NCBI GenBank assembly: GCA_002724735.1
Contig: PBPT01000016.1
Coordinates: 232,586-296,585, forward strand
Length of the DNA stretch: 64,000 nt
DNA from: Fidelibacterota bacterium
Lineage (GTDB): Bacteria; Fidelibacterota; Marinisomatia; Marinisomatales; TCS55
Reading direction: 5' to 3'
Shown: piece after piece, positions 1 through 64,000 of the stretch
Numbering within the stretch: the first letter of the stretch is position 1
How the letters are laid out: each line of letters starts with the position of its first letter
Position numbers and translations under genes: made by a program
The notes under the pieces: generated by a model
The model's database searches: none
What the model was told of the DNA's origin: nothing
The model's input: only the letters and a program-made list of their open reading frames with translations

Positions 1-2
1 GT

Positions 3-1133
3 GGCGCAAGAGGAATGGTAGGACAACCTCAATCAAGCATGAGCGGAAGTAGATTTACTACTGATGACGGCGAAGTAACTGTAGATGCAAAACATGTAGT
101 GCATTTAAGTTTGAGTGAAGGTTTAGATAATAACTATCCTTTTGGTAATTCTTTATTAGAAACAATATTTAAAGTTTATAAACAAAAAGAATTACTAGAA
201 GATGCTATTATAATTTACAGAGTACAACGTGCTCCTGAAAGAAGAGTTTTTTATGTTGATGTGGGCAACATGCCATCACACCTTGCTATGCAATTTGTAG
301 AGCGTGTAAAGACGGAAATACATCAAAGACGTATACCATCGCAGACTGGGGGCGGAACTAATGTCATAGACAGTTCATACAATCCTTTGTCAATCAACGA
401 AGATTACTTTTTTCCACAAACAGCTGAAGGACGAGGATCAAAAGTTGAAACACTTCCAGGCGGTACAAACTTAGGAGAAATAGATGACCTTAGATATTTT
501 ACTAATAAGCTTGTACGCGGTTTACGAATCCCGAGTTCATATTTACCCACAGGCGCTGACGACAGTGCTTCTCAATACAACGATGGTAGAGTCGGAACTG
601 CTTACATACAAGAGTTAAGATTTAACACATATTGTGAACGTTTACAAAACTTACTCGTTGAAGAGTTTGATCAAGAATTTAAAAGATACTTATTAGAAAA
701 AGGATTAAACGTTGATACTTCAATGTTTGATCTAAAGTTTCAACCACCACAAAACTTTGCAAGCTATAGACAAGCAGAAATTGATAATGCAAGGGTGCCT
801 ACATATACTCAAATGGCGGCTATACCATATATGTCTAATAGATTTGCACTAAAACGCTTCTTAGGTATGTCAGATGAAGAACTTGCTGAGAATGAAAGAC
901 TATGGAGAGAAGAAAACGAAGAAAACTTAGATCCTATTCCGGGTGAAGCTTCTGCAGAAATGAGAGATGCTGGTATTAGTCCAGCAACTATAGGTGACGA
1001 TCTTGGAAACATGGAAGACGAAGTCCAAGGTGACGAAGCGGCTCCGATTGATGGAGGAGCAGGTGATGCACCCGAAACTGCAACTGGAGGAGATGCCGCG
1101 CCGGCTCCAGCAACAACAGACCAAACGGTATAA
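3..1133 (+). CDS. 20: Portal vertex protein gp20, C-terminal part (truncated at the window's left edge)
   Basis: Frame is open to the window edge upstream of the listed ATG; followed by gp21-gp22-gp23 in T4 order; acidic C-terminus. Confidence 0.85.
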   Translation, partial: GARGMVGQPQSSMSGSRFTTDDGEVTVDAKHVVHLSLSEGLDNNYPFGNSLLETIFKVYKQKELLEDAIIIYRVQRAPERRVFYVDVGNMPSHLAMQFVERVKTEIHQRRIPSQTGGGTNVIDSSYNPLSINEDYFFPQTAEGRGSKVETLPGGTNLGEIDDLRYFTNKLVRGLRIPSSYLPTGADDSASQYNDGRVGTAYIQELRFNTYCERLQNLLVEEFDQEFKRYLLEKGLNVDTSMFDLKFQPPQNFASYRQAEIDNARVPTYTQMAAIPYMSNRFALKRFLGMSDEELAENERLWREENEENLDPIPGEASAEMRDAGISPATIGDDLGNMEDEVQGDEAAPIDGGAGDAPETATGGDAAPAPATTDQTV

Positions 1134-1136
1134 ATA
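1129..1136 (+). promoter_or_regulatory. T4-type late promoter
   Basis: TATAAATA-CTAAC-ATG, overlapping the gp20 stop. Confidence 0.7.
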
Positions 1137-1141
1137 CTAAC

Positions 1142-1384
1142 ATGATACTACGTGAATTATTTTATTTTGACAGAGAAACTATTGAGCCAGTAGAAGATAA
1201 ACGCTACCAAGCTGAATACGATGACACTCCTGTTGAAAAAGACGATACACGTAAATCAAGACTAAAACTTTTTCAAATCAATAGAATACGTAAAGCATCT
1301 GAACTGCATACAGAAGAAAAACTTAAAGAGTTACAATTTGTAAAGCAAATGTATGGTATTGCGGCTAACGCAGAAACTGCATAA
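1142..1384 (+). CDS. Small conserved head protein between gp20 and gp21 (position of T4 gp67/gp68)
   Basis: 80 aa charged ORF directly after gp20; late promoter TATAAATA 5 nt before its ATG. Confidence 0.55.
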   Translation: MILRELFYFDRETIEPVEDKRYQAEYDDTPVEKDDTRKSRLKLFQINRIRKASELHTEEKLKELQFVKQMYGIAANAETA

Positions 1385-1395
1385 AAGTAAGATGA

Positions 1396-2109
1396 ATGAA
1401 AAAATATATTCCTGGCGAGACCAAAGAGCAACGTAAAGCTCGGAAAAACTTAGCCAAAGCCAAAAAACAAAGCCTATCTAATAATTCTGAACATATTCAG
1501 AATCAAATTGTTAATGCACCAACGAATAATAAAATTGCATTTGTAATAGGTAATGGCACTAGTAGATCTCCTATAAATTTAGAAACTTTGCGTCCATTTG
1601 GTAAAATATACGGATGTAATGCTCTTTATAGAGATTTTATTCCAGATTATCTTGTAGCTGTTGATACTAAAATGATATTAGAAATTAATAGAGAAGGTAT
1701 ACAGCATAAAGTAGAAACATGGACTAATCCTAATAGAGCATATGCTAATATGACAGGATTTAACTTTTTTCAACCGTCTAAGGGATGGAGTAGTGGACCA
1801 ACAGCATTATGGTTTGCTTCAGATATGACTGAATATGATACTATCTACATCTTAGGATTTGATTTCGAAGGCACCGGACAGCTTGTAAACAACATATATG
1901 CAGGTACTCCTAACTACAAAAGTCCCACTGAAAAAGCAACATATTTTGGAAATTGGCTTAAACAAACTACAATTACTTGCCAAAATTTTCCAAAAAAGAG
2001 ATATATAAGAGTGTTAGGAGAAGCATTTTTTACTCCTCCTGAGCTGACAAAATTAGAAAATGTGGAGAATATTCACATAAGGGATTTCAAAAATTCCTTT
2101 AAAATCTGA
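1396..2109 (+). CDS. Hypothetical protein, possible DUF115/CST-I-like glycan-related protein
   Basis: IAFVIGNGTSRSPINLETLRPFGKIYGCNALYRDF..DYLVAVD resembles the nucleotide-binding N-terminus of DUF115/sialyltransferase-like proteins; inserted in the head cluster. Confidence 0.4.
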   Translation: MKKYIPGETKEQRKARKNLAKAKKQSLSNNSEHIQNQIVNAPTNNKIAFVIGNGTSRSPINLETLRPFGKIYGCNALYRDFIPDYLVAVDTKMILEINREGIQHKVETWTNPNRAYANMTGFNFFQPSKGWSSGPTALWFASDMTEYDTIYILGFDFEGTGQLVNNIYAGTPNYKSPTEKATYFGNWLKQTTITCQNFPKKRYIRVLGEAFFTPPELTKLENVENIHIRDFKNSFKI

Positions 2110-2174
2110 CAAACTAGTCAAAATGGCTCGTTTTGAGCCTATATCTACGTAGTTTTCTGCAAAAAAAGTAAATA

Positions 2175-2211
2175 TATTATGACAGCCCATACCGATTCGG
2201 TATGCATAATA
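2175..2211 (+). promoter_or_regulatory. Bulged hairpin in the leader of the 2229 gene
   Basis: TATTATG-[acagcc]-CATACCG-att-CGGTATG-CATAATA: 14 paired bases with a one-sided 6-nt bulge. Confidence 0.6.
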
Positions 2212-2228
2212 CATTATAGGAGAGTAAA

Positions 2229-3230
2229 ATGGCAGATCGCAATAAATTTGAACAAATGCTAGAACTCCTTGTCAATGAAGACAAAGAGGCGGCAGAAAAA
2301 CTATTCCACGAGATTGTAGTGGAAAAATCCAGAGATATTTACGAAGGACTTCTAGAAGACGATAAAGACGTTGACGAAGCTACTGATGAAGCTGTAGATG
2401 AAGCTTCAGATGAGGAAGTTGATGAAGCTTCTGATGAAGAAGTAGACGAAGCGTCAGATGAAGAAGTCGACGAAGCAAAAGATGACGAAGTTGAAGAAAA
2501 CTTTGACTTAGACGAATTTGAAGTTGAAGCTGATCCTACAGCCGTAGCTGTAGAAGCAGATCCAACAGATGATATGATGTCAGATCTTGGAATGGACGAC
2601 GAAGGCGGCGACGACGACGAAGGCGGCGACGATGAGCCAGAAGGTGACGTTGAAGATCGTGTTGAAGATCTAGAAGATGCACTTGAAGATCTTAAAGCAG
2701 AATTTGAAAAAATGATGGCAGGCGATGAAGGTGGCGATGAAGAGCCAGGTGATGAAGAGCCTGAAGAAGCATCAGCTTTTGAAGCTTCAGAAGATGAAGT
2801 AGAAGAAGCATCAGACGAAGAAGTAGAAGAAGCTACTGATGAAGTAGAAGAAGCTACTGATGAAGAAGTTGAGGAGTCTAAAACTCCAAAAACTGCTGGA
2901 GAAGAAATGCGTGAGTACGTAGAAAAAGTATCCGGCGGCGGTTTAGACGCTCAAAAAATAGGCGGAGACAATGGTGCTAATGCAAAAAGCACAGTCGCAA
3001 GCCCAAATAACATGGGAGGCACAGCAAGTAACATAGCACAAGGTGCTGAAGAAAGCGGTGGCGAGCATGCTGGTCTAGGAGACGCAAGTCCAAAAGACCA
3101 AGACGGCGGCAATGTAAATGTACCAGGTGGTAAAGCTTCTAAGTCATTAAAAGCACAACCAGGACATGGTGCAGAGAAGAAAAGCAAGCCAGAAGACGCT
3201 GATAACAAAAAACCTGTTGTTGGCGGTTAA
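2229..3230 (+). CDS. Highly acidic repeat-containing prohead core-like protein
   Basis: Reiterated EASDEEVDEASDEEVDEA and DDEGGDDEPEGD tracts; located before gp21; RBS ataggagag. Confidence 0.55.
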   Translation: MADRNKFEQMLELLVNEDKEAAEKLFHEIVVEKSRDIYEGLLEDDKDVDEATDEAVDEASDEEVDEASDEEVDEASDEEVDEAKDDEVEENFDLDEFEVEADPTAVAVEADPTDDMMSDLGMDDEGGDDDEGGDDEPEGDVEDRVEDLEDALEDLKAEFEKMMAGDEGGDEEPGDEEPEEASAFEASEDEVEEASDEEVEEATDEVEEATDEEVEESKTPKTAGEEMREYVEKVSGGGLDAQKIGGDNGANAKSTVASPNNMGGTASNIAQGAEESGGEHAGLGDASPKDQDGGNVNVPGGKASKSLKAQPGHGAEKKSKPEDADNKKPVVGG

Positions 3231-3245
3231 GTTAAGGAAATTTGA

Positions 3246-3878
3246 ATGATTAACTTACGAGAGAACTTGACATTTGACCAGGCTAAAATGGTTATTGAAA
3301 CTGCCGACAACGATAGTGGTGGCAAAGACCTTTATATGAAAGGTATTGTTATCCAAGGCGGTATAAGAAATGCCAATCAGCGAGTGTATCCTGTATCCGA
3401 AATAGGCAGGGCTGTCAAAACTCTCAACGATCAAATTACTGGAGGATATTCAGTTCTCGGAGAAGTAGATCATCCAGAAGGACTTAACATCAACCTTGAC
3501 CGTGTATCACACATGATCACAGAAATGTGGATGGACGATGCAAATGGTTACGGTAAACTAAAAGTATTACCAACCCCGATGGGACAACTAGTTAAAACAA
3601 TGCTTGAAAGCGGAGTAAAATTAGGAGTCTCATCAAGGGGTTCGGGCAATGTTATGGAAGATGGAAGCGGAGAAGTTTCCGACTTTGAAATAATCACCGT
3701 GGACGTTGTGGCACAGCCAAGCGCCCCTGGTGCATATCCAACACCAATATACGAGCATCTAATGAATGCACGTGGAGGAATGAAGGCATACGAATTAGCA
3801 CAGGCAACTAAACACGATCCAAAGGCACAAAAGTATCTTAAGGAATCACTAATCAATCTGATTAGTAAACTCCAATAA
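3246..3878 (+). CDS. 21: Prohead core protease gp21
   Basis: YMKGIVIQGGIRNANQRVYP..VLGEVDHPEGLNINLDRVSHMITEMW..GVSSRGSG pattern; between core and scaffold genes. Confidence 0.9.
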   Translation: MINLRENLTFDQAKMVIETADNDSGGKDLYMKGIVIQGGIRNANQRVYPVSEIGRAVKTLNDQITGGYSVLGEVDHPEGLNINLDRVSHMITEMWMDDANGYGKLKVLPTPMGQLVKTMLESGVKLGVSSRGSGNVMEDGSGEVSDFEIITVDVVAQPSAPGAYPTPIYEHLMNARGGMKAYELAQATKHDPKAQKYLKESLINLISKLQ

Positions 3879-3892
3879 ACTAGGAGAATGGT

Positions 3893-4993
3893 ATGATAGA
3901 TGCACTAAAAACACTTTTTGAAAATGACGTGGTATCATCCGAAATTAAGGCTGAGATTGAAGAAGCATGGAATGCAAAAATTCAAGAAAATAAAATGCAG
4001 GTAACTGCTGAATTACGTGAAGAATTTGCACAAAAGTACGAGCATGATAAAAATACAATGGTTGATGCCATTGATAACATGCTTTCTGAGCGTCTTCAAG
4101 CTGAGATTGCAGAGTTTGCAGAAGATCGCAAGCAATTAGCTGAAGCAAAAGCAAAATTTGCTGTAGCACAGCGTAAAAATGCAGACTTACTCAAAGGTTT
4201 TGTTGCTGAGCAATTAGCTACTGAAATCAAAGACCTACATACAGATAAAAAACTACAAGCAGAAAATATTGCTAAGTTAGAAGAATTTGTTGTAGAAGCC
4301 TTGGCTAAAGAAATATCCGAATTCCAAGAAGACAAAAAAGATTTAGCTGAAACAAAAGTACGTTTAGTACGTGAAGCTAAAAAACACTTCGCTAAAGTCA
4401 AAGCTGACTTTGTCGAAAGAGGTGCAAAAGCAGTATCCGAAACAGTTGAAAAAGCTCTTAAGTCAGAGATTAGTCAGCTTAAAGAAGATATTGACACTGC
4501 ACGTAAAAACGACTTCGGTCGTAAGATTTTCGAAAGCTTTGCATCTGAGTATGGTACTAGTTACCTTAACGAAAAATCAGAAACTGCAAAACTTCTAAAA
4601 GTTGTAGACATGAAAAATAAGCAACTTGCAGAAGCTAAGGAGTTTGCAAAGAAAGCGAAAGAAATTGCAGAAGCAACAGCTACTGAAAAACAGAAGATTG
4701 TTGAGTCAACGCAAAGAAAAGAAGTAATTAACGAGTTGATTAAGCCTTTGGCTAAAGATCAACAAGAAATTATGATTGATTTACTGGAATCAGTTCAGAC
4801 TAATAGACTAAAGTCTCAGTTTGATAAGTATCTACCAGCGGTTATCGACGGTAATACTCCAGCTAAGAAGGCAGTACTTACAGAAGGCACAGAAATCACA
4901 GGCAACAGAGAAGAAACTAACGTTAGTTCACAACAGCAAGCAGATGTAAATAACAATGTTATTGACATTAAACGTTTGGCTGGATTAAATTAA
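3893..4993 (+). CDS. 22: Prohead core scaffold protein gp22
   Basis: Coiled-coil Lys/Glu-rich ORF between gp21 and gp23. Confidence 0.85.
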   Translation: MIDALKTLFENDVVSSEIKAEIEEAWNAKIQENKMQVTAELREEFAQKYEHDKNTMVDAIDNMLSERLQAEIAEFAEDRKQLAEAKAKFAVAQRKNADLLKGFVAEQLATEIKDLHTDKKLQAENIAKLEEFVVEALAKEISEFQEDKKDLAETKVRLVREAKKHFAKVKADFVERGAKAVSETVEKALKSEISQLKEDIDTARKNDFGRKIFESFASEYGTSYLNEKSETAKLLKVVDMKNKQLAEAKEFAKKAKEIAEATATEKQKIVESTQRKEVINELIKPLAKDQQEIMIDLLESVQTNRLKSQFDKYLPAVIDGNTPAKKAVLTEGTEITGNREETNVSSQQQADVNNNVIDIKRLAGLN

Positions 4994-5003
4994 GGAGATA
5001 ATT

Positions 5004-6179
5004 ATGTCAGAACTATTAGAAAGTCGCTGGCAGGATACCAAAACTGCACTTTTGGAAGGCCTACAAGGCAATAAGAAAGCTGTAATGGGTGCTACCTTAG
5101 AAAATACTCGCAAGTATTTGTCTGAGACAGCTGTTGCAGGTACAACATCCGCCGGTAATGTCGCAACTCTTAACAGAGTTATCTTACCCGTCATCAGACG
5201 TGTAATGCCAACCGTTATTGCTAACGAACTTGTTGGTGTTCAACCGATGACTGGTCCAGTGGGTCAAATCCACACATTGCGTGTAAGATACGCAGAAACT
5301 GTAGGCTCAGGTGCGTCCGGTGCTACAGCAGGTGAAGAAGCACTTTCACCATTCAAGATTGCGGAAGCTTATTCCGGTAATGCTACAACAGGCAAAGCTG
5401 ATAATACATCAACGCTTGAAGGCGCTGGTGGAAGCAAGCTATCAATCCAAATCTTGAAGCAAACAGTCGAAGCAAAAACCAGAAAGCTATCAGCTCGCTG
5501 GACTTTTGAAGCGGCTCAAGACGCTCAGTCAATGCACGGTATTGATGTAGAAGCAGAAATTATGGCTGCTCTTGCACAAGAAATTACCGCTGAAATTGAC
5601 CAAGAGGTTATTGCTAGCTTGAATACTCTTGCAGGTTCAGCTGGTCAAACATATGACCAAGCGGCGGTATCTGGTACTGCTACTTTCGTTGGTGATGAGC
5701 ATGCGGCATTAGCTGTTCAAATCAACAGAGTGTCAAACCAAATCGCTCAGCGTACACGTAGAGGCGCAGGTAACTGGGCTGTTGTAAGTCCATTTGCACT
5801 TACAATTCTACAAAGTGCAACTACTTCAGCGTTCGCAAGAACAACTGAAGGTTCATTCGAAGCTCCAACTAACACTAAGATGGTTGGTACTTTAAACAAC
5901 GCTATGAAAGTATATGTAAACACATATGCGGCTGACAATGCTAACGTACTTGTTGGTTATAAAGGCGCAAGCGAGTCTGATGCGGCAGCATTCTATTGCC
6001 CATATATTCCGCTAATGAGCTCAGGCGTTGTGTTGGATCCGTCCACATTTGAGCCAACAGTTAGCTTTATGACAAGATACGGGTATATTGAATTATCAAA
6101 TACTGCTTCGTCTCTTGGTAACGCGGCTGATTACCTCGGCGCAGTAGCTATTACTTCTGGTAACGTTAGCTTTAGCTAA
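5004..6179 (+). CDS. 23: Major capsid protein gp23
   Basis: RWQDTKTALLEGLQGNKKAVMGATLENTR..LPVIRRVMPTVIANELVGVQPMTGPVGQIHTLRVRY typical of T4-like gp23. Confidence 0.95.
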   Translation: MSELLESRWQDTKTALLEGLQGNKKAVMGATLENTRKYLSETAVAGTTSAGNVATLNRVILPVIRRVMPTVIANELVGVQPMTGPVGQIHTLRVRYAETVGSGASGATAGEEALSPFKIAEAYSGNATTGKADNTSTLEGAGGSKLSIQILKQTVEAKTRKLSARWTFEAAQDAQSMHGIDVEAEIMAALAQEITAEIDQEVIASLNTLAGSAGQTYDQAAVSGTATFVGDEHAALAVQINRVSNQIAQRTRRGAGNWAVVSPFALTILQSATTSAFARTTEGSFEAPTNTKMVGTLNNAMKVYVNTYAADNANVLVGYKGASESDAAAFYCPYIPLMSSGVVLDPSTFEPTVSFMTRYGYIELSNTASSLGNAADYLGAVAITSGNVSFS

Positions 6180-6204
6180 TATTACTGTCGTAATATACGA
6201 GATT

Positions 6205-6236
6205 AAAATAGGTCCTTTTATAGGACCTATTTTTTT
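6205..6236 (+). terminator. Rho-independent terminator after gp23
   Basis: AATAGGTCC-ttttata-GGACCTATT followed by a T run. Confidence 0.85.
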
Positions 6237-6257
6237 GACTTTTTTTTAAAAAAGAGG

Positions 6258-6285
6258 TTGACATTTATTATAAAGATGTTATATT
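6258..6285 (+). promoter_or_regulatory. Sigma70-like promoter for the candidate ncRNA
   Basis: TTGACA (6258-6263), 16-nt spacer, TATATT (6280-6285). Confidence 0.75.
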
Positions 6286-6291
6286 AGTAAC

Positions 6292-6545
6292 ATAAGCAAC
6301 AAAGACTTAGCTAGTCGATGTTTGTAGTGCAAGGAAGAGGCGTTTACCAGAGCGTCGAACTTGACTGTTTAGGGGTGGTACCCAGGCTTGGTAGTAGAAA
6401 TACGCTGAGTCACATCGCTCTACCGAGCGGAAATAGGTTCCCTGGATTTGAGAATGGCATCTCGGTCGAGGGGTTGGAGGTATAACCGAGTCCTCCCTAC
6501 TTTGCTTATCTTAAAAGGCTCGCCTCAAGCGGGCCTTTTTCTTTT
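6292..6545 (+). ncRNA. Candidate autonomous structured non-coding RNA
   Basis: Promoter upstream and terminator downstream; ends pair (ATAAGCAA 6292-6299 with TTGCTTAT 6502-6509); internal hairpins CGCTC-TACC-GAGCG, GAGA-ATGGCA-TCTC, GGAGG-N10-tCCTCC; no convincing ORF with RBS. Confidence 0.7.
6513..6545 (+). terminator. Rho-independent terminator of the ncRNA
   Basis: AAAGGCTCGC-ctcaa-GCGGGCCTTT followed by TTCTTTT; about 10-bp stem including one G-U. Confidence 0.85.
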
Positions 6546-6554
6546 GTATCTAAT

Positions 6555-6562
6555 GATAAATA
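6555..6562 (+). promoter_or_regulatory. T4-type late promoter
   Basis: GATAAATA(CTAT). Confidence 0.6.
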
Positions 6563-6569
6563 CTATGTC

Positions 6570-6645
6570 AAGAGGAGAGCCTCTAGATGAGGACTTATGG
6601 GGATCCAACCCCGTAGACCTAGAACGTCAACTTATTAAGGAGAAA
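6570..6645 (+). promoter_or_regulatory. Structured 5' leader of the 6650 gene
   Basis: Hairpin GAGG-agag-CCTC; helix TCTAG(6582-6586)/CTAGA(6619-6623) enclosing GGGG-atccaa-CCCC; then SD aaggag. Confidence 0.45.
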
Positions 6646-6649
6646 ACAA

Positions 6650-7099
6650 ATGGGAAGACCACTAAACAAAAGATTTTTTGGAACGCCAACAGCTTCCGGA
6701 AATGAAATAAAAGTTAACTTTCATGATGGATCAGCAGTCGTTGAAGGGCATATTGTAAAACAACTTGGTAGCAAGAAGTTTAGAGTACGTGCAACAGAAG
6801 ACGGCGGTAGCTATGATCGCACACTTGTAACTGGTAAATTACCAGCCGCATTAACTGGTACAGAAATGACTATTTCTGTTAAAGGTGATGACGATGAAAC
6901 ATATGGTGTATCAAAAATCGCAGGCAGAAAAGTTACTGTAAAGCAACCATCTGCTACTGGTTCAAACGCACTAGACGGTACTAGTATTTCTTGGAACTTT
7001 ACGGTTGCAGGAGCAGACGGTGCTGTTCAAGTTGAAGAAGCTGGTGATGATGATACTAAGGCAGGTACTGACGATACAGATTTCACTGAAGACGCATAG
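6650..7099 (+). CDS. Putative virion structural protein
   Basis: Late promoter and aaggag RBS; acidic C-terminus; position between capsid and fibre genes. Confidence 0.5.
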   Translation: MGRPLNKRFFGTPTASGNEIKVNFHDGSAVVEGHIVKQLGSKKFRVRATEDGGSYDRTLVTGKLPAALTGTEMTISVKGDDDETYGVSKIAGRKVTVKQPSATGSNALDGTSISWNFTVAGADGAVQVEEAGDDDTKAGTDDTDFTEDA

Positions 7100-7123
7100 T
7101 ATTAATAATAGGGATTATTATTA

Positions 7124-8086
7124 ATGGCCGGGAAATATGTAAGTATACCAACAGGAAATTATAGTCTTGCTGTCCAAGACAGTGGGACTATAACTCTTGA
7201 TACAGGTAATCAGGTAGGAGAAGTAATTGTCACAGGAAATTTAACTGTGCAAGGATCTTCTACTACTGTCACGTCTCAAAACTTAGATGTTAAAGATAAT
7301 ATTATTACGTTAAACAAAGGAGAAACAGGAGCAGGAATAACTCTTGATGATTCTGGTTTAGAAATGGATCGTGGCACATTTACTAATGTGTTGTTTACAT
7401 TTAATGAAAATATAACATGGTCTGATCCTGTAACTGATACCACTAAGACAGGCGGATTTGTATTTAAAGATGCAAATAATGCACTAATAGGTATAAGAAC
7501 AAATAATATTAATACAGGCGGCGGAGATTTATACTTAATTAATTCTGGTACAGGTACAGTAAGTGTAACAGGTACAAATAATTATGAATTACAAGTTACA
7601 GATGACGACGACCTTACAAATAAAAAATATGTAGATGATGCAATTACTAATGCATTTGGTACTGTTAATATTTCAACAATTGGTCAAGGTAATGTAGGAA
7701 CACAAACTGCTATAGCTATTGCAGATACAGACGTAACTGGCCAACCTAGTGTTGTAAACTTTTCAATTGATGGCAATATTAATACAAGACTGTTTGAAGA
7801 TAGATTAGAACTTCCTGAAGTTAGGATTGTAGGTTCTATCCTTGAAACTACAGTAAGTAACACTGACTTAGTAATAAGTTCTCCAGGTACTGGTGTAGTG
7901 CAAGTCGATGATACTTTGCATGTAAGGCAAGCAGTATCTGTACCAACGCAACCTGCAGACGGTAATATGTTATATATGCAGACACAATCGCACGGTAAGT
8001 CCGGAGTATTTTTCGTTAACGCACAAGGTACTAGAGACGAACTGATAAGTAAAAATAGAAGCATACTTTTTAGTATGCTATTTTAG
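7124..8086 (+). CDS. Tail fibre-like structural protein
   Basis: GNLTVQGSSTTVTSQNLDVKDNIITLNKGE beta-repeat segment as in phage fibres. Confidence 0.6.
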   Translation: MAGKYVSIPTGNYSLAVQDSGTITLDTGNQVGEVIVTGNLTVQGSSTTVTSQNLDVKDNIITLNKGETGAGITLDDSGLEMDRGTFTNVLFTFNENITWSDPVTDTTKTGGFVFKDANNALIGIRTNNINTGGGDLYLINSGTGTVSVTGTNNYELQVTDDDDLTNKKYVDDAITNAFGTVNISTIGQGNVGTQTAIAIADTDVTGQPSVVNFSIDGNINTRLFEDRLELPEVRIVGSILETTVSNTDLVISSPGTGVVQVDDTLHVRQAVSVPTQPADGNMLYMQTQSHGKSGVFFVNAQGTRDELISKNRSILFSMLF

Positions 8087-8094
8087 GAAAAGAC

Positions 8095-8460
8095 ATGGCA
8101 ATTATATCAGCACAAGTAAAAACAACAAATACAGAGATATTAGATCCAACAGGCGTAGGATCGCCAGCAGGTGCTGTACCTACTGGAAAAACTTATGCAA
8201 TTACAAATATTTTAATTTGTAATAATAGTACAACTACAGCCGCTACTGTAGATATGCATTTAGTTAAGTCAGGTTCTGCTTTATCAAATGCAGTAACTAG
8301 AGTTTTGCATGATTTGAACCTACCAGCAAAAGAAACATTTACATTTGATTCTGAAAAAATAGTTTTAGATCAAGGAGACAAAATTGTTCTTATTGGTAGC
8401 CCAGATGCAGGATCAGGTTTAACAACTTTATCTGCTACAGTAAGCTTTTTGGAAGTCTAA
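8095..8460 (+). CDS. Small fibre-associated virion protein (paralogue of 12091 and 22568)
   Basis: Beta-rich about 110-120 aa protein after a fibre gene; similar pattern in three copies. Confidence 0.5.
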   Translation: MAIISAQVKTTNTEILDPTGVGSPAGAVPTGKTYAITNILICNNSTTTAATVDMHLVKSGSALSNAVTRVLHDLNLPAKETFTFDSEKIVLDQGDKIVLIGSPDAGSGLTTLSATVSFLEV

Positions 8461-8461
8461 T

Positions 8462-8983
8462 ATGCGTTTTTTGAAGCAACAAACTCTGAATACCAGAAAC
8501 CTACAAGGTGCAAGTGTTAAATTTAGCACAGCTGGACTAGGCGTAATTGATGGTACAGCGGCGTTAGTGGTTCCTATAGGAACTACTGCACAACGTCCAA
8601 GCTCATCTGCTAACGGACAATTAAGATACAACACAGACAACAATGAGTTTGAAGTTTATGAAAATGGTGCATGGAAGAATCTAAGATATAACGAACCCAA
8701 CCCAGTTGGAATAGTCCAACAAAACTTAGGCACAGGAGACGGCACAGAAACAACATTTGGCGTACTTAATTCAGGAGATACAGATTATCCTGTACCAGCA
8801 AGTGCCGCAAGTGTGCTTGTACTTGTTGAAAATGTTTTGCAAGTTGCAACAACTAACTACACTTTAGTACAAAATCCTTCTTCAGGCCCAAATACACCTT
8901 ATGCCGCAGGATGGTATATAGTATTTGGTACTCCAGTACCCGCAGGTAAACCAGTAACAGTACTACACAATTTCGACAAGTAG
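8462..8983 (+). CDS. Fibre/virion protein with VPIGTTAQRPSSSANGQLRYNTDNNEFEVYENGAWKNL motif
   Basis: Motif shared with 9013, 10620 and many phage tail fibres. Confidence 0.55.
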   Translation: MRFLKQQTLNTRNLQGASVKFSTAGLGVIDGTAALVVPIGTTAQRPSSSANGQLRYNTDNNEFEVYENGAWKNLRYNEPNPVGIVQQNLGTGDGTETTFGVLNSGDTDYPVPASAASVLVLVENVLQVATTNYTLVQNPSSGPNTPYAAGWYIVFGTPVPAGKPVTVLHNFDK

Positions 8984-8987
8984 ATCC

Positions 8988-8995
8988 TATAAATA
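8988..8995 (+). promoter_or_regulatory. T4-type late promoter
   Basis: TATAAATA perfect consensus. Confidence 0.75.
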
Positions 8996-9012
8996 CAGTA
9001 TAGGAGAAATAC

Positions 9013-10482
9013 GTGTCTCAATTAGGTAGAATCGGTGGCGGAGTACTAAAAGACAATCTTTTACGTGACGGATCAAATTTAAATTTTAAAAATACAAGCG
9101 GTTCTACAGCATTAATTCATCTTGATGTTGTTAACGGCAGAGTAGGTATTAATACAGAATCACCTGCGGCAACATATGCATTAGATGTACCAAGTGCTAT
9201 TAGAACAACTGGCGTTAATGCTGATTACTTAAATATACAAAATTTTACTATTGACACAAATAGAATTTATCAAAATAGTGGCGATATTAATTTAGATGCT
9301 ACTAACAATATTTTTCTTGCAGGATTGCAAACTGACAATCTTACTATTAATTTTAACAGTATACGTTCTAACCAATCGAACGAAAATATAATACTAGATC
9401 CTAGCGGCACAGGATCTGTTGAAATATATTCAGATTGGAATATTACAGGCAATTTACATTCTACCGGAAACATCACATTTGGAGGAGATTTAACTTTAGG
9501 TGATAGTGATGATGACTCTATTACATTTCAAAGTGATGTCAACAGTCATTTACTACCAGATGTCAACGATGTATCAGAGCTTGGTTCTACAACAAAGTAT
9601 TGGAATCAAACACATACTAATGTACTTAATTCTGCTTCATTATCATCAGCTAGTTTAACTATAGATACAAATGTAATTAAAATAAATCAAACTGATGGAA
9701 ATTTAACTTTAAATCATACAGACGCTAGCAGAAAAGTTAGATTAGATTCAGTTGATGTGCTTAATGACACTATATCTTCTAGTGCAACAGACATTGATGT
9801 TGTAACAGCAGGAGAACTTATTTTTAATTCTACTACAGCAGTACTCCTTCCTGCAGGCACAAGTGCTCAAAGACCAACTAATGCAGGAGGTTTAAGATAT
9901 AATACAGATACAGGATTGTATGAAGGTAGAGCTCCCACAGGTTATGTTTCTTTTGGGGGTGTATATTCTGATGATGCGGCTACAAATGTTACTGCTCACC
10001 CGACAAACGATACAATTTTATTTAGGGCAAATAACATTGCATCTGGCTCTATAGATTCTCAAGGTATTAATTTGACAGGCTTGCTAGTAGATAGTGTAAG
10101 TGCAAATGCTAATACTATTACAACAGATAGTGGTAACACAAATTTAAATTTTACTCCTAACGGAACAGGAAGTGTTGTAATAGACAGTATAAAATTTGAG
10201 CAAGGAAATATTACCAATACAACCAATGGCGCTTTAGAATTTATACCTACTGGACAAGGCTACTTCAAATCAGGTGGTACTGGAGGTATGGTGATACCAT
10301 ACGGTACAACTGCAAACAGAATTCCAAATCCTGCTATAGGAGACACACGATGGAATACAGATACTAGTACATTAGAAAGCTGGGATGGTGTACAATATGT
10401 TTTATCTGCAGGACAAGGCGGTACTGTATCAGAAGAGTATATGAATGAACTTTCTTTACAATATACTATAATACTAGGCTAA
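9013..10482 (+). CDS. Tail fibre-like protein (GTG start)
   Basis: LGRIGGGVLKDNLLRDGSNLNF start shared with 10620; fibre repeats; RBS taggaga. Confidence 0.65.
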   Translation: MSQLGRIGGGVLKDNLLRDGSNLNFKNTSGSTALIHLDVVNGRVGINTESPAATYALDVPSAIRTTGVNADYLNIQNFTIDTNRIYQNSGDINLDATNNIFLAGLQTDNLTINFNSIRSNQSNENIILDPSGTGSVEIYSDWNITGNLHSTGNITFGGDLTLGDSDDDSITFQSDVNSHLLPDVNDVSELGSTTKYWNQTHTNVLNSASLSSASLTIDTNVIKINQTDGNLTLNHTDASRKVRLDSVDVLNDTISSSATDIDVVTAGELIFNSTTAVLLPAGTSAQRPTNAGGLRYNTDTGLYEGRAPTGYVSFGGVYSDDAATNVTAHPTNDTILFRANNIASGSIDSQGINLTGLLVDSVSANANTITTDSGNTNLNFTPNGTGSVVIDSIKFEQGNITNTTNGALEFIPTGQGYFKSGGTGGMVIPYGTTANRIPNPAIGDTRWNTDTSTLESWDGVQYVLSAGQGGTVSEEYMNELSLQYTIILG

Positions 10483-10496
10483 TTATCCAGAAAATC

Positions 10497-10504
10497 GCTA
10501 AATA
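10497..10504 (+). promoter_or_regulatory. T4-type late promoter (GCTAAATA variant)
   Basis: GCTAAATA before the structured leader of the 10620 gene. Confidence 0.6.
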
Positions 10505-10524
10505 CTATTAATGCAACGTATGAC

Positions 10525-10609
10525 CAATACTTGCAGGGTCAAACTGTGGTTAGCCGGCAAAGAGCCGAAAGGATGAAAACTAGGCTAGAGGGACAGGATC
10601 CCCGTATTG
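10525..10609 (+). promoter_or_regulatory. Structured 5' leader of the 10620 gene
   Basis: Closing helix CAATAC/GTATTG abutting the SD gaggag; inner TAGCC/GGCTA, CGGC-aaaga-GCCG and GGGA-cagga-TCCC hairpins. Confidence 0.5.
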
Positions 10610-10619
10610 AGGAGAAGAG

Positions 10620-12086
10620 ATGGCTATTGGTCGCATAAGTGGTCCGCTCTTAAAAGCTAACCTACTTAGAAATGGGGTTAACTTAGCTTTTGAGACGAAT
10701 TTACTTTACTTAGATGTAAATAACAGCCGCGTAGGAATAAACAACGCAAACCCTCAGTACGATCTAGATGTAGGCGGAACTACAAGAGCTCCAACAATTA
10801 ACGTAAGCGGTGCAAGCAGTATTGGCACAGTGCAATTTAATGGCAATACTATTAGCTCTACGAGTCCTACTCTTGTATTAGGTACAGCTGATAATGTTGT
10901 TTACAACAAGAGATTAACAATAGATTCGATTGATATAAGAGATAATATTATATCTACTAATGAGTCTAACGCAAACATAGAGTTTGTTCCTAATGGTGTA
11001 GGTACTGTAGAAATAATAGGAGATACTAACGTACAAGGCAATATTACAGCTACAGGTAATATCACAGCTAATGGCAATATTACAATTGGTGATGCAGATA
11101 CAGATAATGTAACTTTCAATGCTGATATTGCTAGTAATATTATTCCTGATGCTACTAATACATATAATATAGGTTCAAGCACAAAGAAATGGAATAATGC
11201 ATATGTAAATGATGTTCAATCAAATCAAGCAAATATAGGCGATGTAAATATTGCAGGAAGTGTAATACAAACAAGTGTATCAAATGCTGATTTAGAACTT
11301 AGAGCAAACGGAACAGGTAGCGTAGTAATAGATGATCTTACTTTTAAAGATTCAACTGTATCAAGCACAACAGATTTAACCTTTGCACCAGGTAGCGGAA
11401 ACATTAACATTACAGGTACAGGATCCTTTAAGATTCCTTCAGGCACCACTGCACAAAGACCTACTCCTGCTGTAGGAAAAATAAGATACAACACAGATAA
11501 TAACAATTTTGAAGGATATAACGGCTCTAATTGGATTATATTAAACGGTGTTCAAGATTTAGACGGAAATACAAATATTACAGCTGAATTAACACCAGGT
11601 GCAAATGATAATACTATTAGATTTAATGTGTCAGGAAGCACAGTAGTTGATATTAACAGCACTAGATTAAATGCTCCTAAAGTTGTAGTAGATGATATTA
11701 CTATAGATGGTTCTACAGTTAGTACTTCCGCAACTAATACAGATTTAAATCTAGATGCTAATGGAACAGGTAGTGTTGTATTTGATGGTACACTTGCAAT
11801 TAAAGACAACACAATTACAAATTTAACAAATGGCGGTGTAACTGAATTCTTACAAACAGGCACAGGATATGTAAAATTTGGAGGTACAGGCGGATTTGTT
11901 TTACCAGTAGGTACATCAGGACAAAGGCCTGGAGCACCTGAAATCGGAATGGTAAGATATAATACAGCAGAATCAAGAGTTGAAGTTTATGACGGTAGCT
12001 GGAGTTCAGTTGCAGGTGCAGGTGCAGGTATATCATTAGGTGATGCTGAAAATATTGCATTAGAATTGGTCATAAGTTTAGGATAA
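10620..12086 (+). CDS. Tail fibre-like protein, paralogue of 9013
   Basis: IGRISGPLLKANLLRNGVNLAFET; repeated NANIEFVPNGVGTVEI / NADLELRANGTGSVVIDDL units. Confidence 0.65.
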   Translation: MAIGRISGPLLKANLLRNGVNLAFETNLLYLDVNNSRVGINNANPQYDLDVGGTTRAPTINVSGASSIGTVQFNGNTISSTSPTLVLGTADNVVYNKRLTIDSIDIRDNIISTNESNANIEFVPNGVGTVEIIGDTNVQGNITATGNITANGNITIGDADTDNVTFNADIASNIIPDATNTYNIGSSTKKWNNAYVNDVQSNQANIGDVNIAGSVIQTSVSNADLELRANGTGSVVIDDLTFKDSTVSSTTDLTFAPGSGNINITGTGSFKIPSGTTAQRPTPAVGKIRYNTDNNNFEGYNGSNWIILNGVQDLDGNTNITAELTPGANDNTIRFNVSGSTVVDINSTRLNAPKVVVDDITIDGSTVSTSATNTDLNLDANGTGSVVFDGTLAIKDNTITNLTNGGVTEFLQTGTGYVKFGGTGGFVLPVGTSGQRPGAPEIGMVRYNTAESRVEVYDGSWSSVAGAGAGISLGDAENIALELVISLG

Positions 12087-12090
12087 TATA

Positions 12091-12420
12091 ATGGCAACAA
12101 CGTTTAAAAATAAAGTAGTAAAAGACATAGGAACAATGAAGATAGTAGCAATAGAAACTAATGCTAGTACACGTTCGACTATAATTGGTATAAGTCTTGC
12201 AAATACTACTACTGGTGCAGTAAGCGTAAGCGTTTTAATTGGTGATGATGCAAGTAGTGAGGGTTATTACTTAAAAGATGTATTAGTACCACCAAAGTCT
12301 ACACTTAAACCATTAGGCCCTGCTGAAAAATTAATCTTGGCTCCTAACAATACATTGTTATTACAGTCAAATAAAAGTAATTCAGTTGATGCTGTTTTAA
12401 GTTATGTGGATATTGTATAA
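12091..12420 (+). CDS. Small fibre-associated virion protein
   Basis: Paralogue pattern with 8095 and 22568. Confidence 0.5.
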   Translation: MATTFKNKVVKDIGTMKIVAIETNASTRSTIIGISLANTTTGAVSVSVLIGDDASSEGYYLKDVLVPPKSTLKPLGPAEKLILAPNNTLLLQSNKSNSVDAVLSYVDIV

Positions 12421-12430
12421 GGAAAAATAA

Positions 12431-12808
12431 ATGGCATATATAGGAGCTTCACAAGAACAATACTACGCACAAAGCGATAAAAGATTTTTTTACGGATTGC
12501 GTAGGACTGATAACGGAGAATTATTTTTAGCTAAAGTAGATCAGCTTGGACAAGATGATGTAGTACAAATAAACAAAATTGGAGACCCAACAGATAACTA
12601 TCCTAATTTTGAAGAAGGGCAAGAATTTTTTGAAGGAAGAGATTATAATCATAATTTAGTATATGAAAATTTAAATTATGAACAATTTAAACACGATGAC
12701 AGAGATATTTGGTATTATATTAATGCTGAAGGAGAACTTTGTGTAAGAGTAAACGAAGATCACACATACGATGATGGTGCATCATCTAGCGGTGAGATAA
12801 CATACTAG
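12431..12808 (+). CDS. Hypothetical virion-associated protein
   Basis: Intact ORF with RBS in the fibre cluster. Confidence 0.4.
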   Translation: MAYIGASQEQYYAQSDKRFFYGLRRTDNGELFLAKVDQLGQDDVVQINKIGDPTDNYPNFEEGQEFFEGRDYNHNLVYENLNYEQFKHDDRDIWYYINAEGELCVRVNEDHTYDDGASSSGEITY

Positions 12809-12821
12809 GTAGGAAAAGCTA

Positions 12822-15800
12822 ATGGCAGAATTTAATATTGATAGAATTAGGTTTAGATGGAAAAATATCTGGGCAATTTCTACAGTATATAGAAAAGATG
12901 ATATAGTAATCTATCAAGGCAAATCATATGTTTGTCTTGTAGGACATACTTCGCAAGCAGTAGCTACTGGATTTTATACAGATTTAAATCATGCAACTCC
13001 AAAATGGGAACTTATGCTTGACGGCATGATGTGGAGAGGAGACTGGGTCAATAACACATACTACAGTGTAGGCGAAATTATAAAATGGGAAGGATATGTT
13101 TACAGATGTATCGAAGCTCATACTTCTAACGTAGTGACCTCACAAGGTCCACATACAGACTATAGTAAATGGACCATTGTTGCAACGACTGATAATTGGA
13201 CAAATACTTGGACTACAGGATTTTTCTACGATCTAGGAGACATAGTAATTTACAATGGTATAACCTATCGTTGTATAGCAAAACATACATCTGCCTCAAA
13301 CGTAACCGATGGCTTAGAACAAGATCAGATAAGTTGGGAAATAGTAGCAAGATCAGATAATTGGCGTGCAGATTGGACTGTAAACACAAGATATATGGTA
13401 GACGATGTTGTTAGGTATAATGGTATAGTATATCGTTGTACAGTATATCATACTTCTAATGCAGGTGAAAGTGGAGGACTTGAAGCAGATCTACCTAAAT
13501 GGGAAGTAGTATTAGATCAATTTGAATATAAAGTAGAATGGACAACAGGCACTAGGTATAGAAAAAATGATTTAGTCAAATATGGTGAAACTATTTGGAA
13601 ATGTCTAGTAGGTCATACAGCAAGTGCTTTGTTTAGAACTGATGAAGCAAGTAGTTATTGGTCTGTTTGGTTACCCGGTTTTGGTTATGAACTATTATGG
13701 AATCAAGCAACTGAATATCAAAAAGGCGATATAGTTTTATATGGCGGTTATGTTTATACTTGTTTACAAAACAATTTAGGTAGTGTACCTAGTGTAAACG
13801 GAAAATTACAAGATACAGGAGACTGGGAGCTTACAAAAGAAGGTTACAAACATCAAGGTGAGTACAATCATGTCACACAATACTACACAGGTGATGTAGT
13901 TAGAAACGGTGGTTATTTGTATATTTGTGTAACTAATTCTATATCAGAATATCCAGATAGCTCTGCAAAGTGGCAAATATTAGTGCCTGGACACAAATGG
14001 AAAAGTGATTGGGTTGATAATGTACAATACTATGTAGGAGATATTGTAACTTATGACGGAAGTGCATACTATTGTATAGCAAGACATGCTGGTACAGAAT
14101 CTGACAACAGACCTGATCTTGACATGGCTAACGAACATGAAAACTATTGGCAATTAATGCTTGCAGGTATTGACGGGAACGTTTTAACAACAGATGGAGA
14201 TATACGTGTAAGAGATGCATCACAGACTACTAGACTAGCTATTGGTGCTCCAGGTGCGACATTAAAGGCCGTAAGTAATAACACAATATGGCAAGACTAT
14301 GGACCTGTATCAAAAGTTTATTACGTTGGTGTAACTGGTGTTGATAGTGCTAACAGCGGAACAACAGTCAACGCTCCTTTTAGAACAATAAAATATGCAT
14401 GTGATTATATTAATGCAGACTGGGCAAATAGGGCTCCAGCAACTGTATTTGTAACAGCTGGATATTATGACGAGCTTACCCCGATATCAATTCCAAAAGA
14501 AACAACATTAGTAGGAGACGAACTTAGAAGTGTTACAGTGCAACCTGCGGCAGGACGTGAAGCAAATAACATGTTTTACGTTAGCAATGGAGCAGGCATG
14601 CGTAACATGACTTTGCAAGGATTGACTGGTACTTTAGGCACAGTTAATGCATACGGTACAAAGCGTCCAAATGCAGGAGCATATGTAAGTCTAGACCCAG
14701 GCACAGGAATAAGTGATACTAATACGCATATTACAAGTAAGTCTCCATACATACAAAACATTACAACATTTGGCACAGGATGTGTAGGATTAAAAATAGA
14801 TGGAGCATTACATAATTCAGGTTACAAATCAATTGTTGCAAATGATTTTACACAAATAATAAGCGATGGTATAGGGTACTGGGCAACAAATAACGGTAGA
14901 TCAGAATTAGTAAGTGTATTCACATATTATTGTCATATAGGTTATTTGGCAGATGAAGGTGGAAAACTACGTGCAACAAATGGTAATAACTCATATGGAA
15001 CATTTGGAAGTGTAGCAGAAGGATATGATACAACTGAAACAGCAATAACAGGAAATGTGGATAACCAAGCTTCAGAAGCAAGTGCAAATGTTATAACTGA
15101 TAATCAAAATATGATACTAGCATTAGAATATAAAAATGCAGGTAGAACTTATAAAAATAAAGCAAGCGGATCAAACGCTTCAACGGTTACTTTTGCTGGA
15201 CAAGGTGTAAATGCAACAGCTACATACGAAGAAACTAGAGATGGCGCAGTATCTGAAATTAGATTGCTAGACCCTGGTGATTCAAGTGCGGCAGGCGGAA
15301 ATAATTATCAATATAAATTGAATAATGCTCAAGGCGGTGATGCAACAAGTATTACTTTAGCGGCCGCAGATACAGACGGTAGTCCGTCAAAATACAATGG
15401 CATGAGAATTTTTATTAATTCTGGTGTAGGTGTAGGTCAATATGGATATATTTCTAGTTATAACGATGTATCTAAAGTTGCACAAGTAAGTAGAGAATCA
15501 GACGGTTCAGCAGGATGGGATCATATAAATCCAGGTTGGCCTATTGAAACATTACTAGGCACAAATACAAGATACAGTATTGAACCAAGAGTTACATTTA
15601 GTGATCATCCATTAACTGCTACACAGATTACTGCACCAAGTAGTACAATATGGAAAGAGGTAATATGGTTCGATGCTGGAAGTTGCTTTGTAGCTGTAAC
15701 AGCAGGTGGTGCTGGAGATACGTATACTTCACATTCAGCAGACGGAATTACATGGAGTACTCCAGCAGTGAGATTTACAGGGAAGGATGTAGTCGCAGTG

Positions 15801-17747
15801 CAATATGATTCTTGGGGTAGTCAAGTATTAATTTTTGCGGAAGACAACGGAGGCTCAGGAGGTGCAGGGACAATATATCAATTCGGTGTAGCGGCAAAAT
15901 CACATGCAACTAGTTTACCTTCTTATACTGCAAATATGGCAGGGGTTGAATTAAAAGATGGCGCAATTATACCAGGTGATACAAATCAGCGTACAGGATT
16001 TGCTTTTGGTAATTATAGAGTTTGGTACTCAGGTAATAATTTTGGAAGCTATCAATACCATACGCCAACTAATGCATCAAATGATTCGGCACTATACAGT
16101 TATACTAAGGTCGCATACGGTCCAGGTGTAGGAGGTCCAGATGGAACATTTGTTTATTTAAACACAGGTTCAAAAGGAGGTGTTGCAATTAACACTACTA
16201 GATTCTCATCAGGTTTGTCTACTCAATATGACGCAGGAGCAACAGGAAGATTACCTGTTGGTTACACTGACGTCATTTTTGGTAATGGTAGATTTGTTGC
16301 TATAGACCCGGGTGATGTAAGCACAGAAACTAAAACAGCAATAAGTTTTGATGGAATATATTGGTATGAATACAGTATACCGGGCTCTACTGACTTTACA
16401 AGAATTTTTTACAGTGAAGGACACAAAGGACAATCAGGTATAGTAGATGGCAAATCAAGTGGCGGAACATTTATGGCCATAGGTACAGGTAATCAATTAG
16501 CAAAGTCACAAGACGGAGTTGTATGGAGAATTACAAGTGATGATAGTTCTGATTACCTTGCAACAGAAAGTGCAAGTTGGTCAGGAGCAGGATACAGTAC
16601 AGCATTAAATAATTGGGTAGTAATTGCAGACAATAATGCTAATTGGAACCTAGTCACAGGTTGGGGAGCGAAACCGTTTGCTAGAGCAGTAGTTAAGTCA
16701 GATAAAATTAACGAGTTTTTTGTATATGAACCTGGCAGTGATTACGCTTCGGCTCCAACAGTGACAGTTTATGATCCACAAGCAACAATTAATTCTGTAC
16801 AAGTAGCAAGAATAAACGATGGCGTTCTTCCTCAACCAGTATTTGGTAACAGAGGTACTTCTTACATTACTGCTTCTTGTACAATAGCAGGTTTTGGTCA
16901 TGCAGATAGTTTCCAAATAGGAGGCACATTAAAACTAAAAGGAGTAAGTTTAGTTCCCGGACCAGGCGATAACTTAGTAATAAGCGGAATAAACGATGTT
17001 GACTATAAAGTTTCTAGCATCGATGCACAATCAGGAAGTTCAGGAAATTATAATCTAACACTGACTATAAGTCCTACACTAGGTAGAGCAGAATCGCCTG
17101 AGCATAATACTGCTATTACTATACGTCAACAGTACAGTCAAGTTAGATTGACAGGACATGATTTCTTAGATGTTGGTTCTGGTAACATAGGAGACACAGA
17201 TTATCCTAATAGATATGTAGAAGGCTATAATGCTACAAACGATCCACAACAACAAAACGAAGTAAGAGAAGCTAATGCTGGTAGAGTATTTTATACTTCG
17301 ACAGACCAAGACGGTAACTTTAGAGTTGGTGAACAATTTAAAGTTGAACAAGATACAGGTATTATTACACTTAATGCTTCTTACTTTACTTTAACTGGAT
17401 TGACACAGCTAACACTAGGCGGAATTGTAGTAGGTGGAACACAAGTTATAATTAACGAATTTTCGAAAGAGCCTACATTTATTGCTAATGCAAATACTAT
17501 TGTACCTACACAAAGAGCAATAGGAAAATATTTGCAATCAAGAGTATCAGGTGGTAGTAGTAATGCAAACACTAACAAACTTGTGTCGGGTTCAATTAGT
17601 GTTACAGCAGACACTATGTCAACTACTAGTAATATGATACATTTAACTGCTAGAGGACATCATGATAAACCTACTAAAGGATCAATAGCGGCAATGCAAT
17701 ACTTTACTCATGGTGCTGATAGCGGAAATGATAGGACAAACATATAA
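12822..17747 (+). CDS. Large tail fibre/adhesin (1641 aa) with N-terminal W-x-Y-x-x-GDIV-x-Y-x-G carbohydrate-binding-like repeats and Asp-box-like propeller insertion
   Basis: Tandem W..Y..GD(I/V)V.Y.G..Y.C...HT modules; pectate-lyase-like central region; RVFYTSTDQDGNFRVGE(Q)F C-terminal motif. Confidence 0.7.
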   Translation: MAEFNIDRIRFRWKNIWAISTVYRKDDIVIYQGKSYVCLVGHTSQAVATGFYTDLNHATPKWELMLDGMMWRGDWVNNTYYSVGEIIKWEGYVYRCIEAHTSNVVTSQGPHTDYSKWTIVATTDNWTNTWTTGFFYDLGDIVIYNGITYRCIAKHTSASNVTDGLEQDQISWEIVARSDNWRADWTVNTRYMVDDVVRYNGIVYRCTVYHTSNAGESGGLEADLPKWEVVLDQFEYKVEWTTGTRYRKNDLVKYGETIWKCLVGHTASALFRTDEASSYWSVWLPGFGYELLWNQATEYQKGDIVLYGGYVYTCLQNNLGSVPSVNGKLQDTGDWELTKEGYKHQGEYNHVTQYYTGDVVRNGGYLYICVTNSISEYPDSSAKWQILVPGHKWKSDWVDNVQYYVGDIVTYDGSAYYCIARHAGTESDNRPDLDMANEHENYWQLMLAGIDGNVLTTDGDIRVRDASQTTRLAIGAPGATLKAVSNNTIWQDYGPVSKVYYVGVTGVDSANSGTTVNAPFRTIKYACDYINADWANRAPATVFVTAGYYDELTPISIPKETTLVGDELRSVTVQPAAGREANNMFYVSNGAGMRNMTLQGLTGTLGTVNAYGTKRPNAGAYVSLDPGTGISDTNTHITSKSPYIQNITTFGTGCVGLKIDGALHNSGYKSIVANDFTQIISDGIGYWATNNGRSELVSVFTYYCHIGYLADEGGKLRATNGNNSYGTFGSVAEGYDTTETAITGNVDNQASEASANVITDNQNMILALEYKNAGRTYKNKASGSNASTVTFAGQGVNATATYEETRDGAVSEIRLLDPGDSSAAGGNNYQYKLNNAQGGDATSITLAAADTDGSPSKYNGMRIFINSGVGVGQYGYISSYNDVSKVAQVSRESDGSAGWDHINPGWPIETLLGTNTRYSIEPRVTFSDHPLTATQITAPSSTIWKEVIWFDAGSCFVAVTAGGAGDTYTSHSADGITWSTPAVRFTGKDVVAVQYDSWGSQVLIFAEDNGGSGGAGTIYQFGVAAKSHATSLPSYTANMAGVELKDGAIIPGDTNQRTGFAFGNYRVWYSGNNFGSYQYHTPTNASNDSALYSYTKVAYGPGVGGPDGTFVYLNTGSKGGVAINTTRFSSGLSTQYDAGATGRLPVGYTDVIFGNGRFVAIDPGDVSTETKTAISFDGIYWYEYSIPGSTDFTRIFYSEGHKGQSGIVDGKSSGGTFMAIGTGNQLAKSQDGVVWRITSDDSSDYLATESASWSGAGYSTALNNWVVIADNNANWNLVTGWGAKPFARAVVKSDKINEFFVYEPGSDYASAPTVTVYDPQATINSVQVARINDGVLPQPVFGNRGTSYITASCTIAGFGHADSFQIGGTLKLKGVSLVPGPGDNLVISGINDVDYKVSSIDAQSGSSGNYNLTLTISPTLGRAESPEHNTAITIRQQYSQVRLTGHDFLDVGSGNIGDTDYPNRYVEGYNATNDPQQQNEVREANAGRVFYTSTDQDGNFRVGEQFKVEQDTGIITLNASYFTLTGLTQLTLGGIVVGGTQVIINEFSKEPTFIANANTIVPTQRAIGKYLQSRVSGGSSNANTNKLVSGSISVTADTMSTTSNMIHLTARGHHDKPTKGSIAAMQYFTHGADSGNDRTNI

Positions 17748-17748
17748 T

Positions 17749-17756
17749 GATAAATA
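17749..17756 (+). promoter_or_regulatory. T4-type late promoter
   Basis: GATAAATA upstream of the 17781 gene. Confidence 0.6.
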
Positions 17757-17780
17757 TATATAAGGTTTATGGAGTGCTAA

Positions 17781-20700
17781 ATGGCTGAATTTAAATTAGG
17801 TAGAATTAGGTTTATATGGAAGAATAATTGGACAGCTTCCACGACCTACTACAAAGATGATATTGTTAGAAATGGCGGTAATACATATATTTGTATTAAA
17901 GGGCATACTGCTCCAGCACTATTTTCTACTAACCAAGCAACTAATTGGAATAAAATTTCCGATGGAACTGAGTGGAAAGGTAACTGGTCTACAAGCACTC
18001 TTTACAAAATTAACGACATAGTAAAATATGGAGGATATCTATATATAGCAAATGCAGAGCATACTTCTGCCGCTACTGCTACTTTAGGATTAGAAGCTAA
18101 TCAAGGAAGCTGGGACTTATTTGCTGAAGGTTTTGATTACAAAGCTGATTGGAGTATTAATACAAGATATAAAGTAAACGATATTGTAAAGTATAACGGT
18201 ACAATTTATACTTGTGTAACTGCTCATACATCTGCAAGTACAACTACTTTAGGACTAGAAAATGACCAAGCAAAATGGAATATATTTTCTGAAGGATTTT
18301 ACTGGAAAAATGATTGGAACATTAATACTAGATATGTCGTAAATGACATAGTACGTTATGGCGGACAAGTATATGTCTGTAATCAAGGACACACGTCAGC
18401 GGCTTCTGTAGGTTTAGGTTTAGAAAATGATCAAAGTAAATGGGACTATCTAAACAAAGGATTAGAATACAAAACAGACTGGTCAACGAATACACGATAC
18501 AAAATAAATGACATTGTTAAGTATGGCGGCGGCACATGGATTTGTATCACTTATCACACAAGCCAATCTACTTTTGCAGCCGACGAAAATAAATGGTCAC
18601 AGTTTGTTGAAGGTTTAGAATTTGAAGATAGTTGGAGTGGTACAACAACATATCAACCAGGCGACTTTGTTACTTACGGCGGTTATTCATATGTTTCTAA
18701 AACAAATAACGTTGGTCAAGGTCATCCACCAGCAAATTCAACAGACTGGTCTTTATTTACTACAGGATTCAAACATGCCCAAGATTGGGGAGATGATAGT
18801 TCTGCAGAAGAATATAGAGTAGGTGATGTAGTACGACTAGGCGGATTTACATATCTATGTATACAAGATCATACAGGACAAAGACCACCTAACGGAACAT
18901 ACTGGGAACTCCTTAACGAAGGATTTAAATGGAAAAATGCATGGGCAACAGCTACACTATATGATAAAGGTGATTCTATTAGATATGGTGTTAACAGCTA
19001 TGTTTGTATTTTAGCTCACACATCTGATACAGCTAAACGTCCAGACAATGACACAGGCGGTGTGTACTGGAATGCATTAGTCGCAGGTGCAGAATCAGGC
19101 AACTTAACTACACAAGGTGATTTAGTTTACTATAGTGGTGCAGGTCCTACAAGATTACCAATTGGTGCTGAAGGACAAGTACTTAAAGTAAATGCCGCTG
19201 GTAATGCACCAGAATGGGGTTACTTTGGTAGGCTAAACAATGTTTATTATGTACATCCTACTGCTGGAGTAGATAGTCCAGCGAGTGCATACGGACTTAC
19301 TTTAGATCGTCCGTGGAAAACAATACAATATGCAACACAGCAATTATGGGACGGAGCACAGCGTCCTGCGGCGAAGAGACTGTTACACATTAATAGAAGT
19401 TACATAATGCACGATGCTGTTGAATTCGTAGATCACGGAATAGCAAATAACACAAGTCCATATACAGGTTCGTTCACATATACTAAGGCAACATGGATGC
19501 AATTTGTTGGTAGATTAGTTGATGCACTTGTTTATGATTTGAGTCACGGAGGCAATGTACGCACAAGAGAGTTAACTACAGCTATACATGCAGATGCAAC
19601 TATTACTGGTAAAACAACAGAATTTAATGCAATGATTGCAAGAGTATTAGTTGTTGCAGATGCAGTATTAAGCAATGCGGCTCCAGCATCTGATTATCAA
19701 ACTTTGCAAGGTTCTGTAACAGCTACACAGCAAACAGATACAAATTACACAGAAGAGTCAGATGATTTATCAACTGCAACAAGTTTAGCTAATATTTTAA
19801 CAGCGGCAGTGACAGCTGGTAATACAACAAATATGGCATCAGCTGTGATACCTAACAATTCACTCTATATTAAGAGCGGAACATTTCAAGAAACTCTTCC
19901 TATACTATGCCCTGCAAATACAGCATTGATAGGTGACGAATTACGTTCAACAAAAATACAACCAGCAGGTCAGCAAACACAAGCTACTGATGTGCCAAAA
20001 AGTATAGCGGCAATACAAAGATTAAAAGCAATTATAAGTGATATTGTAACAAACGGTTCAGTTACAAAATCAGCAGGAAATGCTGAAACACAAGTAACAT
20101 CAAGACCCGCAGGTTCAAGTGCGGCAGGTACTGCGGCTACAGCATTATTCCAAGAACTTGAAGACTATATTGATTATAGGGTAAATGGAGTAACTGGTGA
20201 TTCCACAGTTCCTACAACCAGAGGTACAAATACACCTACATATGATACAGGTTATAGATATGCTATAGAAGCTATAGAAGCTAACAGAACATTTTTAGTT
20301 GCAGAAGTACATGCTTATATTGCAGTGCAATATCCTAGCTACACATATACTATAGCGGCTTGTACAAGAGATGTTAACAGATATATTGACGCAATGAAAT
20401 ATGATTTAGAATATACAGGAAACTGGAGAATGATAAATGCGGCATTGTTGTATAGCAACTCTGTAAGTGGCTCTAGTACAGAAAATATGTTCTTTATGAG
20501 AAACGGTTCAGGCTTAAGAAACTGTACAGTAAGTGGCTTGTCTGGTACTTTAGGTAGTGCAAACTCCTATGGTACTAAACGACCAAGTGCAGGTGCATAT
20601 ATTAGCTTAGATCCAGGATATGGTCCAGCAGATACAGATGCACATATTTTAACTAGATCCCCATATATACAAAATGTAACAACATTTGGTACAGGTTGTA

Positions 20701-22553
20701 TTGGTCTTAAGATTGACGGAGACCTACATGACGGCGGAAATGACTCAATAGTTGCAAACGACTTTACACAAATTATTAGTGATGGTATTGGTGCTTGGGT
20801 AACAAACTTAGGTAGAGCAGAACTTGTTAGTGTGTTCTCTTATTATGCACACATAGGATATCTATCAGAAAACGGCGGCAAGATACGTGCAACAAACGGT
20901 AACAGCTCATATGGTGACTTTGGATGTGTAGCAGAAGGTATTGATAGCACAGAAACAGCAGTGACAGGTAAAGTTACTAACCAGTCAACAGAAGCTAAAA
21001 TTGAAAATATAGTTACTGACAAAAATCAGATACTATTCTTTGAATATTTAAATGCAGGAGTAAGCTATGCAGATGGTGATACAACTACAACAATAGTCGG
21101 AGGCAATAATGATGCGGCTATAAGTGCAGAAAATGTTTATAACGGTGCTGTTTATCAAGTTAGACTTACAGACCCATCAAGCGATTTAGGTGGCGCTGGA
21201 TACGTAACCGCTACTAATAATGCACAAGTAGGCACAGCAACACAAATTACTCTTAGTAACACAGATACCGCAACAAATGCAATGTATGCAGGTATGGCTA
21301 TTTGGATTGTAAGCGGCACAGGTGCAGGTCAATATGCATATATTAATACATATGATTCAGGCACAAAAGTCGCAACAGTGTTAAAAAACAGCGACGGAAC
21401 AGCAGGTTGGGATAGTGTATACGGAGCAGGTATTGTATCAGCTCTTGATGCAACTACAGAATATATAATTGAACCTAGAGTAGTGTTTAGCGGCGGCGGC
21501 GTAAGTGCATATGCTGATATTGCTAAAGCTAGAGCAAAAATTGAAGATGGAAAAGTAACACAAATTAAGATTTGGCATCCTGGTTCTGGATATAGTAGTA
21601 CACCAACAATGACACTGACTGATCCTAATAATACTGTTGACGTACCTCATACAGTAAGGACAGGTAGCGGTGTGTTAGGACAACCTACTTTTAGTAACAG
21701 AGGTACAGGATATACAACTGCTACAGCTACAGTAGCATCAGCAAATGGTTATGCAGATAACTATCAACCTGGACAATATGTCAAAGTTAAAAACTTAACT
21801 GAAACTCCAGTACAAGGAGCTAATGTAGAGATTGCAGGTATAGCAGGAAAATGGTATAAACTTGTAGGAGTAACACAAGTAACTGGTAGTGCGGGTAATT
21901 ATGAAGCATTACTACAAGTAAGTCCAGATATTACTGTAACAGAAGCACCAGAACATGATGAAGGTATAACTATACGTAGAAGATATAGTCAGGTTAGATT
22001 AACAGGACATGATTTCTTAGACGTAGGTACTGGTAATACAACAACTACAAACTATCCTGGAACTCCAAGTACACCAGCTGATCAAACAGACGAGACTAAA
22101 GATTTTGGTGGTGGTAGAGTATTTTATACCTCAACTGATCAGGACGGTAACTTTAGAGTAGGAGAATTATTCAGCGTTGAACAGTCTACAGGTAGAGCAA
22201 CACTAAATGCTGATGCCTTTAATGTTAGTGGATTACAAGAATTACAACTCGGTGAAATAAGTTTAGGTGGTACTAGTGCCACAATTACTGAGTTTTCAAC
22301 TGATGGTACGTTTACAGCCAACAGTGACAGTATTGTTCCAACACAGAGAGCTATTAAAACTTATATAGCAAGTCAAATTGGTGGCGGTGCTGGTGAACTA
22401 AATGTGAACTCGATTACTGCTGGTCAAGTTAATATAACTGGTCAGACAATATCGCATACAACCAATCAAGAGATAAATATAACAGCACAGGTAAACTATA
22501 CAGGTGGGGTGAGTGGATCACCCGTAGCCTTAAATATGTTTATTAACGCATAA
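17781..22553 (+). CDS. Large tail fibre/adhesin (1590 aa), paralogue of 12822
   Basis: Same N-terminal modules, central NGSGLRNCTVSGLSGTLGSANSYGTKRPSAGAYISLDPG block and C-terminal DQDGNFRVGE block. Confidence 0.7.
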   Translation: MAEFKLGRIRFIWKNNWTASTTYYKDDIVRNGGNTYICIKGHTAPALFSTNQATNWNKISDGTEWKGNWSTSTLYKINDIVKYGGYLYIANAEHTSAATATLGLEANQGSWDLFAEGFDYKADWSINTRYKVNDIVKYNGTIYTCVTAHTSASTTTLGLENDQAKWNIFSEGFYWKNDWNINTRYVVNDIVRYGGQVYVCNQGHTSAASVGLGLENDQSKWDYLNKGLEYKTDWSTNTRYKINDIVKYGGGTWICITYHTSQSTFAADENKWSQFVEGLEFEDSWSGTTTYQPGDFVTYGGYSYVSKTNNVGQGHPPANSTDWSLFTTGFKHAQDWGDDSSAEEYRVGDVVRLGGFTYLCIQDHTGQRPPNGTYWELLNEGFKWKNAWATATLYDKGDSIRYGVNSYVCILAHTSDTAKRPDNDTGGVYWNALVAGAESGNLTTQGDLVYYSGAGPTRLPIGAEGQVLKVNAAGNAPEWGYFGRLNNVYYVHPTAGVDSPASAYGLTLDRPWKTIQYATQQLWDGAQRPAAKRLLHINRSYIMHDAVEFVDHGIANNTSPYTGSFTYTKATWMQFVGRLVDALVYDLSHGGNVRTRELTTAIHADATITGKTTEFNAMIARVLVVADAVLSNAAPASDYQTLQGSVTATQQTDTNYTEESDDLSTATSLANILTAAVTAGNTTNMASAVIPNNSLYIKSGTFQETLPILCPANTALIGDELRSTKIQPAGQQTQATDVPKSIAAIQRLKAIISDIVTNGSVTKSAGNAETQVTSRPAGSSAAGTAATALFQELEDYIDYRVNGVTGDSTVPTTRGTNTPTYDTGYRYAIEAIEANRTFLVAEVHAYIAVQYPSYTYTIAACTRDVNRYIDAMKYDLEYTGNWRMINAALLYSNSVSGSSTENMFFMRNGSGLRNCTVSGLSGTLGSANSYGTKRPSAGAYISLDPGYGPADTDAHILTRSPYIQNVTTFGTGCIGLKIDGDLHDGGNDSIVANDFTQIISDGIGAWVTNLGRAELVSVFSYYAHIGYLSENGGKIRATNGNSSYGDFGCVAEGIDSTETAVTGKVTNQSTEAKIENIVTDKNQILFFEYLNAGVSYADGDTTTTIVGGNNDAAISAENVYNGAVYQVRLTDPSSDLGGAGYVTATNNAQVGTATQITLSNTDTATNAMYAGMAIWIVSGTGAGQYAYINTYDSGTKVATVLKNSDGTAGWDSVYGAGIVSALDATTEYIIEPRVVFSGGGVSAYADIAKARAKIEDGKVTQIKIWHPGSGYSSTPTMTLTDPNNTVDVPHTVRTGSGVLGQPTFSNRGTGYTTATATVASANGYADNYQPGQYVKVKNLTETPVQGANVEIAGIAGKWYKLVGVTQVTGSAGNYEALLQVSPDITVTEAPEHDEGITIRRRYSQVRLTGHDFLDVGTGNTTTTNYPGTPSTPADQTDETKDFGGGRVFYTSTDQDGNFRVGELFSVEQSTGRATLNADAFNVSGLQELQLGEISLGGTSATITEFSTDGTFTANSDSIVPTQRAIKTYIASQIGGGAGELNVNSITAGQVNITGQTISHTTNQEINITAQVNYTGGVSGSPVALNMFINA

Positions 22554-22567
22554 TGGAGATATAACAA

Positions 22568-22885
22568 ATGGCCACAGGAAGATTAGGAACAGCGGATTTA
22601 ACAGGCGCAACGAATACTGATATTTACACTTGTCCGGCAAGCACCTATGCAGTAGCTAGTGTTAATTTTGTCAATAGAGGCAACGCCGTAGTCTTGCTTC
22701 GTTTAGCAATTTGTGATACAAGCACTCCAGGTGCAGATGAGTACATTGAGTATGATGTTGAACTGAATCCAAAAAACGTATTAGAACGCACTGGTATAGT
22801 CGTTGACGCCGGTAAGAAAATAGTTGCATACGCTAGCTCAAGCAACGTAAGTGTAGTAGCTATGGGTATTGAGACAACGGCATAA
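22568..22885 (+). CDS. Small fibre-associated virion protein
   Basis: Third paralogue of the 8095/12091 family. Confidence 0.5.
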   Translation: MATGRLGTADLTGATNTDIYTCPASTYAVASVNFVNRGNAVVLLRLAICDTSTPGADEYIEYDVELNPKNVLERTGIVVDAGKKIVAYASSSNVSVVAMGIETTA

Positions 22886-22888
22886 ATA
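22881..22888 (+). promoter_or_regulatory. T4-type late promoter (CATAAATA)
   Basis: CATAAATA overlapping the stop of the 22568 gene. Confidence 0.55.
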
Positions 22889-22905
22889 TATAAAAGGACA
22901 ATATA

Positions 22906-23226
22906 ATGGGAAGATATTTAACAAGCACACTTAACTACGCAACTACAAATGTTGTCACAGGTACTAGTGTAAACGCGGCAGTTAATCAGCGTATTTTATG
23001 TACAGCTGGTGGCATTACAGTAACCCTTCCAGCAAGTCCAACAGAAAATGATACTATTCAAGTAGTTGATATTTCTGGAACAGCTGGATCGTCAAATATC
23101 ACAGTAGCAAGAAACGGGCAAGAAATTCAAAATGATGCTTCGGATCTTATTATTGATATTAATAATGCTTCGCCGATACTAGTGTATTCTGGGGCTACTT
23201 ATGGTTGGGTATTATGTGGCTCATAA
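22906..23226 (+). CDS. Small beta-rich virion protein
   Basis: NQRILCTAGGITVTLPASPTENDTIQVVDISGTAGSSNITVARNG, common in phage tail proteins. Confidence 0.5.
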   Translation: MGRYLTSTLNYATTNVVTGTSVNAAVNQRILCTAGGITVTLPASPTENDTIQVVDISGTAGSSNITVARNGQEIQNDASDLIIDINNASPILVYSGATYGWVLCGS

Positions 23227-23251
23227 GTAAGATTAATCAGGGAGTTAGTCA

Positions 23252-24058
23252 ATGACTGCTTTAACAACACTACTGGCCGATATAGGACCACAAAGCGTAG
23301 GTAACATACCTCAAAGACTTAGAGTATGGAATACATCGCATACAAGTGCCGCCAACGGAGGTTGCTGTTGTTTGTGGACTGTGCCTGCAGGTATAACAAG
23401 TCTTGTGTTTAAACTATGGGGCGGTGGTTCATCAGGTAATGATGGATGTTGTTGTAGTTTTGAAGCTTATCAAGGAACTAGTGGTTCTTATGTTTGGTAT
23501 CAAATGGATACCCAAGCAGGTTGTCAATATAGAATTTGTGCAGGATCGTCAACTGGTTGTGCATATAATAAATCAAATACTAGCTGTTATGGTTGTCCAT
23601 CATATGTTTATGATGTAACAGCGGCCGCAACTATAATTTGTGCATGTGGAGGTGATGAAGGATCACAACAGCCAGGGTTCCAGAGCCCATACAATGCATA
23701 TACTTGCTGTTTTGGAAGAATACAAGGCGGTTCATCTAGTGCTACACAAGGTTATGTTGCAGATGCTAACAAAGGAATAATTATGCCAGGTATTGGTGGG
23801 CATGGTACAAGAAATACATACTGTCATACGCAGTATTATTATTGGACCCATTCAGGATTTAATCAGCCTGGACAAATGAACGAAGATTTATGTTCTTGTT
23901 GGTATCAACAAGGACGATATGTAATGTGTACAAGTGGTGATCCATTTACAGGAAATAAATTTCCTGGAGGACCAGGAACAAGCGGAATAGCTTGCGGAGG
24001 TTCACACTGTGATGGACAACCAGGTGGCGGTGGCCAAGTGTATGTATACTATAATTAA
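23252..24058 (+). CDS. Cys/Gly-rich putative adhesin A
   Basis: NGGCCCLWTVPAG..LVFKLWGGGSSG signature; about 8% Cys; paralogous to 24751 and 25511. Confidence 0.6.
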   Translation: MTALTTLLADIGPQSVGNIPQRLRVWNTSHTSAANGGCCCLWTVPAGITSLVFKLWGGGSSGNDGCCCSFEAYQGTSGSYVWYQMDTQAGCQYRICAGSSTGCAYNKSNTSCYGCPSYVYDVTAAATIICACGGDEGSQQPGFQSPYNAYTCCFGRIQGGSSSATQGYVADANKGIIMPGIGGHGTRNTYCHTQYYYWTHSGFNQPGQMNEDLCSCWYQQGRYVMCTSGDPFTGNKFPGGPGTSGIACGGSHCDGQPGGGGQVYVYYN

Positions 24059-24077
24059 TAATGTGTGAGGAAAGAAA

Positions 24078-24749
24078 ATGCCAGAAAATACAATAGCTAG
24101 TAAAACATTTGATTACAAATTGCCAAACAAGATGTTTGATTCTAGTGATAGTGATGGACTAACAGCTTCTGCTACATACAATGGACCAGACAAGGTTTAT
24201 GTATTTGTTGATACAGACGGTGACAACAAGGGCAAAAGAATTAGAAGTCCAGGAGAACTAACAGAAAGAGATGAAGGAGCAGATGTTCCTGTACCAGTAG
24301 GTACTACAAGAGTTGAAGTAACTCTTGCAGATGATCCTTTAATGATGGCAATTTTTAGAGTTGCTGATTCAACTATTGTAACAAATGATCAAACAACAGT
24401 TACAGAAACATACGGTGATTACACCATAAAATATAATGGTAAGCCAGAAATTGGAGAAACATACGTCGACGAAAGCGAATGTGTTTATGATTTAGATGCA
24501 AAAACATGGTCAGCAGGTTACAAAACTTCACCAGTTGATTGGGATGACATTATATTACAAAGAGATTCACAGCTAGAAGCTTCCGACGGTAAAATTTCAC
24601 CAGATATGCCCGATGCTGTAAAAACACCATGGGTTACTTACAGACAAGCACTTAGGGATCTACCAACAGTTTATAAAAAAGGTGAATCAGACGAAGTAGA
24701 AGCTTGGAAAGTTGAATTTCCGTTAGCACCAGATACGAAGGCAGAATAA
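24078..24749 (+). CDS. Adhesin-associated protein B
   Basis: YNGPDKVYVFVD motif shared with 26321; alternates with Cys-rich genes. Confidence 0.5.
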   Translation: MPENTIASKTFDYKLPNKMFDSSDSDGLTASATYNGPDKVYVFVDTDGDNKGKRIRSPGELTERDEGADVPVPVGTTRVEVTLADDPLMMAIFRVADSTIVTNDQTTVTETYGDYTIKYNGKPEIGETYVDESECVYDLDAKTWSAGYKTSPVDWDDIILQRDSQLEASDGKISPDMPDAVKTPWVTYRQALRDLPTVYKKGESDEVEAWKVEFPLAPDTKAE

Positions 24750-24750
24750 T

Positions 24751-25500
24751 ATGTCAGCACTGAAAACAATGTTACAATATGGAGGCGGTGGCGGCACCGT
24801 AGCTGTTGATTCAATGGTAGTCTATCACACAAGTGTAGACAATATGGAAAATGGCGGATGCTGTTGTTTATGGACAGTACCAACTGGCGTTACATGGTTT
24901 GCAGTGGAAATGTGGGGCGGCGGCGGAGGCGGCGCAGGTAACTGTTGCTGTTTCTTTGGTATTCCAGGCGGAGCAGGAAGCTATGCAAGAAAAATTATTA
25001 ACACTGTAGCAGGACAGCAGTACAGATTTTGTGCAGGCGGTTCAACTACTTGTGCAAATACAAACACTGGATGTCCAGGATATCCTAGTTATGCTTATGG
25101 TGTAACAGAAGCCGCTAATGTTATTTGTGCAAGTGCAGGTAAAGTAGGATGTAATTATTGCTGGGGTCCAATTGGAAACAGCTATATGGGTTGTTCAGCA
25201 TATGAATGCGGCTCATGGTGTGGCGGATTTGGAATATGCGGAATGTCCGGTGCTTTTAAAGGTACAGCATTTTGTTCAGGAACAGCATGGAACTGGGCAC
25301 CACAAGCACCATTTACAGGAGATTTTTTCCGTCCAGCAAGAGACGCATGTTCAGGTTATTGCTGTGGTTGTGGACAACAAGGATATGCTTATTGGCCAGG
25401 CAGCGGTGGCGGAACGGCGTCAAGTCATAACAGCTATTGCGGTTGTGGTGCGGCAGGAGCCGGAGGTTTAATTATAGTAGAATGGCACGTAGCATCGTAA
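24751..25500 (+). CDS. Cys/Gly-rich putative adhesin A'
   Basis: NGGCCCLWTVPTGVTWFAVEMWGGGGGG; about 9% Cys. Confidence 0.6.
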   Translation: MSALKTMLQYGGGGGTVAVDSMVVYHTSVDNMENGGCCCLWTVPTGVTWFAVEMWGGGGGGAGNCCCFFGIPGGAGSYARKIINTVAGQQYRFCAGGSTTCANTNTGCPGYPSYAYGVTEAANVICASAGKVGCNYCWGPIGNSYMGCSAYECGSWCGGFGICGMSGAFKGTAFCSGTAWNWAPQAPFTGDFFRPARDACSGYCCGCGQQGYAYWPGSGGGTASSHNSYCGCGAAGAGGLIIVEWHVAS

Positions 25501-25510
25501 GGAATAGAAC

Positions 25511-26311
25511 ATGAGTCAATTAACAAATTTAATATACGGTTACGAAACAGGCGGTGTTATCAAACCACAAGAATTTTATATACAAAATACAAATAAGTGG
25601 TTACCACACAACGGAGGATGTTGTTATCTTTGGACAGTGCCAGCAGGTGTAACAAAGGCAGTATTTGAAGTATGGAGCGGCGGTGCAGGCGGTGGCTATA
25701 GCTGTTGTTGTACACAAGGCGGCGGTGGCGGCGGTGGCGGCTATATGATGGTCGAAACTGATGTTTCTGCAGGCGATCAAATTAGAATGTGTTCAGCTGG
25801 TACATCTGGTGCTAATATGAGTTGTTGTGCAGGATTCCACGGATGTTCGTCATATGTTTGTAATGGTGACGGAACTTGGTGTATGTGCGTAGAAGGCGGA
25901 TTATGCTCTGCTAGATATACAAGGTGTCATTTAGCTACAAACTGTTATTCTTGTTGTTCTATGTGTGCATGTTGTTCAAACAATTATATAAGTGGTTCAG
26001 GAATAACCACATTAGAATGTCAAACTAGTGTAACAGGTGCATATCGTAGTAGCCAATTTTGTATCGAAGCAGGTTGGCAACATGTAGGTAGTGCATACGG
26101 TACACCAGGACCTAGACCACAAGGTACTTCAACATGCTGTAACAGTTGCCATGGTGGCATTTGTGGATCATACTCTAGTTGTTGTGGACAAGCATGTATG
26201 ATGATGGGCATGCACCCAGGCGGTGGAGGAATGACAGGCTGGACTAATGACGGTACATGTAGATGTGGCGGCGTTGGTGGCGGCGGAATGATTTATGTGG
26301 TATACTGGTAG
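25511..26311 (+). CDS. Cys/Gly-rich putative adhesin A''
   Basis: NGGCCYLWTVPAGVTKAVFEVWSGGAGG; about 12% Cys; Gly8 run. Confidence 0.6.
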   Translation: MSQLTNLIYGYETGGVIKPQEFYIQNTNKWLPHNGGCCYLWTVPAGVTKAVFEVWSGGAGGGYSCCCTQGGGGGGGGYMMVETDVSAGDQIRMCSAGTSGANMSCCAGFHGCSSYVCNGDGTWCMCVEGGLCSARYTRCHLATNCYSCCSMCACCSNNYISGSGITTLECQTSVTGAYRSSQFCIEAGWQHVGSAYGTPGPRPQGTSTCCNSCHGGICGSYSSCCGQACMMMGMHPGGGGMTGWTNDGTCRCGGVGGGGMIYVVYW

Positions 26312-26320
26312 GGAATAATT

Positions 26321-27364
26321 ATGGCTATAAATGAAATAACAAAAGAATTTACTTACGATTTACCTGATGATATATATCACCAAACTAACGACCTAGGTAA
26401 AAAAGCAAGAGTAATTTACAAAGGTCCTGATAAAGTATATGTATGGGTTGATAGTATTACAAATAAACTTATACGTTGTGAATCAGGAGGAGAAGTAGGT
26501 CAGCAATTATTTAATGGCGAGATACCATTTCCACAAGGTGATCATTATATGGTAGAAGTAAGACCTGAAGATTCTAATACTGAATGTATTATAGCTGGCT
26601 TATTTGAAGGCGTTGATCCCCATTCAATTCCTGACATAGAAGAAGATGTACCAGGACAAGATACACCATATGTAAGAGATAAGTATCCCGTACCTAATCA
26701 TACTTACGAAATTACAGAAATTGAGTATTCTCCTCAAGCAGAGCAATGGGTAACTCCGTTACCTTGGAGAAAACCTATTATGACATGGGAAGAGAAAGTT
26801 GCTTTTAGAGACAACCAGTTACAGAACAGTGATAGACTTTACAGTGAAGATTTGCCTTCAGGATTAATTACAAAAATACAAGAATATAGAACATATCTAA
26901 GAGATATTACTGAAACAGTTGGTGTTGCATGGACAGCTACAGTGCCAACAGGTGGTTCTGGTTATAGTGTCGGAGATGTGTTATTAGTACAAGATCCTAA
27001 ATATAAAAACACACAAGTAGTTGACGAAGTGAAACTTACTGTTACTAAAGTAAGTGGTTCAGGAGCAATTACAGAGTTTAGTGTTGAAAATAAGAGAGCA
27101 TTATATCATCCAGAAGCCGCAGTTTACACAGAATGTTTCTTTGTAACAAACGGAAGCGGAACAGGAGCAAAAGTTACTCTTACTAAAGTTAAACAAGTTG
27201 ATCCTTGGAAAGTAAAATGGAGAGAATCACCATTGTTTACAAGACCTACAAGCTGGAAAAAAGTTACTAAAGCTAATAGTGTAGCAACAGATACAGAAGA
27301 TGCACATGCATTTGAAGAAGCTGAAAAAACTTATAATCCAGCATTATCAACAGCAGTAGAATAA
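26321..27364 (+). CDS. Adhesin-associated protein B' with GSGYSVGD module
   Basis: YKGPDKVYVWVD paralogous to 24078; PTGGSGYSVGDVLLVQDP module also found in the 32512 protein. Confidence 0.5.
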   Translation: MAINEITKEFTYDLPDDIYHQTNDLGKKARVIYKGPDKVYVWVDSITNKLIRCESGGEVGQQLFNGEIPFPQGDHYMVEVRPEDSNTECIIAGLFEGVDPHSIPDIEEDVPGQDTPYVRDKYPVPNHTYEITEIEYSPQAEQWVTPLPWRKPIMTWEEKVAFRDNQLQNSDRLYSEDLPSGLITKIQEYRTYLRDITETVGVAWTATVPTGGSGYSVGDVLLVQDPKYKNTQVVDEVKLTVTKVSGSGAITEFSVENKRALYHPEAAVYTECFFVTNGSGTGAKVTLTKVKQVDPWKVKWRESPLFTRPTSWKKVTKANSVATDTEDAHAFEEAEKTYNPALSTAVE

Positions 27365-27396
27365 AGTCACTTTATCTAATTTATAAATCTTTGGTC

Positions 27397-27404
27397 GCTA
27401 AATA
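27397..27404 (+). promoter_or_regulatory. T4-type late promoter (GCTAAATA)
   Basis: GCTAAATA followed by hairpin CATAGTAG/CTACTATG (27407-27429). Confidence 0.55.
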
Positions 27405-27454
27405 TTCATAGTAGCAATTAACTACTATGTTTACTAACGATAGGATCTATAAAT

Positions 27455-28390
27455 ATGGCAAGAAGCACTGCAATTTTTATTAATGGTGGAGCAGGAAGAG
27501 TTGTTTGCTCGATTCCTGCACTTGAAAAGTTTCACGAAGAAAATCCAGATGACAACTTTTTAGTTGTATGTGAGGGAGGTTCTGATTTTTTTAAAGGACA
27601 TCCTGTGCTACATGCAAAAGCATATGATCATTGGCACAAAAATTTATTCGAAGATAAGCTCAAAGATATGAATATGCTTAGTCCAGAACCATACAGGGTT
27701 TGGGAATACTATAATCAAAAATGCAGTTTATCACAAGCATATGATATTGCAATCAACAATCAAGGTGTAAGAGACTTACCTAAGCCCACTATTAAGCTTA
27801 GTAAAGGTGAACTTATGCGGGCTTCTACAGTAATAAAAGAAGTAAGAGAAAAAACCGAAAGAGAAAAAATAATTGTTATTCAACCTTTTGGTAAAGGTAT
27901 TATTGAAGAAGGCGGCATGCTAACAGATTTTAGCGGTAGAAGTATTGAGCCTACAAATTTAGTCAACATGGTTAAGGCACTTTCTAAAAACTATGGTATA
28001 ATTTTTATGGGAGAAATAGCTATTGACTTTAAAGAACATGGTGTAGACAGACCAATTGCTGTACCTAAAGGAACTGATTTGAGAACTTGGACAGCATTAA
28101 TAGCCGAAGCTGATTACTTTGTGGGCTGTGATAGTGTAGGACAACATCTTGCTTATGCAACAGGTATTCCGTCCACGGTTGTCATTGGAAGTACATTTCC
28201 TATTAATACTTCCTATCCAAATTGTGAATCATTTAATATAATGGACATGGGCGAACTTTCAAGAGTATACAGCCCGATTAGAGTGACTGTAGATGAATTT
28301 TCAGACAGAGTAAACGAAGGCATTATGCAAATGAATGACAAAATAGAAACCCATATTGTAGAAGAAATCGATAAGCATTTAGGCGAGTAA
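27455..28390 (+). CDS. Glycosyltransferase family 9 (heptosyltransferase)-like protein
   Basis: FINGGAGRVVCSIPALEKFHEENPDDNFLVVCE N-terminus and ADYFVGCDSVGQHLAYATGIPSTVVIGST C-terminal GT9-like motif. Confidence 0.65.
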   Translation: MARSTAIFINGGAGRVVCSIPALEKFHEENPDDNFLVVCEGGSDFFKGHPVLHAKAYDHWHKNLFEDKLKDMNMLSPEPYRVWEYYNQKCSLSQAYDIAINNQGVRDLPKPTIKLSKGELMRASTVIKEVREKTEREKIIVIQPFGKGIIEEGGMLTDFSGRSIEPTNLVNMVKALSKNYGIIFMGEIAIDFKEHGVDRPIAVPKGTDLRTWTALIAEADYFVGCDSVGQHLAYATGIPSTVVIGSTFPINTSYPNCESFNIMDMGELSRVYSPIRVTVDEFSDRVNEGIMQMNDKIETHIVEEIDKHLGE

Positions 28391-28392
28391 TC

Positions 28393-29361
28393 TTGGCTAG
28401 ACTTTTCACATTCGGTTGTAGTTTCTCTCTAGTTGATTGGCCGACGTGGGCAACAATACTATGCTACGATACAGATTATGACAAGGCAGAAAACTGGGGG
28501 CTTCCTGGTATAGGCAATCTTGGTATTGCACAGAGATTAGCTGAATGCCATTCAAAAAACAAATTTACAAAAGACGATACAATAATTGTACAATGGTCTT
28601 CCCATTTAAGAAATGATTATCACTTATTCAAAAAAACTAGTAAGACTTGGATAGATTCTGGACTTCCGGAAAAAAATAAAGAATCGGCTTGGTTAACTAA
28701 AGGTTCTATGTTTAACATGCATAATACATCTATATATAACAGAGTATGGTTAGATCATTTTTTTAGTGAGCAGACATACGTTATGTATTCACTAAATGCA
28801 ATAACACTTGCTCAAGCACTTTTAAAATCTGTAGGCTGTACATGGTTTATGACTAGTATAGGAGATTTTCAAAAATTAGGTGCAGATTTTTTAAATTTTA
28901 ATGGCGACGGAGAATCAACTGATGCAGAAGGTAATCTACTAGAAAGATATCCTGAATTTGAACATTATGTAAACATGATATGGAATGATAATAAAGAGTA
29001 TTGGTTAAAACCTATTGGTAATCATGTTTGGGAAGGACAAAAATTAGGAAAGGAACAATTCTTAACCGACTCTAATCGTGTATACAAGTTTGGTAACACA
29101 AATGCTTCTACAAAGAAACAGCAACCTTATTGGTGGGATCCTCATCCTTCTACAGACGGCGCGGCTTCGTGGCTATTGGAAATATTGTTGCCAGCTTTGA
29201 AGAAAAATATTAAATTTAATGATAAACAAAGTAGTATAATCAAAGGCATAAACAGCATTTATAAATCAGTGCCGGACATAGATTTGTTTACCTTTAGAGA
29301 GCAAGTAAGAAATTATTGTTTTGAAAATGATATAAACTTAATGGAAACAACAGGATATTAA
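28393..29361 (+). CDS. SGNH/GDSL-hydrolase-like protein (TTG start)
   Basis: LFTFGCSFS nucleophile block and DPHPSTDGAASWLL C-terminal D-x-x-H block. Confidence 0.5.
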   Translation: MARLFTFGCSFSLVDWPTWATILCYDTDYDKAENWGLPGIGNLGIAQRLAECHSKNKFTKDDTIIVQWSSHLRNDYHLFKKTSKTWIDSGLPEKNKESAWLTKGSMFNMHNTSIYNRVWLDHFFSEQTYVMYSLNAITLAQALLKSVGCTWFMTSIGDFQKLGADFLNFNGDGESTDAEGNLLERYPEFEHYVNMIWNDNKEYWLKPIGNHVWEGQKLGKEQFLTDSNRVYKFGNTNASTKKQQPYWWDPHPSTDGAASWLLEILLPALKKNIKFNDKQSSIIKGINSIYKSVPDIDLFTFREQVRNYCFENDINLMETTGY

Positions 29362-31167
29362 ATGACTAAACCAATATGGATCGCAGGAATAGCTAGAGGA
29401 CATAACGCAGGTGTATGTTTGTTAAAAGATGGCAAAATTGTTTTTAGTATCGAAGAAGAAAGACTTACTAGATTAAAATACGATGGCGGACCATTGGCTA
29501 GTATTCTTAAAATAAAAGAATATACTGACAGATTAGATTACTTAGTAATTGCACATACTACTGGATTAGAAGAAACTGCTGGTAAATTAGATTACTCTGG
29601 TGAAGATGTTTACACAGGTTTAGCTAGAAAAATAGGTTTATTGCATACACAAGATCCATCAAGCAGAGCAGAAGTAATTGATGTAGCAATGTATCATCAC
29701 AAAATGCATGCGGCAATGGCTTTTTATAGATCAGGATTTGACGAAGCTGTAGCGGTTATTGTTGATGGAGCTGGTACGTTTTTTCCATTGACCCACGAGG
29801 GCAATAGTATGACTATTTGGGAAACAGAAAGTATTTACAAATGTCAGTATCCTGATAAATTTAAAACTCTACACAAAAGTATAGGTGCAAGAGAAGCTAT
29901 ACCAGGTGCAGTAGTTGATAATTGGGATGCCACTAATTGGGGCGAGCCTAATACAAATTATACTGCTTTTATTCATGATCGTGCAGGAATTGTTAAAGCA
30001 TATGAAGCTGTTACTGAATACTGTGGCTTTCAAGCTATTGAAGCAGGTAAAACTATGGGCCTTTCACCCTACGGTAAACCTAACGATAATATTCCTGCTA
30101 TTATGGATAACGAAGTAACACTACCAATTCCAACAACTAGTAGAAGTTTAATAGTACCAAGATATCCTAATGGAGCTGTTGTTAACAAAGGAATGTATGC
30201 AGAGTTAGATAATGAAGAATTAGCATTTGATCAGGAAGATGTTACTTACTTAGAAAATAGAAGAGACTTAGCATATGCTGTACAACAAGAAACACAAGAA
30301 GCAGTAGTAAAGCTAATTAGACATGCTGTTGAAAAATCAAGATGTAAAAAAGTTGTGATAAGCGGAGGATACGGTTTAAACTGTGTAGCTAATTATCATT
30401 ACTTAGAAGCTTTAAAAGATGAAGGCATTGAAATTTATGTAGAGCCTATTTCTAATGATGCAGGCACAGCAATGGGTGCGGCATTACTTCAGCATTATAA
30501 AGTATCCCAAGATACAAAAGTTAATGCAAGAGCAGATAACGTATTTTTAGGTCCTAAATATGAATATTCAGAACAAGAAATTTATAGCACAGTTGAAAAA
30601 TATGATGCTGAAATTAAAGATGCAAATCATGAAGATGTAGTCGAACTTATGACTACAAAAAATATTGTTGCTTGTTTTCAAGGGCGATCAGAAAATGGAC
30701 CACGTGCATTAGGTAATAGAAGCTTGATGTTTGACCCTACTTATAAAGACGGAAAAGATTTTGTAAATGCAGTAAAACGTAGAGAATATTTCAGGCCTTT
30801 TGCTGGCAGTATACTAGAAGAAGATGCACATGATTGGTTTGATTTACGAGGAATGGATAGCAGTCCTACAATGATGTATGCTGTAAATTGTCAAGAAGGT
30901 GTAGAAGAAAAAATTCCTGCAATTATCCATGTAGACGGAACTTGTCGCATTCAAACTGTAAGTAGAGATCAAAATCCACATTATTACGATATTATTAAAG
31001 CATTTAAAGATAAAACAAACGTTCCAATTATTTTTAACACAAGTTTTAACTTAGGCGGTGAACCATTAGTAGAAACCCTTGATGATGCAATACGCACACT
31101 TGCTACCAGTGATATTGAGTATCTATACTTGCCAGAATTTGGAAAACTAATCATAGTAAATAACTGA
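29362..31167 (+). CDS. Carbamoyltransferase, NodU/CmcH family
   Basis: GIARGHNAGVCLLKDGKIVFSIEEERLTRLKYDGG; GGYGLNCVANY; GRSENGPRALGNRSLMFDP; FNTSFNLGGEPLVETLDDAIRT. Confidence 0.9.
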   Translation: MTKPIWIAGIARGHNAGVCLLKDGKIVFSIEEERLTRLKYDGGPLASILKIKEYTDRLDYLVIAHTTGLEETAGKLDYSGEDVYTGLARKIGLLHTQDPSSRAEVIDVAMYHHKMHAAMAFYRSGFDEAVAVIVDGAGTFFPLTHEGNSMTIWETESIYKCQYPDKFKTLHKSIGAREAIPGAVVDNWDATNWGEPNTNYTAFIHDRAGIVKAYEAVTEYCGFQAIEAGKTMGLSPYGKPNDNIPAIMDNEVTLPIPTTSRSLIVPRYPNGAVVNKGMYAELDNEELAFDQEDVTYLENRRDLAYAVQQETQEAVVKLIRHAVEKSRCKKVVISGGYGLNCVANYHYLEALKDEGIEIYVEPISNDAGTAMGAALLQHYKVSQDTKVNARADNVFLGPKYEYSEQEIYSTVEKYDAEIKDANHEDVVELMTTKNIVACFQGRSENGPRALGNRSLMFDPTYKDGKDFVNAVKRREYFRPFAGSILEEDAHDWFDLRGMDSSPTMMYAVNCQEGVEEKIPAIIHVDGTCRIQTVSRDQNPHYYDIIKAFKDKTNVPIIFNTSFNLGGEPLVETLDDAIRTLATSDIEYLYLPEFGKLIIVNN

Positions 31168-31173
31168 TAAATA
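31166..31173 (+). promoter_or_regulatory. T4-type late promoter
   Basis: GATAAATA. Confidence 0.6.
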
Positions 31174-31191
31174 TAATGACAAAGGATCATT

Positions 31192-31593
31192 ATGTTTAAC
31201 ATTGCAAATTACTTTAAAGACGGAATTAAAAAAACATTACTTCTTCGCAATAATGGTGCTACCTCTCATAATGGTCCATGGAAACAAGCTTATACAAATA
31301 CACAAGTAGAACGCTGGCATGCAGGTGAATTTAGCACAGCAGAATTTACAATCTCAATAGACTATAACAATGCTAATAAAGAAATAATCAAGTGTATTGT
31401 TGCAGTAGGTGTAGACTATGCTAATCTAAATGCATTTTCTCGTAGCAATTTAGGCAACGATCTTGTAGACCTGTCAGTCACAGTAAATCAATCATATGTT
31501 GACTTACTTATAACAGCTAAAACAGGATATGAAGGTGCGAAGTTTATTTACACTGCAAATTACTTTCAAAACCAAAATCCATTAACTAGTTGA
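31192..31593 (+). CDS. Hypothetical protein
   Basis: Intact ORF, RBS aagga, late promoter upstream. Confidence 0.45.
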   Translation: MFNIANYFKDGIKKTLLLRNNGATSHNGPWKQAYTNTQVERWHAGEFSTAEFTISIDYNNANKEIIKCIVAVGVDYANLNAFSRSNLGNDLVDLSVTVNQSYVDLLITAKTGYEGAKFIYTANYFQNQNPLTS

Positions 31594-31606
31594 CATTCAT
31601 AACTAG

Positions 31607-31614
31607 GCTAAATA
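31607..31614 (+). promoter_or_regulatory. T4-type late promoter (GCTAAATA)
   Basis: GCTAAATATACTATATGGAG upstream of the 31633 gene. Confidence 0.6.
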
Positions 31615-31632
31615 TACTATATGGAGTAAAGA

Positions 31633-32505
31633 ATGCCAACGACAGTTAATACGCCTTTTAGATCAGAATACGGGTTCAAGAGCCCTAATTTTACAGTAGA
31701 CGCTAACGGAAATATATCTGCTAGTACTTTAACTTTATCTGTAGATAATTCTGAAGCAGGATTAGCGGCAGATTACGACTTTGTGGAAGCCGCAGGCAAT
31801 TTCAGATTTGATGGCCAATTAAATAATCAACCTGGCATAACCGTATATAGAAATCAAACATCTACAATAGATTTAGCATTTACAACTTTAGTTTTTAAAA
31901 TCTTTAGTAGTGTTACACCTGGATCAACAGCAGTTTATAGTAGTGGTTTAAGGCACAGTGATAGTACAGTTGGAGACTCTGCACAAGGAAAAAGCTCAGG
32001 AAGACTAACATGGACTATTCCTTTATCTGCACCAGATACATTGTATTATGGTAATGTAGATGGTACAGTGTATGGTGTAATTACAGTTTTAGATCAAGCA
32101 AGAAACTTTAGTGAAGTTAGTATCACAAATACTACACAAAGTACAAGTGTTTCAACTGGTGCTTTAAAAGTATCCGGAGGTTTGGGCGTAGTAGGAAATG
32201 CAAATATTGGCGGTACAATGAGTGTTGCTAGTATGATATCAGCTACTGGCGGAGTAACAGGAGATCTTAATGGCTCTGTATATTCAGATAACAGTACTTT
32301 GTTAGTCGATAGTGTAAACGGAAGAATAGTAGGACCTATAAATAACAGTACAATTGATAATACAACAATAGGTGCAACTACACCATCAACAGCATCTTTT
32401 ACAACCGCAACACTAAGTGGCGCAGTATCAGGAGTAACAGCAGTGCCAAACAAAAAATATGTAGATGAAACATCAACAGCGTTTGCGATAGCATTTGGGA
32501 TTTAA
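31633..32505 (+). CDS. Tail fibre-like/virion protein
   Basis: VSTGALKVSGGLGVVGNANIGGTMSV and PSTASFTTATLSG motifs; fibre-type repeats. Confidence 0.55.
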   Translation: MPTTVNTPFRSEYGFKSPNFTVDANGNISASTLTLSVDNSEAGLAADYDFVEAAGNFRFDGQLNNQPGITVYRNQTSTIDLAFTTLVFKIFSSVTPGSTAVYSSGLRHSDSTVGDSAQGKSSGRLTWTIPLSAPDTLYYGNVDGTVYGVITVLDQARNFSEVSITNTTQSTSVSTGALKVSGGLGVVGNANIGGTMSVASMISATGGVTGDLNGSVYSDNSTLLVDSVNGRIVGPINNSTIDNTTIGATTPSTASFTTATLSGAVSGVTAVPNKKYVDETSTAFAIAFGI

Positions 32506-32511
32506 AAGAAT

Positions 32512-35500
32512 ATGGCAAAGACACAAATAAAAAATTACGTATTTAAGCCAGGAATGAGTGCAACAGGATACGTATATCCAAATGCATATGCTTTGCTTTG
32601 GGGGAACAAATATTACTTACAAAAAGAAGCGGTTGCATGGATAGAGGCGCAAGTTACAGCAGGAGCCACAGGATTTTCAGGATATACTTATAGTGTAACA
32701 CAGTGGGAAACAGAAATAGGAAAAGTTATCGATGCTTGGGCATGGGACTTAAGATATGGCGGAAATGAAGAAACAAGGAAAGTCGCTAGTGATTTTTGGG
32801 AAGGTACTGTATCGCAATTCGATGGTGATAGACAAGCTGAAGTAAAAACATATGAAAAAATTAGAGATATAATTAGAGACTTTTTATTTACAAATAGTGC
32901 ATATTCTGGTAATCAAACACAGGTAATACAAACTACAGATACAACTGGCGACAATGCAGAAGCTGGTGCTATAGTTAGGATAAACGAACTTGCTGGAATA
33001 GTCATAAATGTAATAAATTTAGGATTAGATCAGCTCCCTGTTTTAGTAGATACAGGAGTAGGAAATATTAAAGTCCAAGGTCGTTGGGGTTTAGACGAAT
33101 TATTACTTGTTACTAACACAACAAAAAATGAAATCATATATAACTTTTCTAATGCAGAAAACGGTGGTACAGCAAAATTAATTACCAAAGGTTATGATTC
33201 TGATTTTGGAACATACTTACAAACAACTGATGCAATTACAAGAATATATTTTAATTACAATACTACCTCTCATGACGCAACTGATCATCTACAAGTTTTT
33301 GTAGAAAAAGTAGAAAATGGGAAAAGTGTTGTACAAGTAAGACCATATGATTTTGGTACTGATGCAATTGAGCGTATGCGTATTGCCCATCCTCTTAGTA
33401 TGCTTGACGCTGACTTCGAATATGGGTTACAGCCTACTAAATGGTCAGCTATAGGTACACTTAGAGGGTATCCAAGTGTTTATGAAATACCTGCAACAAA
33501 TACAGCAGTACAAAATGTAACGACTGACGCAAGTACAGGTACTGGAGGCATAGGTGCTAGTTTAATTACTGTCACTACAGTAGTTGCACACGGATTTGAA
33601 GACGGACAACCTATTACAATTAAAGCATTAGAAGATAGTGTTGTTGGAGCCGCTAGAGCAGAAGGCTCATTTGTAATTAATAGCGTAACGGGTGATAAAA
33701 CTTTTAACTATTATGCAAAGGCCAAAGTAGGAACAAATAACGGTGAAGTTTTAGTTACAACATACTGTCAATTACGCAAAGCTGGATTTTATACTGGAGC
33801 ATCAATAAGTCAGCCAACATTTACTATAGCTAGTAATGGTTCATCGGGAAGTTTTACGACACAATTAGCTGTAGCAAGTGGAAGCACTATTTTACCGTTT
33901 GACGGCGCGGCACCAGAAGTAGGTTCTCCATTAACACAAGCTAGTATCCCTGCTGGTTCACAAGTAACACAAATTATTGATACAAGTGCAGGCGGCGGAA
34001 CATTTTTAACTTTGACTACAACAGCAAATGCGGCACCAAACACTGATACTTTGCAAGTTACAGACACAGCAGGTTTGGCTGCAAATATGGCTGTTGATAG
34101 AGGAGACGGTACAGCAATATATGTGCAAACAATAGGTACTGGTGCTTCAGGACTAGGAGTACAGTTCAGCGGTAATTTTGTTAATACAAGAATTGGTAAT
34201 GTTGTAAACTATACTGAAATAAGCGGTTCAAATGTATCAGCTAATGGAGCAGATGCTACTTTTAATATATCTCCTTCAGGAGATTCAAGTAACACTTACG
34301 TATTGAATAGTGTAGCAAATGGCGGATACGGTTATGTAGCAGGAGATACTATTAAAGTCCTAGGTAATTTGCTAGGCGGAGAAACACCAGCTAATGATGC
34401 AACAATATTTGTAACTTCTGTTAATAGTGACGGTGACATTAATACAGCAACAATAAGCGGATTAAGCTTTAATGGATTTGCTATATTAACACCACTTTCT
34501 CATAATCCGTATGGTAATGCAGGCACAAATGCAAGCTTTAATGTTGAATATTTAAACACAACTTATACTGGTGTTACTATAAATAATGGCGGATCAGGAT
34601 ATGTCGTTGGTGATAGCATAGTATTAGGAGGTGATGTAATTCAACCTACAGGAGGTAGTGCAACACATAACAACTATGTTACAGTTAATACAGTTAGCTC
34701 AGGAGGTGAAATCCTAAGTTTAACTAACTTAACACAAACACCTACAAATAGAACTCCAGGTACATACTCAGGTGTTACTGCCTCTTCAGGCGGAGGTGGA
34801 GCAACATTTGACATTATAGTACAGCCAGCAGGCGGCCATAAAACTATGACTAACTTTGGTGCTAGTGATGCATCAAGAACGGCTGGCACATATACTAATG
34901 TTAGCGGTACAAGTACTGGATCAGGAGTAGTTGGAACATTTGACATCACGGTCAACGCTATTGGTGCTGTTCTTAGCGTAGTAGTAAAAACAATAGGATC
35001 AGGACACTCAGTAAGCGACACAATTACAATTCAAGATAGTTCGCTAGGAGGTGGCGGTGCAGCCGCTTTTACAATGGACGTAGGCACTATATCAACAGCA
35101 GGAGATATTGATTTAGAAGATATTACTATAGCTACTCCTGGATTAGGTAATGCTCAGGGATCAACTGTGACTATTGCAGATAGTGTTTTAGGTAACGGTG
35201 GAGCAAGTGCTATAACATTCGATGTTGGTTCTGTGGGATTAGCTGGAAGGATTACTGGCATTGCATTTACTACAACAAATGCTCCGCAAAGAGACGAAAC
35301 ATTTACAAATGTTGCATTTACTTCTAATACCGCAGGAGGTGACGGAAATGCTACATTTACAGTACAAGTCACAGGAGCAAGCTATCAGGTTACAGGTGGC
35401 GGCGGATTAAACTATCTTGTAGGAGAAACATTTACTATTGCAGGTAATGCCACTGGTTTAGGTGGAAGTTCTCCAATAAACGATATTACAGGTACCATAG

Positions 35501-38500
35501 CTAGTGTTGATGCAAATGGTGCAATCTTAACATATACTACTACTGGTACAGCAGTGAATGGAAGGACAGCATTAGGAGTTGTAGGCTCAAATAGACAAGG
35601 AACAGGTGCTACATTTAGAGTTGAACTTGGAGAAGGAGACTATACTGTTGACCTTACAGATGGTATACAAACTCCAGGTTCAGGATATGCTGTTGGACAA
35701 CAGTTAGTAATACCAGGTTCAAATTTAAGAGGCGCAAGTCCTGCTAATGATGCAACAATTACTATTACACAAGTAAGTAATGAAGCCGCTGGAGCGATAA
35801 CTGCTATAACCATTGCAGGTACAGCCTCACAACCAACAGGACCATATAATAGTGTAGCAGGTACTAATGTTCCAAACACAGGCACTAATGCTACATTTAA
35901 TATAAGAAGAAACTTTAGTTCATATGATAACATAACAGTATTCAACGGAGGAAGTGGTTATAAGGTTGGAGACAGAATTAATATTCCTGGCACAACACTT
36001 GATGGAGCCAGTCCTTTACACGATTTAGAACTATATGTGGATGCTGTCGGTGGAGATATAATAACAGCAGTAACAGGTACGTATACTATTGCTAACCCAG
36101 GAACTAACATAGATATTATATCTACGGTAACAATGTCAGAAGCTACAACAGGAACTATAGCTGTCAATCAAACAGTAAGTTATGCGGCCTTGGCAACATT
36201 AAATGTATCATTTCCTAATGCACATGGACTAGTGCCTGGAGATACATTTATTGTTAGTATCACATCTGATGATGGTGGATCAAACAATCATGCTTTAGCT
36301 GGAGGTTCTTTCTTTGCAACAGAAGTTCCCACATCAAATACACTAAGATATCAAGCACGTACTACAGGTGCAATTGATGTATCAGTTTCTCCTGTTAGTG
36401 GTATAGTTTACCCAAGACCAGACAGTTTCTTTGTACATAGACCGTATGATGGAGGTGTGCAACTTGGGACAGGAGGCCCACAACATGGTGCTCAAGCAAT
36501 ACGTCAAAGTAAAAAATATATTAGATATCAGTCAGGTAAAGGTATTATGTATACCACAGGTGCATTGTTTGCACCAAGCTATGATCTACAAAGTGTAGTA
36601 GCTGAGGATATTGAAGTTGATAGTTTAATTACAGTGGTCACTGATGACAATGATCATGGGGTACAAGTAGGCGGCGTAATACGTTTATTAGGTATTGAAA
36701 CAGAAGGTTATAACAGTGGACCTGACACAGCAGTTGGTGAAGAATTTGATTACACTGTTGTATCTGTTGTAGACGAAAGAACTTTTAAAGTTAGATCGAA
36801 AAGAAGGCTGGGTGCTACAACAGCAGTATTAGGCTTTGGAGCACAAATGAGTGTTGTAAGTTGGCACGGTGCAACTGTGCGTTCAGGAATATTTGATGAC
36901 CAAAACGGAATTTTATGGGAATTTGATGGTACACAAATTAGTGCAGTACAGCGTACTGGTACAAAACAGATTGCCGGAACAATAGCACTTAGCCAAGATT
37001 CAAACCTAGTAACAGGTACAAATACAAGATTTAGAGATCAATTAACAGCTGGCGATAGAATTATTATTAAAGGTATGACACATGTAGTTACAAATGTTAC
37101 CAACGATACTAGTTGCACAATAACACCAGACTGGCGCGGCGTAATTGATATTACAGGAGCTAAAGTAGCACTAGTAAGAGATAAAAAAGCAAAACAAAGT
37201 GAGTTTAATTTAGATAAATTAGACGGCACAGGACCAAGTGGCTATCATATGGATATAGCTAAAATGCAAATGATTGGAATACAATATACTTGGTATGGTG
37301 CTGGATTTATTGATTGGATGGTTAGAGGTGCAGACGGTAACTTTGTTTTTGCACATAGAATGCGTAATTCAAACGTAAACACAGAAGCATTTATGCGTTC
37401 AGGTAACTTGCCTGTTAGGTACGAAGTAACAAACGAAGGTCCTCCAGGTAAACTTAAGACAGCAATGACAAACAATCAAACAACTATCGAACTAGAAGAT
37501 AGTAGCTTCTTTCCATATCAAGCCACAGTGTATATTGATAACGAAGTAATGACATACACAGCTAATAATAAGGCAACAAATACATTGACTGGAGTTACTA
37601 GAAATGCTAGCTTACTTACATTCCAAGCAGGAGCAGAACGTAGTTATACAGGAGGTCCTGCTACTACACACGATGCAAGGACCGGTGTAATAATTATATC
37701 ACAAACAATTACTCCATTAATTAGTCATTGGGGTAGTGCGTTCCTAACAGACGGTGGATTTGATGAAGATCGTGGATATATTTTTAGTTATGCTGAAACT
37801 GGTATTGCTGTTAGTACTACAAAACAGACTGCATTTATGATGCGTTTAGCACCTAGTGTTTCTAATGCTATTACAGGTGATTTAGGAGAAAGAGAACTAC
37901 TTAATCGTGCTCAGCTATTGCTGATGGGTCTTGAAGTTACATCAGAATCAGGAAGCGGTGGTATTGTTGTTGAAGGTGTGCTTAATCCTCAAAATTATCC
38001 ACTTAACCCCTCAGATGTAAATTGGTCAGGATTGAGTGGAGTTGCACAAGGTGGACAACCTAGTTTTGCTCAGATAGCATCAGGTGGTGGTGTTACTTGG
38101 ACAACAGGTGAATCAGCTACAACTGCTAATATGACATCTGTGGCTGCTCTTACTGCACAAGTAAACAGCGGTACATATTCTAACTGGCCTGGTAGTAGAT
38201 ATGTAGAGGTTAGTGGATCAGACTATAGAGCGGTATTTGGTAGTAATGATATAAATTTTGTACTAGGTAAATCTATTACAGGTACACATATACCAGCTAA
38301 TACAACTATTGTAGATGGATATATTCCATCCAGTAATAACTGGGGATACTTTAGACTTTCTAAAAATACAACAGGTAGTATACCAGGAGGATCAATTGAT
38401 CACTATACTATTGCTTACAACGCGGCACTTGTTAATAAAAACTATGCTTACTTAACTACAGCAAGTGTAGATAGTGCGGGTACAGTAGTTGGTACTGCTA

Positions 38501-38889
38501 TTACAGGAATAAGCGGTGGAGGTACGTTCCCTGCTAACACTTATGTAAGTAATATTACATCAACTACGTGGGCAAGTTATACTTTTTATGAAATATCATT
38601 TAATAACGCATTCACTGGAACACTTGCACTAGGATCAGGAACAATTGAAGCAACATTTGAACAACCACCGTTTGCTCAGCCTGGAGAAACTGTGTTCTCA
38701 TTTATTGCTGTGCCTGGAGAGAGATCTACACTAGATCTTGCTCAGTTGAAAGAGTTAACAAATACGCCATTAGGTGGCAGAGGAACATTTCCTAATGGAC
38801 CTGACGTTTTAGCTATTAATGTGTATAAAGTGACTGGCTCAGATATTAATTCGAATATTATTATTAAATGGGGTGAAGCTCAAGCTTAA
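32512..38889 (+). CDS. Giant virion structural protein (2125 aa)
   Basis: Single ORF; N-terminal IDAWAWDLRYGGN module; multiple GSGYxVGDxxxIxG repeats. Confidence 0.65.
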   Translation: MAKTQIKNYVFKPGMSATGYVYPNAYALLWGNKYYLQKEAVAWIEAQVTAGATGFSGYTYSVTQWETEIGKVIDAWAWDLRYGGNEETRKVASDFWEGTVSQFDGDRQAEVKTYEKIRDIIRDFLFTNSAYSGNQTQVIQTTDTTGDNAEAGAIVRINELAGIVINVINLGLDQLPVLVDTGVGNIKVQGRWGLDELLLVTNTTKNEIIYNFSNAENGGTAKLITKGYDSDFGTYLQTTDAITRIYFNYNTTSHDATDHLQVFVEKVENGKSVVQVRPYDFGTDAIERMRIAHPLSMLDADFEYGLQPTKWSAIGTLRGYPSVYEIPATNTAVQNVTTDASTGTGGIGASLITVTTVVAHGFEDGQPITIKALEDSVVGAARAEGSFVINSVTGDKTFNYYAKAKVGTNNGEVLVTTYCQLRKAGFYTGASISQPTFTIASNGSSGSFTTQLAVASGSTILPFDGAAPEVGSPLTQASIPAGSQVTQIIDTSAGGGTFLTLTTTANAAPNTDTLQVTDTAGLAANMAVDRGDGTAIYVQTIGTGASGLGVQFSGNFVNTRIGNVVNYTEISGSNVSANGADATFNISPSGDSSNTYVLNSVANGGYGYVAGDTIKVLGNLLGGETPANDATIFVTSVNSDGDINTATISGLSFNGFAILTPLSHNPYGNAGTNASFNVEYLNTTYTGVTINNGGSGYVVGDSIVLGGDVIQPTGGSATHNNYVTVNTVSSGGEILSLTNLTQTPTNRTPGTYSGVTASSGGGGATFDIIVQPAGGHKTMTNFGASDASRTAGTYTNVSGTSTGSGVVGTFDITVNAIGAVLSVVVKTIGSGHSVSDTITIQDSSLGGGGAAAFTMDVGTISTAGDIDLEDITIATPGLGNAQGSTVTIADSVLGNGGASAITFDVGSVGLAGRITGIAFTTTNAPQRDETFTNVAFTSNTAGGDGNATFTVQVTGASYQVTGGGGLNYLVGETFTIAGNATGLGGSSPINDITGTIASVDANGAILTYTTTGTAVNGRTALGVVGSNRQGTGATFRVELGEGDYTVDLTDGIQTPGSGYAVGQQLVIPGSNLRGASPANDATITITQVSNEAAGAITAITIAGTASQPTGPYNSVAGTNVPNTGTNATFNIRRNFSSYDNITVFNGGSGYKVGDRINIPGTTLDGASPLHDLELYVDAVGGDIITAVTGTYTIANPGTNIDIISTVTMSEATTGTIAVNQTVSYAALATLNVSFPNAHGLVPGDTFIVSITSDDGGSNNHALAGGSFFATEVPTSNTLRYQARTTGAIDVSVSPVSGIVYPRPDSFFVHRPYDGGVQLGTGGPQHGAQAIRQSKKYIRYQSGKGIMYTTGALFAPSYDLQSVVAEDIEVDSLITVVTDDNDHGVQVGGVIRLLGIETEGYNSGPDTAVGEEFDYTVVSVVDERTFKVRSKRRLGATTAVLGFGAQMSVVSWHGATVRSGIFDDQNGILWEFDGTQISAVQRTGTKQIAGTIALSQDSNLVTGTNTRFRDQLTAGDRIIIKGMTHVVTNVTNDTSCTITPDWRGVIDITGAKVALVRDKKAKQSEFNLDKLDGTGPSGYHMDIAKMQMIGIQYTWYGAGFIDWMVRGADGNFVFAHRMRNSNVNTEAFMRSGNLPVRYEVTNEGPPGKLKTAMTNNQTTIELEDSSFFPYQATVYIDNEVMTYTANNKATNTLTGVTRNASLLTFQAGAERSYTGGPATTHDARTGVIIISQTITPLISHWGSAFLTDGGFDEDRGYIFSYAETGIAVSTTKQTAFMMRLAPSVSNAITGDLGERELLNRAQLLLMGLEVTSESGSGGIVVEGVLNPQNYPLNPSDVNWSGLSGVAQGGQPSFAQIASGGGVTWTTGESATTANMTSVAALTAQVNSGTYSNWPGSRYVEVSGSDYRAVFGSNDINFVLGKSITGTHIPANTTIVDGYIPSSNNWGYFRLSKNTTGSIPGGSIDHYTIAYNAALVNKNYAYLTTASVDSAGTVVGTAITGISGGGTFPANTYVSNITSTTWASYTFYEISFNNAFTGTLALGSGTIEATFEQPPFAQPGETVFSFIAVPGERSTLDLAQLKELTNTPLGGRGTFPNGPDVLAINVYKVTGSDINSNIIIKWGEAQA

Positions 38890-39497
38890 TTTTCTAAACT
38901 TTTTACAAAGTCAGAAAGCGTATCAAAAACTTTGGTACGCTTTTTTATTGCTTTGTAAGTAAATCTATTTAATAATTTTTCTGTTTCTTCACCATATCCG
39001 GTGCGTACTAAGATAGGAATAGCACCTATTTTCATTGCGGCCTTTAAATCAGTAATTTTGTCACCAACATAAAAACCTTGTGCAAACTTTACGTGTGGTA
39101 TTTCTTTTTCACATCGTTTGAACATTCCTATATTAGGCTTCGCGTACATATCATTTTTTCTGCTACTAGCACTATAGTAGATTCCGTCTATACTAGTGCA
39201 ACCAGCTTTACCTAGTAATTCAAACAAATGCTTATGTACGTTATCTACATCTTCTTGCGTAAATAATCCTTTTTCAATACCACCTTGATTTGTGATAATT
39301 GTAATCTTATGACCTAATCTGCGTAGTTTAGCAATAGCTTCTATGCTACCAGGAATAGGTTCAAAGTCTTTTATTTTGTAACAATATGTGCCTAGATCTT
39401 TGTTGATTACACCATCTCTATCTAATCCTACTACACACTTAGGTGCGATATAATTAGGACTAGGATCATAGTCGTCACTCCAACTTATTTCAACCAT
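38886..39497 (-). CDS. gmhB: D-glycero-D-manno-heptose-1,7-bisphosphate 7-phosphatase-like (HAD-IIIA)
   Basis: GLDRDGVIN, ITIITNQGGI, KPNIGMF, YVGDKITDLKAA motifs. Confidence 0.75.
   Translation of the reverse strand: MVEISWSDDYDPSPNYIAPKCVVGLDRDGVINKDLGTYCYKIKDFEPIPGSIEAIAKLRRLGHKITIITNQGGIEKGLFTQEDVDNVHKHLFELLGKAGCTSIDGIYYSASSRKNDMYAKPNIGMFKRCEKEIPHVKFAQGFYVGDKITDLKAAMKIGAIPILVRTGYGEETEKLLNRFTYKAIKKRTKVFDTLSDFVKSLEN
38915..38946 (+). terminator. Plus-strand terminator inside the 3' end of gmhB
   Basis: AAAGCGTA-tcaaaaactttgg-TACGCTTT then T run; just after the 32512 stop. Confidence 0.65.
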
Positions 39498-39891
39498 TTT
39501 CTGTTTCTTTACTTTGACTGTCGCCTGGAATAAGTCTGTAATTATCTTCTACTGAATCAGCTGTACTAACTTCAGTTACTGAACTCATAGGTTCTAAACA
39601 TTCTAACTGATGAGGTTGTAAAGGAGGATTATGCCAAACATCACCTTCTTTTAATTCTTTCTCGTGTAACGTAGCATTAGAAGTATCAATCCATCTTACG
39701 ATAAATTTTCCGCTATTAACAAACCATGTTTCTTCTTTTTCTTTGTGAAAATGCATACTAAACTTTGCACCTACTTTTTCAAATACCATTATCTTACCAC
39801 AGTACTTGTCGTTAGTTGCCCATATTAATTCATAGCCCCAACCTTTGGGTACATGTCCTTCTAATCTTGTAGGTTCTTTCATTAGTTCCAC
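39490..39891 (-). CDS. Cupin protein (mannose-6-phosphate isomerase type II-like)
   Basis: KGWGYELIWATNDKYCGKIMVFEKVGAKFSMHFHKEKEETWFV cupin motif. Confidence 0.65.
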   Translation of the reverse strand: MELMKEPTRLEGHVPKGWGYELIWATNDKYCGKIMVFEKVGAKFSMHFHKEKEETWFVNSGKFIVRWIDTSNATLHEKELKEGDVWHNPPLQPHQLECLEPMSSVTEVSTADSVEDNYRLIPGDSQSKETENG

Positions 39892-40574
39892 ATATCCTTT
39901 TTCTTATCAAACGAAATATCAAAAACATTCCAGCTCATAGTAATTCTTTCTACATCACTTTGAAATGGATAAACCTGATGCCTTAGTTCTGCTGGGAATA
40001 CAAAAATTTGTCCAGTTTTAGGAATAATCCTATGTGCGCCTGCGCCATAACTACCATGCACAAATTCTAATTGTCCAGGGCATCTTGCATTAGAATCCAT
40101 AGGAAATATATCGGGTTCAGTAGCTATTACTTCCGGAACTTCAACCATTATAATACCGCTTAACGTACCTGTATGGCAATGCAAAGGATTAAATTCGTGT
40201 TGCTTCATAAAATTAAACCATACACCATTTCCTAAATGCCATTTCATGCTGTCATAGTCAACTGTTTCTATCATAATTTTTTTTTCGCTAGAAGCACCTG
40301 CATTAATTAACTTTCTTTGGTCATCAGCAATTATCCAATTTATAATATGCGGACGTAGTACTTCCATCATAGTAGATAGCATTTTTGGATCAGCTTTTTC
40401 ATTACCTCGTTGTTCTTTTATATTTCCTGATAAAGCAGACCCTTGCGATGCAGAATCTCTATTTATTTCTGCAAAACTTTTTACAAATTTTATATCTTCC
40501 TCACTTATTTTACTTTCATAAATCATAGGTCCAAACGGACAAAGTATATTATGATCTCCGTTATTCTGTAGCAT
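39882..40574 (-). CDS. Putative 2OG-Fe(II) oxygenase
   Basis: EFNPLHCHTGTLSGIIMVEVP and GQIFVFPAELRHQVYPF. Confidence 0.6.
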   Translation of the reverse strand: MLQNNGDHNILCPFGPMIYESKISEEDIKFVKSFAEINRDSASQGSALSGNIKEQRGNEKADPKMLSTMMEVLRPHIINWIIADDQRKLINAGASSEKKIMIETVDYDSMKWHLGNGVWFNFMKQHEFNPLHCHTGTLSGIIMVEVPEVIATEPDIFPMDSNARCPGQLEFVHGSYGAGAHRIIPKTGQIFVFPAELRHQVYPFQSDVERITMSWNVFDISFDKKKDMWN

Positions 40575-41382
40575 TAATATATTCCTTTATACCTTTCCAA
40601 TCCATTTCAATCACAGTATTTAATTTGTCTAGATTTGCACAAGTATATTTTTGGTACTGAGGCTTAATATTATCTGGAATTGGAATATAATTAATTGTAG
40701 CATCGTATTTTTTTGCAATTTCTCTAGCTACGTTTTCAAAGCTTTCTGGATTTCCTGTTCCAACATTGTAGATGCCGCTTGCATCGACAGTCAACATTTT
40801 TTGATGTACTTTACAAACATCTTCAACACAAACAAAGTCACGTTTGTACTCACTGCTACCTTCAAATACATCAATCTTTCCTTCATCTAACGCTTGTAAT
40901 CTAAACTTAGTCCAAGGAGATGCTTGGCTTCCTTTATCATTTTCGCCAGGTCCATATACGTTAAAATATCTAAATCCTTGTACAAGCACAGTAAATTCTT
41001 CAATATGTTTAATTACAAATCGGTCAAATAAATATTTTGACCATGCATACGGAGATTGAGGAAGTAAAGGTCCATTTTCTGTAAAATGTGTAGTAGGACC
41101 ATAAACACTAGCACTAGAAGCATATTGAAAATTAGTTCCATAATTTTCACAAACCTGCAACATACGCATACTATTTTCAAAGTTTTGTTCAATTATTTGA
41201 TCTACATCTGTATATGTAGTGCTTGTAATAGCACCAAGATGAATGACCCAATCATATGAACTAGGATCTGGCACAGTATTATCTATATACTCCCAACCCT
41301 CCACATCATGTCCTTGGGTAAGCAAATAGTTAGATAAATTTTTTCCGATAAATCCTTTATATCCAGTTACTAGTATTCTCAT
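40561..41382 (-). CDS. hldD: NAD-dependent epimerase, ADP-glyceromanno-heptose 6-epimerase-like
   Basis: ILVTGYKGFIGKNLSNYL; FQYASSASVYG; SPYAWSKYLFD; FRYFNVYGPGENDKGSQASPWTKF; YNVGTG. Confidence 0.75.
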   Translation of the reverse strand: MRILVTGYKGFIGKNLSNYLLTQGHDVEGWEYIDNTVPDPSSYDWVIHLGAITSTTYTDVDQIIEQNFENSMRMLQVCENYGTNFQYASSASVYGPTTHFTENGPLLPQSPYAWSKYLFDRFVIKHIEEFTVLVQGFRYFNVYGPGENDKGSQASPWTKFRLQALDEGKIDVFEGSSEYKRDFVCVEDVCKVHQKMLTVDASGIYNVGTGNPESFENVAREIAKKYDATINYIPIPDNIKPQYQKYTCANLDKLNTVIEMDWKGIKEYINATE

Positions 41383-41987
41383 TTACACGGCACTCCGTTG
41401 TTATCATAAGGTAATTGCATGTCCTTTTCCCAATGATTCCGATATCTTATATCTTCGTCATCCATTAGTGCATGCCATTTAGGATCATCTCTCCAAGGTA
41501 TAAAATTAAAATTAATTACTACTCTTCTAAGTTTGTCTGTACAACTAGCACCACTATGTCTAATTTTTGCAGGAAAAATAACCAATGTATTCTCAACACT
41601 TTCGACTTTGTCTCCATCTTCGAAAATAGTGTATCCATTATTAGTATTTAAATAGTATACCGCAGTTAATGCACCTGGAATAACTGTGTCATTATGCATG
41701 CCATGTACTTCGTTTGTATCTGTTTTTGTAAGTAAGTTTGCCTTTACCCTTATTAGTAATTGAGGACCCAACACATCCATGACAGGATATATTACCTGAT
41801 AGTCATTTGGTCGATCCATATAATAACCTTCATGTATTGTATGGACAAATTGAAAGTTACCAACATCGCCTTTATCTGCTACACCTTCTCCATAATGCCA
41901 ATTGTATTGTAAACTTAACATATGTTCTTGGATTTTTTTAAACACTTCTTTTGGCACAGCATTATCAATTACTACCTTTTTTGTCAT
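41379..41987 (-). CDS. Putative 2OG-Fe(II) oxygenase (prolyl 4-hydroxylase-like)
   Basis: VHGMHND and FPAKIRHSGA..RRVVINF motifs. Confidence 0.65.
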   Translation of the reverse strand: MTKKVVIDNAVPKEVFKKIQEHMLSLQYNWHYGEGVADKGDVGNFQFVHTIHEGYYMDRPNDYQVIYPVMDVLGPQLLIRVKANLLTKTDTNEVHGMHNDTVIPGALTAVYYLNTNNGYTIFEDGDKVESVENTLVIFPAKIRHSGASCTDKLRRVVINFNFIPWRDDPKWHALMDDEDIRYRNHWEKDMQLPYDNNGVPCK

Positions 41988-43123
41988 TTAATATCCTCTA
42001 TTATTTTTGTTGTAGAATAACCTTCTAACGTAGGAATAATTTTCACTTCTGCTAAGTCATTACCTACAACTGTATCTGTAGTATAATCGCCTCCTTTTAC
42101 AATTATACTTGGCATTATATGTTTTATAAGTTCATAAGGAGTATCATAATCAAAAACATGTACCTCGTCAACCCAAGGTAACATTGCTAATTGTTCAGTG
42201 CGTTTTTTTACATCATTAATAGGGCGATCATTACCCTTTAATCTTTTTACACTATCATCTGAATTAATTGCTACAACAAGACGACTTCCTAGTTTACTAG
42301 CTTCTTGAAGTAAATGCAAATGTCCTTTGTGCAATATATCAAAAACACCGTTAGTAAACACAGTGGTTTCTTCAATATCATCTAATGAAAGCGTGTACGT
42401 TCCTAAGTGCTTAACACTTTCGGTTGCTCCTTTAGATGCAAGTTCTAAGCTATCTTTTATGTTTTTACCTTTTGTAAGACCATATACAAATGCCGCTAAG
42501 AAACAATCTCCTGCTCCAGTAACATCACTAACCTCAACCTGTTCAGGTATAATAAAATGTTGCTCGCCATCAAACTCTGCTCTAATAGCACCAGATGCAT
42601 TTGTAACAATAATATTTCCTTCGTGCTTATCAAACTGAAATTCTTTATATTCTTTTGCATTTGGTTTTACAAGCCATGCATTTTTGTAATGTGTATAATT
42701 ACGTTTTGGATCTACAATAACTTTACAGCCATAACTATTAATATGGTCTATAATTTCATTACAGTGATCTAATACACCTTTGTTATAATCACTTAGTATA
42801 GCATAATCAAATGAAGAAAAATCACTTTTGAGAATATTTTTTAATACAGCTTTTCCGTCTGCTTTTTGATCTTCATCTAGTCTTGTAATGTAGTGTCCAT
42901 CAGCTATAATTCTAGTTTTTACACTTTTTGGTTGTTCATTAGATACTAATGTTACATCTACACCTAAATTTTTTAAATTGCTACTTACAAGACCAGCGCC
43001 ACCTAATGAAGTTTTAACATCTGTAAGATTCACTATTGGCACAGGAGCCTCAGGACTAATACGTGTAGAAGTACCGTAGATGTATTTGTCAGTAATTATA
43101 TCTCCAAGAACTAGAACTTTCAT
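41984..43123 (-). CDS. hldE: Bifunctional heptose-7-phosphate kinase / heptose-1-phosphate adenylyltransferase
   Basis: GDIITDKYIYGTSTRISPEAPVPIV, VTGAGDCFLAAF (PfkB kinase) plus FTNGVFDILHKGHLHLLQEA and IIVKGGDYTTDTVVG (nucleotidyltransferase). Confidence 0.85.
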   Translation of the reverse strand: MKVLVLGDIITDKYIYGTSTRISPEAPVPIVNLTDVKTSLGGAGLVSSNLKNLGVDVTLVSNEQPKSVKTRIIADGHYITRLDEDQKADGKAVLKNILKSDFSSFDYAILSDYNKGVLDHCNEIIDHINSYGCKVIVDPKRNYTHYKNAWLVKPNAKEYKEFQFDKHEGNIIVTNASGAIRAEFDGEQHFIIPEQVEVSDVTGAGDCFLAAFVYGLTKGKNIKDSLELASKGATESVKHLGTYTLSLDDIEETTVFTNGVFDILHKGHLHLLQEASKLGSRLVVAINSDDSVKRLKGNDRPINDVKKRTEQLAMLPWVDEVHVFDYDTPYELIKHIMPSIIVKGGDYTTDTVVGNDLAEVKIIPTLEGYSTTKIIEDIK

Positions 43124-43129
43124 ATAACT

Positions 43130-43158
43130 ATTATACTATTATTTGCCTTATTTGTCAA
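43130..43158 (-). promoter_or_regulatory. Consensus sigma70 promoter of the hldE operon
   Basis: Minus strand TTGACA-N17-TATAAT, perfect; 6 nt between the -10 box and the hldE ATG. Confidence 0.8.
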
Positions 43159-43588
43159 GTAAATTAATAGTTTGAAAAACAGTTTCAAGTTTTGTAAGAT
43201 TAATTTTACTTTGTAGTGTGTTACGTAGTCCATGATGTAAGGGTTTTGGCCATTTAGTAAAACTACACCAAGCAAAACCGTCATGTTCTTTGTTAAGTTG
43301 CGGAATAAATTCTTCTTCTACAATACAAAGATAAGTGTGGAATAAGAATTTTTTATCATTACTTAAAAAACTTTCAAGTGGCAACGTTTTCTTTAGAGGA
43401 GGAAGTTCACCAATTTCTTCAATTATTTCTCTTTTGAGACCTTCCCATGGAGTTTCTTTTGCTTCATTTGTGCCACCTACTAACCCCCAAACATCAGATT
43501 TTTTACCATTACTACGATGTAAAAATAAAAAGCGATTCGTGTTTAGAGTATAGAATAAAGCTCCACTACATATAATACTTGCACTCAT
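43148..43588 (-). CDS. Nudix hydrolase
   Basis: GLVGGTNEAKETPWEGLKREIIEEIGE Nudix box; internal ATG (MSASIICSG) preferred over the listed upstream start, which overlaps gp15. Confidence 0.8.
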   Translation of the reverse strand: MSASIICSGALFYTLNTNRFLFLHRSNGKKSDVWGLVGGTNEAKETPWEGLKREIIEEIGELPPLKKTLPLESFLSNDKKFLFHTYLCIVEEEFIPQLNKEHDGFAWCSFTKWPKPLHHGLRNTLQSKINLTKLETVFQTINLLDK

Positions 43589-43596
43589 ACAAGTAA

Positions 43597-45021
43597 TTAT
43601 CCGCTGAGTTCGATCCTCCAGGTCCCTACTGGATAGTCTCCGTCTATGCTTAATAACCATTCTTGGTTTTTAAATCTGTATTGGGTTTGTGTATGTAGGT
43701 TAGTTATATATGTGGTTGTTGTAGTTGCCGATGCATCAAATATAATATTCCATTTGGAGCCGTCCCATTCAATAATATCATTTATCTTTGCAACAAATCC
43801 GGTACCATCTGCATTAGCCCAAGCATTTGGAACATTAGTTGCATCTGCATCACCTACATTATCTAATAGTAACAATCTAAGTCCTGAAACTTTAATAGGA
43901 GTAGGATCATAATTTGTAGGATCAATAACATAATCTACTGATGTTCTAGAGCCCGAACTACTTGTAATAATAGTATCTGCAGGGAAACTATCGGTATCAA
44001 AATCAATAGCAATCATTCCCTCATCAAGAGGATTAATAGCAAAAGTACCTGTAGCAGTCATAGAATTATCATCATTTGTTAAGAATATTCTGCTTACTCC
44101 TGCGGCATAAACACCAGGTAGTGCAGTGAATATTTCTCTCCAGTTTTTAACACCGACCATACCGTTAGCAACTAGCTGTGCATTTCCTTGACTTACATAT
44201 ACTGTCCATTGGGCAAAGTTAACATTAGCTGAATGTCCACCAGCTGTTGAACCAACCCTTGAACCTCTAGAGTCAGTTGATTTACCTGGCAATGATGTAT
44301 CGTCATATGCATTTAATTGAGGTTGAGATATGCCATCTTCGATTGTTCCGTTTGTCTCATCGAACATACTTGTAATAATATTTGTAATGACGCCCATCTT
44401 ACGTACTTTAGTAGGCGGACTTATATACACAGGAATACTAAAACTAAGTGTAGCAATATCTATCTCTGTGTCTACGCCAACTGGCACACTTCTACTACTC
44501 CATTGAACATTTTCTAAATGTACAACTGTAATACTTGTCCAGTCAATAAAATTATCTGTTGTTTGCATTTCTAAACTAGGATTAAACAATACTAAAATTT
44601 GTTCAAGTAATTGTAATTTTTGATCAGTGTTACTTGCCCATATGTCTGCATTACACCTCATTAAGTAAGGAGTAGGAATAAGTCTTTCCACTGTATATGC
44701 TTTGCCTTCTGTGTTGACATATTCTTTTGCAGTTTCATCATATGCTCGTTCACGTATATTAGTTTTTCTAGTGTAAGTTGAATCTGTTAACCTATCTTTA
44801 TCTAGTTCTAATCCTGTTATATAAACACTTATTCGCGGAGCACTAGGTAGTTTATTTTCACTATTTTCTCTTATAATATTTGCAACTTGCCTAGTAAGGT
44901 CACCATACATTACAGGTACTTCTTTAGTTTGCCCGTCTCCGTCTATAACAGGAAAATTACTTAGAATACGCATCATTTGTGTTGTATAGCGTCTAATCTG
45001 TCCGTCATAAAAATGTTGCAT
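43597..45021 (-). CDS. 15: Tail sheath terminator/stabiliser gp15-like
   Basis: FYDGQIRRYTTQMMRILSNFPV..VPVMYGDLTRQVANII; next to gp14/gp13 homologues. Confidence 0.75.
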   Translation of the reverse strand: MQHFYDGQIRRYTTQMMRILSNFPVIDGDGQTKEVPVMYGDLTRQVANIIRENSENKLPSAPRISVYITGLELDKDRLTDSTYTRKTNIRERAYDETAKEYVNTEGKAYTVERLIPTPYLMRCNADIWASNTDQKLQLLEQILVLFNPSLEMQTTDNFIDWTSITVVHLENVQWSSRSVPVGVDTEIDIATLSFSIPVYISPPTKVRKMGVITNIITSMFDETNGTIEDGISQPQLNAYDDTSLPGKSTDSRGSRVGSTAGGHSANVNFAQWTVYVSQGNAQLVANGMVGVKNWREIFTALPGVYAAGVSRIFLTNDDNSMTATGTFAINPLDEGMIAIDFDTDSFPADTIITSSSGSRTSVDYVIDPTNYDPTPIKVSGLRLLLLDNVGDADATNVPNAWANADGTGFVAKINDIIEWDGSKWNIIFDASATTTTTYITNLHTQTQYRFKNQEWLLSIDGDYPVGTWRIELSG

Positions 45022-46181
45022 TAGTTATCCTTTTTTGGACGAAGTGCTTTAGATAAGCTTTGTCTTTCTGGTACAACTTCACCATTAATTGTACTTGACG
45101 CTGTATTATTAATAAAGCTTGCCTTCTGTGTTTGTTTTTCTAATGTGTTACTTAGTGTCATTCTAATATCATCATTTTGTTTAACCCACCTGTTGCCATC
45201 AAACTTAAACATTCTGTTAGGCAAAAAGTCAGTGCGTAGAAAGTAGTCTCCATTCCTATTATCTTTTGGAAATGCTATTCCAAATCCAAAAGGAGCACCG
45301 TTTGGAGCGGCATCACCTGTACCTACTAAGTAACCTGTATATCCTTCTCTGTCTGGTCTATCAGCTATTTCGTCTGCTGTAGTATTGATCATAGAAGCAT
45401 CTAAATCTGTTTCGTCAGCAGTTTGTAGTGCCACTGAACCGTCGTCATTTGTTGCAATAGAGTAAAAATGACTTATGTCGAACCCACTCTTAGGTGCGTC
45501 TTGTTCAGCTTGTGCTACTACTGCTCTATTAATTTGCATTTCTTTCTCATACGTAGAAAGTACATCTCTTAATGTATTGCTTGAGTTTTCGCTTGCAGGT
45601 AAATCTAATATTTCTTTGTATTCTTGAGTATCGTATATCTGCTTTAATTTAAGCCTGTATAAATGAGGATACCATGTTTGACTAAAGCCTTCTGCGGCTC
45701 TGTTTACATCTTCTACAACATAAAATCTCTTTAGGGCTACATCATAATCATTTAAAGCGTATTCGTCTGTTAAGTGTGGTAATTCTATTACATCACCACT
45801 CATAATTTTTCTGCCTAATGTTTTCACAGAACTATTAATATGTATGGTCATAAACAATGTATCATTACTTAAAAATAAACCAAATTGGCTTAGATCAAAA
45901 TCTATATCCTGTACATTGTATACTGCTCGCATTGTATATACGTCTGGATCATATTTTCTATCTCTATTTTCTAAAAATAATAGATCTTGTATATTAGTTT
46001 CTTTTACAGCATCATATCTTGGTTGATCAGACGTTGATTCTGCAGATGATGGGTTCCTAGCACCTAAATACTTGTGAACATTGATATCAGTACCGCCAAC
46101 AGTGAACATTTCCTGAATTTGCTTGTCAAGAAAATGAAAATCGTTACCGCGTTCTGGTTTATATAAAGACAGTCTTGGCAT
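45021..46181 (-). CDS. 14: Neck protein gp14-like
   Basis: MPRLSLYKPERGNDFHFLDKQIQEMFTVGGTDINVHKYLG; listed ORF has a spurious 51-aa extension through the promoter. Confidence 0.75.
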   Translation of the reverse strand: MPRLSLYKPERGNDFHFLDKQIQEMFTVGGTDINVHKYLGARNPSSAESTSDQPRYDAVKETNIQDLLFLENRDRKYDPDVYTMRAVYNVQDIDFDLSQFGLFLSNDTLFMTIHINSSVKTLGRKIMSGDVIELPHLTDEYALNDYDVALKRFYVVEDVNRAAEGFSQTWYPHLYRLKLKQIYDTQEYKEILDLPASENSSNTLRDVLSTYEKEMQINRAVVAQAEQDAPKSGFDISHFYSIATNDDGSVALQTADETDLDASMINTTADEIADRPDREGYTGYLVGTGDAAPNGAPFGFGIAFPKDNRNGDYFLRTDFLPNRMFKFDGNRWVKQNDDIRMTLSNTLEKQTQKASFINNTASSTINGEVVPERQSLSKALRPKKDN

Positions 46182-46186
46182 ATGTA

Positions 46187-46207
46187 TATTTATCGTAACG
46201 ATAAATA
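46187..46207. promoter_or_regulatory. Palindromic divergent late promoters
   Basis: TATTTATCGT-A-ACGATAAATA: perfect palindrome giving GATAAATA on both strands between gp14(-) and gp13(+). Confidence 0.8.
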
Positions 46208-46225
46208 CTATATGGAGAGTAGAGA

Positions 46226-46984
46226 ATGTCTGAGCTAGCAACAATGAAACAAGAGGTATATGACTACGTAAATGCGTCCTTAGGTGGTGGCATGATTGAT
46301 GTAGAATTAGACCCTGTTCATTACGAAACCGCACTTAGCAAAGCTTTAAGTAAATTTAGACAAAGATCAGATAATAGTGTTGAAGAATCATACTTGTTTT
46401 TGACTACAGTAGTAGATCAAAACGAATATATACTACCTGATGAAGTAATTGAAATAAGAAAGCTATTTAGAAGGTCAATAGGTTCTAGGACTGGAGGTAC
46501 AGACGGAGGCTCGTTGTTTGAACCATTTAACATGGCCTATACAAATACATATTTGCTATCAGGCTCTAAGTTAGGCGGATTAGCAACATATGATTTATTT
46601 GCACAACATCAAGAGCTAGTAGGACGTATGTTTGGTAGTTTTATTGAATTTAAATGGAATACAACTACTAAGAAACTTACGTTGCTACAACGTCCACGTG
46701 CAGAAGAAGATCTATTGCTTTATGCATATAACTACAGACCAGACACACAATTACTATCAGACTATCTTGCAAAGCAATGGATTAAAGACTACACTTTAGC
46801 ATCATGTAAGTACATGTTAGGAGAAGCAAGGAGTAAATTTGCTACTATAGCTGGTCCTGGGGGCGGAAGTACTTTGAACGGTGATGCACTTAAATCAGAA
46901 GCACAAGCTGAAATGGAAAAGTTAGAGCAAGAAGTAAGCACCGCAGTAGCAGGCGGACAAGGCTATGGCTTTTTAATCGGCTAA
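46226..46984 (+). CDS. 13: Neck protein gp13-like
   Basis: MKQEVYDYVNASLGGGMIDVELDPVHYETALSKALSKFRQRS; adjacent to gp14. Confidence 0.8.
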   Translation: MSELATMKQEVYDYVNASLGGGMIDVELDPVHYETALSKALSKFRQRSDNSVEESYLFLTTVVDQNEYILPDEVIEIRKLFRRSIGSRTGGTDGGSLFEPFNMAYTNTYLLSGSKLGGLATYDLFAQHQELVGRMFGSFIEFKWNTTTKKLTLLQRPRAEEDLLLYAYNYRPDTQLLSDYLAKQWIKDYTLASCKYMLGEARSKFATIAGPGGGSTLNGDALKSEAQAEMEKLEQEVSTAVAGGQGYGFLIG

Positions 46985-46991
46985 AAACCAC

Positions 46992-47020
46992 TTGACAACA
47001 AGCTAAAATTATCATATAAT
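46992..47020 (+). promoter_or_regulatory. Consensus sigma70 promoter
   Basis: TTGACA-N17-TATAAT, perfect, upstream of the dNMP kinase. Confidence 0.85.
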
Positions 47021-47047
47021 AACTACTATAAACTTAGGAGACATTTT

Positions 47048-47698
47048 ATGATTATTGGTATCTGTGGACTTATTGGTTCCGGTAAAGGTACAGTAAGTGA
47101 CTATCTTGTAGACGAGTACGGTTTTGAAAAAATATCATTTGCAGATAAACTAAAAGATGCAGTAGCTGAACTATTCAGTTGGGATAGGGATATGCTAGAA
47201 GGTGATAGTCATATATCTAGGCAATGGAGAGAACAAGTTGACCAGTTTTGGACACAGGAAACAGGCCGTGAAATTACACCTAGGTTAGTTTTACAAGAGT
47301 TTGGCACTGATTGTATGCGTAATGGCTTTTACGATGGTATATGGGTAAGCATGGTAAAACAAAAAATAATTAACAATCCTACTAAAGAATTTGTTATTCC
47401 TGATGTGAGATTTCGAAATGAACAAAATGTTATTAGAGATCTTGGCGGAGAAATTTGGCAAGTAAAACGTGGTACAGATCCTGAATGGTTTGGTCAAGCA
47501 ATATTAGATAACCAAACAGGAAGTGATTTAATGTCTGCATATGATATACATGCTAGTGAATATAAATGGATTGATACTAATAACCATTTTGATGCAATTT
47601 TGTATAATGATGGGACTATACAAGATCTTAAAAGTCAGGTCGAAGGTCACCTTGTTTCCAGCGAACCCCTTGCTTCTGTACAATACGCTGGCAGTTAG
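47048..47698 (+). CDS. 1: Deoxynucleoside monophosphate kinase (T4 gp1-like)
   Basis: IIGICGLIGSGKGTVSDYLVDEYGFEKISFADKLKDAVAELF; Walker A. Confidence 0.8.
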   Translation: MIIGICGLIGSGKGTVSDYLVDEYGFEKISFADKLKDAVAELFSWDRDMLEGDSHISRQWREQVDQFWTQETGREITPRLVLQEFGTDCMRNGFYDGIWVSMVKQKIINNPTKEFVIPDVRFRNEQNVIRDLGGEIWQVKRGTDPEWFGQAILDNQTGSDLMSAYDIHASEYKWIDTNNHFDAILYNDGTIQDLKSQVEGHLVSSEPLASVQYAGS

Positions 47699-47963
47699 CA
47701 CAAATTGTTTTTAAATTTGTAGGTCTACAATTATTTAAATCCCCGTCTATGTGGAAAACATTAAATACTTCTGAGTGTTTGCTTTTATAGTTACATTTTT
47801 CACAAACTTCTTTTTTTTCATAACCATATTGTTGCCACTTAGGCACTCCATGATTAAGACCATTGCGTAAACATTTTTCGCACAGCTTTCTATAGTAGGG
47901 TTTACCATCTTTATAATAGTTTATGGCCGCAGGCCGTTGCTTACATTTGCATAAAGGACGCAT
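47628..47963 (-). CDS. HNH endonuclease-like/zinc-ribbon protein
   Basis: CEKCNYKSKHSEVFNVFHIDGDLNNCRPTNLKTICANCQ; antisense overlap with the dNMP kinase 3' end. Confidence 0.65.
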   Translation of the reverse strand: MRPLCKCKQRPAAINYYKDGKPYYRKLCEKCLRNGLNHGVPKWQQYGYEKKEVCEKCNYKSKHSEVFNVFHIDGDLNNCRPTNLKTICANCQRIVQKQGVRWKQGDLRPDF

Positions 47964-47967
47964 ACTG

Positions 47968-47975
47968 TATTTAGC
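47968..47975 (-). promoter_or_regulatory. T4-type late promoter (GCTAAATA)
   Basis: Minus strand GCTAAATA-CAGT-ATG. Confidence 0.55.
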
Positions 47976-48030
47976 TCACCTTTTTGGTCCCTTTTTTATG
48001 CTAATATATAGGGTGAAATTAATCTATAGA

Positions 48031-48038
48031 CATAAATA
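48031..48038 (+). promoter_or_regulatory. T4-type late promoter (CATAAATA)
   Basis: ACATAAATACAG upstream of gp18. Confidence 0.6.
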
Positions 48039-48073
48039 CAGTTAGTAAAACGATATCCAACAGGAGAACTAAA

Positions 48074-51000
48074 ATGGCATTAACTTCACCAGGCGTAGAA
48101 GTCAAAGTAATTGACGAATCATTCTACACCCCAGCGGCGGCTGGTACGGTACCAATGATTTTTGTCGCTACTGCTTCTAACAAGACAAGCAGTTCAGGCG
48201 CAGGAACGGCAGCGGGAACACTAAAAGCAAACGCTGGTAAGCCTTATTTGATCACCAGCCAAAGAGAGCTTGGTGAAACATTCGGCGATCCAAAATTTTA
48301 TTCAGACTCAAACGGCAATATGATACATGGCGGAGAGTTAAACGAGTATGGACTACAAACAGCATACTCTTTACTAGGCGTAACAAACAGAGCATATGTT
48401 GTTAGAGCAGACCTAGATTTAGGCAAACTACAAGCAAGTGCAACAGCACCAGGCGGTGAGCCAGCAGATGGCGCACATTGGTTTGATACACTTAATAGCT
48501 TGTTTGGTATTTTAGAATGGAATGCGGCGGCAATCACTACAACAGGCGGCCAAAGCTTTTCTTCACAAACACCAAAAGTAATTACTAAGTTAACAGACTT
48601 AGTTGGCAACATAGCATCTGGCATACCAAAAGCTTCTGTAGGAGCAATTGGTGATTATGCAGTTGTTGCAACAACTACAACTAACAAATTTTATTTTAAG
48701 TCAAAAGGAAATTCTGGAGCAGGTGTAGCGGCAGGAGCATGGGTTGAAGTTGGATCGACCAACTGGTCAGCTAGCCATCCAGTAGTGACAGGCACAGCTT
48801 CTAATCCTACATTAAGTAACGGAAATACAGTGGTAATTAATGCTACTACTGTTACATTAGCTGGTACTACAGTTACAGCTTTGGCTTCAGATATTAATAC
48901 TGCATCTATTGCAGGAATTACAGCGGCGGCAGTAGACGGAGCACTAGAAATTTATTCAACTGGTGCAGATGTTGTTATTGCTAACGGTACAGGAACTATA
49001 CTTACAGATACTGGTGTATCTGCGGCAACTTATGAAGCACCTAAGCTTACTATTGCACCGCATACAAGTGTACCTCAGTATAAGTCAGGTGATTCAGAAC
49101 CTGCACCAACAGGAAGCCTTTGGATTAAAACAACTACTCCAAACGGTGGCGCAAATTACAAAGTAAAGAAGTATGCCACTTCTACGCAACTTTGGTCAAC
49201 AATTACAGCACCAATTTATGATACAAACCATGCCGCACTATTTGCACTTGATAAATCAGGTGGCGGAGCAGGTATCGCATTAGGTGATTTGTATGTTAAT
49301 ACAAATGTTGAAGAAGTAAGCCCGATTATTGCTAATAGCAAAATTTTCCAAAGAGCGGCTACTGGAGCAACTAAAATTACTTCTAGTGCAGTAACCACAC
49401 AATTAAGTAGTCAAGCATATGCATTTAATATGCAAGAGTCAAAAGCAAATCAACAAGCTTTAGACGCTATGAAAACTATTAGTGTTACTGCTACAGGCGC
49501 ATCAAGTGATGCAGATGTAATTGCGGGAGCAATTAATGCCGCAGGTTTCCAAAACATTACAGCAATAGTTGACTCAAGTAACAAAATACAAATTTCCCAC
49601 AAACTAGGTGGCGAAATTAGAATCAAAGACACAGATGGTGGATTAGCACTAATTGGCTTTGCTGTTTATAATTTTGCAAACGGTACTGGTACAGCTAATT
49701 TATATACTGCACCAACAGGCGATACTGCAAGTGATTGGGTAGCTTCAAACTGGAAAGAATTAACTTACACAGCTTCAAGCACTGCACCAACTAGCTTAAC
49801 TGAAAATGGTACATTATGGTATAGTTCAGTTGTAGACGAAGTAGACCTTATGATTCATAACGGAACTACATGGGTTGGTTATCATAATTACAGTGGAGCA
49901 TATGCAAACTGTGATCCAGCAGGTCCGATTGTAGCGGCAAAAGAGCCTACTACACAATCAGACTTAACAGCTTTAGTTGATGGAGATATTTGGATTAGCA
50001 CAGCTAGTGTTGAAGATTATCCAGGAATTTACAGATGGAACGGTACTACTTCTAAATGGGTACTGTTAGATAAAGCAGATCAAACTACAGAAAATGGTGT
50101 ACTTTTTGCAGATGCAAGATTTGGTGCAACAGGGGGAACAACTAGTAATGCTCCTTCAAGCACAATAGCTGAACTGCTTACTAGTGATTTCTTAGATCCA
50201 GATGCACCTGATCCAGCATTATATCCACAAGGTATGATTCTTTGGAATCTACGTAGAAGCGGATTTAACGTTAAGAAATTTGTAAGAAATGCAATTGATG
50301 TAACTGCACTTAACACTAGACAAGGTGATGCTTCAATGGCGGCTTACTATCCACATCGTTGGGTAACTGATTCAGGAAATGCTGAAGATGGTTCAGGAAC
50401 ATTTGGGCGTCATGCACAACGTAAATCTGTAGTACAGGCTTTACAAGCAATGGTCAATAGCAACACTGACATACGTGACGAAGAATCACGTCAGTTTAAC
50501 TTGCTAGCTTGCCCAGGTTATCCAGAACTAATTGGTGAAATGATTACTTTAAATACTGACAGACGCTTAACAGCATTTGTTGTAGGCGACACACCATTTA
50601 GATTAACACCAGATGCAACATCGCTTAATGAGTGGGCAACTAATGTTAGAACTGCACTAGAAGATAATGACAACGGAGCAGTAAGCTTTGATGAGTATCT
50701 TGGAATGTACTATCCAGCAGGATTTACAAGCGATAATGCAGGCAACAACATTGTTGTTCCAGCAAGTCATATGGCACTACGTACAATAGTACTAAACGAC
50801 CAAGTGGCGTTCCCCTGGTTTGCACCAGCTGGAACAAGACGTGGTGGAGTATCGAACGCAACTTCAAGTGGTTTTATTACTAGCGAAGGCGAATTTAAAG
50901 CAGTTGCATTAAACACAGGACAGCGTGATACATTGTACTCAAATAAGATTAATCCAATTACGTTTATGAGCGGAGCAGGATTAGTTGTATTTGGTCAAAA

Positions 51001-51349
51001 GACTCGTGCTAAAAATGCAAGTGCATTAGATAGAATCAATGTTGCTAGACTAGTTGTATACTTACGTGGACAGCTTGAGCTACTTGCTAAACCATATTTG
51101 TTTGAGCCAAATGATAAGATTACACGTGATCAAATCAAAGCGGCGGCAGATCAGCTTATGCTAGAACTTGTAAGTTTAAGAGCGTTGTATGACTTTGTTA
51201 CAGTGTGTGATGAATCTAATAACACACCAGCAAGGATTGATAAAAACGAGCTTTACTTAGATGTAGCTATAGAACCAGTCAAAGCAATTGAATTTATTTA
51301 CATACCGCTTAGACTTAAAAATACAGGGGAAATTGCGGCATTAGGATAA
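48074..51349 (+). CDS. 18: Tail sheath protein gp18 (enlarged, 1091 aa)
   Basis: SPGVEVKVIDESFYTPAAAGTVPMIFVATASNK N-terminus and VARLVVYLRGQLELLAKPYLFEPNDKITRDQIK..V C-terminal core; followed by the tube gene. Confidence 0.9.
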   Translation: MALTSPGVEVKVIDESFYTPAAAGTVPMIFVATASNKTSSSGAGTAAGTLKANAGKPYLITSQRELGETFGDPKFYSDSNGNMIHGGELNEYGLQTAYSLLGVTNRAYVVRADLDLGKLQASATAPGGEPADGAHWFDTLNSLFGILEWNAAAITTTGGQSFSSQTPKVITKLTDLVGNIASGIPKASVGAIGDYAVVATTTTNKFYFKSKGNSGAGVAAGAWVEVGSTNWSASHPVVTGTASNPTLSNGNTVVINATTVTLAGTTVTALASDINTASIAGITAAAVDGALEIYSTGADVVIANGTGTILTDTGVSAATYEAPKLTIAPHTSVPQYKSGDSEPAPTGSLWIKTTTPNGGANYKVKKYATSTQLWSTITAPIYDTNHAALFALDKSGGGAGIALGDLYVNTNVEEVSPIIANSKIFQRAATGATKITSSAVTTQLSSQAYAFNMQESKANQQALDAMKTISVTATGASSDADVIAGAINAAGFQNITAIVDSSNKIQISHKLGGEIRIKDTDGGLALIGFAVYNFANGTGTANLYTAPTGDTASDWVASNWKELTYTASSTAPTSLTENGTLWYSSVVDEVDLMIHNGTTWVGYHNYSGAYANCDPAGPIVAAKEPTTQSDLTALVDGDIWISTASVEDYPGIYRWNGTTSKWVLLDKADQTTENGVLFADARFGATGGTTSNAPSSTIAELLTSDFLDPDAPDPALYPQGMILWNLRRSGFNVKKFVRNAIDVTALNTRQGDASMAAYYPHRWVTDSGNAEDGSGTFGRHAQRKSVVQALQAMVNSNTDIRDEESRQFNLLACPGYPELIGEMITLNTDRRLTAFVVGDTPFRLTPDATSLNEWATNVRTALEDNDNGAVSFDEYLGMYYPAGFTSDNAGNNIVVPASHMALRTIVLNDQVAFPWFAPAGTRRGGVSNATSSGFITSEGEFKAVALNTGQRDTLYSNKINPITFMSGAGLVVFGQKTRAKNASALDRINVARLVVYLRGQLELLAKPYLFEPNDKITRDQIKAAADQLMLELVSLRALYDFVTVCDESNNTPARIDKNELYLDVAIEPVKAIEFIYIPLRLKNTGEIAALG

Positions 51350-51392
51350 TATACGTACTTAATGAGGGGTAAGAAATTGCCCCTCAGAAACG

Positions 51393-51400
51393 TATAAATA
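51393..51400 (+). promoter_or_regulatory. T4-type late promoter
   Basis: TATAAATA perfect, upstream of gp19. Confidence 0.75.
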
Positions 51401-51425
51401 ATAATGTATTAGGAGAATAGAAAAA

Positions 51426-52064
51426 ATGCCAATCACAACTTTACAAAACATTTCGATACCCACAGAAGGCGCGAATTCTAACTCATCTTTATTGATGCCT
51501 AAGTTACAATATCGTTTCAGGGTATTTTTAGATAACTTTGGCACTACTGGGGGTCCAGACGGTGTTAGAGAAATTTCAAGACAAGTTCAAGACGTTACAA
51601 GACCAAATGTAACTTTTGAACAAATGACATTAGATTCATACAACTCAAGAGCATACCTTGCAGGTAAGCATACTTGGGAACCAGTAACACTTACACTACG
51701 TGAAGATGCTAATAACAATGTTCAAAAGATTATTGGACAACAGTTACAAAGACAGTTTGATTTCTTCGAACAGTCTAGTGCAGTTTCAAGTGGTAGCTAC
51801 AAATTCCAAACTAGAATTGAGATACTAGATGGTGGTAACGGTGCTAACGGTGCAAATGTAATTGACAGATTCCATTTAGTAGGTTGCTATATTGAATCAG
51901 CAAACTACAACACACTAGCATATGCAACTAACGAAGCAGTTACTACAACACTAAGCATTCGTTATGATAATGCTATACAGTTTGGTGCTGACGAAGATAT
52001 TAACGGTATTGGTGAAACAACAACCAGAGCGTTAGCGGCAGCGGCAGGCGGAACACAAGTTTAA
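51426..52064 (+). CDS. 19: Tail tube protein gp19
   Basis: MPKLQYRFRVFLDNFG..ISRQVQDVTRPNVTFEQMTLDSYNSRAYLAGKHTWEPVTLTLRED; after gp18. Confidence 0.9.
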   Translation: MPITTLQNISIPTEGANSNSSLLMPKLQYRFRVFLDNFGTTGGPDGVREISRQVQDVTRPNVTFEQMTLDSYNSRAYLAGKHTWEPVTLTLREDANNNVQKIIGQQLQRQFDFFEQSSAVSSGSYKFQTRIEILDGGNGANGANVIDRFHLVGCYIESANYNTLAYATNEAVTTTLSIRYDNAIQFGADEDINGIGETTTRALAAAAGGTQV

Positions 52065-52085
52065 TAAAACTTAACTGATTGGCTT

Positions 52086-52122
52086 TAAAACGGAAGTAAT
52101 TAATAGTTACTTCCGTTTTTTT
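52086..52122 (+). terminator. Rho-independent terminator after gp19
   Basis: AAAACGGAAGTAA-ttaatag-TTACTTCCGTTTTTTT. Confidence 0.9.
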
Positions 52123-52144
52123 ATATACGCACTTATCTACATAG

Positions 52145-52152
52145 GATAAATA
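52145..52152 (+). promoter_or_regulatory. T4-type late promoter
   Basis: GATAAATA-TTAAT-ATG. Confidence 0.65.
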
Positions 52153-52157
52153 TTAAT

Positions 52158-53438
52158 ATGAGTATCAAAGATCCATACCTCTATAATATTGACCTTGATG
52201 TACATTTAAGGGACGCAAGGCATGCTCACCAACTGTATACACAACATACATTTGCCCTAGCCCCTAAGACAAAATTTCTATATCATATAGTATTTGATTT
52301 ATATCCAGAAGTAGGAAATTCAGCAAATAATAATACAGTGAGATTTAAAAAAGAAATTGGCGTATTAGCACAGACAGCCGATTTACCTCAATATCGTGTA
52401 GCTGTTGAAAACAAACAGCAATATAATCGTAAGAAAAATATACAGACTAGATTAGACTATCAAGACATTACAATTACATTTCATGACGATAATTTAGGTT
52501 TAACAAGAGGATTATTACAAGACTATTATCAATATTATTTTGTTGATGGCAATCATGAAGACGGCACAAGAAGTTCTCCTGCATATATGGCTAGAGATAA
52601 ATTTAAAGAAGCAGTACCTAATTATGGTTTAAATAATAAAAAAGTAAATCCGTTTTTTAAACATGTTAGAATATATCAACTAGCAAGACGAGAATGGTTT
52701 GCGTATACACTTATAAATCCATTAATAAGTGCGTTTGATCATGGTGATGTTGATGCTACTACAGGAGCAGATATGAATAGGAATAGTATCACGCTAGCAT
52801 ACGAAAGTGTAATTTATTCTAATGGACAAGTGGGCGAAGACGGACAGCCTGTAGGATTTACTGATCCTGAAACTGGTTACGATAATGCCCCTAGCCCAAT
52901 AGGATATTTTGATTCTGAAATGAGTTTTAGAAATACTATGTCAGCTGATCCTGCATTAATAGATCCGCGTAGACAGCGTAGGAATCCAATTTTACCTAGG
53001 TCTAATAATAGTAGATCAAGAAGAGATAGTTTGTTTGGCATACTATCAGGAAATGGAAGCAACATATTAGGAGCAGGTTTGAGAGACTTATTTGGCAATT
53101 CACAGACAGGTGGATTACGTGGCACTACAATTCCAAGGACAAGTCCAATTAGTGATGCAGTAACAACACTTGTTAGCAATGATATTAACATACTAGACGG
53201 CGATAATATATTAAATGCATTAAGTACTAACAGTTCAGTAAAATCTAGTTTTATATCTAGAGCATTAAATAGTAATGCTTTTGCAGGAGAAACTTTAGCT
53301 AGCTATAATACTGCAAGTGATACTAGGAAAGCCGCAATAGAAAATAATTTAATTGACAGAGCTTCAAATGGTGATAGGAAACTAGCTGAACAAGCTACCC
53401 AAGCTATACAAGCTAACAAAGGGAGTATATTAACGTAA
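52158..53438 (+). CDS. Tail tube-like protein (gp19-related/tube initiator-like)
   Basis: KTKFLYHIVFDLYPEV..FKKEIGVLAQTADLPQYRVAVENKQQYNRKKNIQTRLDYQDITITFHDDN resembles tail tube folds. Confidence 0.55.
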   Translation: MSIKDPYLYNIDLDVHLRDARHAHQLYTQHTFALAPKTKFLYHIVFDLYPEVGNSANNNTVRFKKEIGVLAQTADLPQYRVAVENKQQYNRKKNIQTRLDYQDITITFHDDNLGLTRGLLQDYYQYYFVDGNHEDGTRSSPAYMARDKFKEAVPNYGLNNKKVNPFFKHVRIYQLARREWFAYTLINPLISAFDHGDVDATTGADMNRNSITLAYESVIYSNGQVGEDGQPVGFTDPETGYDNAPSPIGYFDSEMSFRNTMSADPALIDPRRQRRNPILPRSNNSRSRRDSLFGILSGNGSNILGAGLRDLFGNSQTGGLRGTTIPRTSPISDAVTTLVSNDINILDGDNILNALSTNSSVKSSFISRALNSNAFAGETLASYNTASDTRKAAIENNLIDRASNGDRKLAEQATQAIQANKGSILT

Positions 53439-53818
53439 TGGCAAGTTCAGATCAAAATATAGGTAAAGGACCATTCGATAAAAACGATTCTGAGTCAACA
53501 AAAAGTTATTTCAATAATTATTTTGATACTCCTATTAATAGCACTCCGGGTGAAGTTGATGCAGTTGTAGGACACTTTCTTAAAAGGGGCTTTGATCAAG
53601 TTGCGGCTGTGAACACAGCAAGTGTTTTATTACAACAGGCAGATATTGACGAAGTACCAGTTTTCCAATTAATAGATACATTAAGCGGTACATCAGATGT
53701 ACAACTTAGTAATATAGTAGCCCAAATACTTAACTTAAATAGAAGTAAATCAAGTATGTTAGGTTATAAATCAGCAGACAACGGCGATTTGTTTGATCAA
53801 CGGAATATAATAAATTGA
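53438..53818 (+). CDS. Conserved hypothetical protein
   Basis: Start overlaps the preceding stop; followed closely by gp4-like. Confidence 0.45.
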   Translation: MASSDQNIGKGPFDKNDSESTKSYFNNYFDTPINSTPGEVDAVVGHFLKRGFDQVAAVNTASVLLQQADIDEVPVFQLIDTLSGTSDVQLSNIVAQILNLNRSKSSMLGYKSADNGDLFDQRNIIN

Positions 53819-53819
53819 G

Positions 53820-54257
53820 ATGGCTCATTTTGCACAAGGGAAATACAATCTTAAAAACCCTAGCAAATATGTAGGAACAAAAAGTCCAACATATAGATCA
53901 GGTTGGGAATTCACCTTTATGAAATTTTGTGACGAGCATAGAGCTATATCACAATGGGCAAGTGAAGCTGTAAAAATTCCTTATCGAAACCCTTTAACAG
54001 GCAAGCATACAATTTATGTACCAGATTTTTTTATAGTTTATAATGATCAAAGAGGCAAACAGCGTGTTGAACTAATAGAAGTAAAACCGAAAAATCAAAC
54101 TGTAAAAGAAAAGTTAGGCAAAAGTAGACATAATCAAGCATCATGGATAGTGAACCAAGCAAAATGGGAATCAGCAAGAGCATGGTGTAAACAAAAAGGA
54201 ATTTTATTCCGCATTGTAACGGAAGATGATATATTTCATACTGGCCGTAGAAAGTAA
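53820..54257 (+). CDS. 4: Head completion protein gp4-like
   Basis: NPSKYVGTKSPTYRSGWEFTFMKFCDEHRAISQWASEAVKIPY..VPDFFIVY..ELIEVKPKNQT. Confidence 0.8.
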   Translation: MAHFAQGKYNLKNPSKYVGTKSPTYRSGWEFTFMKFCDEHRAISQWASEAVKIPYRNPLTGKHTIYVPDFFIVYNDQRGKQRVELIEVKPKNQTVKEKLGKSRHNQASWIVNQAKWESARAWCKQKGILFRIVTEDDIFHTGRRK

Positions 54258-54266
54258 AAATGAAAA

Positions 54267-54500
54267 GTGATACATGCCTTTGTTTTAATTGTGCTAATAG
54301 GCGCAGGAGAAGATGCTAGACAACAACCTAATGCAATGTACTTTAGGAGTATAAATGTATGTCAATATTATGCAAAACGTATACCAAAACAGTACGGTAA
54401 TTACGGATCAAAACATCTAGTACCACCAGAACACAGAATAACTGCATATTGTAAGCCAACATACGTAGATCCAAACAGCGTAAATATCTACGATTATTAA
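54267..54500 (+). CDS. Small hypothetical protein with hydrophobic N-terminus (GTG start)
   Basis: ORF fits between neighbours; start uncertain. Confidence 0.4.
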   Translation: MIHAFVLIVLIGAGEDARQQPNAMYFRSINVCQYYAKRIPKQYGNYGSKHLVPPEHRITAYCKPTYVDPNSVNIYDY

Positions 54501-54507
54501 CTAAATA
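54500..54507 (+). promoter_or_regulatory. T4-type late promoter variant (ACTAAATA)
   Basis: ACTAAATATAG, then SD cggag. Confidence 0.45.
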
Positions 54508-54531
54508 TAGTAGTATATTATCGGAGTTGTA

Positions 54532-55035
54532 ATGACTAAAAAGCTAGAAGATTTACTTAATTTACCTGACTCTAAGGAAATTATAGAAACAGCTAAATCA
54601 CAAGAGTCAGAACAAAAGTCTTATGAACTTGAAGAGCAGAAAAAAGCCTTTAGGGATATAGAGGAATTTGATAAGATTGCTAGTGCTTTACCTGCTGTAA
54701 AAGGTTTAGGCGATATGGCTGATAAAGAACTAAATGAAATAGCAGATAAAGCCCTTACAGCGTATGATGATCTTATGGATTTAGGCATGAATGTTGAAAG
54801 TAGATATAGCGGTAGGGTGTTTGAAGTAGCAGGAGGTATGCTTAAAACAAGTTTAGATGCTAAAGTTGCTAAACTAGATAAAAAAATTAAAATGATAGAT
54901 TTGCAACTTAAAAAAGAAAAATTAGATAAAGATTCAACTACAGGTGATGATGGAATAATCAACGGACAAGGGTATGTTGTTACTGACAGAAATAGCCTTC
55001 TAGAGAAGCTTAAAGGCATTGATAAAGATAAATAG
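54532..55035 (+). CDS. 16: Terminase small subunit gp16-like
   Basis: Helical ORF upstream of gp17 with size and pattern (GGMLKTSLDAKVAKLDKKIKMIDLQLKKEK) of T4-like small terminases. Confidence 0.55.
   Translation: MTKKLEDLLNLPDSKEIIETAKSQESEQKSYELEEQKKAFRDIEEFDKIASALPAVKGLGDMADKELNEIADKALTAYDDLMDLGMNVESRYSGRVFEVAGGMLKTSLDAKVAKLDKKIKMIDLQLKKEKLDKDSTTGDDGIINGQGYVVTDRNSLLEKLKGIDKDK
55027..55034 (+). promoter_or_regulatory. T4-type late promoter
   Basis: GATAAATA overlapping the gp16-like stop. Confidence 0.5.
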
Positions 55036-55055
55036 TTTATAGAGGATCAAAAGAA

Positions 55056-55625
55056 ATGAAAACATTTGCAGAAATATTAAATGAATCAAAAGCAACGTAT
55101 TCGTTCAATATTGCTATTGCTGGTGAATTACCTGAAGGGATTGAAGATAGATTAGAATCTGTCATGCAAAAGTTTACAGTACGTAATTTTACAAAAGGCA
55201 AAAAAACACCAATACAAAAACGTCCGTTAGACTTTCCACAATTAGAAAACACAGAAGTTACTTTTTTTGAGGCTGAAGTAGAATACCCTACTACCCCACA
55301 AGTATTACAAACTTACTTAGGTAATTGCTGTGATATACCACAAAGTCATATCAATGTACGCACACCGGAAGATCCTCGAGAAGCGTATCAAGAAGAAGGC
55401 GAAGAGAATAGCTCAGAATATGTAGCATTACTTGGCACGGAAGATATGGGTGGGGAGTCTGCTCAAAACGAAGTAGCAGACAACAGAACAATGGATTTAT
55501 TAAAAGAACTTGAAACTGCAAGAAAAGAGCGTGATGTTTCAGATGGCGTTGCAGAAGCTCCACAAGGAGACTCAAAAGACATCAAAGGTCACATGCAAAA
55601 TACAAAAGCAGTCGTAGGAGGCTAA
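55056..55625 (+). CDS. Conserved hypothetical protein
   Basis: MKTFAEILNESKATYSFNIAIAGELPEGIEDRLE; RBS agagga. Confidence 0.45.
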   Translation: MKTFAEILNESKATYSFNIAIAGELPEGIEDRLESVMQKFTVRNFTKGKKTPIQKRPLDFPQLENTEVTFFEAEVEYPTTPQVLQTYLGNCCDIPQSHINVRTPEDPREAYQEEGEENSSEYVALLGTEDMGGESAQNEVADNRTMDLLKELETARKERDVSDGVAEAPQGDSKDIKGHMQNTKAVVGG

Positions 55626-55626
55626 T

Positions 55627-56646
55627 ATGAGTACAATGAAAAAATTAATTGAGTCAGTAGACGCAGGGATGGCAGAAGGACCAATGGGGATGGCACCAGA
55701 CATGCCGCCACGTATGCCGATGCCACCAGAAGATAAAGGTAATCCTGTGAGTGTAAATGTAACAATGAATGCATCAGGCAAAGAGCATGTAGCTGATTTG
55801 CTAGATATGATGAAAAATGCAGGTTTAGGCGGAGCAGAAGAAGTTACAGCAAAATCATTAGGACCAAGAATGGATATGGAAAAATTCCGTAGCATTGTTG
55901 ATAGTGAACCAGAAGCAGAAGATGAAGTAGATGAAATAACTGCTAAACAGAAAAAACTACCACCTGAACTACAGAAAGCTATCAAAGACAAAGAAGATGA
56001 AGAAGGCGATGTAGATGAATGGGCAAATAGTGCTCCAGGAGAAGAGCCAGAAGATAGAGGCACTTTGGGCGACTATGAAGATAACATTCATGACGGTAAT
56101 GATTTACATAGAAAGAAAGATAGATCAGCAATACGTACTGTCAATCCTGCACTAGAAAGCATTAAAGAAGACCTATATAAAATGCTTGCTGAAAAGAAAG
56201 CAAAACCAGATTATATTGATATCGATGGTGATGGTGACAAAAAAGAGCCGATGAAAAAAGCTGTTAAAGATAAAAAATCTAAAAAAGTAGGCGAGGCAGA
56301 AGAAGAGAAAATGCCATCAAAAGCCCACATTATGAAAATGTGCAAAGATGGAAAAACCAAAGCTGAAATTTGTAAAATGCATCCTAACTGTGATCAAGAA
56401 AAGCTTAAAGCAATGATTGATGATTGCCAAAAAGAAATGAAAGAATCCGTTGAAGAAGGTGCATTTAAAAAAGCTGGTTCTAAAGGAGACGGATCTAAAG
56501 GTTTTGACGAGGCAGGTTGCACAAAAGAAATGAAAAAACTTGATGCAAGCGGATGTGCTAAACACGAAATGTTTGACAAAGTAGCAGAAAAATACGGATG
56601 TAGCAAAGCTAATTTTGAAAAGCTTTACGCTAGCAACTGCGGATAA
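55627..56646 (+). CDS. Acidic core-like protein with EF-hand-like loop and C-terminal Cys-rich duplicated domain
   Basis: KPDYIDIDGDGDKKEPMKKA; paired CKDGKTKAEICKMHPNC / GCAKHEMFDKVAEKYGC units. Confidence 0.45.
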   Translation: MSTMKKLIESVDAGMAEGPMGMAPDMPPRMPMPPEDKGNPVSVNVTMNASGKEHVADLLDMMKNAGLGGAEEVTAKSLGPRMDMEKFRSIVDSEPEAEDEVDEITAKQKKLPPELQKAIKDKEDEEGDVDEWANSAPGEEPEDRGTLGDYEDNIHDGNDLHRKKDRSAIRTVNPALESIKEDLYKMLAEKKAKPDYIDIDGDGDKKEPMKKAVKDKKSKKVGEAEEEKMPSKAHIMKMCKDGKTKAEICKMHPNCDQEKLKAMIDDCQKEMKESVEEGAFKKAGSKGDGSKGFDEAGCTKEMKKLDASGCAKHEMFDKVAEKYGCSKANFEKLYASNCG

Positions 56647-56650
56647 TATT

Positions 56651-56938
56651 ATGTTAAAAGTAAATGTATTAGAAAAAGGTGAACTTAAAGAAAAGGTTGT
56701 GCCAGATGCTTTTAATAGTCACGACGATCTAATGACGTTTATTGACTGGGGAACAGCAACTCAGCTACCAACTTTTTCACACAAAATTGTTGAAGAGTTT
56801 GTACCACGATACAATGCTGGAACAGTTACAATGACAGATGTTATCAAAGCATTACAAGCAAACAATCCTACAGATGAGTTCCAGATAGCAGATATACAAG
56901 AAGCCGTTAAATTACAAGGCCATACACTAGCTAGATAA
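56651..56938 (+). CDS. Small conserved hypothetical protein
   Basis: Internal ATG (MLKVNVLEKGELKEK) avoids overlap with the upstream gene. Confidence 0.5.
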   Translation: MLKVNVLEKGELKEKVVPDAFNSHDDLMTFIDWGTATQLPTFSHKIVEEFVPRYNAGTVTMTDVIKALQANNPTDEFQIADIQEAVKLQGHTLAR

Positions 56939-56955
56939 TCCCCCGGATAAAATCC

Positions 56956-56982
56956 AATAGCGTCTTCTGACGCTATTTTTTT
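56956..56982 (+). terminator. Rho-independent terminator
   Basis: AATAGCGTC-ttct-GACGCTATT-TTTTT. Confidence 0.9.
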
Positions 56983-56983
56983 G

Positions 56984-56991
56984 ATTAAATA
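56984..56991 (+). promoter_or_regulatory. Late promoter-like box (ATTAAATA)
   Basis: ATTAAATA-ACATT-ATG directly after a terminator. Confidence 0.45.
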
Positions 56992-56996
56992 ACATT

Positions 56997-57455
56997 ATGT
57001 ACGTATTTAAACAAACATTAGTTGATTTAGATAATAGAAAGTCTAAAGATATACAAGAATTTTATTATAAAGATACAGAATATGAAGCTCCAGGACCCGG
57101 ACAAGGAACAGGAGTACGTGATTTAGCTAGAGATTACTTCCGTAATGGCAAATTAAAAGAACGCCATATTATTTTAAAAGATAATGGCAATACATTAGAG
57201 ATCGCAACATATTTTGAAACTAAAAAAGATTACCTTGACTTTTGCGACGAACCTGTAGCTAGAGAATCTTTGCGTTTTTTTGAAAACAGAAATTTTAAAC
57301 AAACAACCGAGCTGTACGAAATTAAAGATGAATTAAGTTTTAGAAAGTTAAGCTTTGAAACTATGCGTAACGAACTAAGATATTTTTCAACAAGTTGTAC
57401 AAATCTAGAACAAGTAAAAGATAGGGTAAATGAAATCTTCACAGGAAAAAAATAA
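56997..57455 (+). CDS. Hypothetical protein
   Basis: Intact ORF; overlaps the sulfotransferase start by 26 nt. Confidence 0.5.
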   Translation: MYVFKQTLVDLDNRKSKDIQEFYYKDTEYEAPGPGQGTGVRDLARDYFRNGKLKERHIILKDNGNTLEIATYFETKKDYLDFCDEPVARESLRFFENRNFKQTTELYEIKDELSFRKLSFETMRNELRYFSTSCTNLEQVKDRVNEIFTGKK

Positions 57456-58281
57456 ATTTTTTATCTTAGGACTACCTAGATCAGGTACAACTGCTATAGC
57501 AAACACACTTAATGCATGTGGTGATGTTTATCTTTATTCATCTAAAAAAGTTGAAGGAATAATAGATAACGAGAGTTATCTTTTTGAACCATTTGCGTTA
57601 GCGAACTCTAAAGTTACACTTGACTGGAAATATAAACTAAAAGAGGTGATAGAGCCTAACTTTACAAAAAAGTTTAATGGCTTTAAAGTTATACCAGGAG
57701 ATCAAGTTAACATACGAAGCTTAGTAAATGATTATGGATATCGTCCGTTAATAGTAATAAGAAAAGATATTTGGAAAGTAATTTTTAGTAAAATTGCCGC
57801 TTCATATACTATACATGACGAAAATACACTTAAAGAAGAAAGCACAGGCGCACAGATAGGTGCCTATCTAGAATCAAGTAGAAAAGCAAAAGCAGACTTT
57901 AGTAAATTTTTACCGTTTGTACCACGTTTGGAATTTTTCCTTGGAAATTTTATAAAGTCAATATATGAATTAGAAAATGAAGCTAGGCATGAATTAAATC
58001 CTATAGATATAATTTATTTCGAAGACTTTATACAACCTAATAAAACATACACTAAAATAAATGAATATTTTGGCCAAGAAATAAAATTTAACTTAGAATA
58101 TGACGATTCATTTAATATTATAAGAGAATATTTGGTTGATGCAAATTGGACAAGGAATAATTATAGATACCTAGCCAGTAGGATAGAAGCAAATATACAA
58201 AGATTTGGAATACATGATGATCCAAAAGTTCCTAGTTGGTTAAAAGAAAAAATTACAAATAATCCATTTTTATTAGGATAA
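57430..58281 (+). CDS. Sulfotransferase-family protein
   Basis: NKFFILGLPRSGTTAIANTLNACGDVYLYSSKKVEG PAPS-binding P-loop-like motif. Confidence 0.7.
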   Translation: MKSSQEKNKFFILGLPRSGTTAIANTLNACGDVYLYSSKKVEGIIDNESYLFEPFALANSKVTLDWKYKLKEVIEPNFTKKFNGFKVIPGDQVNIRSLVNDYGYRPLIVIRKDIWKVIFSKIAASYTIHDENTLKEESTGAQIGAYLESSRKAKADFSKFLPFVPRLEFFLGNFIKSIYELENEARHELNPIDIIYFEDFIQPNKTYTKINEYFGQEIKFNLEYDDSFNIIREYLVDANWTRNNYRYLASRIEANIQRFGIHDDPKVPSWLKEKITNNPFLLG

Positions 58282-58307
58282 GTAAGTATACAAACAAGGA
58301 TATAGTA

Positions 58308-59888
58308 ATGGCTAAAAGCTTAGATGGTGTTTTAACAAAAAAAGCCAATAAAAAAGAAACGTTTACTGAAGAACAGATACAAGACCTTGCTAAATGCATG
58401 GACGAAAAAACTGGCTATGACTACTTTGCACGTAACTTTGCGTACATTCAGCATCCTACGCAAGGCAAATTATTATTTAAACCATTTGAATATCAAGAAC
58501 GTCTGCTACAAAGTTATCACGATCATAGATTTAATATTAATATGTTACCTAGACAAACAGGTAAAACTACGTGTGCCGCTATATATTTGTTATGGTATGC
58601 TATGTTTAATGCGGATCAAACTATACTTATTGCCGCTCATAAGCACACAGGCGCACAAGAAATTATGCAACGAATACGCTACGGATATGAATTGTGTGCA
58701 GATCATGTAAGAGCCGGTGTTATAAATTATAATAAAGGCAGTATTGAATTTGAAAATGGATCACGTATAGTTAGTGCTACTACCACAGGCAATACAGGAC
58801 GTGGTATGAGTATTTCCTTATTGTATTGTGATGAGTTTGCATTTGTACAACCTAACATAGCAACCGACTTTTGGACTTCTATATCGCCAACACTAGCAAC
58901 TGGTGGTAGGGCAATACTTACTAGTACCCCTAATTCAGATGAAGATACCTTTGCAACAATTTGGAAACAAGCAGAAGATAAATTTGATGAACACGGCAAT
59001 GAACAGGAATTAGGCATAAACGGATTTCATAGTTTTCGTAGCTACTGGGAAGAACATCCAGATAGAGATGAAAAATGGAAACAAGATGAACTTGGGCGTA
59101 TTGGCGAAGAAAGATTTAGAAGAGAGTATGATTGTGAATTTTTGGTTTTTGACGAAACACTCATTAATTCATTGATACTTGGAGAAATGGAAGGACATCA
59201 ACCTTTAGTAAACATGGGGCAAACAAGATGGTATAAAAAACCTTCCTCTGAATTTACATATGCTGTAGCTCTTGACCCTAGCATGGGCACAGGAGGAGAC
59301 AACGCGGCTATACAAGTTTTTGAATTACCTAGTTATGAACAGGTAGCAGAATGGCAACATAATACAACAGCAATTCCTGGACAAATAAGAGTATTAGCAG
59401 ATATTTGCAGTTATATAGTAAAAGAAACTGATTCAGATACCGGACTATATTGGAGTGTTGAAAATAATGGCATAGGCGAAGCGGCACTAATTGTAATCAA
59501 TGACTTTGGAGAAGAAAACATTCCTGGATTATTTGTAAGTGAACCTATACGTAAAGGGCATGTAAGAAAATTCCGTAAAGGATTCAACACAACACATAGT
59601 ACAAAAATAACAGCATGTAGCAGATTAAAAACTATGGTGGAAAATGAAAAGATGATTATACACAGCAAACCTTTCATTTCCGAACTTAAAAATTATGTAG
59701 CCACAGGAAGCAGTTACCAAGCTAAACTAGGACAAACCGATGATTTAATAAGTGCGGCACTATTAGCTATAAGAATGATGGCAGTTTTAAAGGATTGGGA
59801 TCCAAGAATATACAATACGTTTACACAAGCTGAAGAAATTACAGATTATGATCCTCCAATGCCAATCTTTATAAGTAGTAACTATTGA
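58308..59888 (+). CDS. 17: Terminase large subunit gp17
   Basis: NINMLPRQTGKTTCAAIYLLWYAMF Walker A, SLLYCDEFAFV Walker B, YAVALDPSMGTGGDNAAIQV nuclease domain. Confidence 0.95.
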   Translation: MAKSLDGVLTKKANKKETFTEEQIQDLAKCMDEKTGYDYFARNFAYIQHPTQGKLLFKPFEYQERLLQSYHDHRFNINMLPRQTGKTTCAAIYLLWYAMFNADQTILIAAHKHTGAQEIMQRIRYGYELCADHVRAGVINYNKGSIEFENGSRIVSATTTGNTGRGMSISLLYCDEFAFVQPNIATDFWTSISPTLATGGRAILTSTPNSDEDTFATIWKQAEDKFDEHGNEQELGINGFHSFRSYWEEHPDRDEKWKQDELGRIGEERFRREYDCEFLVFDETLINSLILGEMEGHQPLVNMGQTRWYKKPSSEFTYAVALDPSMGTGGDNAAIQVFELPSYEQVAEWQHNTTAIPGQIRVLADICSYIVKETDSDTGLYWSVENNGIGEAALIVINDFGEENIPGLFVSEPIRKGHVRKFRKGFNTTHSTKITACSRLKTMVENEKMIIHSKPFISELKNYVATGSSYQAKLGQTDDLISAALLAIRMMAVLKDWDPRIYNTFTQAEEITDYDPPMPIFISSNY

Positions 59889-59894
59889 TAAATA
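59887..59894 (+). promoter_or_regulatory. T4-type late promoter
   Basis: GATAAATA-CAAT-ATG. Confidence 0.6.
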
Positions 59895-59898
59895 CAAT

Positions 59899-61641
59899 AT
59901 GCAAGAATTTGATAAAATAGGCGAAGATCTTTTTAACAAAATACGAGGACGTTTTCCTAGTATTACTATTGGTAATGAAGCAGGAGAAGTTATAAACGAA
60001 CCTTCACAGGCTCGCTTTTTTGATTTTTAATATAAAGAAGCAGGCAAAGTTTTAGGCAATGTAAGTGTAAATATAACTGAAGATGAAGGCATGACAGTGA
60101 TTTACTCTAAGGATTTTATATCCAAAGAAGATTCCATGACAAAAGATAATTGGTATGGGTTTTTAAAAGAGTTAAGACTATTTGCAAAAAAACGTATGTT
60201 AGAATTTAGCATAAGGGATATAACAAAAACAAATTTGAACAAAAGAGATTATCAATTTTTGTCAAACAAAGTCGGAGATGAAACAATGGCAGAATCAAAA
60301 CTCTACGGTACTTCCAGAATAAGTTACCAAGACGTAGATGGTGCAAGATTAGTACTAAAACACACAGAAAGTGTTAATGATGAAAAAGTATCAGGACGTA
60401 TAAGACATATAGGATCAATTTACATTGAAAGTTCTGAAGGGGAACGCTTTAAATATCCATACAAGCACCTCAACGGAGCAAGAGCAATGGCTCGTCATGT
60501 TGCAGAAGGTGGAAATGCATATGACGACTTTGGAAAACATATCGTAAGCCTTTCAGAAGAAATGGCAAAACTTAGAAAATTTAAAAACTATATGAATAGA
60601 TCAAGTGTAATGGCAGAAGGACTTTCCGACTATACTGATGCTGTTAATGATCGAATTGTTACAGTTAGAAAAACAATAAGTAATTTACAAAAAAAGGCGT
60701 ACTACAAAGAAACATTTGATGCATTTACTCCTGCCGTAATGGAAGATGTTCCTGCTGACGTAGCTGAAAATTGGATTGATCAACTTACTATCAAACAGTT
60801 TAACGAAGAATTGAAAGACATTTTTCCTTATGTGTTTAAACTAGTAAGTGAAGTTACCAAAGCAAAAGAATTAGGACCTGATGATTTAGTAGCCGAAGAT
60901 GGTTGCACACCTGCTCATAGAAAAGCAAACAAAAAGAAAAAGGCTAAAGAAGATATTGAGATAGAGCAAGGCTTTGAAAGAATGATGGGGCAGTTTAGCG
61001 AAGACGATATGGGAGATAAAATTAAAGCCTGGGCTGACAAGTATGATGGATACATTGGCAGTAACGGTGACTCACTACCAGATGGTTATGTTAAGTATGC
61101 AACGAGTAGTGGCATTCCTACAGATTTTATTGAAACAAATGAACGTGCTAAAATGGATGAAAAGTATGGTGAAGAGAAATTTGAGGATGATCCAGGGGCA
61201 TACATCAGCGACCATATCGACGAAATGCCTATTACAAAGGCTTGTATGGAAGAGCTTGAAAAAATTACAGGTTCAGATGATATAGAAGTAAATGCTAAAC
61301 TAATTATGAAACACAGCGACGATCACCAAGAAGATGATACTATGGCAGTAAAAATCGACAAAGACGGTACTATGTCTAAGGCTGACGAGAAGGATAAAAC
61401 TCCACTAGGCGAATTCATTTTAAGCTATTATGATAGAGAGACAGGCGAGTTTCCAAAAGGCGAGACCGCAGTCCTTACAATGGTAGAAAAGGATTACGGA
61501 GAGCAGTTCATAGAACCTGCAAAGGCATTTATTGAACAAATCAACGCAACCTACGAAGAGTACCAAATGAAAGCTAATCCACAGAAGATGGAAGCTGAGC
61601 CAGAATTTGATAGAATGCGTGAGTTAGCTGGTTTAAGATAA
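59899..61641 (+). pseudogene. Conserved structural-type gene interrupted by an in-frame TAA at 60028-60030 (or restart at 60091)
   Basis: ATG at 59899 is in frame with the 60091 ORF; the only stop is TAA after ..QARFFDF; sequence continues YKEAGKVLGNVSVNITEDEGMTVIYSKDF. Confidence 0.65.
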
Positions 61642-61685
61642 TCAGCTAACTTTTACAAGTCTCCAAAAATAAATCAAAAAAACGC

Positions 61686-61714
61686 TTGACAGGCTAAATA
61701 TAAGAGTGTATTAT
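61686..61714 (+). promoter_or_regulatory. Sigma70-like promoter of gp32 with a late box in its spacer
   Basis: TTGACA-N17-TATTAT; GCTAAATA at 61693-61700. Confidence 0.75.
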
Positions 61715-61780
61715 ACATAGTATGTATTGCACATTTAGGCAAATACAACATAGCATAGGCAATTTAAGGAGGCACAAACT

Positions 61781-62770
61781 ATGGCAACATTAGCAGAGAT
61801 CCGAGCAAAGCTCAAAGAACAAGAGTCACGCCAAGGTGGCAACTCTAACAGCGGCGGCGACAACGCAATTTACCCATTTTGGAATATCAAAGAAGGTGAA
61901 AGTTGTACTTTCAGATTCCTTCCTGATGGGAATGAAGATAACACTTTCTTCTGGGCAGAACGTTTAATGATTAAACTTCCGTTCGCAGGTGTTAAAGGTG
62001 AAACTGATTCACGTCCAGTACAAGTACAAGTACCATGCATGGAGATGTATGGAGAAACTTGCGATATCTTGAACGAAGTACGTGGTTGGTTTAAAGATCC
62101 AAGTCTTGAAGATATGGGTCGTAAATATTGGAAGAAGCGTTCTTATATCTTCCAAGGCTTTGTTACTGAGAATCCACTCAGTGATGATAAGACTCCAGAA
62201 AATCCAATTAGACGTTTTATTATTGGTCCACAAATTTTCCAAATTATTAAAGCGGCTTTAATGGATCCAGACATGGAGGAATTACCAACAGATTATACTG
62301 CTGGTGTAGACTTCCGTCTTAATAAAACTAGTAAAGGCGGGTATGCAGACTATTCAACATCTAACTGGGCTCGTAGAGAGCGTCCGTTAACTGATGCTGA
62401 AATGAATGCAGTTAACACACATGGTCTGTTTAACTTTACAGACTTCCTTCCTAAGAAGCCAGACGAAACAGCCGTAAAGGTTATGAAAGAGATGTTTGAA
62501 GCATCTGTCGATGGCGAAGCATATGATCCAGATCGTTGGAGCAACTATTTCCGTCCAAGCGGAATGGCGGCTAGAACTGGTGATCCAACAGTAGCGGCAT
62601 CACCCAATGCAACTGCAACAAGCCAAAGTGCGCCAGCACAAGAGGCAGCACCTGTAGCTGAAACTGCTACACCTGTAGCTGAAACTGCTACATCTACTCC
62701 TGCAGGCGACACTGGTGATAACAAAGCTTCTGACATTCTTGCAATGATTAGACAGCGTCAAGCACAATAA
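61781..62770 (+). CDS. 32: Single-stranded DNA-binding protein gp32
   Basis: YPFWNIKEGESCTFRFLPDGNEDNTFFWAERLMIKLPFAGV; next to UvsX. Confidence 0.9.
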   Translation: MATLAEIRAKLKEQESRQGGNSNSGGDNAIYPFWNIKEGESCTFRFLPDGNEDNTFFWAERLMIKLPFAGVKGETDSRPVQVQVPCMEMYGETCDILNEVRGWFKDPSLEDMGRKYWKKRSYIFQGFVTENPLSDDKTPENPIRRFIIGPQIFQIIKAALMDPDMEELPTDYTAGVDFRLNKTSKGGYADYSTSNWARRERPLTDAEMNAVNTHGLFNFTDFLPKKPDETAVKVMKEMFEASVDGEAYDPDRWSNYFRPSGMAARTGDPTVAASPNATATSQSAPAQEAAPVAETATPVAETATSTPAGDTGDNKASDILAMIRQRQAQ

Positions 62771-62819
62771 AATAGAGTGGGGGAGAAATCCCCCACATTA
62801 TTCTTAACTAGGAGAAACT

Positions 62820-63905
62820 ATGGCTAAATCATTTGATGTAAGTAAGTTCCGTAAGGACTTAACTAAGTCTATTCAAGGTATGAGTGCAGGATTTAATGAT
62901 CCAACAGATTGGATTAGTACAGGATCTTTTGCACTTAATTATCTTATCTCAGGAGACTTCCACAAAGGAGTTCCTATGGGAAAAGTTACAGTATTTGCAG
63001 GCGAGTCCGGTGCAGGAAAAAGTTATTTCTGTGCAGGCAATATTGTAAAACATGCCCAAGATCAAGGTATTTTTGTAGTATTAATTGACTCAGAAAATGC
63101 TCTTGACGAATCGTGGTTACAGGCGTTAGATGTTGACACAAGCGAAGATAAATTGCTTAAATTAAATATGTCAATGATTGACGATGTAGCAAAAACAATC
63201 AGCACATTTATGTCTGATTATAAAGCAATGGACGAAGATGATCGTCCAAAAGTACTTTTTGTTATTGACTCATTAGGTATGTTACTAACACCTACTGATG
63301 TTGATCAATTTAACAAGGGTGATATGAAAGGTGATATGGGTAGGAAACCTAAAGCACTTACTGCACTTGTTAGAAATACTGTTAATATGATAGGTTCACA
63401 TAATGTAGGACTAGTATGTACTAATCATACATATGCATCGCAGGACATGTTTGATCCTGATGATAAAATTAGCGGTGGACAAGGATTTATTTACGCATCT
63501 TCAATTGTTGTAGCAATGAAAAAACTTAAACTAAAAGAAGATGAATCTGGAAACAAAATCTCAGATGTAAGAGGTATACGTGCAGGCTGTAAAGTTATGA
63601 AAACACGTTATGCCAAACCTTTTGAAGGTGTACAAGTAAAGATTCCATACGAAACTGGCATGAATCCTTATAGTGGCCTTGTTGAACTTTTTGAAAAGAA
63701 AGGTTTAATTGAAAAGCAAGGTAATCGACTAAAATATACTACTAGTGAAGGTGAAGAACTATTAGAATATCGTAAGAATTGGACTGGTCCGATCCTCGAT
63801 ACCGTAATGTCGGATTTCGCCAAAAAAGAAGCCAACGAGGTAAATACCGCTGAGGTTACTGAAGAAACCGATAACGATATCGAGGAGAATACCATTAATG
63901 ACTGA
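62820..63905 (+). CDS. uvsX: UvsX RecA-like recombinase
   Basis: GKVTVFAGESGAGKSYFCAGNIVKHAQDQGIFVVLIDSENALDESWLQALDVD. Confidence 0.95.
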   Translation: MAKSFDVSKFRKDLTKSIQGMSAGFNDPTDWISTGSFALNYLISGDFHKGVPMGKVTVFAGESGAGKSYFCAGNIVKHAQDQGIFVVLIDSENALDESWLQALDVDTSEDKLLKLNMSMIDDVAKTISTFMSDYKAMDEDDRPKVLFVIDSLGMLLTPTDVDQFNKGDMKGDMGRKPKALTALVRNTVNMIGSHNVGLVCTNHTYASQDMFDPDDKISGGQGFIYASSIVVAMKKLKLKEDESGNKISDVRGIRAGCKVMKTRYAKPFEGVQVKIPYETGMNPYSGLVELFEKKGLIEKQGNRLKYTTSEGEELLEYRKNWTGPILDTVMSDFAKKEANEVNTAEVTEETDNDIEENTIND

Positions 63906-64000
63906 GGAACAGATAGTTGACACTTGGAGTCTATTTAAAGAATACATTGATAAAAAACAAACAGAGGTAGTTGCCGAAAAGTTTGTAGACATGCTTGCGG
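63898..64000 (+). CDS. Start of the next ORF (partial), hypothetical
   Basis: ATG at 63898 overlapping the uvsX stop: MTEEQIVDTWSLFKEYIDKKQTEVVAEKFVDMLA; open to the window end. Confidence 0.55.
   Translation, partial: MTEEQIVDTWSLFKEYIDKKQTEVVAEKFVDMLA

Follow-up and report, generated by a model that had tools for sequence, protein, structure and literature searches.

Among described systems, the closest to the locus analysed here is the gp24/gp25 pair of cyanophage Pam3 (PDB 7YPX, 7YFW; PMC9608196). The fibre protein gp24 is a homotrimer that joins a TNF-like beta-sandwich to a glycine-rich lattice, docks to the baseplate via a long N-terminal helical bundle, and is folded by gp25, the product of an adjacent, dedicated Tfa-type chaperone gene; gp24 was found in Pam3 virions and gp25 was absent from them (PMC9608196). 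A second counterpart is gp38 of T-even phages such as S16 and PP01, a Gly-rich host-recognition protein encoded beside the distal tail-fibre gene of T4-type phages. The gp38 architecture comprises a helical attachment domain, a beta-helix, and a polyglycine-II sandwich. In S16, one gp38 caps the gp37 trimer, and the gp38 lattice springs from a beta-helix (PMC6851490).

The window, the whole stretch of 64,000 nucleotides that was analysed (G000:C57:232586-296585), lies within a contig of 335,231 bp, and a T4-type portal is encoded. The capsid protein of this phage is 65-69% identical to those of the jumbo phages Phosso, Vibrio 2.275.O, and PA5oct, and the nearest capsid proteins belong to jumbo phages with non-cyanobacterial hosts (Sinorhizobium, Vibrio, and Pseudomonas). 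On these sequence grounds the window was assigned to a jumbo phage of the T4 type whose DNA was binned together with that of a bacterium. A cyanophage origin is unlikely, given these capsid relatives and the lack of any Photo_RC (psbA/psbD) match in assembly G000, although the host could conceivably still be a cyanobacterium. A diversity-generating retroelement was also considered and rejected, RVT_1 having no match across the whole assembly. The first-pass annotation had proposed an interleaved gene order A-B-A'-A''-B' at 23252-27364, and an ORF check placed all five ORFs at the predicted positions. The features of the cassette and its upstream neighbours are as follows:

17781..22553, + strand: long tail fibre protein, 1590 aa, with CBM_5_12 repeats (phrog_9851 tail fiber, E 3e-219)
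22568..23226, + strand: pair of small proteins related to tail fibres, 105 and 106 aa (phrog_11338, phrog_31104)
23252..24058, + strand: A, putative Cys-rich glycine-rich adhesin, paralogue 1, 268 aa, 7.8% Cys
24078..24749, + strand: B, candidate tail-fibre assembly chaperone, 223 aa, Phage_tail_APC motif at residues 160-197
24751..25500, + strand: A', putative Cys-rich glycine-rich adhesin, paralogue 2, 249 aa, 9.2% Cys, modelled
25511..26311, + strand: A'', putative Cys-rich glycine-rich adhesin, paralogue 3, 266 aa, 11.7% Cys
26321..27364, + strand: B', second candidate chaperone, 347 aa, APC motif followed by an insert of about 100 aa

The paralogy claimed by the same annotation was confirmed. 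A, A', and A'' are 33-35% identical in pairwise comparison and have NGGCC(C/Y)LWTVP(A/T)G in common, and B and B' are 31% identical and share GPDKVYV. Its claim of an extraordinary cysteine content (8-12%) was likewise borne out by the values listed above, compared with a mean of 0.97% over the 53 genes of the window, in which the highest gene after the A proteins reached 2.4% and the B and B' proteins contained 0.4 and 0.9%. The IMG/VR loci contain 878 further ORFs of 150 aa or more, for which the mean was 1.17%, the 99th percentile 3.65%, and the maximum 6.9%; therefore, the Cys content of the A proteins is not due to chance. Such a load runs counter to expectation for a protein assembled in the reducing cytoplasm. 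The cassette was present in contig C77, a second assembly of the window phage that differs at 3 of 19,001 bases (99.98% identical), and in one IMG/VR contig identical to the window phage over 8.8 kb, cassette included, indicating that it is no assembly artefact. Assembly G000 thus contains one phage region twice, as L009 (G000:C77) and as window positions 13155-32155.

Homologues of the A proteins were gathered with DNA patterns and a profile, giving about 300 distinct sequences. The family was found in more than 100 IMG/VR loci, and the cassette was also present on two MAG contigs. Cys content was 6-13% in 301 of 307 homologues and 0-1.3% in the remaining six, a bimodality that arises partly from the search, since one DNA pattern selects for Cys; the loci obtained with a pattern lacking a Cys requirement, few in number, likewise showed no intermediate contents. 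A tblastn search with A' as the sole query returned nothing in phages, and one with a protein of the A-A-A-B type returned phage matches. The T4-like cyanophage isolates carrying the family are S-SSM7, S-SSM6a, Sf-FS3, P-SSM2, P-SSM5, S-CAM1, and S-CAM3. In S-SSM7, P-SSM2, S-CAM1, S-CAM3, and Sf-FS3, the A genes are annotated as 'hypothetical protein', lie between a tail-fibre gene (upstream) and a carbamoyltransferase gene (downstream), and code for proteins with 8-12% Cys. PSSM2_304/306 of P-SSM2 and SSSM7_114-116 of S-SSM7 thus belong to the same Cys-rich family and occupy the same neighbourhood as the A genes of the window, but their cassettes are ordered A-B-A and A-A-A-B, respectively, and their hosts are cyanobacteria. 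No description of a Cys-rich cyanophage family of this kind was found among the open-licence papers searched. Virion proteomics turned up for no member of the family; the three cyanophage virion proteomes named in one report (PMC3037559) are those of S-SM1, S-PM2, and Syn9, and none of these phages was among the A matches.

The 68 complete cassettes were of the types A-A-A-B (35), A-B-A-A-B (14), A-B (11), A-B-A (6), A-A (1), and A-A-A (1). When A genes were sorted by cassette position 1, 2, or 3, they formed largely position-specific clades (25 changes vs 84.8 in shuffles), and the position-3 genes of A-B-A-A-B cassettes, which correspond to A'', formed one clade. Similarly, B genes grouped by cassette type and position, and the nearest relatives of A itself were found at the matching cassette position in two loci, L015 and L017. 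These position-wise clades indicate that the A paralogues are old and have been co-inherited. They would also suit an arrangement in which A, A', and A'' build one heterotrimeric tip on the trimeric fibre in place of alternative homotrimers, which is compatible with any reading of the cysteines. Exactly three A genes are present in 50 of the complete cassettes, in agreement with such a tip; however, 7 cassettes contain two and 11 contain one, paralogues with different receptors would give position-specific clades as well, and gp24 of Pam3, where the usual set of three genes has no parallel, is a homotrimer (PMC9608196). We therefore consider a heterotrimer quite improbable, more so than any of the alternatives discussed below.

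The AlphaFold2 model of A', based on a 67-sequence alignment, was mainly beta (pLDDT 82, pTM 0.82), with weak loops. In a Foldseek search against the PDB, its top match was the Pam3 fibre protein gp24 (7ypx; significant at E 1e-6, but with a TM of only 0.51), followed by Bxb1 gp33 and the glycine-rich domain of ALK/LTK, animal receptor kinases. In the viral library, the family member of S-CAM3 ranked best; P-SSM2 and numerous Gly-rich proteins of phages came next. Pfam Gly_rich_2 (PF21722) was detected in 41 of 67 A-family members at E <= 0.01 (best 4e-9), the three window proteins falling just under its gathering cut-off. ALK_LTK_GRD (PF12810) matched one member, but the sequence similarity to the ALK/LTK domain is weak, and its function and host are unrelated to those of A. 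Searching PDB sequences with profiles of A and of two Cys-poor relatives gave nothing informative beyond a weak match to Bxb1 gp33. Phage proteins with the Gly_rich_2 domain, together with phrog_4205, share this domain with A by profile, and the Cys-poor members encountered here, in which Cys makes up only 0-1.3% and Gly as much as 32%, align to the A-family profile, L163 over almost its full length. This indicates that the cysteines are a property of the A lineage and, together with the Foldseek matches, that A combines an already known fold with an unusual composition. The first-pass idea of a new adhesin fold is thus not supported by these matches, whereas its reading of A as adhesins with Gly-rich loops gained strength from the Gly_rich_2 hits, the Pam3 fibre match, and the fibre-gene neighbourhood.

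The A proteins also depart from both described systems. In contrast to gp24, the A' model has only a short helix at its N-terminus (residues 2-7, low confidence) and no long helical bundle, and A is Cys-rich, whereas the paper on gp24 mentions neither cysteine nor disulfide (PMC9608196). The structures of S16 and PP01 gp38 were not among the best 50 Foldseek matches listed for A', and the 8-12% Cys of the A family sets it apart from gp38. By analogy with Pam3 gp24 and S16 gp38, the Gly-rich part of A may form a polyglycine-II lattice (PMC9608196, PMC6851490).

The partner B matched Phage_tail_APC (Pfam PF16778, E 2e-8), phrog_9740, and phrog_4912, and B' matched phrog_9740 (E 1e-26) and, under the Pfam cut-off, PF16778 (E 2e-4). 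The first-pass annotation had not recognised the Phage_tail_APC motif in B. This motif was present in 46 of 51 B-family members, and a B-family gene adjoins the A genes in 66 of the 68 complete cassettes, as the chaperone gene adjoins the fibre gene in Pam3. The model of B was of high quality (pLDDT 95.7), but a Foldseek search against the PDB at E <= 0.001 matched it to no solved structure, Pam3 gp25 included. Only the C-terminal APC motif thus links B to a chaperone family, and B probably folds A as gp25 folds gp24. Profiles for sheath domain I and for head decoration matched the insert of B' (residues about 206-300) weakly.

The A genes are located downstream of the distal fibre gene, with two small genes between in the window and none in S-SSM7 and Sf-FS3; P-SSM2 and S-CAM1 have genes of similar size at the spot of the 105/106-aa pair. 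The fibre protein encoded at 17781..22553 probably carries the adhesins. It is one of two neighbouring giant tail-fibre paralogues (12822-22553; 1641 and 1590 aa), with 7 or 8 CBM_5_12 stretches apiece. Directly 3' of the cassette, positions 27455-31167 code for a GT9-like glycosyltransferase, a 322-aa protein without assignment, and a carbamoyltransferase, an order that parallels the cyanophages; in P-SSM2, the adhesin genes are followed by PSSM2_307, the start of which resembles the GT9-like protein of the window, and a Nol-like carbamoyltransferase. The adhesin cassette may travel together with these glycosyltransferase and carbamoyltransferase neighbours. Farther on, a cluster of HAD phosphatase, cupin, 2OG-Fe(II) oxygenase, and NUDIX genes lies on the - strand at 38886-45021, and similar sugar and oxygenase genes are located downstream of the adhesins in P-SSM2 and S-CAM1. 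The cassette itself probably codes for adhesins at the tip of the tail fibre and for their chaperones.

No residue class is more strongly conserved in the A family than cysteine. The first-pass annotation had staked its reading on cysteines being shared among homologues, and they are: 15 alignment columns are at least 80% Cys, and Cys-majority columns had the lowest mean entropy (1.37 bits, vs 1.52 for Trp and 1.64 for Gly). Among 147 representatives, the columns of A' C38, C39, C65, C94, C126, C148, C175, and C200 were 94-100% Cys. The number of cysteines was odd in 81 of these representatives and even in 66. A tree-aware test of joint gain and loss found 0 of 325 pairs of Cys columns beyond chance, with weak power and with the near-invariant columns outside the test. 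Weighted Cys co-occurrence reached a phi of 0.92, mostly splitting cassette types, and no pair was outstanding in the tree-aware test. At the sequence level, strict one-to-one disulfides in A are neither supported nor excluded by the parity and co-loss tests, the near-invariant columns falling outside the latter. A period-3 pattern along polyglycine-II helices was rejected, as spacing 3 was at 1.11x, inside the shuffle range.

Marine phage tails have been proposed to exploit host metal uptake, the 'Ferrojan horse' idea. Accordingly, the same adhesins and chaperones might use their cysteines to bind Fe, Zn, or Cu as thiolate clusters, either structural or exploiting that uptake. The Cys runs of the A proteins are dense (CC, CCC, CxC), Cys pair spacings of 1, 2, 5, and 6 were enriched vs block shuffles, and the odd Cys numbers and missing pairwise co-loss suit clusters no less than they suit pairs. 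In addition, potential iron-binding domains have been reported in a tail fibre of a marine Alteromonas phage (PMC11705849). However, no metal-binding family was matched in Pfam, PHROGs, or NCBIfam, and at Cys columns G, N, S, Y, and T outnumber His and Asp as alternatives, although these two (5% each) are at about twice background. We consider metal binding unlikely. It is equally doubtful that Cys acts as a compact, moderately hydrophobic packing residue on the lattice faces, with no obligate bond or metal. The columns do change one by one, even numbers are not preferred, and Gly is the commonest alternative at Cys columns (11%), followed by Asn and Ser; but this share of Gly is below its overall 18%, and several columns of 94-100% Cys among proteins of about 30% identity exceed what simple packing demands.

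The explanation we lean towards, by a small measure, combines tip adhesins, chaperones, and cysteine cross-links formed after lysis. It draws directly on the gene order, the abundance and conservation of Cys, the matches to known families and folds, and the co-inheritance of paralogues. The cassette would supply the tail fibre with its host-recognising tips and with the chaperones that fold those tips. Each A protein would consist of a short N-terminal segment, a beta-sandwich, and a polyglycine-II-type Gly-rich lattice, the loops of which would touch the host surface, and B and B' would be Tfa/APC-type chaperones folding A in the host cytoplasm. The distinctive trait would be some 20-30 cysteines per A scaffold, many at conserved positions. 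These might stay thiols while A is being assembled in the reducing cytoplasm and, upon lysis into oxic seawater, become cross-links, partly disulfides, stiffening a scaffold that backbone hydrogen bonds would mainly hold. This role of the cysteines is a tentative proposal, somewhat less likely to be right than wrong. A stronger form, a redox-switched adhesin, is unlikely: thiols would keep A soluble and chaperone-bound in the cell, and oxic seawater would zip adjacent Gly-rich strands by a dense disulfide or thiolate-metal network into a receptor-binding lattice that is rigid only outside, possibly as a heterotrimer of the three paralogues.

On our best reading, the family is a cysteine-loaded, chaperone-paired version of Gly-rich fibre-tip adhesins, shared by a jumbo phage and by cyanophages that have been known for long. 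For marine phages of the T4 type, the proteins that recognise the host are poorly assigned, the P-SSM2 and S-SSM7 genes having so far been 'hypothetical'. Identification as fibre-tip adhesins and chaperones would provide named host-range candidates in cyanophages and a jumbo phage, and whether the A cysteines in the virion are oxidised, reduced, or metal-bound becomes a concrete question that may be approached in cultured isolates.
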